The notes beneath the pieces were generated by a model. It did not search any database. It saw only the letters and a program-made list of their open reading frames with translations, and was not told the DNA's origin. A stretch of DNA of 64,000 bases from assembly GCA_002900995.3 (NCBI GenBank), contig CM035310.1, positions 395,946 to 459,945 of the forward strand, written 5' to 3'. Source of the stretch: Ganoderma boninense. Taxonomy: Eukaryota > Basidiomycota > Agaricomycetes > Polyporales > Polyporaceae. A program made the translations under genes and the position numbers. Shown here in pieces: positions 1 to 64,000 of the stretch. Each line of letters starts with the position of its first letter. The first letter of the stretch is position 1.

Positions 1-2150
1 GATGGCAGGGCACGTAAGGACGTACACTGGGTAAGAATCTGGTGAACGAGGGTGATTGGCCATGCGCTGGAGTTGTAAGGAGGTCGTTTGTTCCACGCTG
101 CTTGTAGGTCCGATCCAGAGCTTGTGAACGAGATGTGCAGGGGTGGTAGGGGATAAGGGGGTGTCTTCCGGGTTGAATGTGGTTTACTGCATCAGCGAAG
201 TGCGCAATAACTCGAAGGAAGAGAGGGTGACATCGTCGTAGAGTAGAGGGAGAATCCGAGCGAGCCGTGCGAACATACTCGACACAGCGTTGCTGCGCGA
301 AGAGGGACGTTTGGACGCGAAAGCTGAAGACTGCATTCCAGGATGAGGATTCTAGTAAATCAAGTCATAGTATAGTGGCTCTCAACCCTAAGAAGTGCAG
401 AAAGAAGAGAAGGACTGAGCACTGCCAGCGACGAGTTTGATGCCCTGATCGTACCGTGAGACCACCTTGTGGATGACTTCCATCGGCAATTTATGTTCCG
501 ATGCCGTGTGGGGGTGACTGTCGATCATCTTCCGAGTGGTCTCTGTGAATCGCTGCCTGCTCTGGAAGGTGCATGAGTTGCGAGGAAGAACTGGGATGAG
601 GATGCTTGCAGAGTGCAGGTCGATATTTACTGGCACGCTAGTTCATTGACTTACTTATGGAAGCGCGCGCCCGACTCGCGTGCCCATTTTGACGAATCCC
701 ACACGAAAGACATTCAAATTTCCCCGAAGTATCTATTATCTCTGGCACGCTGGGCCCTTTTGTCCCTGGGAAAGGAAAAATTCGCACAGTAGCACGTACA
801 AAAATTGCTGCACAGGCCCAGAAGAAGTCCGAGTCCCTTAGATATGGGTCTTCGGCGGGTTTGGGCCAAGATCGACTAGGGGACACTCCACGTATTTGGA
901 AAGGTATCATCCACTTCGCGACAGTGTTGTTTCCTTCAGGAACTTAAAATTTCATTACGTCAGTGGGGGCACCCTCAACCCCTCCGTATGCGCGGCGTAC
1001 CTGTTTTTCATCATGTAGGTCAGAAATGAGTCGTTGATGGCAGTCGATCCCCAAAAACCCGGGCTTGGAGGTGTGCTCGCGCGCAGCCCAATCCTTTAAA
1101 GTAGATTCTGAGAGCGAAATCCTTACCCCTAACCGTTCATCGCACCAGCGGGCGGAATCCGAGGCCCGACACCTTCTCGCGCCGTCGAATGGCGTGATCG
1201 GGTATTACTGTCGGGATTTTAGAACACGGGACCCCATACGGGGAGCAAGGACGTACCGGTTTCCCATTACGAGGGGCGGTTGCGAGATCTTGAAAGGAAA
1301 CCCCGGGACCGCTCGACCGCGCGCCCGGCCAGAAGGCGCAGTTGAATAGGGTGGGGGCCGATCGGCCCCCGAGCCAAGGTCATTAGGATAAGCCATTTTG
1401 AAAAAAGGGAAACGCAGTTTCCATTTTGCCGAGACGTTGTGGCCTGCTGATGACCGTGTGAAGACATTCTTCATCGTCGCGGGGTTGCTTTCCGTCCTAT
1501 CCCCGTCGCCGACAGAAGGCCTGGGGCTGTACGATACCTGGAGTTCCGCCGTTCGCGATGCTGACGAGCGGATTTTAATGATGGCAAACTGCGAATATTA
1601 AAAGGGCAAACATTTCCCGCCTCATGAGTCGAACCGGGTTCGTGACGCTTCCTTCCCGACGAAAGTCAGTGAGCCCTGACGACTTTCGGGAGGCTCTCGT
1701 TTGTGCAGACTGGTCCACCTCGATGGGGAATATTTCCCCCGCCACACATTTTCGCTATTCGCAACGCTCAGTCCCCTTTCCCCAATCGAGGTGCAACACT
1801 CACTCCTCACGATCCCAGGGTGATGCACCCGACGCATTGGCCGCCTCCCTGATGTGCCACGATGATGTCCGGATTGGCCCTTTGCATCGAGGGCCGTCTC
1901 GCGAAGCAAGGCAAAACCCTTTCAGCCACGAGAGAAACAGCCGGTGCCCGGGGCCTTTTTGTAGCATCGTCAGACCCGAAGGGCGGGGCGCTTTCCCTTT
2001 ACGATTGATCCCAGATAGATATAAAATCGCACGAAAAATTTTCCAAGATGCAGGGAAACCGGGAAAACCCTGCAGAATTTGAAAGACGTGGATAACACTC
2101 CGTCGAAATGACCGGCCCACGCGCTGAAAACCAGGGTTATTCGTGCTCCA
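1..2150. other. No recognisable gene; decayed or intergenic sequence
   Basis: I see no convincing gene here. Open frames are short, overlap on both strands and lack recognisable motifs. A minus-strand frame at 388-636 (82 codons) starts with ATG but matches nothing I know. An 18-bp perfect palindrome, GGGGGCCGATCGGCCCCC, lies at 1353-1370. The right end may shade into the hydrolase relic that follows. Confidence 0.5.
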
Positions 2151-2159
2151 ACGCTAAAA

Positions 2160-3160
2160 ATTAAGCTTGCCCCCCGAAACACTAAGCACAAATCGTGTAA
2201 GCAGAGACACGGAGCTTGGATGGCACGACACTTACTGGACAAACCAAGGAGGCGAGGGTCGTTCCGTAGACAGGCCCAGTAATTTTATCGGCGCAGCCAT
2301 CAACGCATACCGCCAAAGCGAGCATGGGCGCGCACGTGCCGCTTTCCATTACGAAGTACTTCCGGACGAATTCCGCTGGCACCGGGACGCCAGTCCCGGT
2401 ACTTCCGCTTTCCCTGATCCTTGCGGGCCCCAGGGCATGATCTCGGACATTGTGAAGTTCCGTCGGTTCTAAACGCCGACTCGATCTGCCCCCCAGAACG
2501 CATGTAATCGGCTCGTCTTTGAAGCAGGGACGTTCCCCGACTGCGCCCCAAAATTTAGCCCGATCAAAAAAAGTTTCGGAGCTGCGCAAAGACATTACAA
2601 TGGTCCAACGGTCCCGACGCGCGGGGGTCCAGCTCACGATGTCGTAGCCACTGCCGAACTGTGCGCGCAGTAGCTCACTCGTCCTCATCCAGTGCATGGA
2701 GACAGAGAACTCCTGGCCGCCTGGTGGTACTGCTTAGTCGGTGAACTGTGGACGGCGAACGCCGGTGGTGGAAAGATGGACTAACCCGGGTTTACAAAAA
2801 CTGTGCCACGCACGCTGCCGGTCGCATTTGCCTTGATGACGGCTAAGGCGACCCTTGCCGAAACCGAACGAAATTTGTGATAGTCGAGGGGAATGCTCGA
2901 AGCAACCCACAGGGTGAAGCGACGGATCCAATGAGCACCTGGGATGGGTCGCATGGTCCCCTTGAATCGACGAGGTGTTCGTTGCGTTAACCCTGACAAG
3001 GTAGTCAAAACGCCAGCTCCGGGCACTGTCCACCACAAGAAAAGCGGGATTACGGTGACGTTCGAATAAGTCGGCCCTCATTCGGGCGCCAACAGGGCAT
3101 GCGCCAAAGGCGAGGAGGAGACTGGAAAGATGGTGAAGAAGGACGAAGAAGCGATTGGTA
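2160..3160 (-). pseudogene. Relic of a secreted TAP-like alpha/beta hydrolase
   Basis: Scattered minus-strand pieces match the better preserved hydrolase gene at 11839-15876. The segment near 2820-2845 shares a 23-bp block, GTCGCATTTGCCTTGATGACGGC on the plus strand apart from a final context change, with the equivalent exon at about 15565. Near 2590-2650 it encodes YDIVSWTPARRDRW, matching YDIVSWDPRGVG of the family. Near 2190-2250 it encodes PVYGTTLASLVCPVSV, like the DPVYWA...WSVSVES stretch of the same family. The pieces are in order but separated by stops and frame changes, and the GxSxG serine region is missing. A hydrophobic leader-like stretch precedes about 3160. This is a dead paralogue; exact limits are uncertain. 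Confidence 0.55.
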
Positions 3161-3205
3161 TGAGTTGGTCTGGGCTTAGCTGAGAGCCAGACTGGCCGAG
3201 GCGCC

Positions 3206-3212
3206 TTTATAA
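3206..3212 (-). promoter_or_regulatory. TATA box of the hydrolase relic
   Basis: On the minus strand this reads TATAAAG. It lies about 50 bp upstream of the leader-like stretch of the hydrolase relic, the same spacing as the TATA box of the intact paralogue at 15917-15924. Confidence 0.4.
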
Positions 3213-3219
3213 CCCCGCC

Positions 3220-5760
3220 CCGGCAGGCGTAGGCTTGTAGGCCACCGCTTCCTCCGGATCCGTCGGCCTACGCGGTCGACATACTGCGTGCAGCAAGACT
3301 CGGGCCTGCGGAGCTTGGGGCAATTTCAAAGGATCGTTGTGTTGTATCGCACGATGACCTTCTGGCCGCGGTGCAACCGTCGCCTCCTCGCAGTCGATCG
3401 GCCGCCAAGTGGAGAAATGCGTGATGAGGATTGGGTGAGGAAGCGGAAAATCGGCGCGGTGGTTCAATAGGACAATGTGTCAAGTCTGCAGAGGGCGGTT
3501 CTCGGCCCTGATTCTGAGAGAGGATGGGGTTCCCGAAATAAACTAACTTATGCTCAATGCGTGTTTTGAAGACGAAATCGCAGTTTGAAGGGCAAAGAGG
3601 CGGTTGGGAAGCTGTGCCTCATAGATGATGGGGGAGGTTAAACGGGACGGACTGCGCCAGGCCGTTTGCCGTGTCTGCTGGTAAAGCGAGCGCCAAAATC
3701 CTACGAAATACGGCCTCGTCAAGCGCTTCCTCGTGATCGTCGACCCGCCCCCAAAGCTCAACCAGAGCTCAAACGCCTGTGCTCGGCTATCTCTGCTGCT
3801 CTACTATCGTCCTCTACCCCTTGTGTCCAACAATCATTTCTCTTGGGGCTCTCAACTCGCAGCAAGCAGAAGACGCTTCGTCCCTTGCACCTTCTCTAGT
3901 CGCTTGCTGCCCAGCTGTCTCTTCTGCTGTCCTTCGCCAACACGTAGCACTTCGATGGTCCAAGAAATGTCACAGCACGAAGGAGAGTGATCCGCTTCCT
4001 AGCTCTATTGTTGCGGCGGTCAAAGTGGCATAGGTTCCTTCTAGTCTTGCAAACTGTTGTCCGGAGACTACAGCATGCGGTCCAATCAAGACAAAACGTC
4101 CCTTTTTGGCAGAACACTCGAAATGCACAAATAATCATTGGCTGTCGCCTCGAGAGGGTGTGCCAGTCGAACTGAAGGCCTTAGGTTGAGATCGTGGGCA
4201 TGGAATATCTGCTGGTGCGCCATCATTATCGCAAAATACCTTTCGTTTTCGTAGATCCTTGTAACCCACGCTTCCCCCGTATCATTTGTTGCTTTATCCT
4301 TTGTCATACCCCCCTATGTTTGTCTGAATATCATATTTTTGAAGTATCAGTGCCTGTTGCGGTGCGTCTCCGCTGTCTAACAGCAGTATGATCGCCGTTA
4401 GACCACCAATCCAAGGTCCGAAAGTTTGCGGGGTCCGCAGCAAATCGACATTGCTTCTGCACGTTAGCTTAATAGTGTCAGGCTGGGTCAGAGCTTGTTT
4501 ATACGCCGAGGTGCAGCAAACAACGTTCGCCAAGAGGGAATTTACTTGTTCCTGATTCCACAGCGTTGCTCTTTGCGTCGGCACCCATGGGTTTTTCGGG
4601 ACAAGTGAGGTTATTGCGTCGCAGCTTTCATGACCTAAACGGAGTCGCGATATGGGCGCCCCTCAGAAATCTCGCTCGGAGCCGAATAGAAGGTCGAGTG
4701 CCGAGTTTGTTGTCGAGTTCTTCTCCAGTGCTTTTACCACCGCTTCTGCCTCCTTAATAAACGCGTCAACTAGCTATCTATGCGAACTGGTCATAATCAG
4801 CGTCTCAGAGAATCTCATAGGCCGCAATGCTTTTCCAACGGACAGGAGGAGAGACCCAGATGAAATGGCGTCGAAAATCGTCGCCTCCAGTGCAGATTGT
4901 CCAAAGTATGTCTTGACCTCTATCACGTCGAGACAGAGGCAGCGCTGACATTCGACCCTCGCAGTGTTGTGCGATGTGTGGAGATCCGAGCATGAAGGGT
5001 CTAAGGACTCACCTACCAGAGATGCGGATATACTTAATTACAGGAACTGGCGCATGACGTGGACGGTCCACGGAAGGTCTAAACTCGAGCACTTCCGGGT
5101 CTGGAGTAAGGTCCTGTCGGTGGAGAGAGGTGAGTCTGTTTGCATAATGCGTAGTCGCAGAGCGTCTCACCATAACTGGACAGCATATACCCCGTCATAT
5201 TATGCGGCATCGTCCGTCCTCCGATGGATGATATGCGCATACTTGAAGCTCTGGCGGCCTAAATCGTCCGCCGCCAGACATCGTGACACACCTAAACATA
5301 AGGCGGAATGTTTGCAAGGGCTTATGGGATCGTCTAACCTTCTGCTGTAGCCCTCGCGCTATTACTGATAGCTTGGGCGGTGGAGCGAGCATCGGTGACG
5401 GCTAATCGATCAGGGCCGCATATACCGACGAGACGAAACGTCGAGCGAGGGAGGGCTGCTCGTAGGCGGGAGGAGGGGGGGGAAGGATGACGGGGCAGAA
5501 AGGACGTCGCTCTGCATATATATGTGAATTTTCTGTCTTGAATCTGGGGGATCTTGATGATTCTTTGTCGACCCACGCCGAAGACGCGCTCAAGCTTTTG
5601 CACGCGTCGCGCGTCACGTTCGCCGTTACGTCACATGCTGACAAACCCGCGAGCTCCTCAGTTCGAATCTCCCGCGTGGCTTTCTTTTCTTTTCGCACCG
5701 GTTTTCTTTTCTTTCGTCTCACCTCAATCCCAAAGGCCCGAGCCACCTAGGATTCAAGCA
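3220..5760. other. No recognisable gene
   Basis: Both strands were read. Frames are all under about 130 codons, overlap each other and show no family motif, signal peptide or convincing splice pattern. A TTCGAATC box near 5660 resembles a tRNA T loop but its stem does not pair. Confidence 0.45.
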
Positions 5761-5773
5761 TTCTTCCTTCAGT

Positions 5774-6058
5774 TTGCGCCCATTGAAATTCTTGTTGATC
5801 GGCGGATTAGTATGTGCTTTGTCTTCACGCCCTTCCCTTGCATTGCGAGCTGAATATTATTACGGCAAGGGCGCCGCCCGTGCTCAGCTTGAGGACGATC
5901 GAGGGACCTCTGCAATCGTCCCCACCTTCCTGAATCGTGTGTATGAGTTTCGGTGGAGTCTTCTCTCAAAGACGATGTGTGGATCTGGAGTGCTCCGTCA
6001 GTTGAAAATATCGTCAAACATGGCCCGGAAACGACGTGCGTCCTTCCTAGTCCTATGA
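5774..6058 (+). pseudogene. Possible remnant of a small secreted protein gene
   Basis: An open frame of about 94 codons begins at TTG, not ATG, directly before a typical secretion leader (RPLKFLLIGGLVCALSS then RPSLALRA). The rest is not recognised. The start codon may have decayed from ATG, or an upstream exon may supply it. A CT-rich stretch lies just upstream, as is common in front of fungal genes. This is a weak call based only on the leader-like N terminus. Confidence 0.22.
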
Positions 6059-6059
6059 A

Positions 6060-7690
6060 ACTTTGTCGAGCTCCAGCATGACACTGGATTTTGCTATGAC
6101 TGCAGATAACGCGCAAACATCAAATGAGTTGCCGCAAATACGAGAAGGACACTGGTCGCCCCTTCGCTCTCGTTCTCAATCTCTGTCAATCCCGACTTTC
6201 TGTTGCAGCAGCGCCCCCGCGACGAACGTCAAAGGCTGCGCTGCGTCAGCGGCACCCAAAGACACCCGCACGCGCGTATTTTTACTGGAAGAAGCCTTAC
6301 AGGCGCTGTCGGCAGGCTGCTCATGAACATCCTGACGCTAAAGCTGATTGAAAAAAGTCACATAGACAGCCTCTCCAGGGGCCCGGGAGTAACTATAATG
6401 GATGCTCACGACACTCATCGCGGGATTGGGAAGGCCGAGCTGAGGGAACTTGGTGCTTGGGAAAGATGCTCGTGAGTCGTCCTCTCGAAATGTTTTTTCC
6501 GCTGCCTCGCCCTCTCACCCCCTCCCCCTTCCGTCTCTCAATCTCCGAACATCGAACCCTGAGCCCTCTATCGGCGGGACCCGAGGGGCCAGAGGCAGAG
6601 GGACGGGCACGCGGGCAGCCGGTAATTCAGTATCATGCATAGCTATGTACAAACGGGGATCCCGGCTTCGTTTCATGGCTCGCTGCGCACAGCCTCAAAA
6701 GATCTTCGTGAAGCCCAACTCGCTCGCCGAGAAAGAGGAGGTCTGCTTCAAGGAGTACCCGCTGAACGCCACTGGCGCGATCGAGAGCTTCGTCGAACGC
6801 AACCGCTGGGGGTTTACGGGCGGCGAAATCTCCCTGGGAAATCTTACGGGATCTTGGCGGCGGTGGCTGAGCGGTGGCGGTATACCAAGAGGAAGAAGGA
6901 TGCGCGTATGGCGTCGGGACTGCGCAACTTGTAGTTAACACGCTTTGAGTCTCGTCTCCGAGATGTCGTAACCTGTTCCGAGAGACCTGGCTGCCAATAC
7001 TGACGCTACATTCTATCACTCGCACGCCAAGGGGGAACGTTGCACCCTCGATTTTTCGAGGACCGCCGAAGTCAGGGAAGGAGACCTTCTATGTGTCTTG
7101 GTCGTTGCACATCGCACGAATATGGATTGAAAAACGGAGTGGTGGTAGCAGTCTACGTAGATATACTAGCATGATAAGCATGAGCAGGCCAAGACGCAAA
7201 CCTTTCTATGTGAGATATTCTAGTAAAGGAGAGGGGAGTCGTTTGCGTCGTCTAGATGTCGGAATAACGACAGATAACAATGACATGAAACCCACGATGG
7301 TCTCGCCCGACGGTATCCGTGGGGCAAGGAACCACATTACCCGAAGAGAAGCCTTGTTTGATGGCACTGGTATGCAGGGCAGCGGAGGCGTACAGCGGGG
7401 CTGTTCGGCTACAGGAGAAGGCGGGCGATGATTGTGAGAGCTCTGTGAAATTCCAGCAGGTAAGCTCCATGCCCAAGGAATGAAAATGAATGGGGAACCA
7501 CGTACGAGTACGATATGATCATGAAGGTGTCTAGCGGTGAGGCCAAGAAAAATCAGGGGGTTTTTTTTTTTTAGTTCCTTCCTGGGCGGGGAAATTTGCC
7601 TGGAGCGAAAGGTAGCAATTTTTACTCACATTGGAACGAGAAGAAAGGTCTACGGAGGAACCATTAAGCGGCTGGAAAAAAGGGCAAGTG
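6060..7690. other. No recognisable gene; one conserved-looking frame near 6.64-6.94 kb
   Basis: A plus-strand frame around 6650-6850 reads KIFVKPNSLAEKEEVCFKEY followed by more sequence of protein-like composition, but it has no start or splice context that I can assign to a family. The rest, including 7093-7431, shows only short overlapping frames. A T-run lies at about 7561-7572. Confidence 0.35.
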
Positions 7691-9505
7691 ATGATAAAGG
7701 CTTACCGAGAGGGTGTCGACATATTCCGTGGCGAGTAAGAGCGGAGGCAACGACAACTGGCTGTCCTCACAATTTGTCAGCCTTTCAAAGCGACTTCGAG
7801 AGCAAGAAACAAAAATGAACGGAGCAAAAGAACGAAAACTCACTTCACGGAGGTCGGCGTCCCGCTCAAGAATATCATGACAAACCGGAGGGCTATGTCG
7901 TCCTTTTGGATGAGCCAGCCCTTGGTCTGGGCCTGGACGAGGAAGACCCGACTTGACCAGGGAGCAACCACCATCTTGAAACATCGTCGAGAGGATAATA
8001 TGCCATGAGGGGCAGCCGCGAGATGGGGCGGGGTCATCTTGATGCGAGCGAAGCTCGCACCGAGGAGGATGAAGCGCAAGCGGGATGGTGATCCATCCAG
8101 GAGGTTAGCCTGAACGCCGAGCGGTCCAGGTAGATCAGCCAGCCGCTCTGCACACACAATTTGGAAACATGAGATTGAGAGAGGGCGTACCAGTGTCGAT
8201 CAAGAATGCGAGCGGAGGGCGTGAGTCGGGCCCCGTTGAAGTGCGGTCCACCGGTCGCAGAGATGTCGACAAACAGCGGCCTTCAGCGGCTGGAATGAGG
8301 GCAATACGGGAGCGACAACGGCTAGAGCGGCACATACCCGGCCGTCAACGATTAGCGCCGAGCGGCGGATGGCCATCCCGCAGGCCTCTGAAGAGCGTCA
8401 GGGGTTGGATGGTCGCGCTGCGCTGTGCAATGCTTTGCGTGTCGAATTCGCGCAAAGAGATAGCTGTGGGTCAGCGGAGAGGATAGGGGAACCGCGGAGG
8501 CTCGTCGCATGCGCGTCGAGAGATGCTGGATGGGGTCAGAGGGCTGGCGCCGCGATGCATCTGAGAAGGGACCTCGCAGGCCATGATGGACTGGCAGCAC
8601 TTTCAACCACCGACGCCCTTCTCTTTCTCGATACATCGATATTTCGATTGTCATCCTCTTTGATCGTAATTAGTGGCGAGACCTGAAAAAAAAGTTGGGG
8701 GGACTCGTTGTGGAAGACGTAAAGCGCACGATGAGAGACCCGATAGGCTTCTCCTTCGCCAGGAGCTGTGGACCTCCGCTGCTTCATCCTGCGGGACGCA
8801 GCCGTAGTCCCAAGATAGGGAGTGCGCCGCACCGCATACCCAGAAGACGATTTGATAAGCGATGATGAAGATAGATACGTAAGAACCCGACTGGAGATGA
8901 AGACCTCGGTCAGAAGAGGCACGGCTGAAGTCCCGCATGGTACGAAAGTACTCATCGGCTGGGATCGTCTCTGGATTGAACGGGAGGGATGCTCCATGAT
9001 AAGCGAGGAGACGACTGCCCATTGGCTGAAGGTGGCGAGCAAACAATAGCCGACATCGAGCAACCGGTCTAAACGTGCGCGATACCTACGCAGTTACTCC
9101 CAGTTGGCTCATCGCTGTGAGGACGATTAATGCCTTGCCAGAAGTTGCGAGGGCGTAGCAGACTTCACGGATGACTATTCCGCAGAAGAAGCCGATGGCC
9201 TGATACGTGAACGCGACCAACAACAGTGGGCCGAGCGCTGACATGTTCGACGGCGTGAAGGCAGGGATGACACTGGCGAAGATGAGCGCAGGGAGCGCAA
9301 CATTTCATGGGTGACGCTTAGGCCGCTCCCTCGGAGGCTGCCTTTGGGGAAGTAGTCGATCTTGGCTAGGACATAGCCAATAAGGATTGTAAACAACCTG
9401 GAGAAACGGGTGAGCATAAGATCGACAACCAAGAACAACGACGGAGAGGCACATTTTGAAGAGGGGCATGACACCCGAGTGGATCAGAAACGCGGCAGAA
9501 GGCAT
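7690..9505 (-). pseudogene. Auxin-efflux-carrier-type membrane transporter, frameshifted relic
   Basis: Minus-strand pieces appear in the order expected for the fungal auxin efflux carrier/PIN-like transporter family (Mem_trans type). The start at 9505 reads MPSAAFLIHSGVMPLFKM. Near 9200-9300 a frame gives PALIFASVIPAFTPSNMSAL followed by FTYQAIGFFCGIVIREVCYA. Near 8830-8900 it reads VSIFIIAYQIVFWVCGAAHS then LSWDY. Near 7850-7980 it reads FVMIFLSGTPTSVK followed by a GTGAGT donor, and a short exon near 7700-7770 resembles QLVV...NVDTLS of the family. Intact members are multi-pass membrane proteins. Here the pieces fall in different frames with several breaks that splicing does not explain, and the last membrane segments are not seen. 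I call it a pseudogene; the family call is firm, the exon limits are not. Confidence 0.65.
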
Positions 9506-9509
9506 GCTG

Positions 9510-11180
9510 GAACCGGAATTGATGTCCAGACGAGCGTATTTGGACCAGGGGTGGGCGGGTAGGTACGGCGGCGACTCGTCGGGCAGGACATGAGCCCTAC
9601 ACCTATGGCTTTATACCTCAAGCGACAGCGTAGGAGCATGCGAGAAGACTAAACGCGCGCTGGAATGAAAGACATAACCTTCCTTTACATCATGTCCGTC
9701 GCGCGCGATGCGTATCTGGCCTTACTGTGTCCCATACCTGGAAGAGGATGTGCTTCGCCGCACAATGCAGGCGCTCCATTCTGCGCCAAGGGACATTTAG
9801 GACCGGCTTAGCTTGATAACGCGTCCCCAGCGACACTGCGCGGCTCAAATTGTAGGATTCGCAGAGACTTGCTGTCGTCTCTGGTGTGGTTTGGAACTGT
9901 CCGTTCAAGCTCGTTGCTCTTGGAACACCGGACGGGTGCTCTTGGCTTCAGTCACTAGGCCTGTGCCCGATACATGCGCAGCACGGGATAGGCATCGACG
10001 ATCGCCTGCTTCAACGCTAAGTTTCAAATGAGGAAAAGACTTGCTACAGAGCCGCGGCCACTGGGAGCTACGTACCTTGGCAGCAAGCGGAGCTCGTCCT
10101 CAGGAGCGCCCTCTACCGCTCGTAAAACCAGCCAAAAATAGTGATATGGGCGCACTCATGAAATGACCTAGATTTTAAGAGATGCTGGGTAAACATACAA
10201 CGCAAGGTCTGAGTTGAGTTTGGAAGAACAGAGGCTGAAGGATTTGTCGGTGGCGGCAGCGCCGTACACTGGCACAGCATTCGAGCCGGCCCTGAAGCTG
10301 AAGAGCGGACGACGCTGACAAGACAACCCATACTGATGCTTGTTGGTTCGAATCCTACGCATGCGACTCTTTTTGCCTCGTCTCATCTCAGCTCCTCTGT
10401 CTGTCGGATCCGCGCCGTTAAGAATTCGAATATAAAGCTCAAATCTGTTTTCGCCAGTTCGTTTTCAAGGGCGACGGAGCCTTGCACGGAAATATCCTCT
10501 AATTTGAGGCGGCCACCCAGTCCTGTTGAACTGTGGCCCACTGGTCTCATCCTTCCTTCCATGGCAGGCTGAGACTTTCAGGACGCTCGCGGGTGTTACT
10601 GATGCTGGTATTCAGCTGGAGAGCGGCCGAGGGACTACCTCGTCCCGACCGCCGTTTGGACAAAATTCGCTGTCTCGGAATCGGACCGGCCTTCGGTCCG
10701 AATGCTCCGTCGCTGAAAAGGTGGCTTCACCTCGGTGCCATCCAGTGGCACAAATCAGACCGTCTGGTCGTAAGCCCCAACCGTATCCTGGCTGGGCCAC
10801 TCCCGTGGCATGTGAGTCAGCGAGATTGATGTAACAGTCTGAGGGTCAAGAATCGAGATAACCCTCTCTGTGCACAAACATCGAGATGACGGGTTGTGGC
10901 TCGATCTCCTGCGGGTGAGCTGGCTTCTAGACCTTTTAACAGTAGATTGATTGAGAATCGTACTAGTGTAGCAACAAGGTCCTGCTACCATGGCCGCAAC
11001 GCTCCCGGAGGGTAGTAAAAACATGGTTACGAATATTCGGAGTTGAGTCGGCTGATATATGAAAGCCATCCAAGCAAATGACGGTCTCTCACATGCGACA
11101 GCGATTTGCACAACTACTATACGGTCAGGGCCTTGGCCGCCGGCGCTCACTGGGGGAGACGCGTGCGTTGAGTTTATTAG
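9510..11180. other. No recognisable gene
   Basis: Only short overlapping frames are present. Near 10338 the plus strand has GGTTCGAATCC followed by a T-run, like a tRNA B box and a Pol III stop, but no matching acceptor or D arm exists upstream. Confidence 0.45.
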
Positions 11181-11195
11181 CGGCCCCTCGGGGAA

Positions 11196-11630
11196 CCGTC
11201 ACGTCTTCAGAACTCAGATAGCGAGAAGGAGGGCTTCGATGATGAGCACTCGGACAGTGTAGAGGACATGGAGGAGGTATTGGCTGGTTCAGAGGAGGAG
11301 GGTGTTGACAGTGCCCTCGGGCCAGAGGACGACGAGGTCGCGATGGGCAAGGACGAAGTGGAGTTAGCGCAGCTGGGCTTCGCAAGGCTTCGCACCTATG
11401 TAACACGAATGGTACTTACATTTGCAATAGGTATGATCTTTGCAGCCATGTCTGCTGCGCTCGGACGCACCCTGACCCGCTCCTCGCCACATCTACGTTC
11501 TTCAAGAAGCGCGAGGAGTACTTCAATGACACGCTCGACGACCTCAAACGCAGCGCGGTCTTGAAGCCTGCTACTCTACGGTGTTCATCACCAAGTCTCT
11601 GCCGCTGTGTTTGTGTTCCAAGGACCTGTA
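11196..11630 (+). CDS. Unrecognised acidic protein fragment, possibly two exons
   Basis: From about 11200 one frame encodes a strongly acidic stretch (SDSEKEGFDDEHSDSVEDME, then GSEEEGVDSALGPEDDEVAM) that ends near 11430 at a GTATG donor-like site. A later frame near 11480-11620 encodes STFFKKREEYFNDTLDDLKR. The two could be exons of one protein, but no start codon or upstream exon is evident and I do not recognise the family. It may equally be a decayed fragment. Confidence 0.25.
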
Positions 11631-11838
11631 GGGTTATATTGGATGTGTACTACCATGATCATTTCCTAAGTAAGTGCGGACAGGCACCCTGGGGCAAATG
11701 GTGCTCGAAAATACGAGGATTGCGAGGGAGCACGTTTCTACCACCCAAATTCGACAGGATCGTGCGCCTGCGCGCTTATGAGCCTTGGAGGCTGCCTCTA
11801 CACGCCCGGCGGATATATTTTCACTTTTGCTGATGACC

Positions 11839-14016
11839 TCACTGGAGGCCAGAACCGGACATATTGCCTAAGATCGCGTTGGTGCTAACGCCAGGCCAGA
11901 TCTCGAAGACGTCGTCCACGTCGCACACCGTATCATTGTCGCTTGGAAGCTGACACAATCGTGTAAGTATGATCGACTGCCCGAGTCGTATTGAAAAGAT
12001 ATCAGCGTGCTTACCGTCCCATTCACCGCATATGCGAGGTAGACAGCATTGAGACACGTCGACGCGCCAAGATTTGCTGCGGAGGTGTGCTACAATGCCG
12101 TAAGGTTTTGGTGAGCAAAATGTACAGGCCAGCATAAGTATATGCAAGGGACTCACTCCAAAGCCGTTCAACCGGACCAACTTGGCAGAGTCACCCAACT
12201 CATCTGCAAGAGCTTGCGCGCCAGAAAACGGCGTGACAGGATCGTACTGGATTCCCAAACGCCACGTCAGGGAACAGATAAACAGTGTGCATGGAGGGTG
12301 TGCGCACCGTATTGCCTATCACCAGGATCGGGTTCGCGAGTTTCTTGTTGAAGGGTCCTTCGTATCGCTCAACGGCGCGCTCCGGCCAGAAGGAACAGAG
12401 GTAGACATCAGACGGCCACACAGAAGCGACTAGTGTTCAGACGGAAGAATAAGCTGAGTTTCTACTTGCCAGCAGAGTTTGTGAACGTACACATGTGAGA
12501 GATGTTTTGCGAAGCGGAAACGATCGCCTCGAAAACCTCGGTCATGGTCACGTTTCCCGCAGAGTCCTTGCTGTCCGCGCATGTAATGGCGCCTGAGGTG
12601 TACGGTACTGTCTCATTCTCTGCACGCTTGACCAAGCTACACAAGAAACCCCAGATCGTCAGCGCCACACACACGACCCTACGCACAGGGGAAGCGTACC
12701 TCCGGCCAAGTGATTGAGACCGCTTGGTGACGTTACTGCTGCCTTGAGACTCGGCTTCGACAACCTGGAGCACCTCGGGAAACACGCTGTTCGTCAAACT
12801 TTGCCACTGCGGCGGCCAGTACATGTACGCGTACAGCTCGGCTTGCCGCGACCCTCGTCAGCACCGAGATGTTTTATGCAATCCCAACTTGGCTACTTAC
12901 GTCGCAGCTGGCCAGATGTCAAGGGTACGGACGAATTCTTCTGCGCTGCGTCGTAAGCCGTGTTGAAAATGGTCTGGATGGTTTTGGCGACATCGGCAGG
13001 AGACTGTCCCTCTGAGCATAGAGCTAATCCGGCCGGTCCTGCGAGGGCGCAGCCCGTGACGAATCCCTCGTACACGTCGTCTCATTGTGCATTTGGTGCT
13101 CCCAGCCCCTGTAAAGTCGCAGTTAATTTTGGTTTGAAACCCAGATGCCCGCTCCTGACGCACTAAGGGAGAGTTTCGATCGACCCGAAAAAAACTGGGG
13201 TCAATCACACCGTCGAGGATGACTCTGACCGATCACGCTAAAAAACGAGTGAGTGAGCTCTAGCCTGGTGGGCACTCACGCGGAACATACGCACATCCGG
13301 GAACACTAGACCCATGTCACCGGTCAGCTTTTACGCCCCAGATTCGAAGAGTATAAGGGAGGAGCACGTACTGTTGACGACACAAAACGAGGGATGGTGC
13401 CATAAGAATACCCCCAGTAGTTGATAAGGAGCTTCAGGACCATCCACGCGTCGACCAGTGCGACCAGATCACGGACCGTGGCCGGCAGTTCCGATGTACT
13501 GAGGTATTTGCCATCAGAGTGCTCCTGGCACTTTTGCCGAGTTCCACGTACTTCTTCTGCCAATGTGTCTGCCTGCGCGAGGAGCGCGTCGATGTCGGAC
13601 TGGTCGGTGAAGTTCCCGGTCATCCTCGATCCCGCTGAGCTCGATGGTGCCGTTGAAAGAAGGCGTCGTATTCGTCGACGCTGTCGAAGCAGTACACGTC
13701 TCCCGGGCTACACGACAGGCATCGTAATTAGCGCTTGTACACGGTCCAAAACCCACAACAACTTACATCGATAGCGAGCCGACCCCACGGGGTCCCAGCT
13801 GACGATGTCGCTATATATCCCCCAGTTACCGTTGAGGAGGTAGCTGGCGGATGGGGCTGGTGCTCAGCTCTGCTAAGCAGACTGGCCAGTCCACCTGCCA
13901 CGACAGGCGATATCAAGCAAGACTCCACGAGAAGGTAGATATCGCATGCATGCCTGGATTCAGGAAGTAGGTTCCACGGCGCTCGCCGGTCGCATTGCCT
14001 TGATGACGGCGATGCG
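11839..14016 (-). CDS. 3' part of the TAP-like secreted alpha/beta hydrolase gene, with error-rich duplicate
   Basis: This side of the assembly gap carries the C-terminal exons of the hydrolase whose 5' part lies at 14218-15876. It encodes YDPVTPFSGAQALADELGDS, which holds the acid residue typical of the family, then NGFG, a GTGAGT...TTGTAG intron and H-TSAANLGASTCLNAVYLAY, which carries the expected catalytic histidine. The last exon ends VSTNAILGNMSGSGLQ and a stop at 11839. Upstream of about 12633 the sequence repeats the other contig but with many 1-nt insertions and deletions that break the frame. The unique part (11839-12632) is probably the true 3' end of a single gene. The enzyme is probably an exported peptidase or esterase-like hydrolase; the substrate cannot be told. 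Confidence 0.65.
12633..14016. repeat. Near-duplicate block, left copy beside assembly gap
   Basis: This roughly 1384-bp block matches 14218-15593 almost base for base in the same orientation. Differences are mainly single-base insertions or deletions, for example an extra C in a run near 13410 and missing bases near 13020-13040. It stops exactly at the run of Ns. Confidence 0.9.
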
Positions 14017-14116
14017 NNNNNNNNNNNNNNNNNNNNNNNNNNNNNNNNNNNNNNNNNNNNNNNNNNNNNNNNNNNNNNNNNNNNNNNNNNNNNNNNNNNN
14101 NNNNNNNNNNNNNNNN
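14017..14116. other. Assembly gap (100 N)
   Basis: Exactly 100 undetermined bases, the usual placeholder for a gap of unknown size. It lies between the two copies of the hydrolase segment. Confidence 0.99.
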
Positions 14117-14217
14117 AAGTAAAAGAAGGGAACTAAAACCCGCCCGGCCAATTTCCCGAGCACCCAAATTCTGCAAGAGCTTGCGGGGCCAAAAAACGGG
14201 GGTGGACAGGATCGTAT

Positions 14218-15593
14218 GACAAGCTACACAAGAAACCCCAGATCGTCAGCGCCACACACACGACCCTACGCACAGGGGAAGCGTACCTCCGGCCAAGTGA
14301 TTGAGACCGCTTGGTGACGTTACTGCTGCCTTGAGACTCGGCTTCGACAACCTGGAGCACCTCGGGAAACACGCTGTTCGTCAAACTTTGCCACTGCGGC
14401 GGCCAGTACATGTACGCGTACAGCTCGGCTTGCCGCGACCCTCGTCAGCACCGAGATGTTTTATGCAATCCCAACTTGGCTACTTACGTCGCAGCTGGCC
14501 AGATGTCAAGGGTACGGACGAATTCTTCTGCGCTGCGTCGTAAGCCGTGTTGAAAATGGTCTGGATGGTTTTGTCGACATCGGCAGGAGACTGTCCCTCT
14601 GAGGCAATAGAGCAACCGGCCGGTCCTGCGAGGGCGCAGCCCGTGACGAATCCCTCGTACACGTCGTCTGCATTGTGCATTTGGTGCTCCCAGCCCTGTA
14701 AAGTTCGCAGTTAATTTTTGTTTGAAACCCAGATGCCCGCTCCTGACGCACTAGGGAGAGTTCGATCGACCCGAAAAACTGGGGGTCAATCACACCGTCG
14801 AGGATGACTCGACCGACACGCTAAAACGATGTGAGTGAGCTCTAGCCTGGTGGGCACTCACGCGGAACATACGCACATCCGGGAACACTGGACCGATGTC
14901 ACCGGTCAGCTTTACGCCCAGATTCGAAGAGTATAAGGGAGGAGCACGTACTGTTGACGAGCCACAAACCGAGGATGGTGCCATAAGAATACCCCAAGTA
15001 GTTGATAGGAGCTTCAGGACCATCCAGCGCGTCGACCAGTGCGACCAGATCACGGACCGTGGCGGCAGTTCCGATGTACTTGAGGTATTTGCCATCAGAG
15101 TGCTCCTGGCACTTTTTGCCGAGTTCCACGTACTTCTTCTGCATGGTGTCTGCCTGCGCGAGGAGCGCGTCGATGTCGGACTGGTCGGTGAAGTTCCCGG
15201 TCATCTCGATCCCGCTGAGCTCGATGGTGCCGTTGAAGAAGGCGTCGTATTCGTCGACGCTGTCGAAGCAGTACACGTCTCCCGGGCTACACGACAGGCA
15301 TCGTATTAGCGCTTTGTACACGTTCCAAAACCGACAACAACTTACATCGATAGCGAGCCGACCCCACGGGGGTCCCAGCTGACGATGTCGTATAATCCCC
15401 CAGTTACGTTGAGGAGGTAGCTGGCGATGGGGCTGGTGCTCAGCTCTGCTAAGCCAGACTGGCCAGGTCCACCTGCCACGACAGGCGATCAGCAAGACTC
15501 CACACGAGAGGTAGATATCGCATGCATGCCTGGATTCAGGAAGTAGGTTCCACGGCGCTCGCCGGTCGCATTTGCCTTGATGACGGCGATGCG
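14218..15593. repeat. Near-duplicate block, right copy
   Basis: This is the partner of 12633-14016 and the copy that keeps the coding frames open. The 100 bases to its left (14117-14217) resemble a low-quality reading of about 12150-12245. It then jumps to the equivalent of 12633, leaving out about 386 bp present in the left contig. Confidence 0.9.
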
Positions 15594-15876
15594 ACCTTTG
15601 CCCGCTGAGGAGTTATGGTAGTCGATTGGGATCTCGAAGAAGCTGCAGGAGAGGGACGAGTCCGTGACGATGGAGGGGTCACAAGGACCCCATTGAATGG
15701 AGGATGTATTAGTACCACCCTAGTGCGTGTTGTTCAGGTCCACGACAGCGAATATAGAACCTTCAAGGACTGACCTTGTCGCAATCCGACTGGGCCCCTT
15801 GATCGATGACGAGTCCGAGAGCAGATCGTGAAGCCAAGAGCAGAACGAAAGCGGGGACGAAGGGAGAGGGCTTCAT
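14218..15876 (-). CDS. 5' part of a secreted TAP-like alpha/beta hydrolase
   Basis: The start ATG at 15876 is followed by a signal peptide (MKPSPFVPAFVLLLASRSAL). Exon 1 is 15876-15775. Exon 2 (15719-15530) encodes DYHNSSAGKGRIAVIKANAT and ends in NPG. Exon 3 starts at 15472 with GGPGQSG. The intervening 57-nt intron has a GC donor and AG acceptor. Then come YDIVSWDPRGVG and GYSYGT, the GxSxG nucleophile elbow, within AATVRDLVALVDALDGPEAP and what follows. The C-terminal exons continue at 12632-11839 across the gap. Family members of the tripeptidyl-aminopeptidase-like type are exported alpha/beta hydrolases. All three triad positions can be seen once the two contigs are read together. The gene is probably intact in the organism; the break is likely in the assembly. 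Confidence 0.75.
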
Positions 15877-15916
15877 TGCGGGGCTTGTGGTTTTCTACAG
15901 GCCTCCTGTGTCGAGG

Positions 15917-15924
15917 TTTTATAC
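15917..15924 (-). promoter_or_regulatory. TATA box of the hydrolase gene
   Basis: On the minus strand this reads GTATAAAA, about 45 bp upstream of the hydrolase start codon. Confidence 0.55.
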
Positions 15925-16364
15925 CGGTGATGCGACGTCCTTGGCAACGTCATAACCGACACTATATTGATGGTGCACCGCACAGCTGCGCAAGTGGACG
16001 TACACACTGCGGGCATGGCAGAGGGCAGTGTACCGTGGAATCGGTCAGCATGGGCCATCATGACATACGAGCAAACAAGAAACATACCCGAGTTATGTTG
16101 GACGACCGACGGCCCACACCCTATGCCAGGAATTAATCGAGAAGGCAGAGAGACGGGTGCGCAAGGTGCAGCTAGAGAGTGTGAGACTCGGAGGCAGATA
16201 ATCCTGGTGTTGGTTGAGTCAAAACGTGGGAACTAGGTGGGGTAGGACGAGATGGTGATCAAGGAGGCGGTCAATGGTCACCGTCGGTACCGGTAACCGG
16301 TTAACTGGTTGACCGGTGAGGTAAAACAGTGCCCGAGTATAGCGGGAATAGAGACGGTGTTCTG

Positions 16365-18455
16365 TGGCCGCAACCAGGCTCCTTCCCACCACCACTCTTC
16401 GGTTGAGAGGCAATTCCAGGAGCGGGGGTCGAGGTGGATTCCGAGAGGCGAGTCGCGACCTTGATCATGTATAAGCGCCAGTAATGTGGAGTCACGTGTA
16501 TTCGTAGAGTTGGCCTTCAACCTCAGAGGGCGGCTGGCATCAAACATATACAAACAGCCGGAGCACGGGAAATAGGCGCTGAGAACCGTCCCCATTTGGT
16601 CGCTTCGGGTCCCGTCGGCTAACAGCATTTTTGCTCAGGATATTGAGATTCTACTGAACGCGCCTCACGTAGATAACTTCCAATACACTCGTTGTCTTCA
16701 GATTTTTGGACTTCGTGAACGGCTTTCTGCTTCTCGGACCGTCTCGATGGACGAAGACCGCTCAAGCTACTTGTGCAAAGTTTTCGTCGGAGCTGACCTC
16801 CGTCGCGGTCCTCATACTAGTAGTTCAATCGCTTTCTGCGAGCATCCAGCCTCAGGCACCGCAGTCTCCACTTGTCTGTGAGCCCATGGACAGGATCAAG
16901 CGTTAAATAACTGCAATTCAGAGCCCCCAAGGTTAGCACTGAGTTGGCGTCATGCATGCCACCCCGGACCAAGTGCGCAACTCGGACGAGGACATACCGT
17001 GGTCTTCCCTACTCAGAAGGCTACCCCGGCGATCCCTACATTCTGCAACTCGGCTGTGTGCCACCTTAGACTGCCAGACACACGGCACACAGGCGAGGTC
17101 CGAGAAGCTCTTCTGTCTTCTCTGTCATATCACGGAGGGATGGAACTTCAGGGCGCTCTGCCTGCACGCTGGCAGTGGATGTCTTACCCACCCAACGCGC
17201 ATACACGAGGCCAGAGCGCCTGGAACCATTTTTCAAAATGCTGTTAGCCGACGGGACCCAAAGCGACCAAACGGGGACAGTTCTCAGCGCCTATTCGCCG
17301 TGCTCCGGCTGTTTGTATATGTTTGATGCCAGCCGCCCTCTCGAGTTGAGGGCAACTTCATCTCTTCACTTGGTGAACGCGACGCTCCGCGCGCCAAAAC
17401 CGATTCCACGATAAAGCTAAATACATATAGGTGTTCTCCGGCCCCCCATGACGGTCCGTGTTGACCGACTGCGGCCATCTCTGTGGCACGCGATGACTGG
17501 GCGTCTACCGCCGATGCTCATCAACTTGTCTTCTATCCATTTGCCACTATTTAATTGAAGTAGTTTATTTTCTGAAAACCCTCCAATAGCGGCAACACGT
17601 ATACTGAGTGAGAACACGACGACCATTGACGGGCATGTCGCCGAACACCGATGTTCAGAAAAAACACGGTTTATGACAGATAATGACTGCCGGACGTCAC
17701 GGGAGACGATAACACCATGAAGTCGTGCGATCTTTCGCATAGACAACAAAGTGCAACCAACTCGCAGCATGCTCGCAAACGGAACTGCGAGCGCAACATA
17801 ACACGGAGAGCGAGCACACATAGACTCGGCAATCTCTCGTGCAACAATGTCAACTACCCGTGCGTCGAAGTCCCAATTTGGAAACTGACCACACACTAAG
17901 GGAAACATAGTTAAGTCCTTCTTTCCACAGTACCGGCGCCCTGCCCCAAATAAGCAAAAATTGAAGGCGAACGAACTGTCAGACACACCTTCAGGGAGAC
18001 ACGGCGAACTAGGCAAGTGGGGAGACTGGTCAAAAGACGACGGCATGGTCGGACATGTCTAAAGGCGAGTCAGCAAGAGTGGGCGTCAGGGAAAAACCAC
18101 TCACTTAGCGAGCATGCGATGTGGGACGGATTCAGGGAGGGCGCTGCTGAATCAGAAGGCGGAGACGATTATAACTAGCGAGGTCGTGGACCTTGAAACA
18201 CCCGCCGACGTACACAGCATCTCACGTGACAGCGCGGGTGGTAGCAAAACCACGTGACCGCCAGCTCGATGGCAGATCCGCAGCAAGAGGACTTACCGAT
18301 TCATGTGGAATCGGAACGTGACTAAACATGACTGGCGCTTAACATGATATAGCCTGAGTCCCGCTTCTCGGATTCCACCTCGACCCCCGCTCCTGGATAT
18401 CGGCCCTCAACGAGAGAGTGGTGGTGGGAAGGAGCCTGGGCCGCAACCTGCTGCG
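16365..18455. mobile_element. Fold-back element with long interrupted inverted repeats
   Basis: Two arm segments recur in inverted orientation. Segment A (about 16370-16500) matches the reverse complement of about 18310-18450, including a block around GGTCGAGGTGGAATCCGAGA and a second around TACTGGCGCTTA. Segment B (16511-16625) matches the reverse complement of 17232-17345 almost perfectly over about 110 bp, including ATACAAACAGCCGGAGCACG. Left to right the order is A, B, spacer of about 600 bp, B', about 965 bp of unrelated sequence, A'. This is the nested arrangement of a fold-back or long-TIR transposon whose right arm was later interrupted. No transposase frame is visible inside. A cluster of ACCGGT motifs lies just outside arm A (about 16290-16318). 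No clear target duplication was found. Confidence 0.6.
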
Positions 18456-18469
18456 TTGGAATGCGGAAA

Positions 18470-19830
18470 CTGGCAGAGTGTCACATGACAACCTTGCTCG
18501 ACCTTGCCAGTATTTTTAAGTGATAGGCGATACGTTAATATGTTTAGCCTAGACCTGAAGGAGTCAGCCGAGATGTTCCTGGCACTGGAAAAGGCTGTGA
18601 ACATGTACGAACCATACAGTGACAGTGCTGCGTCCGAAGATCGGAGCAGACGGCGTAAAACTTGGAGTTGGGGGAGCAAGTCGAAGGAGATCCCGCTGGA
18701 ACACAAAGACAAGGATAACGTCGATGAGAGTCGGACGGCCTAGCAGGGCGAGCCTTCCAGTGACAAGGTGAGCCCGGTCGATCATGATGACAAGCTTCAA
18801 GGCTCACTCAAGGTGCTCTCGAAGGACGCGACGGCGATCATTAGCATTTGAAGCTTGCACTTGCGCAACAGCACAGCGCGGCCGGAGGTCCAGGCTCTGC
18901 GAGACGACGCGGCATCGGTGGTGGGTGTGGCACATTGCTGGCAGGGAAATTACTGTGCACCTGGAGCCTGAGCCTGATCTGTATTCTTTCTTGTGTTCCA
19001 GCATTGTTGCGGCCTATGGTAGAGTAGTCAGTAGTGTCCAGCAGCGCAGTACGGTACATCCCGAGCCCACGCTGGCGTCGTCGCATACTTGCACACAGCC
19101 ACAGGCACAGTCTCGGATATTGAAGATATTCCCGCACCGCGGCTACTACAGCAATAAGTTTTTGATCGTCTTCGTCTACCTCCCCATATGATCATACCAT
19201 ATTCCATCCCTCTTTGCCTCTCATGTATCTATCTCTGCCTCTAATACCAGCCTTCTCTCTATTCTCGAGCCCGTGCGACTGTTGGCAAATCGGCCGGAGG
19301 TTGAGCAGAGCAGCAAAAGCGGGTAGATTTCCGGTTGTCCTGTACGGTGGTCGTAGTACAGAGGCAAACGGATGAGCAATCGCGCGTTATCGTACATCGG
19401 AAAGTCCCGGCGAAGAAGCGCTCGCTTGCTCAAAATCCATGTTCCAACAGCGACTCTCCTCGTCGATTTCCGACCTCGAGCTCGTTCCTCGAATCTGAGT
19501 CTCTGTGTGTTTCGTCTCAGCGTTCCATCTCGACTTCGTCTTTTGTGTTCCCGACTTTATCCCGTCGCTCCGCGACTTGGACCTCGCTCGCCCTCGGACT
19601 GCGTACACGGCCCCCAGATCCAGTCCACACCCACCACCACACTCATTGGACCACCATCACTGCACCCACTCCCCTTGCCGGCACGCTCGAAGGACTCCTT
19701 GCACCTGCATCCTTCGATGATCCACCACCAGTATCCCTCAGCCCGTTGAACCTCAGCCTCGCTCTCCTCCTCCTCTAAATATTGTTCGCTGCTCGCACTG
19801 CCCCTTCCCCTACTTCCTCCTTGGATACCG
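18470..19830. other. No recognised gene; lysine/acid-rich frame and CT-rich stretch
   Basis: A plus-strand frame at 18541-18741 encodes LEKAVNMYEPYSDSAASEDR followed by a basic tail, then a stop. In-frame continuation with DHDDKLQGSLKVLSKDATAI suggests a decayed longer gene that I cannot name. 19335-19830 is pyrimidine-rich and could be the promoter and leader of the small gene that follows. Confidence 0.35.
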
Positions 19831-19935
19831 GTGGCCCAGTGGCGGCTGGCTCAGGAAGGGCCCAACGGTGCATCCTTAAACTGGTCGAAAGCCGAGGATC
19901 AAGCTGATCTTGTGGCCCTAGATAACTACAGCATC

Positions 19936-20254
19936 ATGAGTGCTCAAGACACGAGCAGTACATCGTCGCCGCTTGCGCTTCCCACTCCATCCGATGTGCT
20001 CAAGGAGACGGAAAATGGTACCGTGAACGGGACTCAGACGTTCAAATTTGACAAGCTTGGCCCCGTGGTGGTAAACAAGGACGGGGTGCACTGCTTTCTT
20101 CGATTTAGTTTTCTATACTTGCACAGAGCTAATATCGGGGATCGCACAGACATTATCACGTATTGCGAACTGGGAGGAGATGACACCTATCGAGAAGGAG
20201 CGAACGGTGAGGATCCTCGTGGCGCGGAACCAGTACGCTTTCTTCGCCCTCTGA
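19936..20254 (+). CDS. Small conserved fungal protein of unknown function
   Basis: Two exons are supported: 19936-20085 and 20150-20254, with a 64-nt intron (GTGCAC...CACAG). The 84-residue product runs from MSAQDTSSTSSPLALPTPSD through FDKLGPVVVNKDG, then across the splice TLSRIANWEEMTPIEKERTV and RILVARNQ. The block LGPxVVNxDGTLSRIANWxxMTxxEKxxTxRxLxxRNQ is one I recognise as recurrent in small fungal proteins of unknown role. The splice restores exactly this block, which supports the exon model. An upstream in-frame ATG at 19831 is possible, but the conserved part needs only the later start. The C terminus after RNQ (YAFFAL) is shorter than usual. Confidence 0.6.
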
Positions 20255-20779
20255 AATCCCGATGAGTACGCTCATCTTCTCTTTAGGGTTCGTCTCGTGA
20301 GTCAGGAAACCCAACAAGACGAATCGTCAGAGGACAGGCTGTCGATATTGACGCGATCAGATGTATGAGACCTCGTCTCGGCGTGTCATATGACCGTCCA
20401 CCGAGTGACCCTACGCAACAATCCCAACGTCATCTCTCGTTTCCCTCTGGAGAAAGTCTCAGCCTGAGTTCAGTCCCTGGATCACACTTGCATTGAGTCA
20501 GTCCCACTGCACGATGTCAAGCAGTCCGATATCCTTGTTGCCTCATGAATCCAGGCTCGTCGCGAGCTTCAGCTCGCAGCAAACGAGGCTGTATTAAACG
20601 GGTAGTACGACTATGTGACGTTATTCAGAGCAAAAGAGAGGGTTATTGACGAACAGCTCGCGGCTTATCAACATCATCCGCAACTGTAGCGCAAGACGAC
20701 GCGTACCGTACCGTATGATAGATGAGGCCAAGTCCGAAGTTCTACGACAACTCTCTTCGCTATGTCCAATTAAAACGAG
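20255..20779. other. No recognisable gene
   Basis: Only short frames interrupted by stops. Parts may be decayed 3' sequence of the preceding gene. Confidence 0.4.
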
Positions 20780-20799
20780 GATGAAATGAGCGGACTTGT

Positions 20800-22174
20800 T
20801 ACTGAATCAGTGCGAGCTCTGAGTGCCTCAGGCAGAGCCCTGGTGGCCAGCGGGCGCAGGCGGTGGCGGAGCGGGCTTCGCGGTGGTGTGCGGGGGAGGC
20901 ACGCGGCGCACGGCGTGGTGCGGGTCCTTAGGCGGCTGGCCAGTCGGAACGGGGGGCACCCTCGTGTTCGGACGAGGACGGCCGTCACGGGCAGCGTGGG
21001 GAGAACCTCACGGGGCGGGCCCGAGGGAGCAGGTCCCGTGGGGGCGCCGTGCGGGGGAGGCTGAGGGACGTCCCGAGCTCCATGAGGCGGGACCCTAGGA
21101 GGCTTGCCCGAGGGAACAGTACCTGGCGCAGGAACACCGTGGGGGGCGTCGCGACGGGGGTGGGGTGGGGCCTCGGGAGCAGCGCCGGTAGGAACAGGCG
21201 GGATGCCAGTGGGAGGGCGACGTGGCTCGTCACGGGGAGCACGAGGGTGGCCCTCCGGCGCAGGCTGACCTGTCGGGACGGGAGGAAGGCCAGTCGGGCG
21301 GCGAGGAGCATCACGCGCTGCATGAGGCGGCAGTTGCCGGGCAGGGCCCGTAGGAGCAGGACGGCCATCGGTCGGGGGAGGGGCGGCACGTCGCGTGGGG
21401 CATGCGGAGGGACCTCGCGCGCAGGGCCAGTCGGAGCAGGTGGAATGCCGGTCGGAGGACGACGCTGCTCGTCACGGGCCCCGTGAGGCTGGCCCTCATG
21501 AGGTGGGTTCGAGGGCGCAGGGCCTACAGGAACCCCAGTCGGACGACGGGCAGGGGCATCGCGAGCCGCGTGAGGAGGGAGCTGAGGAGGCAGGCCGGTC
21601 GCGGGGGGACGAACGTCCGTCGGCGGGCCGGCGGGCACCTCACGAGCTGCGTGAGGCGGGAGCTCAGGGGGAGGACCAACCGGAGGGACATCCGTCAGGT
21701 GTCCATGGGGCGCATCGCGTGCCGCATGAGGCGGGAGCTGTGCAGGAGGCGTGGAAACCGGCGGGACACCAGTGGGAGGACGGCGGGGGGCATCACGCGC
21801 GCCGTGGGCGGGACCCCTCGCGGGTGGACCAGCAGGAGCAGGCCCCGAAGGAACAGGGCCCGCCGGACGCACGTCGCGAGCCACATGGGGTCGCAGCGGA
21901 GAGGGAGCATGGCCCGAAGGGCCCCCAGCATGAGGCGGAGGAGGCAAGTCGCGCGGTGCATGCGTCGGCAAGACAGGCGGAGCAGGAGCGACAGGCACCC
22001 CAGTCGGGTGGGCCCCAACGCTGGGCGGGAGGGGAGGAACAGCCCCCACGGGAGCGGCAGCAGCTGCAAGGCAAACACTTGGTGTCAGAGAGCGTCTCGT
22101 CGTAAGACAGCTGTCTGATACTCACCTCGGCCAAGGACCAGTGCGGCGAGGACAAAGTTGAGCATGCACTTCAT
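20800..22174 (-). CDS. Secreted proline-rich tandem-repeat protein, frameshifted near 21.37 kb
   Basis: The start ATG at 22174 opens a signal peptide (MKCMLNFVLAALVLGR). Exon 1 is 22174-22126, the 62-nt intron 22125-22064, and exon 2 starts at 22063 with AAAAPVGAVPPL. The mature part is built from imperfect repeats of about 24-27 residues of the type PPHAARDAPxxxPTGVPPVG, with at least ten copies. Near 21370 the repeat pattern jumps to another reading frame (PTDGRPAPTGPARQLPPHAA) in a G/C-run, so one base is missing or extra there. In the restored pattern repeats continue to about 20900 and a stop lies near 20800. The composition (Pro, Ala, Arg, Pro-His-Ala motifs) fits an unstructured secreted or wall-associated protein. 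No enzyme domain is seen. Confidence 0.55.
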
Positions 22175-22285
22175 TGTAGCGAGTGTTTAAGGTAGTTTAA
22201 GTGGAAAGAGAGGCTGTGAGGTAGTACGTGTGCACTGGAAAGGAGAAGTGGACGGTACTGGGGAGACTGAGGGCAGACCGAAGGG

Positions 22286-22294
22286 TTTTTATAC
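22286..22294 (-). promoter_or_regulatory. TATA box of the proline-rich gene
   Basis: On the minus strand this reads GTATAAAAA, about 115 bp upstream of the start codon at 22174. Confidence 0.5.
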
Positions 22295-22299
22295 GCGTC

Positions 22300-24590
22300 T
22301 AGGGTTCTAGGGAGCAGTCGGCAGGCGCTGACGAAACACCGTTGTACTGTCCACCTGCGCAGCAGCGTTAGCGAATGCGCTGATCATTCATGTTCGTACC
22401 CTTGCAAATGACCTTAGTTCAGAATAACGTCAGCACAGCTCGTTGTCCCATCGTGTCCAGCTCCACGCACCTATTTTCAAGCTGCGTCCGGACACATCTG
22501 GATCTGCGCTCAGCAAGCTGGCCTGGAGCAGCGACAGTCGGGTATGCCGTGCTCAGGGTATGTCCTTAGGAAAACGTTTTAGAATGTCCTCTACCCTGGA
22601 TGGACTTGGCCCTCTCCGCGACCGGCATAATGTCCATGGGTCCGTGAATCGGGCCTTGCAGTGCTGGAGTTGAGCGGTCTGCGAACCTCCACCGTACATG
22701 TGTGCGATGTCCCGGTGGAATCTTGAACATTACCCTAACAAAGGGTGGAATGAATCCTTCTGATGATAGACGAGGGTGTTGCCCAGCACCACGACTGATC
22801 AGGCGTGGACTGGAGCAGTCATGAATGACCGTGGTAGTGGTTCGGTTCACGCACTTTCGCGATGCGCTGGCCAAGCGCTGGCGTCACCGACATGATCACG
22901 TCGCGTACGGAGTTTCCCGAAGTAGAATGGCGTCAAGTTGAAGCAGTGCACCGCTTCAAGAAGTTCAAGCTGCTGCGCTTCTTCAAGCTTCAACGTTCAG
23001 GCCTGCTTGCGCCTCTCTAGACTCGGAGTGGCGTTCGATAGAATTGCAGCCCCACCTTCGGCTGGATGAGCCATCATCAAACGCGGCATGTCCTCCTCTT
23101 GTTCTTGCCGCAGTTAAGGACTAAGCTCCGCAGTAGTACCACGAGTTGTAGTAAGTACTACGAATTCCGAGTCCTTCAAGGTTGCAATTGTCCAGGTCGG
23201 TTCAACCTGAGTCCGGGTCTGATGGAAAGCGGCCACTTGTACGCCGCGGGAGAATGGCTGAAACGGAGTCCAACACAGGATACGGATACTTAGCCGCGGT
23301 GATGCTACATGTAATAATATGCTGCGGAGAAGGCGAATTGGATGGCCACCCGATTTTGAAAGCGTCTGCCAGTGAGGACACTGGAGGGGCGAGTCCAATC
23401 TCCGAGCCCGTTTCAAAGTTGGGGAATCCGATGTTCGGCTTTCAGTAGTACGGACCTCAGAAATGCGCGAGCCTCGAGGCCAGACGCTAGCAGACGCGAG
23501 ACCATGCAGTGCCCGGCTCTCATGACGGTATTGTCAAGCATTGCAAAGGCAGTCCTGCTGGTATGATCGCTTGTGGGCGTGGAGCCGCGGCAACTCTTGC
23601 GGTCATCTGCTATGGTACCGACGGTTCGTTTGTGACCCCCGGCCGCGTCTCTCTCCGGAGCCCAATCTCGCGCAGACGGAGTAATTTGGCCGCATTTACT
23701 CAATGCTTGCGGCTAAGCTTGCGAGTCGGACATGGCATCATTCCTGGGCCTTTAGAATTAGGGAACAGTACTTGACATCGGGCACGGATATCTTGACGAC
23801 CCATCCCGGACTTGCTTCACCACGCCGTCTAGGCGTTGTAGGGCTCAAGTTGCTTCTGGCTTCATAGAAGCTGACGGCTGCCTCTTTGCGAAAAAGCACG
23901 AGGTCAACGGTGGAATATTCTGTGATTGCGGCATTTCAAGGTCCCGAGGCGGCCCTCGGTCGGGTACCGGTGCGTCGCAAATATTGGATGGAACGTTGCA
24001 CGCGTGCTCCGCTCCTGAGTCTACCTGTTTTCGTTGCGAACTGCCCGGTTCTCAAATTGTTATTTGGATTTGCTGGTGGTCCCGGTGACAGCGGCTTCTG
24101 CACCTCCAGGTGCGGCGGTCGGAACGGCCATGGAGTACAGAATTCTTGTCTTCGGCTGTTGACCTTGCATACTGTCATCGATGCCTTCCTGAAGCCCAGC
24201 GTGACGAAATCCAGCATCGTGGAGCCGAGCTTCGATACGAGTTCATGTAGTAACAGGAGGTAAATGTACGTCCTGCACGCTCTGCCGAAAATCGGATCTG
24301 ACGCAGCCAGCGCTGCGGGGGCCCAAGGTCAACGCAGCCTTCAGCGGTTTTCCCCCGCGAACGTGGCGGATGGACAAGTGACGTCAATTGAGAAACAAGA
24401 CACTCCCAAATTCCCCGATATCTTTCTGAAAAATTCGACCCGTTACCTGACACTATATAACTGAGCACACAAGGACAGCCTATCGCCGGATACTAAGTGC
24501 CGTTCACGTCAGATTGTGAGCCAGAAAGAAGGGCTTCTTGGAGCGCACCTCGATGCGGATCATGTATGCCCTAGAGATGGGTCGATGATT
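22300..24590. other. No recognisable gene
   Basis: Both strands carry only short overlapping frames with no motif I can name. Around 22946-22996 there is a short run of CTTCAAG-type repeats. Confidence 0.45.
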
Positions 24591-24598
24591 GGAGCCAC

Positions 24599-24852
24599 TC
24601 AACCGAAGGTCGAGCCAGTTGCCGTGGCCATCGGAGTGGGCGAGTCGTACGTGATCGTGAGGGTCGTGGCGTGCCCATCTGACGACGTCGTGATCGTCGT
24701 GAACCATTCCGGCGCGGGAGGGGCGAGCGGGGTCGCCGCAGCTAAGTTGAAAACATCTTAACGTCCAGCACAATCGAGCGAGGAAGCGTGGAGCGCGTAC
24801 TGTTTGCGACAAAAGTGGCCAGGAGGGCAATGATAGCGAGCAAGGGTTGCAT
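24599..24852 (-). CDS. Small secreted protein, threonine-rich
   Basis: A two-exon model reads cleanly: exon 1 is 24852-24801, the 57-nt intron begins GTACGC and ends CTTAG, and exon 2 runs from 24741 to the stop at 24599. The roughly 64-residue product starts with a signal peptide (MQPLLAIIALLATFVANTAA) and continues WFTTITTSSDGHATTLTITY before a short Pro/Thr tail. Length, leader and Thr-rich mature part fit fungal small secreted proteins, often wall- or host-interface proteins. There are no cysteines to suggest disulphide bonding. A diverged relative lies at about 25334-25680 on the same strand. Confidence 0.45.
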
Positions 24853-25333
24853 CGTGTCCGCTAATGAGCTTCTGCAATGGCTTGTGAGCGACGTCCAGTC
24901 CCAATATATATGAGGCTTCGGGGAAACTTACCTTCTCTCGGAGCGAAGGAATGCGGGGGCGACGCTGCCATGCCCACTGGGCGGGGTCTTGACTCACGGA
25001 CAGGACGCCAAGAGCCATGTCCTTGATTCTGGATTGTTCGAGGATATGGTTCCCGGGCCGTCCTAAGAACTAAATTTCCCCCGTGTCTCATTGCCAAGGA
25101 CCTGGGGATATGGATGTGATTGAATGGGCGAATCCTCGGATGCCACTCCGTAGATCACCGCTCACGGGTACACATGGAACCCACCGCGTGTTCATCTGGG
25201 CATGGTTCGTCCACCTAAGAGAAAAAAAATAACAAGTCACTATAGAGCAAGAGAACAAAACATGCGGCCTATTCCCGGCCCTGCAATCCAGAACAGTAAA
25301 GCTCGATGGGAAAGAGGACACAGGAGAACTTGC

Positions 25334-25680
25334 TCACTGGCACACCTCCAGCATCGTGTCAGCTGACGACCGATGAGTGCGGCGGGTCCTTTGCGAGTAG
25401 GGAAAGGCTCGATGATGGTCGCCACAGTCGACGATCAAGACGATGGTGGTCGTGTAGGGGCCGTCGACAATCCAGACCACCCTCGTGGTATGCCCGTCGA
25501 TGGTTCCCGTAATTGTGATCAAGTCAGCGTGAGGGTCCGTCGTCGACGACGCGGTCGCTAGTATGCCAAGCTTAGCACAGCCGGACATTTCCAGACATAC
25601 AAAGCGCAATACTTACCGAAAACTGCGAGGACGGCAGTCAAGACGAGGATATTGTCAACTGCTGGACAGCGACTGGGGTA
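25334..25680 (-). pseudogene. Relative of the small secreted protein, start codon not found
   Basis: A hydrophobic stretch (NILVLTAVLAVF) meets a GTAAGT donor, and after a TACTAG acceptor the frame reads ATASSTTDPHADLITITGTI then DGHTTRVVWIVDGPYTTTIV. The TITxxxDGHxTT core matches the neighbouring small secreted protein at 24599-24852. No in-frame ATG precedes the hydrophobic leader and the tail is longer and different. It is either a decaying tandem copy or a gene with an unseen first exon. Confidence 0.3.
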
Positions 25681-25689
25681 AAGCCCATG

Positions 25690-26990
25690 GAACCCGCGAA
25701 GTGGCAAAGACTAGACAGGGAGAGAAATTTAGAACGAGAGGATCTGCCATTCAATAAGGAAGCCCTATATGCATGGTACGAACTAGTTCCAGCTGAATAT
25801 CATGAACTTCAAGTTGAGGCTACTCTGGTTTGACTTCGGAGCAGCAAGGTGGGTGGGCTGGCCCTACTCCTGTTGGACATCGAACGCCCTTGATGTCTAT
25901 GTGGTACACCACGTTGTAGAGGGTTTTAGAAGGAAAAACAAGGAGAGGTGGTACCTTCGTAAAATGTGGGTCGCCGGTGCATTGCCATGGTAGGTCCTCG
26001 GGCAAGCCGCGTTTCCGCATGCTGTGCAATGCATCTCCGGGCGCCAGCGGAGTTTAGGTTGGTCGAAAGCTTCAAAGTCCGAAAGCGTTGCTGCCGCATG
26101 AGCTTCAAATCCGACAATTCTCAGCTTCGGCGCGTCAACGTGGGCCTCGGCATAGCTCGGCATTCACTCAATCCTCTTTCGTCAGAGATTAAAGACTAAG
26201 TAGGTTCGTTCCTTAGCTTATGCGTCTTCTCGCGCTCCTTCGGCATGCACGGCGGCGGACAGAATGCAAGCCACCAATATGAAGCCTTGCGAATTACGAA
26301 GACTGCCCTGGAATATGGCCTACCTTTCGGGGCAGCTCACGTCAATCACTGCCAGTGCCAACGCGGGTATGCAAGTGAGCCTTCCGAGACTCCAGGCTGT
26401 TCCGTGAGCGATGCCGAACCTTTGATACACTGTCATGCACAACATACGATGAGAGCCGTCTCTGGGTACCGGTAAGAGTCTTCCTATGTATGCTTGTATT
26501 CGTATGGGTAAGTGAAGCTGATTGGGAATGTCTCTCACCTCCTGATGGAACAGAGTACCAATGCAATTGTTCAAGGCCAAGCCCAAACTGTTCAACGAGT
26601 AATTTCGGTGTCATCGCCTGTCCGCGGCTCGAACGAGCCTCCGGGAGCGGTATGATAGGGCCGAGGTGAGGCGCTGTGCATTTTGCCACTTCGGGCCACA
26701 TGCATCGCACCTACTAAATCCGCAGGCGGGGAGCTTCCTCTACGTCAACGGCAGGTGTCCAGGCCGCAATTCTTGCCATACGAAGGAGCCGTGCTGCTAT
26801 CCCCGTTCGCCGCCGTTGGCCCCGTCGTCGACGAATTTCCGGATCCCCGCAACGCCTCCACACTTCCTCCATGCCTCGATCCCCGTCCCCCGCGGCTTCC
26901 CACCTTGCGCCTCCCTCGTCGACTACCCGCGCGACCCGCTTCCTACCTCCTTCTCTCGCTCTCTCCTCCTCCCACCATCCACCCTGGATC
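25690..26990. other. No recognised gene; possible promoter region at right end
   Basis: Short overlapping frames only. 26800-27010 is pyrimidine- and proline-codon-rich and lies directly upstream of the DUF6534-like gene, so it is probably its leader and promoter. Confidence 0.4.
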
Positions 26991-27016
26991 GACCACCCGG
27001 GAGCTGAGCCTGGAGC

Positions 27017-28756
27017 ATGTCGGTCATGGACAGCACCTATGGTGCGCTCTTCATCGGCGTCCTAGTATCTGCTGTGTGAGTCTCCCCTACACATCGCAGA
27101 CCCCGGACTTGGAATTGACCAGCACGGACCCAAGGTTGTTCGGGGTGACCATGCTTCAAGCGTTCATGTATTTCCAGCAGTACCCAGCAGATCGGTGGTG
27201 GACCAAGCTTGCCGTATGTTGGCTTTGGTGAGTGCTCGATCATCCACTCCTGATGGCGTCGCGGCCACAACTTGCCCATTTTAGGTTTCTGGACGCGTTC
27301 CATCTATCGCTAAGCGCCCATTTCGTCTACTATTACATTGTCGTCAATTACGACAACCCGTCCGCTCTCTTGTCCTTGACGTGGAGCTACAAGGTGCGCC
27401 ATTCGATATGAAGGGAAGCGACCTGTCGTGGCTTAATTTCGCGCTTTGCAGCTCCGTTCGGTTGTAGATGTACGAGCTCTCTTCGTTCGCCGCGGCCATT
27501 ACTGCTTCGCTAATTCGCACCCAGGCTTTGGTGGTTGTTTCCGTACACACGCAAGTGAAACCACATCATTACAAATAACTGTATCTCACGATATTTCCCG
27601 CAGTTTGTACACTCTCCGTTTGTGGACATGTTCGTACATTCTTTTCGACGGCGGCATACCCTAGAACAGGCTCGGAGAACGTGTACGCGGTCTTCGAGCT
27701 TGTTTCGGGGAGACATCACCCACTGCTTTTTTTTCTATTGTTCTAATTCTGAAAGATCCATGCAGTACTTGGCATTGATGAACGTGTCGAACCTTTCGGA
27801 AAGGAAGACCGACGGTGGAGTGCCCAGAAGGTCACCTTGCAGCAGTCCGTTGCGAGGTGGATCATGCGACGAGTAGTCCCGTATTTTGTGGTGATTTAGC
27901 TTTAGGTTCTTTGACCGCTTCCTGCTAAGTACGTATTGTGTACTCTAGATCTTCGTTGTCGTCATAGGTTACGGTTAGTGCAGTTCCGCGTACCATGTCG
28001 ATGACAACTGATCTTTCACCTTTCTAGTTTTGGCTTTCGGTAAGTCATACGTGTCACATTCCAGGGATCCCGATGATGTTGAGTCCGGTTGTCAGTAATG
28101 TGTCTAGAAACGTAAGCACCTTGTGTTCTTTCAGCGGGTGTGCTCGCCGTAAACACCTTTGCAGGTTCAGACTAGACACCTTCAGTCGCTTATCGCACGC
28201 TCCCGTGAGTCCCTTCTCCGTTTTTTCCACATAGACGTGATGTCCTCATTCCACCCAGTTCGCAACATACGTGCCTCTCATTTGCTCGACATTCACGGAT
28301 ATCATCATTACCGGCTCGCTTTGCTACTTTCTCGCACGTTGTCAGACCGAGTCAGGAGCGTGAGTGGCCCCAATGTCGTGTGCTTCGGAGCCGTGTGTTG
28401 ACATTTGTTGAATGTAGCATGAACGGCGTCCTTCGAACGCTCATGTTCTACATCGTGAACACGGGAATCATTAGCAGGTCAGTATTCAGAGCTGTTATCT
28501 CTATTTCAGCATGTATCTCAAGTCCTCCGTGACACCGTAGTATTTGCTCAGTCATAGGCATTTCCATGGTCAGGGTGCATCTTCGATTTTCGCTCGAATA
28601 TTACTCATCTCACAAAATATTAGATGGTCGCATACCCTAGGACATTCATCGCTCCTGCTATCCAATTCCTTGTGATTAAATGTAAGTACGTTTCCTGTCG
28701 ACGTCCACCCGAAACTCACCCACTGCAGTGTACATCAATTCTTACCTTGCCATGTA
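27017..28756 (+). pseudogene. DUF6534-type integral membrane protein, partly broken and cut by gap
   Basis: Exon 1 (27017-27075) reads MSVMDSTYGALFIGVLVSAV. Exon 2 (27135-27227) reads LFGVTMLQAFMYFQQYPADR then WWTKLAVCWLW. Exon 3 (27295-27393) reads FLDAFHLSLSAHFVYYYIVV. These match the N-terminal membrane segments of the multi-pass DUF6534 family that is expanded in agaricomycetes. Near 28420-28480 MNGVLRTLMFYIVNTGIISR and near 28624-28756 YPRTFIAPAIQFLVIK then LYINSYLAM match the C-terminal segments. Between them, exon 4 (27452 on) needs a frameshift to keep a hydrophobic frame, and the middle is poorly recognisable. The reading runs into the N gap, and just beyond it QSARG could be the family's cytosolic tail. 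The protein's role is unknown; it lies in a membrane. Confidence 0.55.
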
Positions 28757-28856
28757 NNNNNNNNNNNNNNNNNNNNNNNNNNNNNNNNNNNNNNNNNNNN
28801 NNNNNNNNNNNNNNNNNNNNNNNNNNNNNNNNNNNNNNNNNNNNNNNNNNNNNNNN
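28757..28856. other. Assembly gap (100 N)
   Basis: Exactly 100 undetermined bases, interrupting the last exon of the DUF6534-like gene. Confidence 0.99.
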
Positions 28857-29242
28857 GGGCAGTCCGCGCGTGGACTCTCGACGCTGTACCGAGTCTCGAC
28901 CTCCCGATCCCGCGGTTCACACCATCATCGCGCCTTCTTCCGATAGCGCACTCGTCGCGGGGGTGCGAAGCCTCACGGGTGTGTTATCCCCTTTCTTTTT
29001 GTTTCCCATCCGTTCCAGTGTTTCTCGTCCCTTCCTGCACGACGTCCGACGTCGTTGTCTCATCATCCACCATCCTCGGATCTTTCCACACGTCCTCGGT
29101 CTATTTTGCGAGAGCGGACCACCTTCCTCGCACCCTCAGTGACGGACTCGTGGTCTTTGCCCCATCCACGGTCACCTCACCTCAGCCTCTATCCCGCAGT
29201 ATCCTAGCGGAGTCCAGACCGTCCGTCAGTGTATCAACGGTC

Positions 29243-30918
29243 ATGGGTGTCGCAGAGAAGCTCGCCGAGGAATTCCCAAGTCACGACAAGGACTACTACT
29301 ACCGGCACCTCATGCAACTCCCCAAGGTCAAGGAGTCGAAGCGCCGTATCACCGAATGGCAGGCGTACGTGCATCTGGAGATGAAGAGACGTAACAAGGG
29401 TACGCCAGGACTGATTTGCCCAATGCTTCTCCAAATGCTGATGTTCCCACAGAGATCGTTGAATTGAATGGTGAGGATGCGCGTCTCGACCGCGTTTCAA
29501 CCGCTGTCATCAAGGAGATCTCCGCTGCGTGGGCCCAGTTATCTGCCGAGGAGAAGACCGCCCTCACCGCCGAGACCCTCAAAGAACTGGAGGAGCGACG
29601 GGAGAACCGCCTTGAGGGCACTCACAACACGCAGGTAGCGGCGTGCCACGATGTGCGCGCAACCCTTAACAAAGTCAAGGAAGAGGTATGTGGACTACCA
29701 GGATAATAGATGCTTATTCTGACATGGGGGCGGTAGCTCGAGAACCTCCACGCGCGCACCGGCGTGGCGGTATTGCTCATGGCTACTCGTAGCGACCTAG
29801 ACGCGTTCGGAAACCCTGTTGTTTACCACAGTGACGAGCGCGTGCAGCACTTCATGGAGTCCACCACGGGGGCAACGCTCGAAGACACCGTGCTTCGCCT
29901 GGAAGCATACTGCATTTCGGGCCTGGAAGGTGAGTATTCGCGCGGGCGCCGGTAATTTATGTAACTCAATATCTCTTAGGCGTTGTCGGCAACCAACTGG
30001 AACGGACGCTCGAGCTGAAGGCCAAGCTGCGCAGCTTGATACTGACCAAGCTTCGTGCGTATTTCCTTTCGTCATCTCGTATGTCTAGCATTGAATATTC
30101 AATACGTGCACCTAGAGTTCACATGCAAACGCGGCATCATCAAGAAGATGAACTATGTCAACTTCGAGAGTGCAATCACTGTGAAGTTCGGCATCGTGCT
30201 CGAGAACTGGCCGGTCCCCAAGTTCCAGAGCCCGACGAATATGTCGTACACGGAGGCAGACATCTGCTTCCGCTCGTGGGAGTCCGGTGCGACCCGCTTC
30301 CGCATGCTCACCAACGACGAGTGGGCGGCATGGCTGAATGGCCAGTACGCTGCCTCGCCTGCGATGGAGCCGACGCCGCCCACTGCGGACTCCGAAGCCT
30401 CCCTCGCCCCCGACGCTGCCGCCGTCACTGCTCCCACCGCTCCCATGACAGATGTCCCTACCTCAGAGACGTCTCGCGCGCTGCCCCCCGGTGTCCCCTC
30501 TGCATCCCCTGCCAACACTGTGGATATCCCCGGTCAGAACGTCATTGCGATGACGACGACGCCTGCCGAGACTCCCACATCCGCGACTCCATCGAGCACG
30601 ACCGAGAAGCGCGCCGCGCCTGAGGCTGACATCGCGCCCCCGGCCAAGCGCGTCCATGTGGAGACGATGACCCTCAACTTCGTCAACTCGGCAACACCGG
30701 CCGTCGGCGCTGCGTTCGTGGTCCCCAAGGCCACCCGGAAGAAGCGATCTGACGCAGGTGTCGCGCGGGGTCCTCGGAAGCAGCGTGCCCCACCTACCTC
30801 TGAGAACACAGCCCCTGCCGAGACCTCCGGGGTCACCGCGCCCAAGCCGCGCCCGCGCAAGAAGGCTGCCAATGCCCCTCAGGCTGCCGCTGCCACTCCT
30901 GGTGGGTTGTCGCCGTAA
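29243..30918 (+). CDS. HMG-like agaricomycete protein with basic, AT-hook-like tail
   Basis: Five exons fit without a break: 29243-29399, 29453-29685, 29737-29929, 29980-30054 and 30116-30918, with introns of about 50-61 nt. The N terminus (about residues 1-50) has an HMG-box-like helical pattern, RRITEWQAYVHLEMKRRNK, of the kind seen in a large agaricomycete family of unknown function. The middle carries the family blocks LHARTGVAVLLMATRSD and MNYVNFESAITVKFGIVLEN. The last 130 residues are Ala/Pro/Thr-rich with basic patches ARGPRKQR and KPRPRKKA, which resemble AT-hooks or nuclear localisation signals. A nuclear DNA-associated role is inferred from this, not shown. The gene lies outside the KDZ insert but its style resembles the cargo genes there. 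Confidence 0.7.
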
Positions 30919-30957
30919 TGTAGACTCTGTCCCATCTCCGTACTAGAATGTCGCTGT

Positions 30958-31219
30958 AAATGCTCAAAAATGAATACAACATATTGGTGCTGCCCCAGTC
31001 AAGAATTTCATAATGCCCGCCCCTCAACCCGCCTCGTGCGCCCTTCAAGCTATGTTGGCGCGAGAGGCTCTAGTTCAGTGCTTTGCGCTCTGTCATTGGC
31101 GCGCGAAGCCCTGCCTTCGCGCCCTTCCGTCAGTGCGCGCGAGAGGAGGCGGGTCCAGGCCGCCATAGTAAATGGCGTCATCACGCTGAGTGGAGTCGTT
31201 TGACAGCCCGCGCCCATGG
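30958..31219. other. Intergenic, GC-rich
   Basis: This is the 3' flank of the preceding gene followed by a GC-rich stretch with repeated GCGCGAGAGG-type motifs. No gene is seen. Confidence 0.4.
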
Positions 31220-31746
31220 TAAGGCTGAACGTAGGTCAACCTATGGTTGATTGGGATCTGTACCTGCAGGTTTTGCCACTTTTAAAAGCTTGATTGGGAT
31301 CTGTATAAATCAAATCAACTTTTCACCTACAACTCTACAGTAGCAAACTATAAGTTCATAGGTCAATCATTGATTGATTTGAATACTAAATATATATTTT
31401 CTCAGCTCTTCTTGAAGATGTTAACCATATTATTGAGTGTTAGCAGTCTTTTTATGCTAGAATTATGCTTATACATGCAGTATTAAGCTATTATAAAGGA
31501 CAATTTATCAAACTAAAGCCTTCAATTTATACTATTTTTGGCTATCAAAGTGTGAATCAACCTACAAGTGACCATACCCAAACCTACAGACCAGGTCACT
31601 TTTTCAAGGATGGCTGATTCAGTTGATTTGGGCTGATCTCCAGTTAGCATGAGTACCATATAACCTACAGATCACAAACCTATAGGTAAATATCTAGGTT
31701 CAAGCCAGGTTGAACTGCATGAAACCTGAACCTATGTTCAGCCTTA
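31220..31746. mobile_element. Non-autonomous hAT-type MITE, 527 bp
   Basis: The ends are inverted repeats: the left begins TAAGGCTGAACGTAGGTC, and the reverse complement of the right end begins TAAGGCTGAACATAGGTT (16 of 18 match). Both sides are flanked by the identical 8-bp direct repeat GCCCATGG (31212-31219 and 31747-31754). An 8-bp target duplication is typical of the hAT superfamily. The interior is strikingly AT-rich against GC-rich flanks, has no coding frame, contains a direct repeat TTGATTGGGATCTGTA (near 31245 and 31291), and many short CCTACA/ACCTATAGGT motifs near the ends, as expected for subterminal transposase-binding sites. Confidence 0.85.
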
Positions 31747-31842
31747 GCCCATGGTATGTTGGGGCCTTGAGGTCCCTCTGAAGGCATGACTAATGTATTT
31801 GAGCAAGAAACTACAAGAAGCGACGAAATGCCACAGGACGAA

Positions 31843-32290
31843 GATAGCTAACTCGCTGCCGTGGACAGTGAGCTCAAGGAGAGGCGCGATGACGGGATGG
31901 GGCCGGGCGGGAGCGGCGGGGGTTGTCGGGGATAGCCGAAGGATAGGCGCTGATGGTCAAATGATCCGGTTGCTAGCTGCCAATCAATTGAATGACAGCT
32001 CCTGACAGCTTGGCCTGGGCCCGTCTTCCCCCCCCCCCCGCGGCCTCCGACATATGTTCGTTGTATGTTTTGGCCAGAAACGGCGTTTATAGAAGGTAGT
32101 AATAGAGTCGCACTATGTACAAGACTGGATCTCTTAGAAAAAAAAAAACGAGAAGGAATCGCGAGAGGAAGGCTGAGATAGCGAGCTCGCTGTTGCGGAC
32201 AGGCGAGCTCGACAGGAGGCGCGATGGCGGGAGACGGATGGCGGGCGGGGAGCTGTCAGAATAGCCGAGGAGGGCGCTGATACGAAACGC
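31843..32290. repeat. Two diverged tandem copies of a GC-rich block
   Basis: Bases about 31843-31960 and about 32176-32290 share an ordered set of words (GATAGC, CTCGCTG, GGACAG, GAGCTC, AGGCGCGATG, GATAGCCGA-like, GGCGCTGAT) at roughly three-quarters identity in the same orientation, about 335 bp apart. A C-run (about 32029-32041) and an A-run (about 32138-32148) lie between. This may be a remnant of an LTR or another old duplication. Confidence 0.5.
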
Positions 32291-32512
32291 CTGTCGGGTG
32301 CCGAGCGTGCCGATCAGCAGACGTTGCGCCCACACGGCATCCGGAGACAACGGGAACATACGGATATGGGCGGAGAGATGCCTTCCGTTTACAGGAAGGC
32401 GGCAGGAGTTATTGGAGGTGCTATTGAGGTGAGTGGCTGTTGGCGAAAAGGCGTAGTTAGCCTGTCAGCCAAACTTTGATGACAGCTTATATTGATCTAA
32501 ATGATGTGAGGA

Positions 32513-33480
32513 TCAGGTGGAAGAGGCGCAGTCGCGGTCGACGACGATCCGGATGGGGTAGGAGCCACAAGAGGCAAGACGGGCGCGGCGGAGTGGCCAC
32601 CGACCGACGAGGGGACCAGCGATGGGGATGGATGGGCGCGGAGTTCGTGCAGCGGCGGCAGTGCCAGCGCCCGTAGCGCAGGCGATGGGGTTAGCGGCGG
32701 TTGCGGCGACGGGAGCGGCAGCGACGGTCTTCAACCCAGGGTACGGTTGCGGCCCATGGCAGAGTCGCGAGCGCGTTATTCTTCACGCTTTCGAGCGACG
32801 GTCGTCGACCCTCTTGGCTCGGGCGGCCTCCCGCTTCTTCTCGAAGTATGACTCACGACGCGCCGTGCTCCATAGCATTGTGCTGGATGAGGTCGTGCTG
32901 GCCCTCCGTGAACTCGTAGGTGGGGGGAGGAGTTCCAGAGCGCGGGGAGCAGGGGAGGGTCGATCAGGTCGAGGAAGCCAGCGGGAAAGGGCGCACGACC
33001 GTGGTGACGGTAGAGGTCGCCGGGTCGAACGTCGGAAAACCGGTAGGGGGAGTTCGGGTCCTGGTTCCATCGGCTGGAAAACTGATCGTACCCCACAGTA
33101 CTGCGCCTCCAGTACGCCCGTTCCGAATATCAACGTTGTAATTCGCGTAGGCACGGAAAAGCGCAGGCGGCGTGAACACGGTGGAGCCATCCGCGGCACC
33201 CAGCGTGACGGGGTTGGCGGACTGGTCCACGAAGGCGTTGGTATGTCGGGAGGCTGGTCCGGAGCGGCCATGAGTGCGAGGGGAAGGAAGAGGACGTAGA
33301 GCGTGGCAGGAGGAGGAAGCGGTAGGGGATGTCGGAGCCGAACGCTGGAGAGAAGGAGGTGAGTAGGTCTTCCATTTTATAGCCCGACGACGTCTCGACA
33401 ACGTGCTGACGGCTCCTAGGAAAACCTGTGGGTCTGACGGCGGCGTTCCTTGCCCCGCAGACAACGCTGACACCTCCTCT
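32513..33480 (-). pseudogene. Degraded 3' reading frame downstream of the retroelement pol
   Basis: After the chromodomain of pol the minus strand carries FRAYANYNVDIRNGRTGGAV and then FEKKREAARAKRVDDRR in shifting frames. A short third frame after pol is something I associate with agaricomycete Ty3/gypsy elements. No intact frame or start is evident. I see no copy here of the LTR-like sequence found at the other end. Confidence 0.35.
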
Positions 33481-36400
33481 ATGCCCAAGACGTCAAAGTA
33501 CGCGTTCAGCGCAGCCAACGGTCGGGCTGCCTCAAAGGGAATCCAGGTACGATCTCCCGACTTCCATATGGCTTCGAAAATCGCGTCCTCGCCCTGTCCT
33601 CGATGACTGACAATTTTATCGATTGCCCACTCATTATCAAGGTCCTCCATCTCTGCGACCTGGCTGTCCAGCCGACCGGGAAATAGGCGGTCATCGTTGG
33701 GCTGATGAACCCGGAGCAGCGAAGAGTGGAAGACATTGTGAATCCCCCGGCGGCGAAGATTGCCAGGCAACTCCAACCTGAAGGAGTTATTGCCGTAGTC
33801 CTGGAGGATCCGGTATGGACCAATGTATCTAGGTGCGAGTTTCCGCGCGTATCCCTTCGGTAATGAGATGTTCTTGGTAGATACATACACAAGATCGCCC
33901 TGCTCAAAAGGGGCAGGACGGCGCCGGCGGTTGGCGTCGCGCGTTTGCTTTACCCGGGCAGCGAGGATAGAATCGTGTGCTGCCATCACGGCGTTTTTCA
34001 TCCGCTGGGCGAAGGCCCTGACACCAGGGTACTCATCAGTCCAGCTGAGTCCCAAATCATCACACGAGCATTCTGCCCGTGTTGAGGAAGAATGGCGCGT
34101 ATCCGCTGCTCTCCGAGCGTGCGAGGTTAATAGCAAACTCAATGCCAGGCAGCTTACTGACCCAATCCTTCTGGTTAGGTCCTATGCACTGCCGGAGCAT
34201 CTGCCCGACAGTACGATGAGCCCTTTCCGCAGAACCATCGGACTCAGGGTGATATGCGCTCGACATGCGCAGCTCAACGCCAATAAGCTTATTCAGGTGA
34301 GCCCAGAACTGACTGGTAAACAAGACGTCTCGATCGCTCACTATCGAGCGTGGCAGGCCATGATGCTTGTAGACTTCCGAGAACATCAACTCAGCAACTT
34401 GTGGAGCCTTGTAGTCTTGACGACTCGGCACCAGGTGGACCATACCAGTGAGCAGATCGATTATCGTCGTTATCTCGTCGAACGTTCTATCTCGGTTCCG
34501 AGACTCGGGCAGAGGGCCCACGAAGTCGACACCAATCGCTTCCCAAGGTTTTGAGGGGACAGTGAGGGGGTTCAGAAGGCCGTACGGTTTCTGATTGCTT
34601 GGCTTACTTCTCTTGCAGGTCATGCACGAGTCGCAGTAGCGCTGGACGTCCGGGACCATCGACTTCCACCACATGTGGTCGCGGAGCAGGCTGAGGGTGC
34701 GGTGTGCGCCGAGGTGCGCAAGCAAAGAGTGGGTGTGTCGGATCACAAGTTCCCGAACGCTTCGTTCCGATACAAGGATGTTAGGTATGCACAGAAGCGA
34801 TCGCTTCCTGTCCTGTAGGAAGACTAACCCGTCTTTTACTACGAAGTTCTTGTAGTGCTTCGGGTTGGCGAGGATCGCAGCGAAGAACTTGTCGTCCGAA
34901 TAGCGGCCTTGAAGGGCACGAAGTAAGTCAATTCCCTCTGTATTATCAGCGAGGAACTCGATGAACTGACTCTCCTGGCCCGTCACAGGTGAAACTGGTG
35001 AGTGCTCATCAATGTCAGGCTGTTGGAGCGGTGCTGAAGACCGTTCCGCAGGCTGCACGCCCTCCCGTTGTTCAACATGGGGCCCGTGGAGGACAACGCG
35101 CTTGATGCGCTTCGCGAACTCCTTCGCCGTCTCCGGTCGACCGGTCTCAGGCGGAGGAATGGTTGGGCGCGTCCGAACAGGACGCACGGTCGCCTCGCCG
35201 GCTGTCATGGGGCCCTCTGGGGCGGAGTGAGGGTGGGACTTCTCGTGAGAGCTTCCCTGCTCTTGTAGGGAGGACTCGCCAGCTGACGCGCCCTCCAGAC
35301 CCTCCTCTCTTCCCCCCCGCGATGAGCCCGCAGTGGGGGCCTGGCGTTGTCGTCCCGGACGACTGTTCGCCGCCGTCTGAGGCACGACAACTGGCTTCGG
35401 CGGTCGAGGGTGAAGCACGCGCCCTCCAGTCACCGCAGTGGGTACAGGAGGTGAGGTGAGTTGTTCCAGCTCAACAAGTGACTCCGGGTTGACGCTAACA
35501 GGTGCAGAGATGCTGAAGCTTTGCAGGACAGCCGAGAAGTCGCCCTCCTCGTCGAACTGGGTGTACTCGGAGGGAGCCCGCACAGTGCCAGGCCGGTCAT
35601 GCGCGTAGATACGCGATAAAGCGTCAGCGAGGACATTCTCGACTCCCGGTATGTATTCAATAGTGAAGTCAAACTCGGAAATGCGCTCTAACCATCGCGC
35701 CTGGCGACCTGACAGGTTCTTCTGCTTCAAGAGGTGGATCAGACCCTTGTGGTCCGTCACCCAGGTGAACGAGCAACCCAATAGGATATCACGGTGCCTT
35801 CGCATCGATTCGATGCCTGCTAACATCTCGATCTCATGCACAGGATAATTCATCTGCGCTGAGGACAGCTTGGCCGAGAAGAATGCGGCGACCCGACCAC
35901 GGCGAAAGTCGTCGCCTTGGGTCACCACGCCGGCAATCCCACCATGGGAACCGTCAGTGACAAGCCAGATGCGTGGTGCGTCTTTCGAGTAATCCAACGG
36001 GACGCGATGGTGCTCACGGTGTGCATGCAGTAGCTTCTTGATTTCATTGAACGCATGTTGGTGAGTAAATTCCCACTTGAAGCTTGCTTCTGAGCCGGTT
36101 AACGAACTCAGAATACCCATAGGAATCCGGACGGTTGCAATATCATCTGCAAGGTAGCCCACGGATCCGAGGAACCCCCGGAGAAGCTCGCGGTTCGTGG
36201 GGATCTTCCAGCTCAAGACGTTGTCGACCTTCTCGGGGTCCATCCGGATCCCGTGGTCATCGACAATGCGCCCAAGGATCTTCATCTCGCGACAGAGGAA
36301 GCGCAGCTTCGTCGCACTCAGGTAAAGTGTTTCCTTCCGCAGAATGTCGATGACAAGTCTGACGTGCTTGAGATGCTCTTCCAGAGTGTCGGAATAGACC

Positions 36401-38695
36401 GCGATGTCATCAAGGTAGACGTCCAGAAAGACGCCAAGGTATGGCGCGAAAATATGGTTCATAAGGGTCTGGTAAGTGGCAACGGCGTTGCAGTCGCCCT
36501 GTTGCAACACCAGACTCACCATATTTCCATCAGGAGTTGTCATCGCGGTGCGAGGGACATGAGACGGCTCAACACGGATCTGTTCATAGGCATCCTTGCC
36601 GTCAATCAGCGTGCGATACGGCTTCCTGGAGACGCGCCGCAAAATGGCTTCCATGTCCGGGAGTGGAGACGTCACCTTGTGAGTGTTTGCGTTCCGCTCG
36701 CGTAAATCGCAGACGACTCGAAGCCGATGTGGTATGCCCTTAACACCTGTTCCAGGCTTCGTCAAGAGGAGCATTGGCGACGTGTTTCGAGCATTGCTCA
36801 TTTGCCAACGGCCGGACTTCAAGTAAGCATCGCGCTTCTCGATCCAAAGATGACGCAGAGCGTCCGGACACTTGGACGGCCGCCACGAGTAAGTCTTGGA
36901 CTCGTCTTTGAGCGGAATAGTATGATTGATCGTCCGCAGCGGCGGCAGCGGAGAGTCGCTCGCATCCATGCAGATCGGGGCGGCGTATTCACGCAGTTCC
37001 TGTCGCGCAGCCTCCAACCGGTCCGCGAATACTTCAGCAGCTCGAGACTCAAGAACACGAGCCTGCTTGCCCTCGACGGGCAGGGGCTTCGAGCTGCCAA
37101 CAACCACCTTCACAGGGTTAAAGCCTGCGAGCACTCGGTGCTGGAAGAAGAACGGGGTGCCGAGGATGATATCATAGTTGAGCAAGTTAATGATATCAAA
37201 ATAACGCTTTGAGCTGATGTCCTGATACTCCAGCTGTGCCGTGCAGCCATAATTGATTTTGGCGCGAGACCCCTGCACTGCAAGATGCAGCGGCATGGGC
37301 TTAGCCAGCTCAAACGTCTTGACTCCCAGTTGGTGAGCCAGCTTCGCGGACATAAAGTCGGAAAGTGAACCGGTGTCTAACAGTGCGCGGGCAGGATGCC
37401 CGTTGATCGTCACCACAACAACAATAGGCTCCGGAATGACACGGCGAAGATCGCGCGGCGCAGCGGCGTTCCGCTGCACAACTAGATCGTCAGGATCAAG
37501 CTTCGACTTTCCGCCCCGCTGAGCGGCGTTCAACTCAAGGTATGGCTTGGCTTGGGCATACCACTGCTCATCCAGATGCTGACCATATGCGATCGTCTCG
37601 AACAGGTGGTCAAGATCACCGCCGAGGTCGTCAGAGGTGCTTTCGTCGAGGGAGCCAGTTTCCAGTGCCCGATCGTGGTGCGCCCGACGCGCTGCATGTG
37701 CATACCAGTCCCGGAAGTCAAGCCGGGGATTCAGCAGCCGCTCGCACCCGATGTGAACGCTGAGTGCGAGGTACTGATCCTGAACTTCCACCACATCTCC
37801 AAGCTGGAAGCACTGAAAACGCGTTGTAGGCTCGCCCTGGGGATGTGTTTCAGGCCAAGGTATCGTCTCATTGAGACGCTGTTCCAGGACCAGGGCCATC
37901 ACATCCCCAAGTGGCTCGCTCGCGCCCTCCAGAACGTCAGGATCGCCTGGCATGCGAATCGTCCTCAGCATCTGCCGGAAGGAGTTGGGTAAGTCCAAGT
38001 TCGGATTGTTGAGCTGAGCTGCAGTGACAAAGAATTCAAGCTCACTAGCTGTGTTCTCAACAGCATAAGTGGATGCCGAAATCTGGTGCACGATGAAGAA
38101 CTCGTGCTCCTCCTCGATGCTTGCACCGTCCCAGTACGGTCGGTGGCGATTCAATACATCAGCGGTGCGCTGCTCGAACACATTTCCAAGTGCGTAGGCT
38201 TCCGCTCCCTCGGCTCTAGTGCGCGGAAGCTCAAGTTCGTCCCAGCTGAACTCCTGAACTCGAATACCGTCATCCTCAACTGGAATTGGACAACCTCCAG
38301 CTGAGGAAGTTGAGTCAGTGCGTGGCTGAGGACCAGGCTTGGGGCCAGAGACTACTGACCATGTGTCATCTGACTGTTTGTCAGGTTCCTCCGGCTCGGA
38401 GCTCGAGTCCGAGACGGACTGCAAGGACGGCATGCCCTCGAATAAGTCTTCATCGTCGGGCTCCGAAGGATCGCCGACACTGACAAACCCGGTGAGTGGA
38501 TCTGCACAAAAGCGAGGTTCAACCAGTTCCCAGGCGGGACGCAACTGAGGCAGAGACCGATAGTCGAACTCGACCGAGTTCAAGTGCAACTCGGTCGTCG
38601 CAGAGGTGGACTCGGCAAGGTAGGGTGTCAGTTGCCCGGATGCATCCGTTGGGACACAGATGTATCCGTCAAAACAACAGATGTATCTAATACAG
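33481..38695 (-). mobile_element. pol: Ty3/gypsy retrotransposon pol (protease, RT, RNase H, integrase, chromodomain), frameshifted
   Basis: One frame of about 1500 codons runs from about 38695 to 34060. In order it has an acidic N-terminal region, an aspartic protease motif (ALLDTGSLSD), reverse transcriptase with YLDDIAVYS, RNase H with TDGSHGG, an integrase zinc-binding HHCC (HTHSLLAHLG...CDSCMTC), and integrase catalytic residues in GVDFVGPL, IVSDRDVLF and DGSAERAHR. At about 34060-34090, just after FLNTGRM, the frame breaks. The reading continues in another frame with WTDEYPGVRAFAQRMK and a chromodomain-like segment (EWAIDKIVSHRGQGEDAIFE) up to about 33480. No ATG precedes the open frame, because it is fused upstream to gag in the undisturbed element. 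It is dead at the frameshift and separated from gag. Confidence 0.88.
38676..38687. repeat. 12-bp direct repeat at left border of the 17-kb insert
   Basis: AACAGATGTATC; an identical copy lies at 55905-55916 in the same orientation. It is a candidate target-site duplication, but related AGATGTATCCGT words recur several times around both borders, so chance is not excluded. Confidence 0.5.
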
Positions 38696-38939
38696 TCAGC
38701 AACATTTATGTATTAGTCGCCCGCAAAGAACTGCATCAATGGGGTTCGAACTGCTGGCCGTATGGTCAGAGGCGAAACATTGGGGTGTCGCTGACAAGCA
38801 AGCCACACGTGTTTGTTCTGACATCTACTGCTGTGCAATACATGGAGCTATTGAATTCTACTGTACATCAGCGCACTCAGCAAGAAGAGCGTCCTAGAGA
38901 GCTTGGTCAGTGCTGGATCTAATACCAGAAAAGATGGAA

Positions 38940-41900
38940 CATACCATATCAATTGCACCCGCAAATTTCAACTTGCACTGATCAATGAGGCGAATATAAC
39001 GATATGATTGTCTGCTCCCAGCCAGATACGAAGTCAGTCCACACATGAAACAAGGGCTTCAAGACCAACTATGTGTACTTACTTGAGCGCATACGCGGCC
39101 GCGCCGGCATCTGAGTCCTTCCGAGCAGTTTCCCGCCATAGGTCATGGTAGTGGTGGAAGAAGATTACTGTGCGCCGCATCTCCTCGCGCAGGAGATTGA
39201 CCTCCTCGCACCACCGAGTATGGGTTGCTTTTGATCGCGACCAGTGAACACGACGAGCTAAGCACCAATGAACTGGCTGCACTTGAGTGGAAGCCTCGCA
39301 CTCACCTTCTTCATGAAACTCCTGAAACTTCTCGTCGTCGTCGTCTGCAGACGAAGAAAAAGCGAAATTTTCCCATATCCATGACGTGGAGAGAAGGCTT
39401 TGACCTAGGGTGGAGCGATCACTGGCCATTGTGAACGGTACTACTTCGCTTGTGGTGAGTCTCTTGAACCGTGGGTGCCACTGATCCATTCCTAAAGCAA
39501 GTAGCAGTACCCGATGGCGACGATATGCCTCAGCTGCTTTGTCAGCCTCCCGCTGCGCAGTCTGGATCTTGCTCTGAGCGCGAGTTGTGTGGACCTTTCG
39601 TTGCTTGGAGTGCTTGTCGAGCTGGAGGTACCCAACACCGAGGAGTGCTGTTCTTACATCTTCGAGAGCTTGGTCCGCAGCTACAAAACGAAGGCTAAGC
39701 TCCACAGCGACGGCTTCTGCCATGCTGGGCTGTTGGAGAACATTCGTGAGATGCGCAGATGGCAAGGGGAGGGTAACTTCGGAGATCTCCAGCCAAGGCG
39801 CACTCTTCCCTCGGGTTGAACGAGCACGTGGTAAGCCATCATTGGAGTCTCCCGTATCTTTGCTTGAGTTTCGCAATGGGAAGTCGGAACCAAATGCGAT
39901 GGCCAAGGAGTCGACTGATTGTTCACTGGCCAGGTGGCAGATAGCATCGTCGATTCGCGGCGTGAGGTAAAGATCCTTTAGAACGCGCCATTGCTCAACT
40001 TCCGCAAGGAAAGTCTGACAATGACGATCCAGATCATCTCCTTTCTTGGACGCCATCTCAAGCTGGTCGAGAAGAAGCTCCCTATATGCAGAAGATTATC
40101 AGCTCAGCTCATGTTAGGCATGGATGACATAGTTACTTGCCTTTCCCGTTCAAGAGTGAGGCCCTGCTGAATGACACCCAGTAACCCTATTGCCGTGTCG
40201 CCAGAAAAAGCTCGCTCTTGGGTAATTTTTGCAAGCAGCTCCTTCCCGGTCATATCTGGTAACAGGTTATTACCACACCCGATAAACGAGCAGAATGCCG
40301 ACATACTTTTCTGCAAGTCCTTGCTGAGCTCGTACGGGCTGTCCTCTAACGCTGGCTCTTCTTCCCGATGATAAACTCTCTCCACCCACTCGTCGACCTT
40401 GCATTGCCATGCCGCGATCTTGTCTGTGTCGTCGATAGTCTCTTCAAGTGCCCTGAGGTAGTCGCGTGTTCTTTCTTCGTGATCAATAGCACGGGCGTAG
40501 CGATCTGACAGCGTAGCAGCTGGATACAAGAAGTGAGCATAACAGTAAGCTGTTAAACGTGGATCAGAAACATACGCATTGCATGTACACGACGGATATT
40601 CATGTCGCTATGGAAGTCATTGATGACATCATGCCGATGCCCTGACGACATCTCCTTCGTACGTGTCGCCAGTGCGTTGAAGACCGACCAGATGCGCTCC
40701 AAAGCCTCACCATCCGTCATGCCAACACCAGGGAGGAAGTTGTACGAGTAAGCGGTCCGGCAAGAGGCCGTGTGCGCTGGTGCATGAAATTTGCCAATGC
40801 CAGCGAGGGTGTATGGAAAGTACTTGATTTGAAAGACCGTTAGAGTTGGAAACATCTTCCTCCAATCTTTGATGCGCTGACGAAAATGGATCCGGTACTG
40901 GCAATTGATGTCATACCCATTGCAGTGCCGGCAAATCGTGACATACGGCGCAAGACCCGAACACATGCAGTAGTCGACGTAGGCAAAACTGCGGGGAATC
41001 AGCTCATAGCTATGGTACGATGTGATTTGAACTCACGCTTCCCCAGCAGGCAAATCAACCGAACCGCAAGGTAGAAGGAACATGTGGCGCGCACATGAAA
41101 GACCCACGGTACCACTAACCCGGCCGCTGAAGCGAGAGTAGCCCATCGCTCCAAATTTGTGACAGCTTGTGGGCTAGTTGACATGTAAGAACACATTTAA
41201 ATCCTAACCAGTACAGTAAAGACGGCGTACTTCTTTCTTCGGAGGCTTAACAGTCTTCACGAACATTGCGTATGGTCTCTCCTTCGTGTAGTACGCTCCT
41301 CCGTCTGTCAATGAGAAGTCGGATTCGTCCATTGGCTTCATTTTCTGGCTTGAATGGAAATTGCCGTCCACGGCGTGGAAGAAGGTGTCCAAGTATCTGA
41401 TTCGTGAGCAGACATGTGAGCACATACTATCGAGCATCAAACTCAGCAATATAAGCTCACTTTTCGTTCTCAGGACGGTTCTCCTGGTCTGTGGGGTTCA
41501 TATTCTTGTGAGGTTGAGGGCATGCGGGACATAGGACACCCAAGGACCGCTCAGGGAGGTCCTTCGTTGGGGGTACTCCAGCTCTCCGAGTTGCGTGTAA
41601 GAACATGAACTCCCGCATGGTGTTGTTGAGCTCCCGGTGACGGTTCTGTGCTCCATGAGCATTGGTGAGAAGAAGTTTCAAATTCAGAACTCACCTTGGT
41701 TTCGTCAGGAACGACATTGTCCGTACTTCTCTGCAAAAATCGCATGTAGTCGATCGCGGTAATCTGGCATTGCAGAGATAGAAGGTGATAGTCGCGGAGA
41801 CCATGGAGGGTGAAGGCAGAACGAGGGATGTCCCAGCTTCCGGGGAAAAGACCAAAACGGAGAAGCTGCGCGGTGTACGGTGCAGCCGTCTTGGTTGTCT

Positions 41901-42857
41901 CGTCTTCAGAACACACGCAAAACAGGATCTTCACCTGGGCTATACCATGTTCGTGGACTACAGTCATGGGTCGGGGATCTCGGGATTGAGTGGTGCATGG
42001 ATCTCCATTATGCCCCAAGTTGATCACGAAGTTCTTCAGCCCTCCGAGAGAACGGCGTTGCCAGAAACGCAGTGCAGGATCCCAAACCTCAATTCTATGA
42101 AACGGGTTACGAACGTGGTCACCCACGATACATTCCTCGCACACGATGGGTGCGTGGTAGCAGTCGAAGCATCGGTAAAAAGGAGGTGGGAAGTCCGTTT
42201 TGCTACACGAGCCGGGGCAGCGGCTCATAGATGGGGGCGCAGCATCTCTGGCGAGGAGTTCTTGCTGTGCGACAATAGCACACTTCAGGAACGCTTCGAG
42301 CCGGGACCCTACTGGCTGGAAGTCTTATTAGAGTGGGGAGGATATGAGGCGGGACAGACACATACAATGGTGTTATTGACCTTGGCTTTCTTCGCAGGCG
42401 GTCCACTATCCTCCAGACTGACGGACTGGCGTCTTTGGGTCTTCGATGTTGAGGGGATGGGGATGGACGACGAGACGCTTTCGCCAGCACCGCCTGCCTG
42501 GGCACGCAAGAAATTATCCAAACCGATGTTCGGGGGAAGAGGGAGGGACAGGTTGAGGCCCAGCGGCTGAGATCCAGGATACTGACGTGCAGCGGCGAAG
42601 CGGTCGATGGTAGGGAACACTGTGGACCTAGGCGCAGATGTACCACAAGGAGGTCCCAGGGGTTAATAGTTGCGAGCAGCCGCAAAAGTGTCCGGAAGGT
42701 CTTGAGCATCGTTCGGTACGGGACGCGAGGGGACAGATTCGGATCCCGGATAGTTCAGCGCAGCGGCGAAACGCCCAGGGGGATGGGAGGTAATATCATC
42801 AGGGGAAGGCATTGCGACACGTTGAGATCTCTGGATAGAGGAGGTTGGTCGATTCAA
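38940..42857 (-). CDS. KDZ-superfamily transposase with CxC2 cysteine cluster
   Basis: Multi-exon gene. From ATG 42857 the frame carries repeated FAAAxxYPGS-like units, crosses an in-frame TAA at 42665-42663, and continues in the same frame with FAAARQYPGSQPLGLN and PPAKKAKV. After an intron comes the CxC2 cluster (CPGSCSK...YRCFDCYH...VCEECIVGDH...FHRIEVW) at about 42230-42080. Later exons give YLDTFFHAVDGNFHSS and SLTDGGAYYTKE, then a frame GLSCARHMFLLPCG and VDLPAGE, then GYDINCQYRIHFRQR, IGKFHAPAHTASCR and GVGMTDGEALERIWS. The D, D and E of these blocks are the expected catalytic residues of the Kyakuja-Dileera-Zisupton fold. Coiled-coil exons (about 40529-40104 and 40056-39079) follow. 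The last exon near 39020-38940 is uncertain. The in-frame stop may be a true nonsense change or hidden by an unseen intron. Confidence 0.82.
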
Positions 42858-42859
42858 AT

Positions 42860-44400
42860 TGAGGCGTTCGAAGGTACAAGATCATGTAACATACAAGTGT
42901 GACAGTACAGACTGCAATCGCCGCTCAGGCTCCCGTCAAGACGAGATTGAATGGAAACAAGAGCTGAATGGGAACAAGAGGCAAGTGGTGGAGAAAAGGA
43001 TGGGGATGATGGGAATGCCCAGCCTGGTTCGAGGCACGAGAGGGGGACGAAGGGTCGTTCGAGGAGATGGAGGTTTGGCGAAAGGGTGCCTAGTAGTAAG
43101 AATGGGCGGGGAACGGGCCAGCGGAAAGGAAGGGACCGTGAGGAGGGCAGAGGGCATGGGGAGCGGCCAGAATTTGGAGGCCAAGTGTGGGCACCGAGAT
43201 AGCTGGACTCCGCCAGTTCTCGAGGTGCAGGACGGGATCACACTGCGGCTTTGTGGCCGGTGGATTTGTGGGATTCGGGGATGTGTGTGAATGCAGGATC
43301 AAGCCAAGCACTTACCTCCGCAGTGCTCTGGTATGACTACTACCCTCTCGTCCCAACTTTTCCAACACCCTTCCACTCCTCTCGCTCGGCTTGACCTGTT
43401 TCTGAGATGGCTTGAGGGCTGTCCCGGTGTCCACGCCGATGGTTGCTTTGAGCGGTAGAATGGATGCGATGGTCCGAGGGAGGGCCAACAGTGAGGCAAG
43501 AAGGGATGGGGAGCGAGCGCGCAGTGCGTTGGCGAGAGGCTGGGAGATGAGTAGGGGCGGCGGAACAGTCGAGCAAGGTGAGGCAAGGTCCGCTATCCAA
43601 CAGTTCCCACGCCTCACATGCACAGCCATTCCCCGACGCCCGACTGTCCGAATCTGGAAGCCGGCCCGACAGAGGAGACGCGACAGTCACGGGGAGTCAA
43701 CAACACGCGCCTGGTTTCCCACGCCTCCGTCGCGCCTCCTGTCCAACGCTCGCACAGGTCGAGTTCGACCACCTTCAGCCACCTTCTCGTTCACCTGCCT
43801 CCCATTCCACTTTCGTCGTTCCTCTGCCATCTCCACCGTCTCGTCGCGCTCTCCAGCAACTTGCACTGTCTGGGCGCATTTCGAGTAAGTACTTACGACT
43901 CTCATAGGTTTGTGGGCTAATGTCGCGATGCTGCAGGCCACGAACCCCACGAACACTAGAACCTCTCGGGCTGGAAGGCGGGTACACACCCAACTGAAGC
44001 CCCTGAGTCCAAGAACCTCCAGTGTGGAGCGCGACCGTAGTCGCGCGACCCCTGGAATCCCCCTGGATCAGCAAGCAGGTCGAGGCAAGGAGCTATCCTT
44101 CGTCTGGCGAAGTACGCAGAGCATATGAATGGTTTGCGGTCTTTATTCTGACCGTCGCCTCTGTAGTCCGGCTTGACAGCAAGTATCTGCAAGTGCAAGA
44201 GGAGACCAGTAGGATATCTCAGACGGACCAACACACCACGGTGAGCACGGGTGTTCACCAGACGATTCACGCATCCACTGATTCGCCCCCAGGCATATCA
44301 ATCATTCTCTGCCCTCTACATCTCGGCCGCCACTCCAACTTGAACGCACCTGGTATGTTAACCTGGGTGGATTGTCATGACACCGGCTGATATCCAAGCA
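42860..44400. other. Divergent intergenic region between transposase and first cargo gene
   Basis: Only short overlapping frames on both strands. A minus-strand frame starting at 43989 begins MCTRLPAREVLVFVGFVACS, somewhat leader-like, but has no further support. It probably holds the promoters of the flanking divergent genes. Confidence 0.4.
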
Positions 44401-44408
44401 TAGCTCCC

Positions 44409-46857
44409 ATGTCCTCTATCGCGACTCCTCCAATAGACGTGCCCAACATGCACTCTCCTTCCCTTTCGACCCCAAAGGTCTTGAACGATCACCTTTCCTC
44501 TCACTCCGGGGCTTCGAAGCCAGCGCAAGATGGATCTGCTGACCATCCTACACGGGCACTACATGCGAACAAGCAAGGGAACCGTGAGTCTCATTTCCTG
44601 ATATGATGCGCCAATAGCACTGACGTGATTCTAGCTCTTCTCGGGTCGCGCGACGCATTCGCGGGGATTGTCGCGGCACAAGCATACACGGCTCAGGGAT
44701 GGGACTCCGATATCGTCGTTACCAGTCCGAATGCAGATTGGATCCCGGAGTTTGCGGTTGCGCACAGTGAGATCACAACGTACTCGGATGGTCGTTGGGG
44801 GCGTCATGAGTACTCTCGGTGGCCCCAACAGTTCACGCGGGATGCCTTCCACACCCACTGCATCCCGTTCAAACCTCGTCTCAAGGGACCCGGCGAAATC
44901 CTCTGGCGCACTCTCAGCCCCGATGACTGGGAACCTGAGGACTGTGGTGTCCCTGGCATTGGGTTCCTCAATGGGCACATTCAGAACGACCTTCATCGCG
45001 GCGCTCTCGACGTCATCGCGTCCTACCAAGATTGTCACACGGACGATCGCGGATGGCGCGAGATTGGTCAATTCCTCGTCGTCTGCCTCTTAAACACCAT
45101 TGGCCGCCTGCGTTCGATCCCTGCCCTCCCCGGCGTCGTCATTTCTCTAGCCGCACATGTCCAGCGACTCACCTTGGAACTCTGGGGCCTGGTGGAATGG
45201 TTGAAGCTGGTCATGGACCGTGTCAAGGGCCAGGGGGATTTCTCCCTGCTCGTGCTTAATGTTGTTGGAGCATGGACCGGGGATCCGAGCGTTGCGCAAA
45301 TGCTCCATCGCGCAGGTATTCCTGTCTGGCTTCAACGTCAGCGGGGCACCCAGTTGCAGATCTACAAGGTGGTCTCCACGAAGGACATACCGATCGACTT
45401 CTCTCGGACGCCGTCTTATCCCCGTCTCCTCTTGGCGAAGCGCGACCTTTCAGGAGCACTGAACCTGCCGGGGGAGTGGCGAAGAGCCATGTCAGCAGTG
45501 GTGAGACGAGAGCTGTGCGAATCATGACTTCCGGAACTCTTGGAGGCTGAGCAGCATGGGCAACTGCCCCTGGCGAAACGACTTCGTGAGGGAGTCATGT
45601 GGGCTGGCTCTGATAGCTCTTCGTTGGGGGCCCCGAAACCAGTGTTCATCGTGCGGGACCAAGGCGTGAAGACGGTGAAACATAACCTCTCTCCCGCTTC
45701 CCCTCCCTCGTCGTCGCGCTCTAATTCAGGTACATACCTTATCAATGCCTCTGCAAAGAAACCCTCGCGACGAGCACAGCACCGACAAGCACGGCACCGA
45801 CAAGCAAAAGCGCAAACGGCTGATAATGCCCAGACCAAGGTTTTTGCCATCATCCCTTCCCGACAACACTACGCATCCCATCATCTCTCCATGCCATCAG
45901 CCTGGACGTCCGCATTGTCGGAGGCCAGTCCCGTCCCGCAACCATCGGTTTCTGTCAAGTACTACTTTGCTCCCCCATGGCTATTGGATGCCCTTGATGG
46001 CTTCGACGTCATGCCCGAGAAAATTGCCCGTTATCTTCACAACTGGGTACGCATCCGCACCTTCTGTCGTGTCCGCCTTTTCGATGCCACCATCGCAGGT
46101 CGTCCTCTGACGATTGCGGAGTGGCGGGATGCTCTGTGGGGCGACTACAGCATCAATGACGTGCCTGATATTGCACCGGGCACTTCCGGCGCTCGTCCGA
46201 AGCTTCGCCACGAAGTCCAGGTCAACGTCCGCCGCCTCTTTGGGCATGGTGCGGCTCTGTCGTCCTATCTCGCGGATGCCTGTCCCAAATTTGGCAACAT
46301 ACCTGTGACTCTTGACATGGCCCGCTCCGATTCGGCGTTCCGACAATCCGCGTTGTGGGATGCTCATGAAACAAATTGGCGTTGCGAGCTTCTTGCTCTG
46401 GATGCCCTCATGGTTGGGTCCAATCAGTGGTCTGCCATTAATTGCTGGACGCGCGAGTTGCTGGTGTTGCGGGTCTGGGGTTCCGGTACTTCGGGTGTTG
46501 ACGTGGTTCCTTCCACCGATGATCAGGATCAGAGGCATGTGTTCTGTTGGACGGAGCCGCCGCAGTCTGGGTGGCAGGATTGCCGTCAATATCTCAAGGC
46601 GTTTGTCGAGGTCCTTGGTCGCTGGAAGGGTGTGCCGTATCAGCTTTGCGGAGCGGATCTACGCGTTACGGAGTGTGGAGCCGACGAGTACGCCAGTATA
46701 CTTCGGGCTGCTGTTAGTTTCTACGTCCGCACATTTGTTGCCAAGTACGAACGCTTGCCAATCTCCCCGGTTAGTCTACCTTCTTTCCATGCACACCTCC
46801 TGATATTGAATATTGTTCTAGATGTCACTCCCAAGTTCCTTGCGAGCTCCGTGAGGC
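44409..46857 (+). CDS. Cargo gene 1: large agaricomycete protein of unknown function
   Basis: Exon 1 begins with MSSIATPPIDVPNMHSPSLS at 44409 and meets a GTGAGT donor near 44583. Exon 2 starts near 44635 with LLGSRDAFAGIVAAQAYTAQ. The segment SLLVLNVVGAWTGDPSVAQM then LHRAGIPVWLQRQ matches a block (host-variable VPVWLVR motif) that I recognise in a large, uncharacterised agaricomycete family. A TGA at 45525-45527 lies in the same frame as the rest. It is best explained by an in-phase intron starting GTGAGAC near 45502 and ending at one of several AGs 45-54 nt later. Downstream YYFAPPWLLDALDGFDVMPE continues, and a GTTAGT...TTCTAG intron near 46770-46820 leads to a stop near 46857. No catalytic motif is seen. 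It lies head-to-head with the transposase. Confidence 0.6.
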
Positions 46858-47048
46858 TGCCTGTCAGGAGTCAGCCCTTGCATGCCTGAATGTTGTACCG
46901 TAGCGCATTTCGTCATGTACTTTAGTGTAATTCTAGCAAGTTCTTCTGTTTTGGCCCCTGTTTGCCTTTGCAGCCCGATAGGACAGATTCATGCGTACTT
47001 CCAATCTGAGATTCCGTTGTGACAGATCCCAGGACTCATGCAGCGTTC

Positions 47049-49136
47049 ATGCCGGCTGCCCACCAGTCGCGCTCTCTCTCTCCCCAAGTCCACGGTGCAC
47101 TGACTGTCGTTCCGTACGTCTTGTGCTTTATCTATCCATGCTTTTGGAGCTAATCTGAATGTGTTCAGAATGGGCGCGATCAAGTGGCGAGCACAAGAGC
47201 TCGTCTTCCTCCAAAGTCTTGCCGACAGCCCGGATGGCAAGACCGTACTCAAGGCCTCGCAGAAAGAGAGGGGCCAGGGCCGGACTTACTGGTTTCGCAA
47301 CGCTGCTCACTTTTTTATTCAGAAGTACAGGGAGGAGTTTGGTGGCTGTTTCGAGACGGAGAGCTCGGTGGAGTTCGCCTTTCGCAAGTCGCTTCAGCCC
47401 CGGGCGCTCACCCTGACGCCTTGGCCGAAGGAGACCGAGCACGAGAGAGATGAGAGACTAGAGAAGGTCAACGCTGTACGTCGTGTCCTCCGACTTTAAG
47501 ATACTATAATTGATTCACCGCACAGTGCATCGAGAGCTGGATCAAGTCCAAGAGCGAAAGTCGCAGTCGTCGTAAGGTCGAGCCTCCCTCCGCCGAAACA
47601 AGTGTAGCGAGCGCCCATGTGGCGATCGCTCCCGTCAGCGCGCACTCGCTGTCTGCGAATCCCCCAGTCTCCCTTCCTGAGCGGGGAACGGAGGCGACAG
47701 CGATCACAAACACTCAAACCGCGAACGCATCCGTCGATGAAACTTCCCATGGACACCTTGCAACGCCGCACACGGCCATGCCTACAGATGAGTACGTCCC
47801 ACGCTTGTTCAGTGCCAACCGAGTGTGACGCTTGCTTCCAGGCAACTGCGCAAGGTTTTGCATCTCCTTCAGGAGATGCAAGTGACGCTGATGAGGGACT
47901 GTGGATGGGTCGGTTGGTTGCTCATGTCGGGATTGGATGGCGTTGGGAAGTTGGACTCCATCCAGTACGTATGCACTTGACTCGAGGCCATGGATGCAAA
48001 GCTCATTAGATATGCAGCTCTTGCACTGCCTACGACCGCGAGGGTGTCTCCTTTGAGCAGTTTCTCGCTGACCAGCTTGGGTTGACGGTCAATGGTCTTC
48101 TGATGCTGTTCGCTAACTTCGTCGGGTCGTCGTTCGGTCGTAAGTTCCCAGTCTCTTTCGCTCAGGGCAAATTTGACGTTGGCTGGCAGTACCCTCACAT
48201 GAAGTTGAAGTGAGCGCAAAGACGTCGAGTCTTCGTGCCTTGCCTGTGACGCAAACTGTCTCGAATCCGCATCCCGTTACGCCGTTATGACTGCTGCGCT
48301 CGCCGATCCTGCGCCGTCCACGCCGCCGTTTTTCCAGGCCATAACCAAGAGCCATATCGAGGCGACATGCCCTAGTACAGCCATAACCACCCCCCTTCGA
48401 TCTGTCAACGTGAACGTCGGTGTCGTTCCTTCGCCGAGCCCGGCCACAGAGGGAACTGCGGTTGGACTCTTGGTCCGACCTTCTGCGGAACGGTCCCCGC
48501 TTACCCTGCCTGCCCTCCATGACGTCATTCCCATTGCTCCGGCGGCCACTGCTGCCAGTACTCCCGGTTTCCCCTCTCAACACGAGCGCTCGCCTAGCCC
48601 TTCAGTCATGTTCGGAGCTCCTCCTCCACGGGTGCTCACCTCCCCGCCGGAGAAACCTCGTCCAAAACCCCGTAAGCCGCGTAAATCTCGCACGAGTGTG
48701 CGCGCTCGTATTCCGGCCACAACGACGAAAGCCAGGTACGCTTGGTCTTGCATTGGCTCGATCTATAGATGTCGACGTCCCAAAACTCATGCGACAATAT
48801 CAGCGTCCGCGCAGCTCAGGACACCTCAGCTTCCACGAATGAGCTCGCGCCCACAGATGCAGCATCTGATACCCCTCAGCAGGACGGCGTGGAGAAGTCG
48901 CCACTTCTTGGCCGGAGCAAGAGACAGCGTGTGTCAACGGCTCGAGCCCTGAACGAAAGCCCGTGAGTCGTGTCGTATGGATGCTGTGTCATGCATGGAG
49001 CTGACGACGGTGTAGAGACATGTGTGCAGCGGAGAAGATAAAGCGTCAGGCAGAGGCGGCAGAACTGTCAGCAGGAGCTCAGCAAGTGGTACCTTCGGTG
49101 TCGCAGGTGAAACGTAGGAGGACTGGTACAAAGTAG
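47049..49136 (+). CDS. Cargo gene 2: unknown protein with basic AT-hook-like tail
   Basis: The exon model is well supported at the 5' end: exon 1 47049-47113 (MPAAHQSRSLSPQVHGALTV), exon 2 47169-47475 (MGAIKWRAQELVFLQSLADS and onward), exon 3 from 47526 to a GTACGT donor near 47791. Further exons carry QLRKVLHLLQEMQVTLMRDC and YDREGVSFEQFLADQLGL. The last part is Pro/Ser-rich with KPRPKPRKPRKSRTSVR (AT-hook- and NLS-like), KRQR and KRRR, ending near 49136. The N-terminal WRAQ...WFRNAAHFF pattern and the later FEQFLADQLGLTV block resemble a recurrent uncharacterised agaricomycete family. The basic tail suggests nuclear location. It follows cargo gene 1 in the same orientation. Confidence 0.55.
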
Positions 49137-49514
49137 AGTGATCGAACAAGGGGCGATGAAATGTCCACGACGCCTGCCGTAGTTAGTGCTGATGGAACAA
49201 TGTGGGCCTGGTTGGGGTTACCCCGATTGCGAGATAGTTCAAACGATTCTACCGTTGACAGGCATGACCGATGGATCTTACAAGGCTAGACATCGTGACA
49301 GAGGTGAAGATGAAGATGGGGCAAGAATTCGAAAATCTTGACAATATCTGCTTCATTTTTCAGAGTCCAAAAATGTGGGCCCCTCGAAATGTGTATATAT
49401 ATCCCGAAGGTCGAAGACAGGATAGCCAGCACCTCTGTCTTCTACGGTGCCTTCCCTATCCTCTCCTCCGCCCCCATCTCATCCCGTTCTCCGCCCCCAC
49501 TCCAGCTTCTCGGG

Positions 49515-52055
49515 ATGGTCAGAAACTACCCTCGTCTCCGTGGCTTCTCGACGCCGCAGCCTTCGCGCTCTCAGTATTCTGAAGAAGTACGGAGGTTGTG
49601 CTTGACGGATGCGTGGCGCCGCAGGCCCTACGACAGCGTTGAGCTTCACAACCACCGTTGCCCGCAGTGCGGGCTTCGAGGTACCTTCACAGAACGTGTC
49701 GCGTTTCGTGAAGGGCGTGGTGGAGAGTGGTACCGAGTTGTATGTCTGTCCACTATGTCACCAGCTCCGAAGCTCATACGTTGTGCACACAGTGTAAAAC
49801 TTCTGGATGCCGCAACGTATACTTTCCACTGCAACCCGGCACACCGCCTGACCTTGCGACAGCCATCGAAAATGCTCGCCAAACCTCAGCTGGGCAGGTA
49901 CGTCTGCGTCTTCCCCGTACCACTCCATGCTTGACAACATTGCCATCTTTCCTAGGGCTCGCGACGTGTTCCACCCTCTGAGCGTCGCCGTAATGCCTCC
50001 CGGCCTTGCAGGGTACGTAAACTTACCCATCAGTCTCTGTTGACCACAAGTACTGAAGATCCTTTTTACAGAGCGCACCGCCTGGCAACTTGCGCTTTGA
50101 AGGCTTCGTGCGCAACATGTTTCCTAACTTGGATGGTGACCGTCCTCCGACCCCTGTAAGGATCACTGTCAAACAAGTCATTCACATTCGACTAACTATG
50201 TTCCTCACGTAGGGCCCATCGATGCCTGGGGCCAGCGTCTTCCGCACTGCCTCGGATCCACTCGGATCCTCTACTGCGCGTGTGCCGACGTTCGATACGT
50301 CTACCCCGACAGCCGTTCGCGTCGGTCGTGCCTCCTTGGATAGCATGGAGAGGTCGATCCCGGGTTTGGAACCTGTTGCCTCAAGCTCGCCCGAACAACT
50401 TGTGCATGACGAGGCACTTGCACGCGCCTTACAGGCGTTCTTCGATGATGAGGCAAGTAGTCGTGCTATGAAACCACCGTGGCATGATACTAACCATGTT
50501 CTAGGGTTCTTTAATCAAGAAGCGGCGTCGTGACACACCCTCATCGAGCTCGCAAGCTGGAACCTCGCAAGCTGTAAGTCTCAGTGCTGCTCTATATATT
50601 CTTGAAGTTGATCACATAGTCGTATCGCTCAGACGAACGAAGTGCCACTAAAGAGACAGCGTCGCTTTCAAGAACTCGCACAAGTAAGTTGCACAGCCAG
50701 ACCTGACAAGCACATCATTTGACACCTGTTCTGCTGCAGGAGTTCCTTGCGCTCACGCGTGAGATGGGAGTCCTCGGTGATCTTGGGTCTCAACATGCTC
50801 AGCTCCCAATGGATACGGCTTCATTGCCCCTGAACGACATGGAGGGTGATCGCGAGTCGTCAGAGTCCACGATCTCATTGACTCCCACCCCTGCGCCACG
50901 CAAACGGACTATCAAACCGTATATCGTAAGTCTGACACGCTCGTATGCACTGCCGTCTCCTCATTCCCATCATTGTAGCCCCCACGTGTGCCGACATCTT
51001 CCCTAGCACCGTTGAAGTCGGCCTCCCTTTCGAGCACTACAGGTCGCATCACAGCAGAACGCGATGTGATAGAGATCAGCTCTGATAGCTCAGGCGATGA
51101 AGATGACGGAACCACCTCGTCCAGGTCCCAGTCTCGCCGATCCAGCATCATCTCCCTCACCGACTCTGAGGAAGATGATCCTCCTCGTAGGCCATTCATG
51201 CGTAAAGTCGCTCGCACTCGTACACCCTCCGACGTCATCGACATATCCGACTCGCAGGAGAGAGGCATGGAGGACAATGCCACCAACGAAAACGCTACTG
51301 TCGCCGGCATCGACGTGTCTACGCTTACTCGGACTCATCCAGGCCTTGTCGCCTCACGATCTGCGACTTGCCTCACTGATCTCATCGCCTCTGAGTCGTC
51401 GATCAGCACCACCGCAGACCTTTTCGCCGAAGGGGTGCAAGACGACGACCCATACATTTCGCGCTGCCTTCCTCGTAATTCCGAGTCGATTGCCAACCCC
51501 CCGAGAGCCTGTGCCACCGCCGCGCATGACGCAGGTGAAGACGAAGAGTTCATTCCGTTCGGTGATCCGTACCGGTTCGAGATATATCCGTCCGTCGCGA
51601 ACCTTGCCGATGGGCCCCTCCCTGTCTTCAACCAGGCAACACAATGGATATTGACGGTCAAGATCTGGTATGATGTGAGTAATCTCGGTCTCTGCGCAAT
51701 GATTATCACTCATCCTTGCTTGTAGGACGACACGCCCCCGGCCACCAAGATGATCACGCTCGATCAACCACGTTGCGAGGTTATCTTAGCTCGATATCAT
51801 ATCGTCCGGCGCATCTTCGACTACCGCCAGATTTATGAGTTCCGTGTCTGGAATACCTCGATGACGGACTGGCGTCCTCATGCGCTCACGATGGCGCTTG
51901 AGGTTTCCACTGATCCTGGTCAACACACGCTGCTTGTCCGGCTCCCGAGCGTTGACCGGCTGACTGCATGGTCTGAGAATGTTGGCCATGCGTATGGTCT
52001 GTGTACCACAGTCGAGCGGCCGCTTCGCAAAGGCAAGGAGCGCGAATCCACCTGA
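49515..52055 (+). CDS. Cargo gene 3: unknown protein with cysteine pairs and three SUMO-interaction-like motifs
   Basis: Begins MVRNYPRLRGFSTPQPSRSQ. Cysteine pairs CPQC (near 49660), CPLC (near 49750) and CTQC (near 49790) occur within about 140 bp but in three different frames. They could be one zinc ribbon if small introns or indels are allowed. Later short exons read PGNLRFEGFVRNMFPNLDGD, then LVHDEALARALQAFFDDEAS and EFLALTREMGVLGDL. A long exon (50980-51674) has VIEISSDSSGDEDD, IISLTDSEEDD and VIDISDSQE (51066-51260), each a hydrophobic core followed by Ser and acidic residues as in SUMO-interacting motifs. The C-terminal domain (ITLDQPRCEVILARYHIV, YEFRVWNTSMTDWRPHAL) matches a recurrent agaricomycete family of unknown role. 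It is convergent with the dioxygenase gene. Confidence 0.6.
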
Positions 52056-52251
52056 CAGCTTACACTACTCGCTCCTGGCCCATCTTGGGGCTGTAATCTT
52101 CTCTCCTATTTCCGTTCATGGTCAAAAGTAGTCACTCCACGCTCTTTCAGGGCTTTAAAAGATTGTAGTGTCGATGTATGTCTTTCTCTTTACGCAATCA
52201 ATCCCCACTCAACCGCCTGACAGTACTGCCCGAGAGAATTGCTAGTGTCAT

Positions 52252-54246
52252 CTACGCCGACTTTGGTTTCAACTCGGACCACTTGCTAAATAACCCAACA
52301 CCTCGCGCCCACCGCTCCTTCGAAGTCTGCTTGAACACGCCGCCTGATGCCTTGAAGTTCTTCTGGGTCTGGTGACCGCACTCGACCCATCGGAAGAGCC
52401 CGCCCGCGGAATACTGAATGAGTGCATAGCGACGCTCATCTTTACCTGCGAGGGGGACGTTGGAATGGCAGAGAATGGCGGAGGGGATCAGGATTGTGGA
52501 ACCCGGAGGGAACTCAATGGCGAGCTTGAGGTCCCAGAGTATAAGGTGGCCGCCCTTGGTCGGGTCGTAGTTCCCGAACGCGGTGATGGCGCACCAACCA
52601 GGGGCAAAGTTGAGGTGATCTGTGTGGACATGGGCCACGGCTTGTGGTCCAAGGTTGCACGTTGCGCAGGCGAAAACGTTGTTCTCGAAGTTCCGCGACA
52701 GAGTGGGGTCCTTGTCACAAAGGGCATCCAATGTATCACCATAGAACTTATGCAGCTTCGGTGCAAAGAGGCGCATGCTTGCTGCTTAGGGTTTAGCATG
52801 AGATTGAGCCAGGGAAGGAGCGGCGACTTACTGTTTGCGAAGTTAGCGACCCGCCTCATAGGCGTGGAATGAAGTGCGGCATTGAGGACGCCCGCGTTGT
52901 ACTCGGTATGGGCTAGATTTCCAACGCGCTTGAACGGCAGACATCACTAACGTCGCCCCCGTAAAACAGACTGTGGCACATACCTGCTGCCCTCCACCAA
53001 ATGAGATACCGACAGCCACTGCTGGGAAGTTTCCGCGCCGATGGTCAACTTAAGACTTGTTCAGATGCAAGTTGTCGCGGAGGTACTCGAAGATCGCACA
53101 CATTCGGCGCTGAACCTCGCTCCAGGGAACTTCACCTTGCCCAGGAGACTTATCAAAAGGCCGACCGCCTAGGACGGTGAAAACATGATCGTTCCTATCC
53201 AAGACGGGGCGTGCATCGCTAACGGCTCAATGGTTAACAGGCTTTCAGTGCCACGACAAAGTGCCCAGGAACACATACATGCCATTCCACTTGACTATGT
53301 CAATGCCCTGCTCGTGCAGCTTCTCGAGAGGTGTTGGTTCGCAATCAGCTGCTGTTTGTTTATACAGCCGTCCTTGGAATGCGGTGCTTGATACGCGCGT
53401 ATCTTCCATCTCCAAGGAGTAGTCGGTCACGATAGGTTCTGATGCGGCGGCGGCATTGGCAGTGGCCGCGAGGTCGTCATCAATCAGCATCGCCGCAGTG
53501 TCCTCGCGACTTTCAAGCGCGGTGGTCGTCTCTGCAGAGGTACGGAGGGGGTCGGCGGCATCGCGATGGCGAATAGCCGAGGGCTTCAGCGGTGGCCTCA
53601 TGCTGGCAGACGTCCCCGGCAGAGTTGCGGCAGCAGCACGGCGCCGTTTTTTCGCGTGTTCTCTTGCTTGGAACTTGTGTTTGGAGAGGCTTTCGGGTGT
53701 TGTTGGCGGGTCGTCGAAGATGGGTAGTGGCGGAATCACTACGCGCTCCTCGGGTTGAGGGTCTCCAGGTGTCATGAAGGCATCCGATCTGAACGTCGCG
53801 AGCAGCGGGTCATCTACATCTGCCGGATCGGGCGACACAGCGGAAGCGGCTTGGTCTTCAATGGCGGCATTGACACGCTCGGCGAGATCGAACTCTGGCG
53901 GGGCATAGATGGGAAGGCCGAGGTTTGTGATCCACGGCGAAAATCCGCCGCCGCTGCGTGTCTTCCGGCACACAGTGTGAGGCCAATAGGTTTATGAGAA
54001 ATGGGTGACGATCTTGCTTACCTTACGCAGGGAAAATTTGGCGATGGCGGAACGAACTGAGGGCGCGAGGAGACCGGCGGTTTTCGCTTGGAATGTGTGG
54101 ATAGTCAGTAAGAGATAACTGTGCACCCATCGTGATTGTCTCCGCGAAGGCTACGTCGGAGAAGGACGGGAAGCGAAGGGGCTTGCACACACTCACTTCC
54201 CTTCGCAGCCTCCGCAGAGCAATCATCACTCACCTTTGCGACCCAT
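52252..54246 (-). CDS. TET/JBP-family 2OG-Fe(II) dioxygenase, one in-frame stop
   Basis: Exons fit the fungal TET/JBP pattern: exon 1 MGRK (54246-54234), exon 2 AKTAGLLAPSVRSAIAKFSL, exon 3 TRSGGGFSPWITNLG to KWNG (about 53955-53275), exon 4 from DARPVLDRNDHVFTVLGGRP, then HRRGNFPAVAVGISFGGGQQ, RVGNLAHTEYNAGVLNAALH and the catalytic exon from 52776. The Fe(II) ligands HVHTDHLN and SAILCHSNVPL, the 2OG-binding arginine region DERRYALIQYSAGGLFRWV and GGHLILWDLKLAIEFPPGST are all present. Such enzymes oxidise methyl groups of DNA bases in the nucleus. A TAA at 53052-53050 (after LHLNKS, before VDHRRGN) lies in frame between two well-aligned blocks; no intron hides it. One base change would make it, so this copy may be dead, or the base call may be wrong. 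Confidence 0.85.
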
Positions 54247-54249
54247 TGT

Positions 54250-55375
54250 GCCCAAAAGGCTGGCGCAGATGACTCGAATGGGGATCGGCGTGCGCGCAGG
54301 AGTTGAATCAGTTGAACGAAGGCGTAAAGGACGACACAAGTGCGAGGGAAGGGGCGTGATGGAATGCCGGGGGGGTGTACCCAGGAGACAGTGTGCCGCC
54401 AGGGAGAGCGGAGTTTTCCCTCGACGTCGGAGGGTCTGGGGGTGGGCTAACTTTGAGACGAGAACGGCAACAAGTGAAAGAGAAGATCAGAAGGCGTCGT
54501 CCTAGACAGCTCGTCCAAGACAAAAGTGAGTGTGCCGATCACGGATATAGAATGAGGGGGATACATGTGGGGCGAAGGAGTCTCTGCAATGGCTTGGTGT
54601 GAAGTGATCGCCTGTCAGAGTGTCGAATGGAGGAGGGACCCTGTCTAGGATCATGCCGTTGTCGAGTGTCTGTTCTATACGGCGCGGAGCGCACAAAAAA
54701 ATTCTGGATGGGATGGACAGTTCCATTAAGAGGGAAATGTAGATTTTCCGAGCGGGAACGCCATGTTCGTAACAGCTTGCTGGTTCTAATGCAGGTAATG
54801 GTGCCTGTTTGAATCCAGGCGGTCCGCTGGGCATTGAGAGCAGCCCTGAGGTCCCTCATGACGTCACCATACCGTATCAGGCTGTTCTGAATGGCGGACC
54901 TTCGAACTCACCTTAGTCTGGCGAAGACTTTGAGCCCAGGCCTCAACCCCGCACCATGCCGACACTCGCACATGTAATATTTCCGGCCCTCGCCCCAAGG
55001 CCCGCCAACTAGACAGCGAACGCTAGAGGACTACTGGACGGTGATCCCACCGTGCTATAAACGCTGGACCGCCCTGTCGTACTGCGCGAAGCTGTGCATG
55101 AAGGGGACACTGGCGCGGAAGCACGGCTGCGCGAGGGACATTGGTTCCTAGAACCTAGAACAGCACCCAGGACTGGACATCGAGCACGAACAGCTGGCTG
55201 TGCCATGTTCGCCGGCATTGGCGCCGTCCTTGGAGGTTCTTGGATTGCTGGTGGCGCACTGGTGGGGTACCAGCATGTGGTGCTTGCTTCGCAGTGGGCG
55301 TCCATCAGTACCTGCCCGATTGTTGACGAGCCGTCTTCTCCAGGTGTTCCTCCGAGTCGTGTCGGCGCTCCGCCT
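54250..55375. other. No recognised gene upstream of the dioxygenase
   Basis: Contains the presumed promoter of the dioxygenase gene and short overlapping frames with no motif. Confidence 0.4.
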
Positions 55376-55540
55376 CCGCGGGTACTGGCACGCTTCAAGA
55401 TCTTCGTCGACGGCGGTGTGCGCCACGCGAGCGACCTTCTCAAGGCGATCACGGTTGGCGCGACTGCGGTGGGCGTGGGCCGGTCGTTCCTCTTGGCGTC
55501 CTGCGCGTACGGGTGGGAGGGCATCGAGGAGGCTATCTAG
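55376..55540 (+). pseudogene. C-terminal fragment of an FMN-dependent alpha-hydroxyacid dehydrogenase
   Basis: The frame reads RFKIFVDGGVRHASDLLKAI then TVGATAVGVGRSFLLASCAY and GWEGIEEAI before a stop at 55540. This is the last part of the TIM-barrel of the lactate dehydrogenase (cytochrome b2)/glycolate oxidase family: the FMN phosphate-binding VDGGVRxxxDxLKA and GRxFL segments are clear. No active-site histidine region (SNHGGRQ) or other upstream domain is present. Only about 50 codons of a normally 350-500 residue protein remain, so this is a captured or decayed fragment, not a working gene. Confidence 0.7.
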
Positions 55541-55782
55541 ATATCGATGTTCCACTCCGCGAGTAAGAGTTATAGCATTTTGGGGGAAGGGAAGGCGCTG
55601 AAGGGGAATGGTAGGATGAATTCGAGATGAACATGCATTCGCTGGATGCGAAGGCAATCAAAGATGTCATGCCTGCTCTCCAAATTAATGGCTAGCACAC
55701 CTGTTGCTACCTCGCCTCGCTACGTGTGTGCTAAACGTCTGAGTACTATGTGTGTGTACATAGCATTCCCATTAATCTTGTA

Positions 55783-55868
55783 ACTGGGTTGGCGCAGCGG
55801 TAGGACCACTCCTTTGAACGGCCTTGAAGTTGCTGGTGATGCGGGTTCGAACCCCGCTAATTGTGCCA
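55783..55868 (+). tRNA. tRNA-like sequence, probably a tRNA pseudogene
   Basis: It has an A-box-like TGGCGCAGCGG, a perfect T arm (GCGGG-TTCGAAC-CCCGC), a following CCA and a short T-run. The acceptor stem (ACTGGGT against TAATTGT) and D stem do not pair well, and the anticodon stem has mismatches. An anticodon-loop-like TTTGAAC is present, so the amino acid cannot be assigned. A decayed tRNA or the head of a tRNA-derived SINE both fit. It sits about 37 bp inside the right border of the 17-kb insert. Confidence 0.4.
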
Positions 55869-55904
55869 AATTTTAGTCTTGCGCGCTTCATCCTGCCAAG
55901 GCCG

Positions 55905-55916
55905 AACAGATGTATC
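55905..55916. repeat. 12-bp direct repeat at right border of the 17-kb insert
   Basis: AACAGATGTATC, identical to 38676-38687. It lies just beyond the stop codon of gag. Confidence 0.5.
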
Positions 55917-55923
55917 CGTGGAT

Positions 55924-58791
55924 TTACACAGATGTATCCGTACCGTACAACGGATGCATCCGTATGAGACTCGGATACATCGGGTGAACTGACTCTGCTC
56001 CGGCAAGGTTCCTCAGAGCCTCAGTGTCGTCAGGAGCGACCTCAATATTGTACGTGGCCACTCCCGGTGCTTGTCCAGGGTTGTTGGACCTGACTTGGCT
56101 GTTCTGGGGACAGTTTCGAGCCATATGGCCTGTCTGGCCGCAGCGGAAACAGCGACCATCGCCGACAGGAGCAGGGGCAGCATCGCGCTGCCTCGGCGGA
56201 CCCTGGTTTGCGTTCGGGGGACGGTTACCCCATCGCGCCTGTCGGTCGCGACCACGATCGCGGTCTCGCCCTCCATTCCTACGACCACGCTGACGGTCTT
56301 GTCGTCCGACAGGCCCCCGGTTTACATTCCCCACAAAGATGCCTGGCTCTCGGAGGTACCGCTGGTCCCGTCGTCGCTCTCGGTGACCGCTGGCCTGTCC
56401 GCGGCGCCGGTCATGGTGCCGAGGCTGAGGCGCTATAGCAAAAGCAGCCGGGGCTGGTGCGGGATCGCGGCGACGGGGCAAACCACCATTCCGGTGTTGA
56501 GCGGGGTGCTCGGTGCGCGTCCCTCCGGCAGCTTCGCGAGCCAGCTCAATGACCTGGGCCTTGGCCTTGACGTCCTCGTAAGGACTCTTCAAGGTCATCA
56601 TTTGCTTCCACAGTTCACCTTGAATGTACTTATCAAGTCCGAACCAGAACGCGTCCACACGCTCCTCGTTACGGTCCATCCCCAGGATCAGGAACAAATT
56701 TTCCATCTCATATGAGTAGCTCTGGATGGAGCGACCATGCTGGCGAGTGTTCCTGAGCTTTTCACGCATTTTCTGACGGAAGTTCATAGGGAAGCAATAA
56801 TTGAACAACCCGACAAGGATGTCCTTGAACTGGTAAGCACGCGGGTTGCGCGAGATGGTGTTAACATAGAACTCGTGCGCTCGGCCGCGCAAGAAGCGAG
56901 CAACCACGGACGGATGGTCGCGCGACCTTACACGGTAGCCATCCAAGTAATCGGACATCTGCCCGATGAAACGGTGGAACGTCGGCAAGTCAGCTTCGCC
57001 TTCGTACGGCTCAGGATCCAGTGGCTTCAAGACGGGCACTCGAAGCTTTGAACGCTTCGAACGCTTCCTTGACGAACGACGTCTCCGGGAAGCACGTCGA
57101 CGCTTATGGCGACGGCGCCGTCCGCGAGACGAGCCATCCGAGCTCCCGGAAGACGACTCGGAGTCAGACGAGGATGGTGATCCGTTGAATCCCCCCGCAC
57201 CTCCCGAACCAGACGAGCTGGACGATGAGGAGCTGGACCGTCTCGAGCGACAGGGTTTGGAGGGACCGGGACGCGAGGGATCTTTGTCGTCCTCGGACGA
57301 ACTGCTGCTGTCCGAGGAGCTCGGATCGCCCTTTGACAGGCCGCGCAATGTGCGCCCAACGAAGCTGCTCGGCTCCAGCTGAGAGATAGGTTGGGGGAGG
57401 TGAACCCTCAGCTCGGCCGTATGAGAACGGCGAGCTGAACTTCCGGGCGAGAGAGCCTCTTCGACAAACGCAGTAGCCATGCCTTGCGAAGGATCAGCCA
57501 GAGGCGCGCCAGTCTTGGCACCCTTCACCTTCTTAGTGTTACCTACATCGCATTTGCGCGATTTCTTGGCCGAAACTGAAGCCACAGGTCCCTTAGATAC
57601 TGATGTACCTGAGGGAATGGGTTTGGGAGCCTCATACTCTGAGGCGGACGAATCAATGGCAACTTGTTTGCCCTTGCTGCGCTTATGCTTAGGCCGAGGA
57701 CGGTGTGCACTCCGAACCTCGACTAGCTCCCGCTGGAGCGCATCAATCTGGCGCTGTAAGTCTTCCTCGCGCGTCGGTCGGACGACTGAGTTGTCGCGCG
57801 AGGAGCTGTCCGTGAGGTCGCGATCCTCATCGGACAAATCAGTGGCCGTCTGGACGGTGGCCTTTGGCCGCTTGGGCTGTGCCTTCTTCATGGCACGCCA
57901 GTACTCCAAAGCTGCGCGCTGCTCATCAGGATCAGCGTCGCTGTCCTCGTCGCGCAAGGCTCGACGGCCTGAATACAAGTCGAACTCCCGGCGCTGTGCG
58001 TCCGGGTCTAGTTCCTCATCGCTGATGCCGGCGGCGCCCCAGTTGCGCGCATCAACGGTCTTTCCTTTCGCGAAGGTCGATGGACCTTCGCCACGCGAGC
58101 TCGAACTGGCTGCGCGATCGCGGTGAACTTGGAGCATCCGCTTCTGGATGCGACCGCGTTGCTCGTCCGTGAGCGACTTCTCTGCCGCCTTCACGGTGCG
58201 GCGTTGCTCACGATTCAAGCCAGCAGCCTCGGAGGGTTGGCCTTCCCTCCAGCAACTGGCAGCTCACGAAGGGGAGCACGAGCGGGGGGTACGCGCGAGT
58301 TTCTTATGACGACGTACCTCGGTCCATTGACCGACATCCTTATCAACCGGCTCCTTTCGGGCAGCCGTTGTGTCCTGCGGGTCCTCGGGGTTCTGGGTAG
58401 AAGAAGTAATATTATTGTTTTCCTTGTCCGAAGCGGACAAGGGGCTACTGCCCGCAGCGCTAGGCTGCGGGGCTACGCTACTCGGATATGCCTCCCGCTC
58501 GTTGGACGAGACGGGGTCTGCTCCGGCACGTGGGTCTGCCGCCTGGCCGCCGTGCAGCGAGCCAGTGTCTGCCCCAACGTTGGTACGGGCGGCCTGGCTG
58601 TAAGAAACGCCAGGCCTAACGCTCGCATTCGAGCGGACGCTCGGAGCGTCGGAAAGCTCGCTGTCGGACGAATAGTCAGTCCCTTGGGGCAACTGAGCGG
58701 GTAACGTACCAGGTGGAGGTGCCAGTCCGGAGTGGACTCCGGTGCGGGGGCCAGAAGGCCTGTTGCGAAGGTTGTAGCGAACGGAGGACAT
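55924..58791 (-). mobile_element. gag: Ty3/gypsy retrotransposon gag, with one in-frame stop
   Basis: One frame starts at ATG 58791 (MSSVRYNLRNRPSGPRTG), meets TGA at 58266-58264, and continues in the same frame from NREQRRTVKAAEKSLTDEQR to a TAA at 55926-55924. It has a Ser/acid-rich N-terminal part, a basic linker, a capsid-like region (PLDPEPYEGEADLPTFHRFI, then SYSYEMENLFLILGMDRNEE) and a CCHC zinc knuckle CFRCGQTGHMARNC. Without the TGA it would be about 955 residues. The reading frame carries on past the TAA in the same phase as the pol frame on the far side of the insert. The internal TGA makes this copy defective in structure-protein synthesis. Confidence 0.85.
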
Positions 58792-58861
58792 GTTTTCGGG
58801 TTTCTTGATTTTCGGAAGGGAGAGCCGCAGAGAGAGAGAAGCGAGAGAGATGGAGAGAGTC

Positions 58862-58867
<6 letters not shown>

Positions 58868-58924
<57 letters not shown>
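58868..58924. repeat. GA microsatellite
   Basis: An uninterrupted (AG)n run of about 55 bp, with further GAGAGA-rich sequence on its left, lies between the gag start and the LTR-like region in the retroelement leader. Confidence 0.95.
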
Positions 58925-58929
<5 letters not shown>

Positions 58930-58979
58930 CCGTCGCCGAGAAGGAAGGTCGAGTTGATCAGACTCGAGGGGATCCAGTC

Positions 58980-59405
58980 GACGAGGAAGGGTTTATTGAG
59001 TTAAGCTTTAGAGAGACAAGGGGATGGGGGGTAGAGGTTGGTAGACGGTGATGCTGTCAAAAATATGTGACGCTGGCGGCTTCCGGATAAGGAAGGCGGT
59101 CGCGGCACACGGTCGAAGAGCGCTCAAGGGCAGGGACAGTTGTACCGACTGTGATTCTGTTCCAAGTACGCTAACGAACACTGCGTACATACAGGTCTTA
59201 TATACGACTGCCGACAGGCACAGGAGAGAGGGGATTGAGTAAGGACAGAGGGGGCAAGCACGTGGACACGGGCGGGATGACAAAGGTAAGCTGTACTAAC
59301 AGTAAGCACAAGCATTCTAGGTACGGGACCGGAAACGGGACAATGCGGGGATGAGAGAGGTACGGTAACGGGTCTGAGCGAGGGAACGAGCGCGGGCGGT
59401 TACAG
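58980..59405 (-). mobile_element. Candidate 5' LTR and leader of the gypsy element
   Basis: On the minus strand, upstream of gag, the sequence may begin TGTAACCGCC near 59403, contains TATATAAG (near 59200) and AATAAA (near 58997), and leads to the gag start. These are promoter and polyadenylation-like signals in the order expected of an LTR. I could not find a matching copy downstream of pol, so LTR limits and the primer-binding site are not established. Confidence 0.4.
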
Positions 59406-59453
59406 TCGGGACCGCCCAAGGCTGACTGTATCTACTGTGTGCAACTTCAAAAA

Positions 59454-60550
59454 ACCAAAACGCACCACCATCAACGACGTATGTCCTCCTCATTCAGTCA
59501 GCTGCGCATAGAAAATCCGCTCAGACTATTCCCGGAAAATAGTAATACAGATAGACCATGCTCGGCTGTTGCCAGCCCAGGCCCTCCATGCGCACTTACA
59601 AATAGCCCGGCCGAAGCTCAACACGCACGTCTGTCTGTCCTGAGGTCTGAGGCGCGAACCTCTCCTATTCTTGAAGCTCGCACTCCAGAAGCCGAGGGCG
59701 TTATTTACGCAGTGGACACCTACAGAAGTCTCCAGAAATTCCTCTTCTCATCCGACCCAGGCCTGTTGCAGTGGCTCCTTACGACCAGATCTCGAGGTCC
59801 TGATCATGTCGACGGAGTCCAGGCAGTACTCATCTGAGAAACTTGGGTCAGCAGTCCATTTATCCGGCTCTGCTTCTCGGAAGAGAGTAAGCATACTTCG
59901 CGCTAGGTCTGATTTCACACGGTTTAAACCAGATGACGACCCTCTCCATTGAACAAGTCATTTTCAAGAGCTCATGTGTTTTATCAAGGCACAATGGATG
60001 TGGGTTTGCGTGGTACGTTCGCTTTCTGTGGGAGCAAAGTGTGGTGCTGACCGGAGAGAAGCAGGCATCAACCTAAGTCCCCGAAGAATGCCACATCATG
60101 CGCTTCCAACCCGGAGGTAACCATGTCATCTTTCGACGGAATGGGGCCCGACCGGCCAGAATATACCGTGAACCTGCGACGTACAGCGCTGATGCCTAGC
60201 TTCCTCAAAACCCGCGGGGGAACGGACTACCTCCTTCTACACGTGCACACCTCCGCACGAGGTGAGCTTCATCCCCGGCAGTTATTTCACTCTTTAATCC
60301 CGTGCTATTTTTCCCAGATACGACCCCCCTCCAGTTTACCATCAAGTTGATTTCAGTCGGCCTGTTCGCCAGCCGTTCAGGCAGCAGCCTGTCATCCAGG
60401 GTAGGCGATACGTCATGTCCCTGATCAAGTCCGAGACGAATAGCAGAAGATCCTCCGGAATTCAAGTGGTTGCAAGCTTGGCGTTGCCGGGCGGCCCTGG
60501 TCTCTATTCCTATTCCCGGCATGCGAGCGGACCGACGGATCAGCCCTAGA
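59454..60550 (+). CDS. Uncertain multi-exon gene, unrecognised
   Basis: Several plus-strand frames could be exons: one from about 59439 to 59837 containing YAVDTYRSLQKFLFSSDPGL, one near 60123 starting MSSFDGMGPDRPEYTVNLRR, and, after a GTGAGC...TTCCCAG intron near 60259-60316, one reading YDPPPVYHQVDFSRPVRQPF to a stop near 60550. The last splice is clean, but I cannot connect the earlier frames with confidence and no family is recognised. Confidence 0.25.
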
Positions 60551-60867
60551 ATTAGGCGAGCATGTGTGCAGCACCCTCTGATCTTCGTTCGTGGTGGTTC
60601 TTCGACTCAACTTCGACTGCAAACGCTGCATCCGTCAGAGCATGCTCGCCCCCTTCCTTCGTGCCGCGTCCCCTGAAGCCATGTGTGCATAGGCATCCGG
60701 CCACATCCTCTCCGGCTGCCTTGTGTCCCCGAGGATCGGCAGATGCCCGCTGTGCATGCTTAATGCGCAGTCAGCAGGTCGTTTTTAGCGGGGTTGCGCC
60801 GGTGGCGGGAAGGAGGCGCGACCATCAGCTAATGCCATTAAATCCGAGATTTCTGCATCGCTCAACG

Positions 60868-60876
60868 AAGGATATA
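60868..60876 (+). promoter_or_regulatory. TATA box of the GH28 gene
   Basis: GATATATATTT about 100 bp upstream of the GH28 start codon at 60970. Confidence 0.5.
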
Positions 60877-60969
60877 TATTTGGCGTGCACCGCGGCACCC
60901 CCCAGCTCTTCTGGAGTCTGAATACGTCTCTGCCAGTTACACCGGTGCCTCTTCCTGCTGATCTGCACG

Positions 60970-62975
60970 ATGGGCTTCAAGTCTCTTCTCGCATCGCTCT
61001 GCCTCCTCTCGGCCGTCTCTGCGCAGCTGTCGGGGAGTGTTGGTCCGACGTCGTCCCTTTCGTCCAAGCAGGCCACGATATGCAACGTTCTTGACTACGG
61101 CGGATCCATCGGGTCGAGCGACATCGGGCCTGCTATTGCCAGCGCTTTCACTGTCCGTCATCGACCGCTCTTTGCATCCTCTCACGTTCTGCTGACCATG
61201 TCCGCATTAGAACTGCGTCCTGAAGCACTCGGGTTCGACGTTGTATGTGCCTGCGGGTACGTCGATCGCGTCGTCGAACTCTTAATCACTCATAAACCGT
61301 ACTTTGTTAGGTAACTATAACATGAAGACATGGGTAACCTTGACCGGCGGCACGAAGTGGGCATTCCGTCTCGACGGCCTCATTACTCGTGCATGTGCGT
61401 GGTTGGAATCCTCAAAAAGATTCTTAATGTGGGCAGTTCTCTGACGCAATAATTCGACCGCAGCCAGCACCACCGGCAACATGATCGCCATCCAGAATGC
61501 GAACGACTTCGAGTTTTACTCTGCGAACAGCGCTGGGGGTATTCAGGGCCTCGGTTACCAAGCTCGCAACGCCGGGTATGTCCTTCGGCGTCCCATGACC
61601 TCCCCCAACTGACGATGTGATCTCTGAATAGTCCGCGTCTGATTCGCGTTATTACGTCGAACAACTGGTCCATTCACGACCTCATCCTCGTCGACTGTAA
61701 GTCTTAGCATATTTTTGGGGGATTATCAATTCTCTGACTCGGATAACAGCACCGGAGTTCCATCTGGTCATTCAACAAGGCTCCAATGGCGAGGTGTACA
61801 ACATGGCCATCCGCGGTTGGTTTTTACAGTTACTCAATCGTGTCTGGGAGGCGGGTACTGACACGACATGATCCCCCTTGCCGTGAGCACAGGCGGGAAC
61901 CTAGGTGGCTCGGATGGCGTCGACGTCTGGGGCACGAACTACTGGATCCACGACGTTGAGGTCACCAACCGCGACGAGTGCGTGACCGTTAAGGTGCGAA
62001 TCGTCTTGGCTTAGCAATCAAAGCTCTGCGGCTGAGGCTTAATTTCGTCAGTCGCCGTCTTCGAACATTCTAGTCGAGCAAAGTCAGTTCTCCTTCATTT
62101 CGCCGACTGTATTGCGGTTCTGACCGAGTTCTTAGTCTGGTGCAACCAGTCCGGCGGCAGCGCCATTGGTAGCTTGTCCGACGGCACGGCCATCGAGAAC
62201 GTTCTCTACCGGTATGTCTCTAATGACTTCCAGCGCACATGGTACTGGTACTTGACGCTGGCACCATAGATACGTGTACACGAATGGCGGAAACCAAGCC
62301 CTGATGATCAAGAGCAACCTTGGCTCGGGATACGTGCGCAACGTCGTGTTTGACCACTTCATCTCCCGCGGCACCGCGTACGGGCTCGACATCAACCAGT
62401 ACTGGGCCTCCCAAACCCCGGGCTCCGGCGCCGGCGTGCAGCTCTCCAACATCACCTTCTCCGTAAGCTGACCCATCTCCTCTCATCCTCCATCGCTATC
62501 ACACCGTTCTTCGTTCTCAAACGCGACTCTCCTCGTAGAACTGGGACGGAAACGTCGTCGACGGCGTGGCGCGCCCGCCGGTCCAGCTCATCTGCGCGGA
62601 CGGCGCACCGTGCTCGGGCATCACGCTCACAAACGTGAACATGTGGTCGCAGACGAACAAGGCGGTGTACAAGTGCGAGAGCGCGTACGGCTCGGGCCTG
62701 TCGTGCATCAGGGGCGGCTCGTCGCACACGAGCTATGCGATCGTCACGACGTCCGCGAGCAAGCCGGGCGGGTACTCCACCCCGACGACCCTCGCTGGGG
62801 ACCTTGCCTCGGGCTTCGCGACGAACGCTGCGATTCCCACTCCGTGAGTGCCTCTCCGAGCGTTGATATATACGCATGTGTTTCTGATGTTGGTCTGGTT
62901 GCATCTGACAGCACTATCCCGACTACGTTCTTCCCGGGGAGGGCCCAGATCACTCCACTTGCAAAGAACTTGTAG
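60970..62975 (+). CDS. Secreted GH28 glycoside hydrolase, rhamnogalacturonase type
   Basis: Twelve exons join in frame: 60970-61152, 61211-61256, 61311-61394, 61464-61575, 61633-61696, 61750-61815, 61893-61993, 62052-62082, 62136-62211, 62270-62462, 62539-62843 and 62912-62975. The signal peptide is [20 protein letters not shown]. The right-handed beta-helix of family 28 follows: [20 protein letters not shown], then [31 protein letters not shown], and SGGSAIGSL. The acidic residues in DGVDVWG and RDECVTVK sit where the catalytic aspartates/glutamates of rhamnogalacturonan hydrolases are. The NTD and GHG motifs of plain polygalacturonases are absent, which favours a rhamnogalacturonase. It would cleave the pectin rhamnogalacturonan backbone outside the cell. 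There are no breaks; this is the best preserved host gene in the window. Confidence 0.85.
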
Positions 62976-63257
62976 GAAGAGAAGCGTCAGGCCTGCTGTT
63001 CGAGTATATTCGCTTCCATTTGTCTCGAGCGGAAGATGCTTTGTGCATCATGGGACACACGGGATCTTCATGGAGAGAAAAGGGTTTTGTCATTGCAGCA
63101 ACTGTTTTCCTTGGTACGTGGATAATGGAGTCTAGCGGTTTTCGCCTAAACGTTGTTACATGTTATATGATCGAGAGATATGCAAGATGACGATGCACAT
63201 CAAAGGAAAACAGACGATGACACGGGATTTTCAAGATGGCGAACAGAGACAGACAGC

Positions 63258-64000
63258 TCAGTCAAGGTTGACAAAGTCCTTCAGGATGCGGATGCGAACT
63301 GTGCCGTCGTCCGATCCAGAGGCCAACATCGTGCCGTCAGGTGAGAACGACGCGAGCGTCACCTTGTCGTTGTGCTCGTTGAACGTCTTCATGTTCGTCC
63401 CGTCGCTCCTCCGCCACAACCGCACAGTGTTGTCAGACGACGCGGATGCGACGAATCTGCCGTCAGGCGAGAACGTCGCAGAGTTGATCATGCTGTCGTG
63501 GCCCTCGAGCGCCACCACTCGATCTCCAGTGAACGAGTCGCAGATCTTCAGTGTCGAGTCGCTCGACCCAGACAGCACCTGCTTCCCGTCCCCCGGCGAG
63601 AACGACACAGCCCACACCGGCCCATGGTGCTCGTGCAGCATCACAAGCTCCTCGCCAGTGCCCACCTTCCAGATCCGCACGCTCCCGTCGTCCGACGCCG
63701 TCGCGAGACGGTTGTCGTCGGGATCGAAGCTCCCCGCCCACACCATCCCGCGATGGCCCTTGAGCTCCTTGTGAAGCGCCCCTGTCGCGACGTCCCAGAG
63801 GCGCGTGTTGTAGTCCGCGCCGCCCGACGCGAGGTACTGCCCGTTGTGTGAGAAGAGTACGAAGGTGACCATCGCGTTGTGACCCTCGAGCAGATGCAGC
63901 TGCTCGTACGCCTGCGCGTCCCAGATGCGGACCGTCATGTCGTCCGAGCCCGACGCGAGCTTCGTGCCATCCGGCGACCAGACGACGGTGTGGATCGTCC
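63258..64000 (-). CDS. WD40-repeat protein, C-terminal part, cut by window end
   Basis: The frame runs from the window edge to a stop at 63258. It holds about six WD40 repeats, each with GH...WSPDG-like starts and SGSxDxTVRIW-like ends, for example LEGHDSMINSATFSPDGRF and SASSDNTVRLW. The near-identical, regularly spaced repeats resemble the WD40 tails of fungal NACHT/STAND or HET-type proteins, but the N-terminal domain lies outside the window. Such repeats form a beta-propeller for protein contacts. Confidence 0.9.
   Translation of the reverse strand, partial: TIHTVVWSPDGTKLASGSDDMTVRIWDAQAYEQLHLLEGHNAMVTFVLFSHNGQYLASGGADYNTRLWDVATGALHKELKGHRGMVWAGSFDPDDNRLATASDDGSVRIWKVGTGEELVMLHEHHGPVWAVSFSPGDGKQVLSGSSDSTLKICDSFTGDRVVALEGHDSMINSATFSPDGRFVASASSDNTVRLWRRSDGTNMKTFNEHNDKVTLASFSPDGTMLASGSDDGTVRIRILKDFVNLD

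Follow-up and report, generated by a model that had tools for sequence, protein, structure and literature searches.

We found that a 17,381-bp KDZ DNA transposon, defined to the base at both ends, lies inside the gag-pol frame of a gypsy retrotransposon in Ganoderma boninense and appears to have gained a gene for a TET-like dioxygenase. We consider this the best overall explanation of the locus, at a probability of about 0.75. The window, by which we mean the whole 64,000-nucleotide stretch that was analyzed (C7:395946–459945), belongs to a genome of 55.57 Mb in 74 contigs. It also holds a tandem duplication at 12633–15572 (spacing about 1.58 kb, partly 100% identical) and nested inverted repeats at 16374–18439 (arms up to 119 nt at 92%), and a further KDZ locus (C7:389272–390098) lies about 6 kb to the left of its start.

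The transposon interrupts a single gypsy copy

The element (38620–56000) reads 5'-GTAGGGTGTCAGTT ... AACTGACTCTGCTC-3', with GTAGGGTGTCAGTT starting at 38620 and AACTGACTCTGCTC ending at 56000, and is flanked by two copies of the 7-bp target-site duplication CGGCAAG (38613–38619 and 56001–56007). When the genome was searched with a query spanning the left junction, its gypsy half and its element half matched separate places with the same breakpoint; a right-junction query likewise gave separate gypsy and element matches. The left terminus occurs exactly at 8 genome places (reversed control pattern, 2) and the right terminus at 12 (reversed control pattern, 0). Three further complete elements share these termini, and each has its own 7-bp duplication: C9:3267125–3284771 (17,647 bp, CTCTGTC), C3:771743–788029 (16,287 bp, CCGCTGG), and C8:244435–250885 (6451 bp, CCTTCCC), the duplications of C3 and C8 being judged by eye from the flank sequence. 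All four complete elements have GTAGGG..GCTC termini. For the window taken by itself, a duplication of 9 bp would fit as well, a reading that we rejected because the length is exactly 7 bp in C3, C8, and C9. The first-pass annotation had placed the ends at 38688 and 55904, short of the true ends on both sides; its expectation that the whole mobile unit could be defined, partly through a search for other copies, is borne out by the base-exact ends, the duplication, the empty site described below, and the relatives with duplications of their own.

On the minus strand, the pol part of the interrupted gypsy copy covers 34060–38619, and its gag part with an upstream stretch covers 56008–59404. Pfam matches across pol (34060–38712, minus) and gag (55924–58263, minus) comprise RVT_1, RNase H, integrase zinc-binding, protease, and zinc-knuckle domains, together with a Retrotrans_gag match below the Pfam cut-off. 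A gypsy copy on C4 runs unbroken across the insertion site, at 99.2% identity along its pol side and 98.2% along its gag side, and the window flanks joined with one copy of the duplication match it at 100% over 123 bp; four other empty gypsy copies match the joined flanks at 78 to 89%. Since nothing interrupts C4 at this point, gag and pol are parts of a single gypsy copy, which rules out the alternative, named in the first-pass annotation as fatal to nesting, that they come from two different copies. The five empty copies, which that annotation had suggested looking for, uphold its proposal of a transposon nested in a retroelement. It had also placed the insert cleanly between the gag and pol genes, and here the result differs: in C4, one open frame of at least 2507 codons spans gag, pol, and the insertion site, so that the insert interrupts a gag-pol frame. 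Alignment of the window with C4 shows 37 substitutions over 4650 bases of the pol side and 16 over 3366 bases of the gag side (with 45 gap columns), a divergence so low that the insertion appears to be young. A comparison of 30001–35000 with 57501–62000 revealed no pair of LTRs belonging to this gypsy copy in the window.

An assembly artefact that joined unrelated sequence would be an extremely improbable source of this structure. The region is rich in repeats, and a left element end at C72:6291 and a lone right end at C5:4025567 have the same 7-nt flank, GGTGGTG, so that these two ends are perhaps one insertion split in the assembly. Against an artefact in the window stand the perfect 7-bp duplication, the exact termini in common with three other complete elements, and a stretch of about 12 kb in which the gene order equals that of C9.

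GGATRYATCC-type motifs occur near both ends at a spacing of about 20 to 22 bp, on the left within 38638–38667 (at 38638 and 38659) and on the right within 55909–55981 (at 55909, 55931, 55952, and 55973). These two terminal stretches hold 6 of the 7 such sites in the 64-kb window (the seventh is at 51581), and we regard the arrays as putative transposase binding sites.

A conserved core of genes in the transposon lineage

The transposase gene, which contains introns, occupies 39079–42812 on the minus strand, with an upstream candidate ATG at 42810–42812; its extent draws on Pfam and on comparison with C8, C72, C9, and C5. Profile searches confirmed a CxC2-KDZ transposase in the insert, with the KDZ domain (PF18758) at 1.3e-29 and 103.9 bits (cut-off 26.6) over 40553–41032 minus and the CxC2 domain (PF18803) at 1.2e-26 over 41551–42324 minus. 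The KDZ genes most like it are those of C8 and C72 (95%), followed by five at 83, 82, 77, 61, and 60%.

Divergent from the transposase is a large conserved gene, ORF2 (44607–46886, plus), whose exon at 45528–46886 has 26 genome matches that form 24 clustered loci, window included. Among the KDZ matches listed, 16 of these 24 loci lie within 10 kb of a KDZ gene, 11 of them divergent at 4.1 to 5.5 kb and 5 in tandem; a random place has a 3.6% chance of lying so close, given at least 100 clustered KDZ loci. The dN/dS of ORF2 relative to C9 is 0.18, and its nearest database neighbors are an unnamed protein and then a Ganoderma leucocontextum protein (66%). ORF2 (P0122) has no Pfam match, and its predicted model, of modest confidence (mean pLDDT 67.7, with 34 of 76 relatives aligned), gave no fold match at E 0.001 in the PDB or among viral models. 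The low dN/dS nevertheless marks ORF2 as a real protein. Distant relatives of ORF2 (26–32%) at C5:1973638, C8:1109570, C15:24920, and C12:460788 lie in tandem 1.7 to 1.9 kb 5' of a KDZ gene, the slot that CcTET-like genes occupy elsewhere.

Next on the plus strand are gene 3 (47104–49978), a set of open stretches partly kept in the C9 element, and the two-exon gene 4 (50979–52052). The last exon of gene 4 is found at six loci, all in this lineage (the window, C3, C9, C5, and two on C1), and each of the five KDZ genes at 83 to 60% lies 10 to 13 kb from such a match. The C9 element has the same order as the window, namely transposase, ORF2, pieces of gene 3, and gene 4; for C3, C5, and C1, the order was deduced from match positions. 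The core of the lineage comprises the transposase, ORF2, and gene 4, which keep this collinear arrangement at five further loci. The first-pass annotation's concern that the intervening genes might occur at unrelated single loci is answered by this recurrence of their order next to KDZ genes. The C8 element retains the transposase along with the start of the ORF2 region and lacks the counterpart of window 44796–55905; C72 is 99.4% identical to C8 over 4.5 kb, and C5 has only 194 bp of element end in common with C8. We searched for the right-hand end of the C5 relative and did not locate it.

A divergent TET-like dioxygenase

The dioxygenase gene lies on the minus strand at 52252–54246, with exons at 53964–53279, 53218–52984, 52928–52832, and 52781–52252 and a 5' part outside this model. 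The HxD motif, the distal His, and the 2-oxoglutarate-binding Arg are all in the window (codons H 52624–52626, D 52618–52620, H 52465–52467, and R 52429–52431) and are invariant or nearly so in the alignment of relatives. Its nearest named database proteins belong to Polyporales, with those of Trametes at the top (48–50% identity), and a Ganoderma sinense protein is 72% identical over 56% of the query. Modeled for a relative from Trametes, the structure comes closest to CcTet, NgTET, and TET2, with a TET-type double-stranded β-helix as its fold. These three were clearly ahead in structure-comparison Z of prolyl hydroxylases and AlkB, which we rejected as closest kin; the database names of the relatives include both "2OGFeDO JBP1/TET oxygenase" and "Prolyl 4-hydroxylase."

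The Tet_JBP profile (PF12851) did not match the window protein at E 10 in the search that the first-pass annotation had proposed. It is matched by 23 of 39 relatives at E up to 10 (best 9.5e-7), and a precomputed match exists for 1 of 120 among the relatives listed. Because the window type scores below standard profile thresholds, it has probably been undercounted. Three TET types have been named, PU, AG, and PE (PMC12730594). The HxE hallmark of the PE type is absent, as the window has HTD, with D in at least 90% of the relatives' alignment. The AG type (CcTET-like) does not fit either. No PDB entry was matched by sequence or profile, and there is no sequence match to CcTet of Coprinopsis cinerea (PDB 7vpn, 7w5p, 8jkk), whereas a PF12851 gene of the same genome matches CcTet at 4.9e-19. 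At the positions of CcTet Gly331 and Asp337, the window type has Asn and Cys.

In TET2, an Asn stands five residues after the first iron-binding His, as it does in the window type. Human TET2 and NgTET have the same fold at 13 to 17% identity in structure alignments, in hosts and contexts different from those of the window dioxygenase. On the strength of these comparisons and the model, we assign the protein to a divergent TET-like type that is distinct from the CcTET-like genes of the genome. The original description of a TET/JBP dioxygenase with all metal and cosubstrate residues therefore holds for the fold and for the H/D/H/R residues; it fails in that the protein has no Tet_JBP score, is not CcTET-like, and has a stop upstream of those residues.

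Origin of the dioxygenase gene

The two dioxygenase types differ in their relation to KDZ genes. Among the KDZ matches listed, 27 of 29 PF12851 loci have a KDZ gene within 10 kb: 24 stand in tandem 5' of that gene, in most cases about 2 kb away, and the remaining 3 converge with it. Three PF12851 hits below threshold (C1:648748, C12:455783, and C12:2270750), all of them in convergent orientation to a KDZ gene, look like a third dioxygenase type. The window type has 29 genome matches that form 24 loci, of which 8 lie within 10 kb of a listed KDZ match. Seven of these are divergent at 3.0 to 3.2 kb; the eighth (C8:268226) was scored as convergent to a nearer KDZ fragment and is 3.4 kb divergent from the KDZ gene at C8:272146. 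The other 16, the window copy included, have no KDZ gene within 10 kb among the matches listed, the window dioxygenase being 10.9 kb from its own KDZ domain; likewise, the five genes most closely related to it (three on C13, one on C20, and C1:4213469; 80–86% in the last exon) are more than 10 kb from any listed KDZ match. Seven of the 8 loci have neighboring KDZ genes that are only 26 to 29% like that of the window; the eighth was absent from this comparison.

Within the transposon's own lineage, the dioxygenase was not found at E 0.001 in the whole C9 and C8 elements, in C72, or in the covered right-hand stretches of C3 and C5, and none of the genome-wide matches falls inside the two C1 relatives. 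The gene would thus be confined to this member as far as the relatives were covered, and the idea of a dioxygenase common to the mobile unit is not sustained. The simplest reading is that the dioxygenase moved from one KDZ lineage into another, as we infer from these distributions.

Three other accounts have to be weighed. An ancestral gene that the lineage always had and that its other members lost would explain why the window gene and its relatives show saturated dS, a sign that the gene was not copied from them recently (so that a recent origin from C13 or C20 is also ruled out), and internal deletions do occur in C8 and C72. The searches above found no remnant, however, and we regard this account as improbable. 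Very improbable, in our judgment, is a nested origin, in which the dioxygenase arrived as part of another mobile element that landed in the transposon. The obvious candidate is the segment of about 5 kb at 97% identity shared by C13:367000–374000 and C20 around a window-type gene, but homology between these segments and the window is limited to the dioxygenase gene. We could delimit no mobile unit around the C13 and C20 genes, and an unsystematic look noticed no second pair of ends or second duplication in the window.

The gene may instead be a passive passenger of no benefit to the element, captured like the fragment of an FMN-dependent dehydrogenase gene that adjoins it (55353–55680, plus; PF01070 at 3.2e-13), which has about 78% DNA identity to C1:2763522–2763719. 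This neighbor, the restriction of the dioxygenase to one lineage member, and the stop that it now contains all favor such an account. We nevertheless consider it unlikely: the catalytic last exon is strongly conserved relative to its relatives (dN 0.09–0.11 against saturated dS), and genes of this enzyme type lie divergent from the KDZ genes of another lineage at a constant distance.

We therefore favor acquisition by the transposon, in the following form. A KDZ transposon inserted into the gypsy gag-pol frame through a 7-bp staggered cut; it presumably moved by cut and paste, with its CxC2-KDZ transposase recognizing the subterminal GGATRYATCC arrays. It belongs to a lineage that carries the conserved divergent ORF2 and gene 4, and the window copy or an ancestor would have gained, presumably by transfer, a TET-like gene of the type that elsewhere stands divergent from the KDZ genes of another lineage, roughly 3 kb away.

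The window copy is probably no longer active

The first-pass annotation described a complete-looking block, and in this respect it has to be corrected, as the block is not intact. The transposase has an in-frame TAA at 42663–42665 in its N-terminal exon, where C8 and C72 are open, and the dioxygenase has one at 53050–53052, where four relatives (C13 three times and C20) are open and downstream of which the catalytic residues lie. In the alignments, both stops are substitutions rather than indels, which makes a simple sequencing error less likely. With one stop in each gene, the window copy is probably dead, unable to move or act by itself. One of the C13 dioxygenase copies also has a frame break further upstream. 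Given a dN/dS of 0.06 to 0.07 for the KDZ exon and of 0.05 to 0.10 among the dioxygenase relatives, both genes were under strong purifying selection before the stops arose.

CpG transitions in young transposon copies

Between the window and C4 gypsy copies (33968–38619 plus 56008–59404), 33 of 47 transitions, and 33 of all 53 substitutions, are CpG transitions (null 0.30, p 2e-8). The KDZ copies C8 and C72 gave a similar picture, with CpG transitions making up 17 of 21 transitions and 17 of 23 substitutions (null 0.27, p 4e-7). Split by side, the gypsy transitions in CpG number 26 of 33 for pol and 7 of 14 for gag (p 0.098); for the C13c/C20 dioxygenase segments, the count is 14 of 27 (p 0.017). 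The CpG observed/expected ratio in the window is near 1 (0.90–1.12), and the effect is therefore recent or weak. The excess is likely a footprint of CpG methylation in transposons, and 5-methylcytosine probably exists as a substrate in this fungus. We give an even chance to the proposal that the dioxygenase oxidized 5-methylcytosine on transposon DNA and so weakened silencing by methylation.

Discussion

Complete TET+ transposons, including Kyakuja elements with 7-bp duplications and CA..TG ends, have been defined in Agaricomycotina, and Zisupton elements make 8-bp duplications (Kojima 2025, PMC12730594). Like TET+ Kyakuja, the window element combines a KDZ transposase and a TET/JBP-type dioxygenase in one DNA transposon, and a 7-bp duplication is also found in the window, C3, C8, and C9, which separates these elements from Zisupton of the same KDZ superfamily. 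The window element differs from TET+ Kyakuja in its GTAGGG..GCTC termini with short, imperfect inverted TCAGTT ends, in a dioxygenase that stands at the far end and is not of the CcTET-like AG type, and in a lineage with extra conserved genes and a length of 16 to 18 kb. At what was mostly the level of titles and abstracts, we found no published description of the window dioxygenase type or of KDZ elements with ORF2 in the KDZ, Zisupton, Kyakuja, and TET literature. From those sources, TET-carrying KDZ transposons as such are already in print (PMC12730594), and the hybrid make-up and the dioxygenase type look new.

Taken together, the data suggest that KDZ transposons within a single fungal genome have TET-like enzymes of two different types as partners. 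We tentatively propose, at somewhat less than even odds, a further transposon-borne TET-like type outside AG and PE, with a TET2-like Asn for the CcTet Gly/Asp, that regularly accompanies one KDZ lineage, was transferred to a second one, made up of 16- to 18-kb KDZ elements, and countered CpG methylation there. What had been a gene neighborhood becomes a defined mobile unit with base-exact ends, in which the set kept by the lineage (transposase, ORF2, and gene 4) is separated from the acquisitions of one copy (the dioxygenase and the dehydrogenase fragment). With CpG transitions in excess between young copies of both gypsy and KDZ elements, this fungus offers a way to test the counter-silencing idea.
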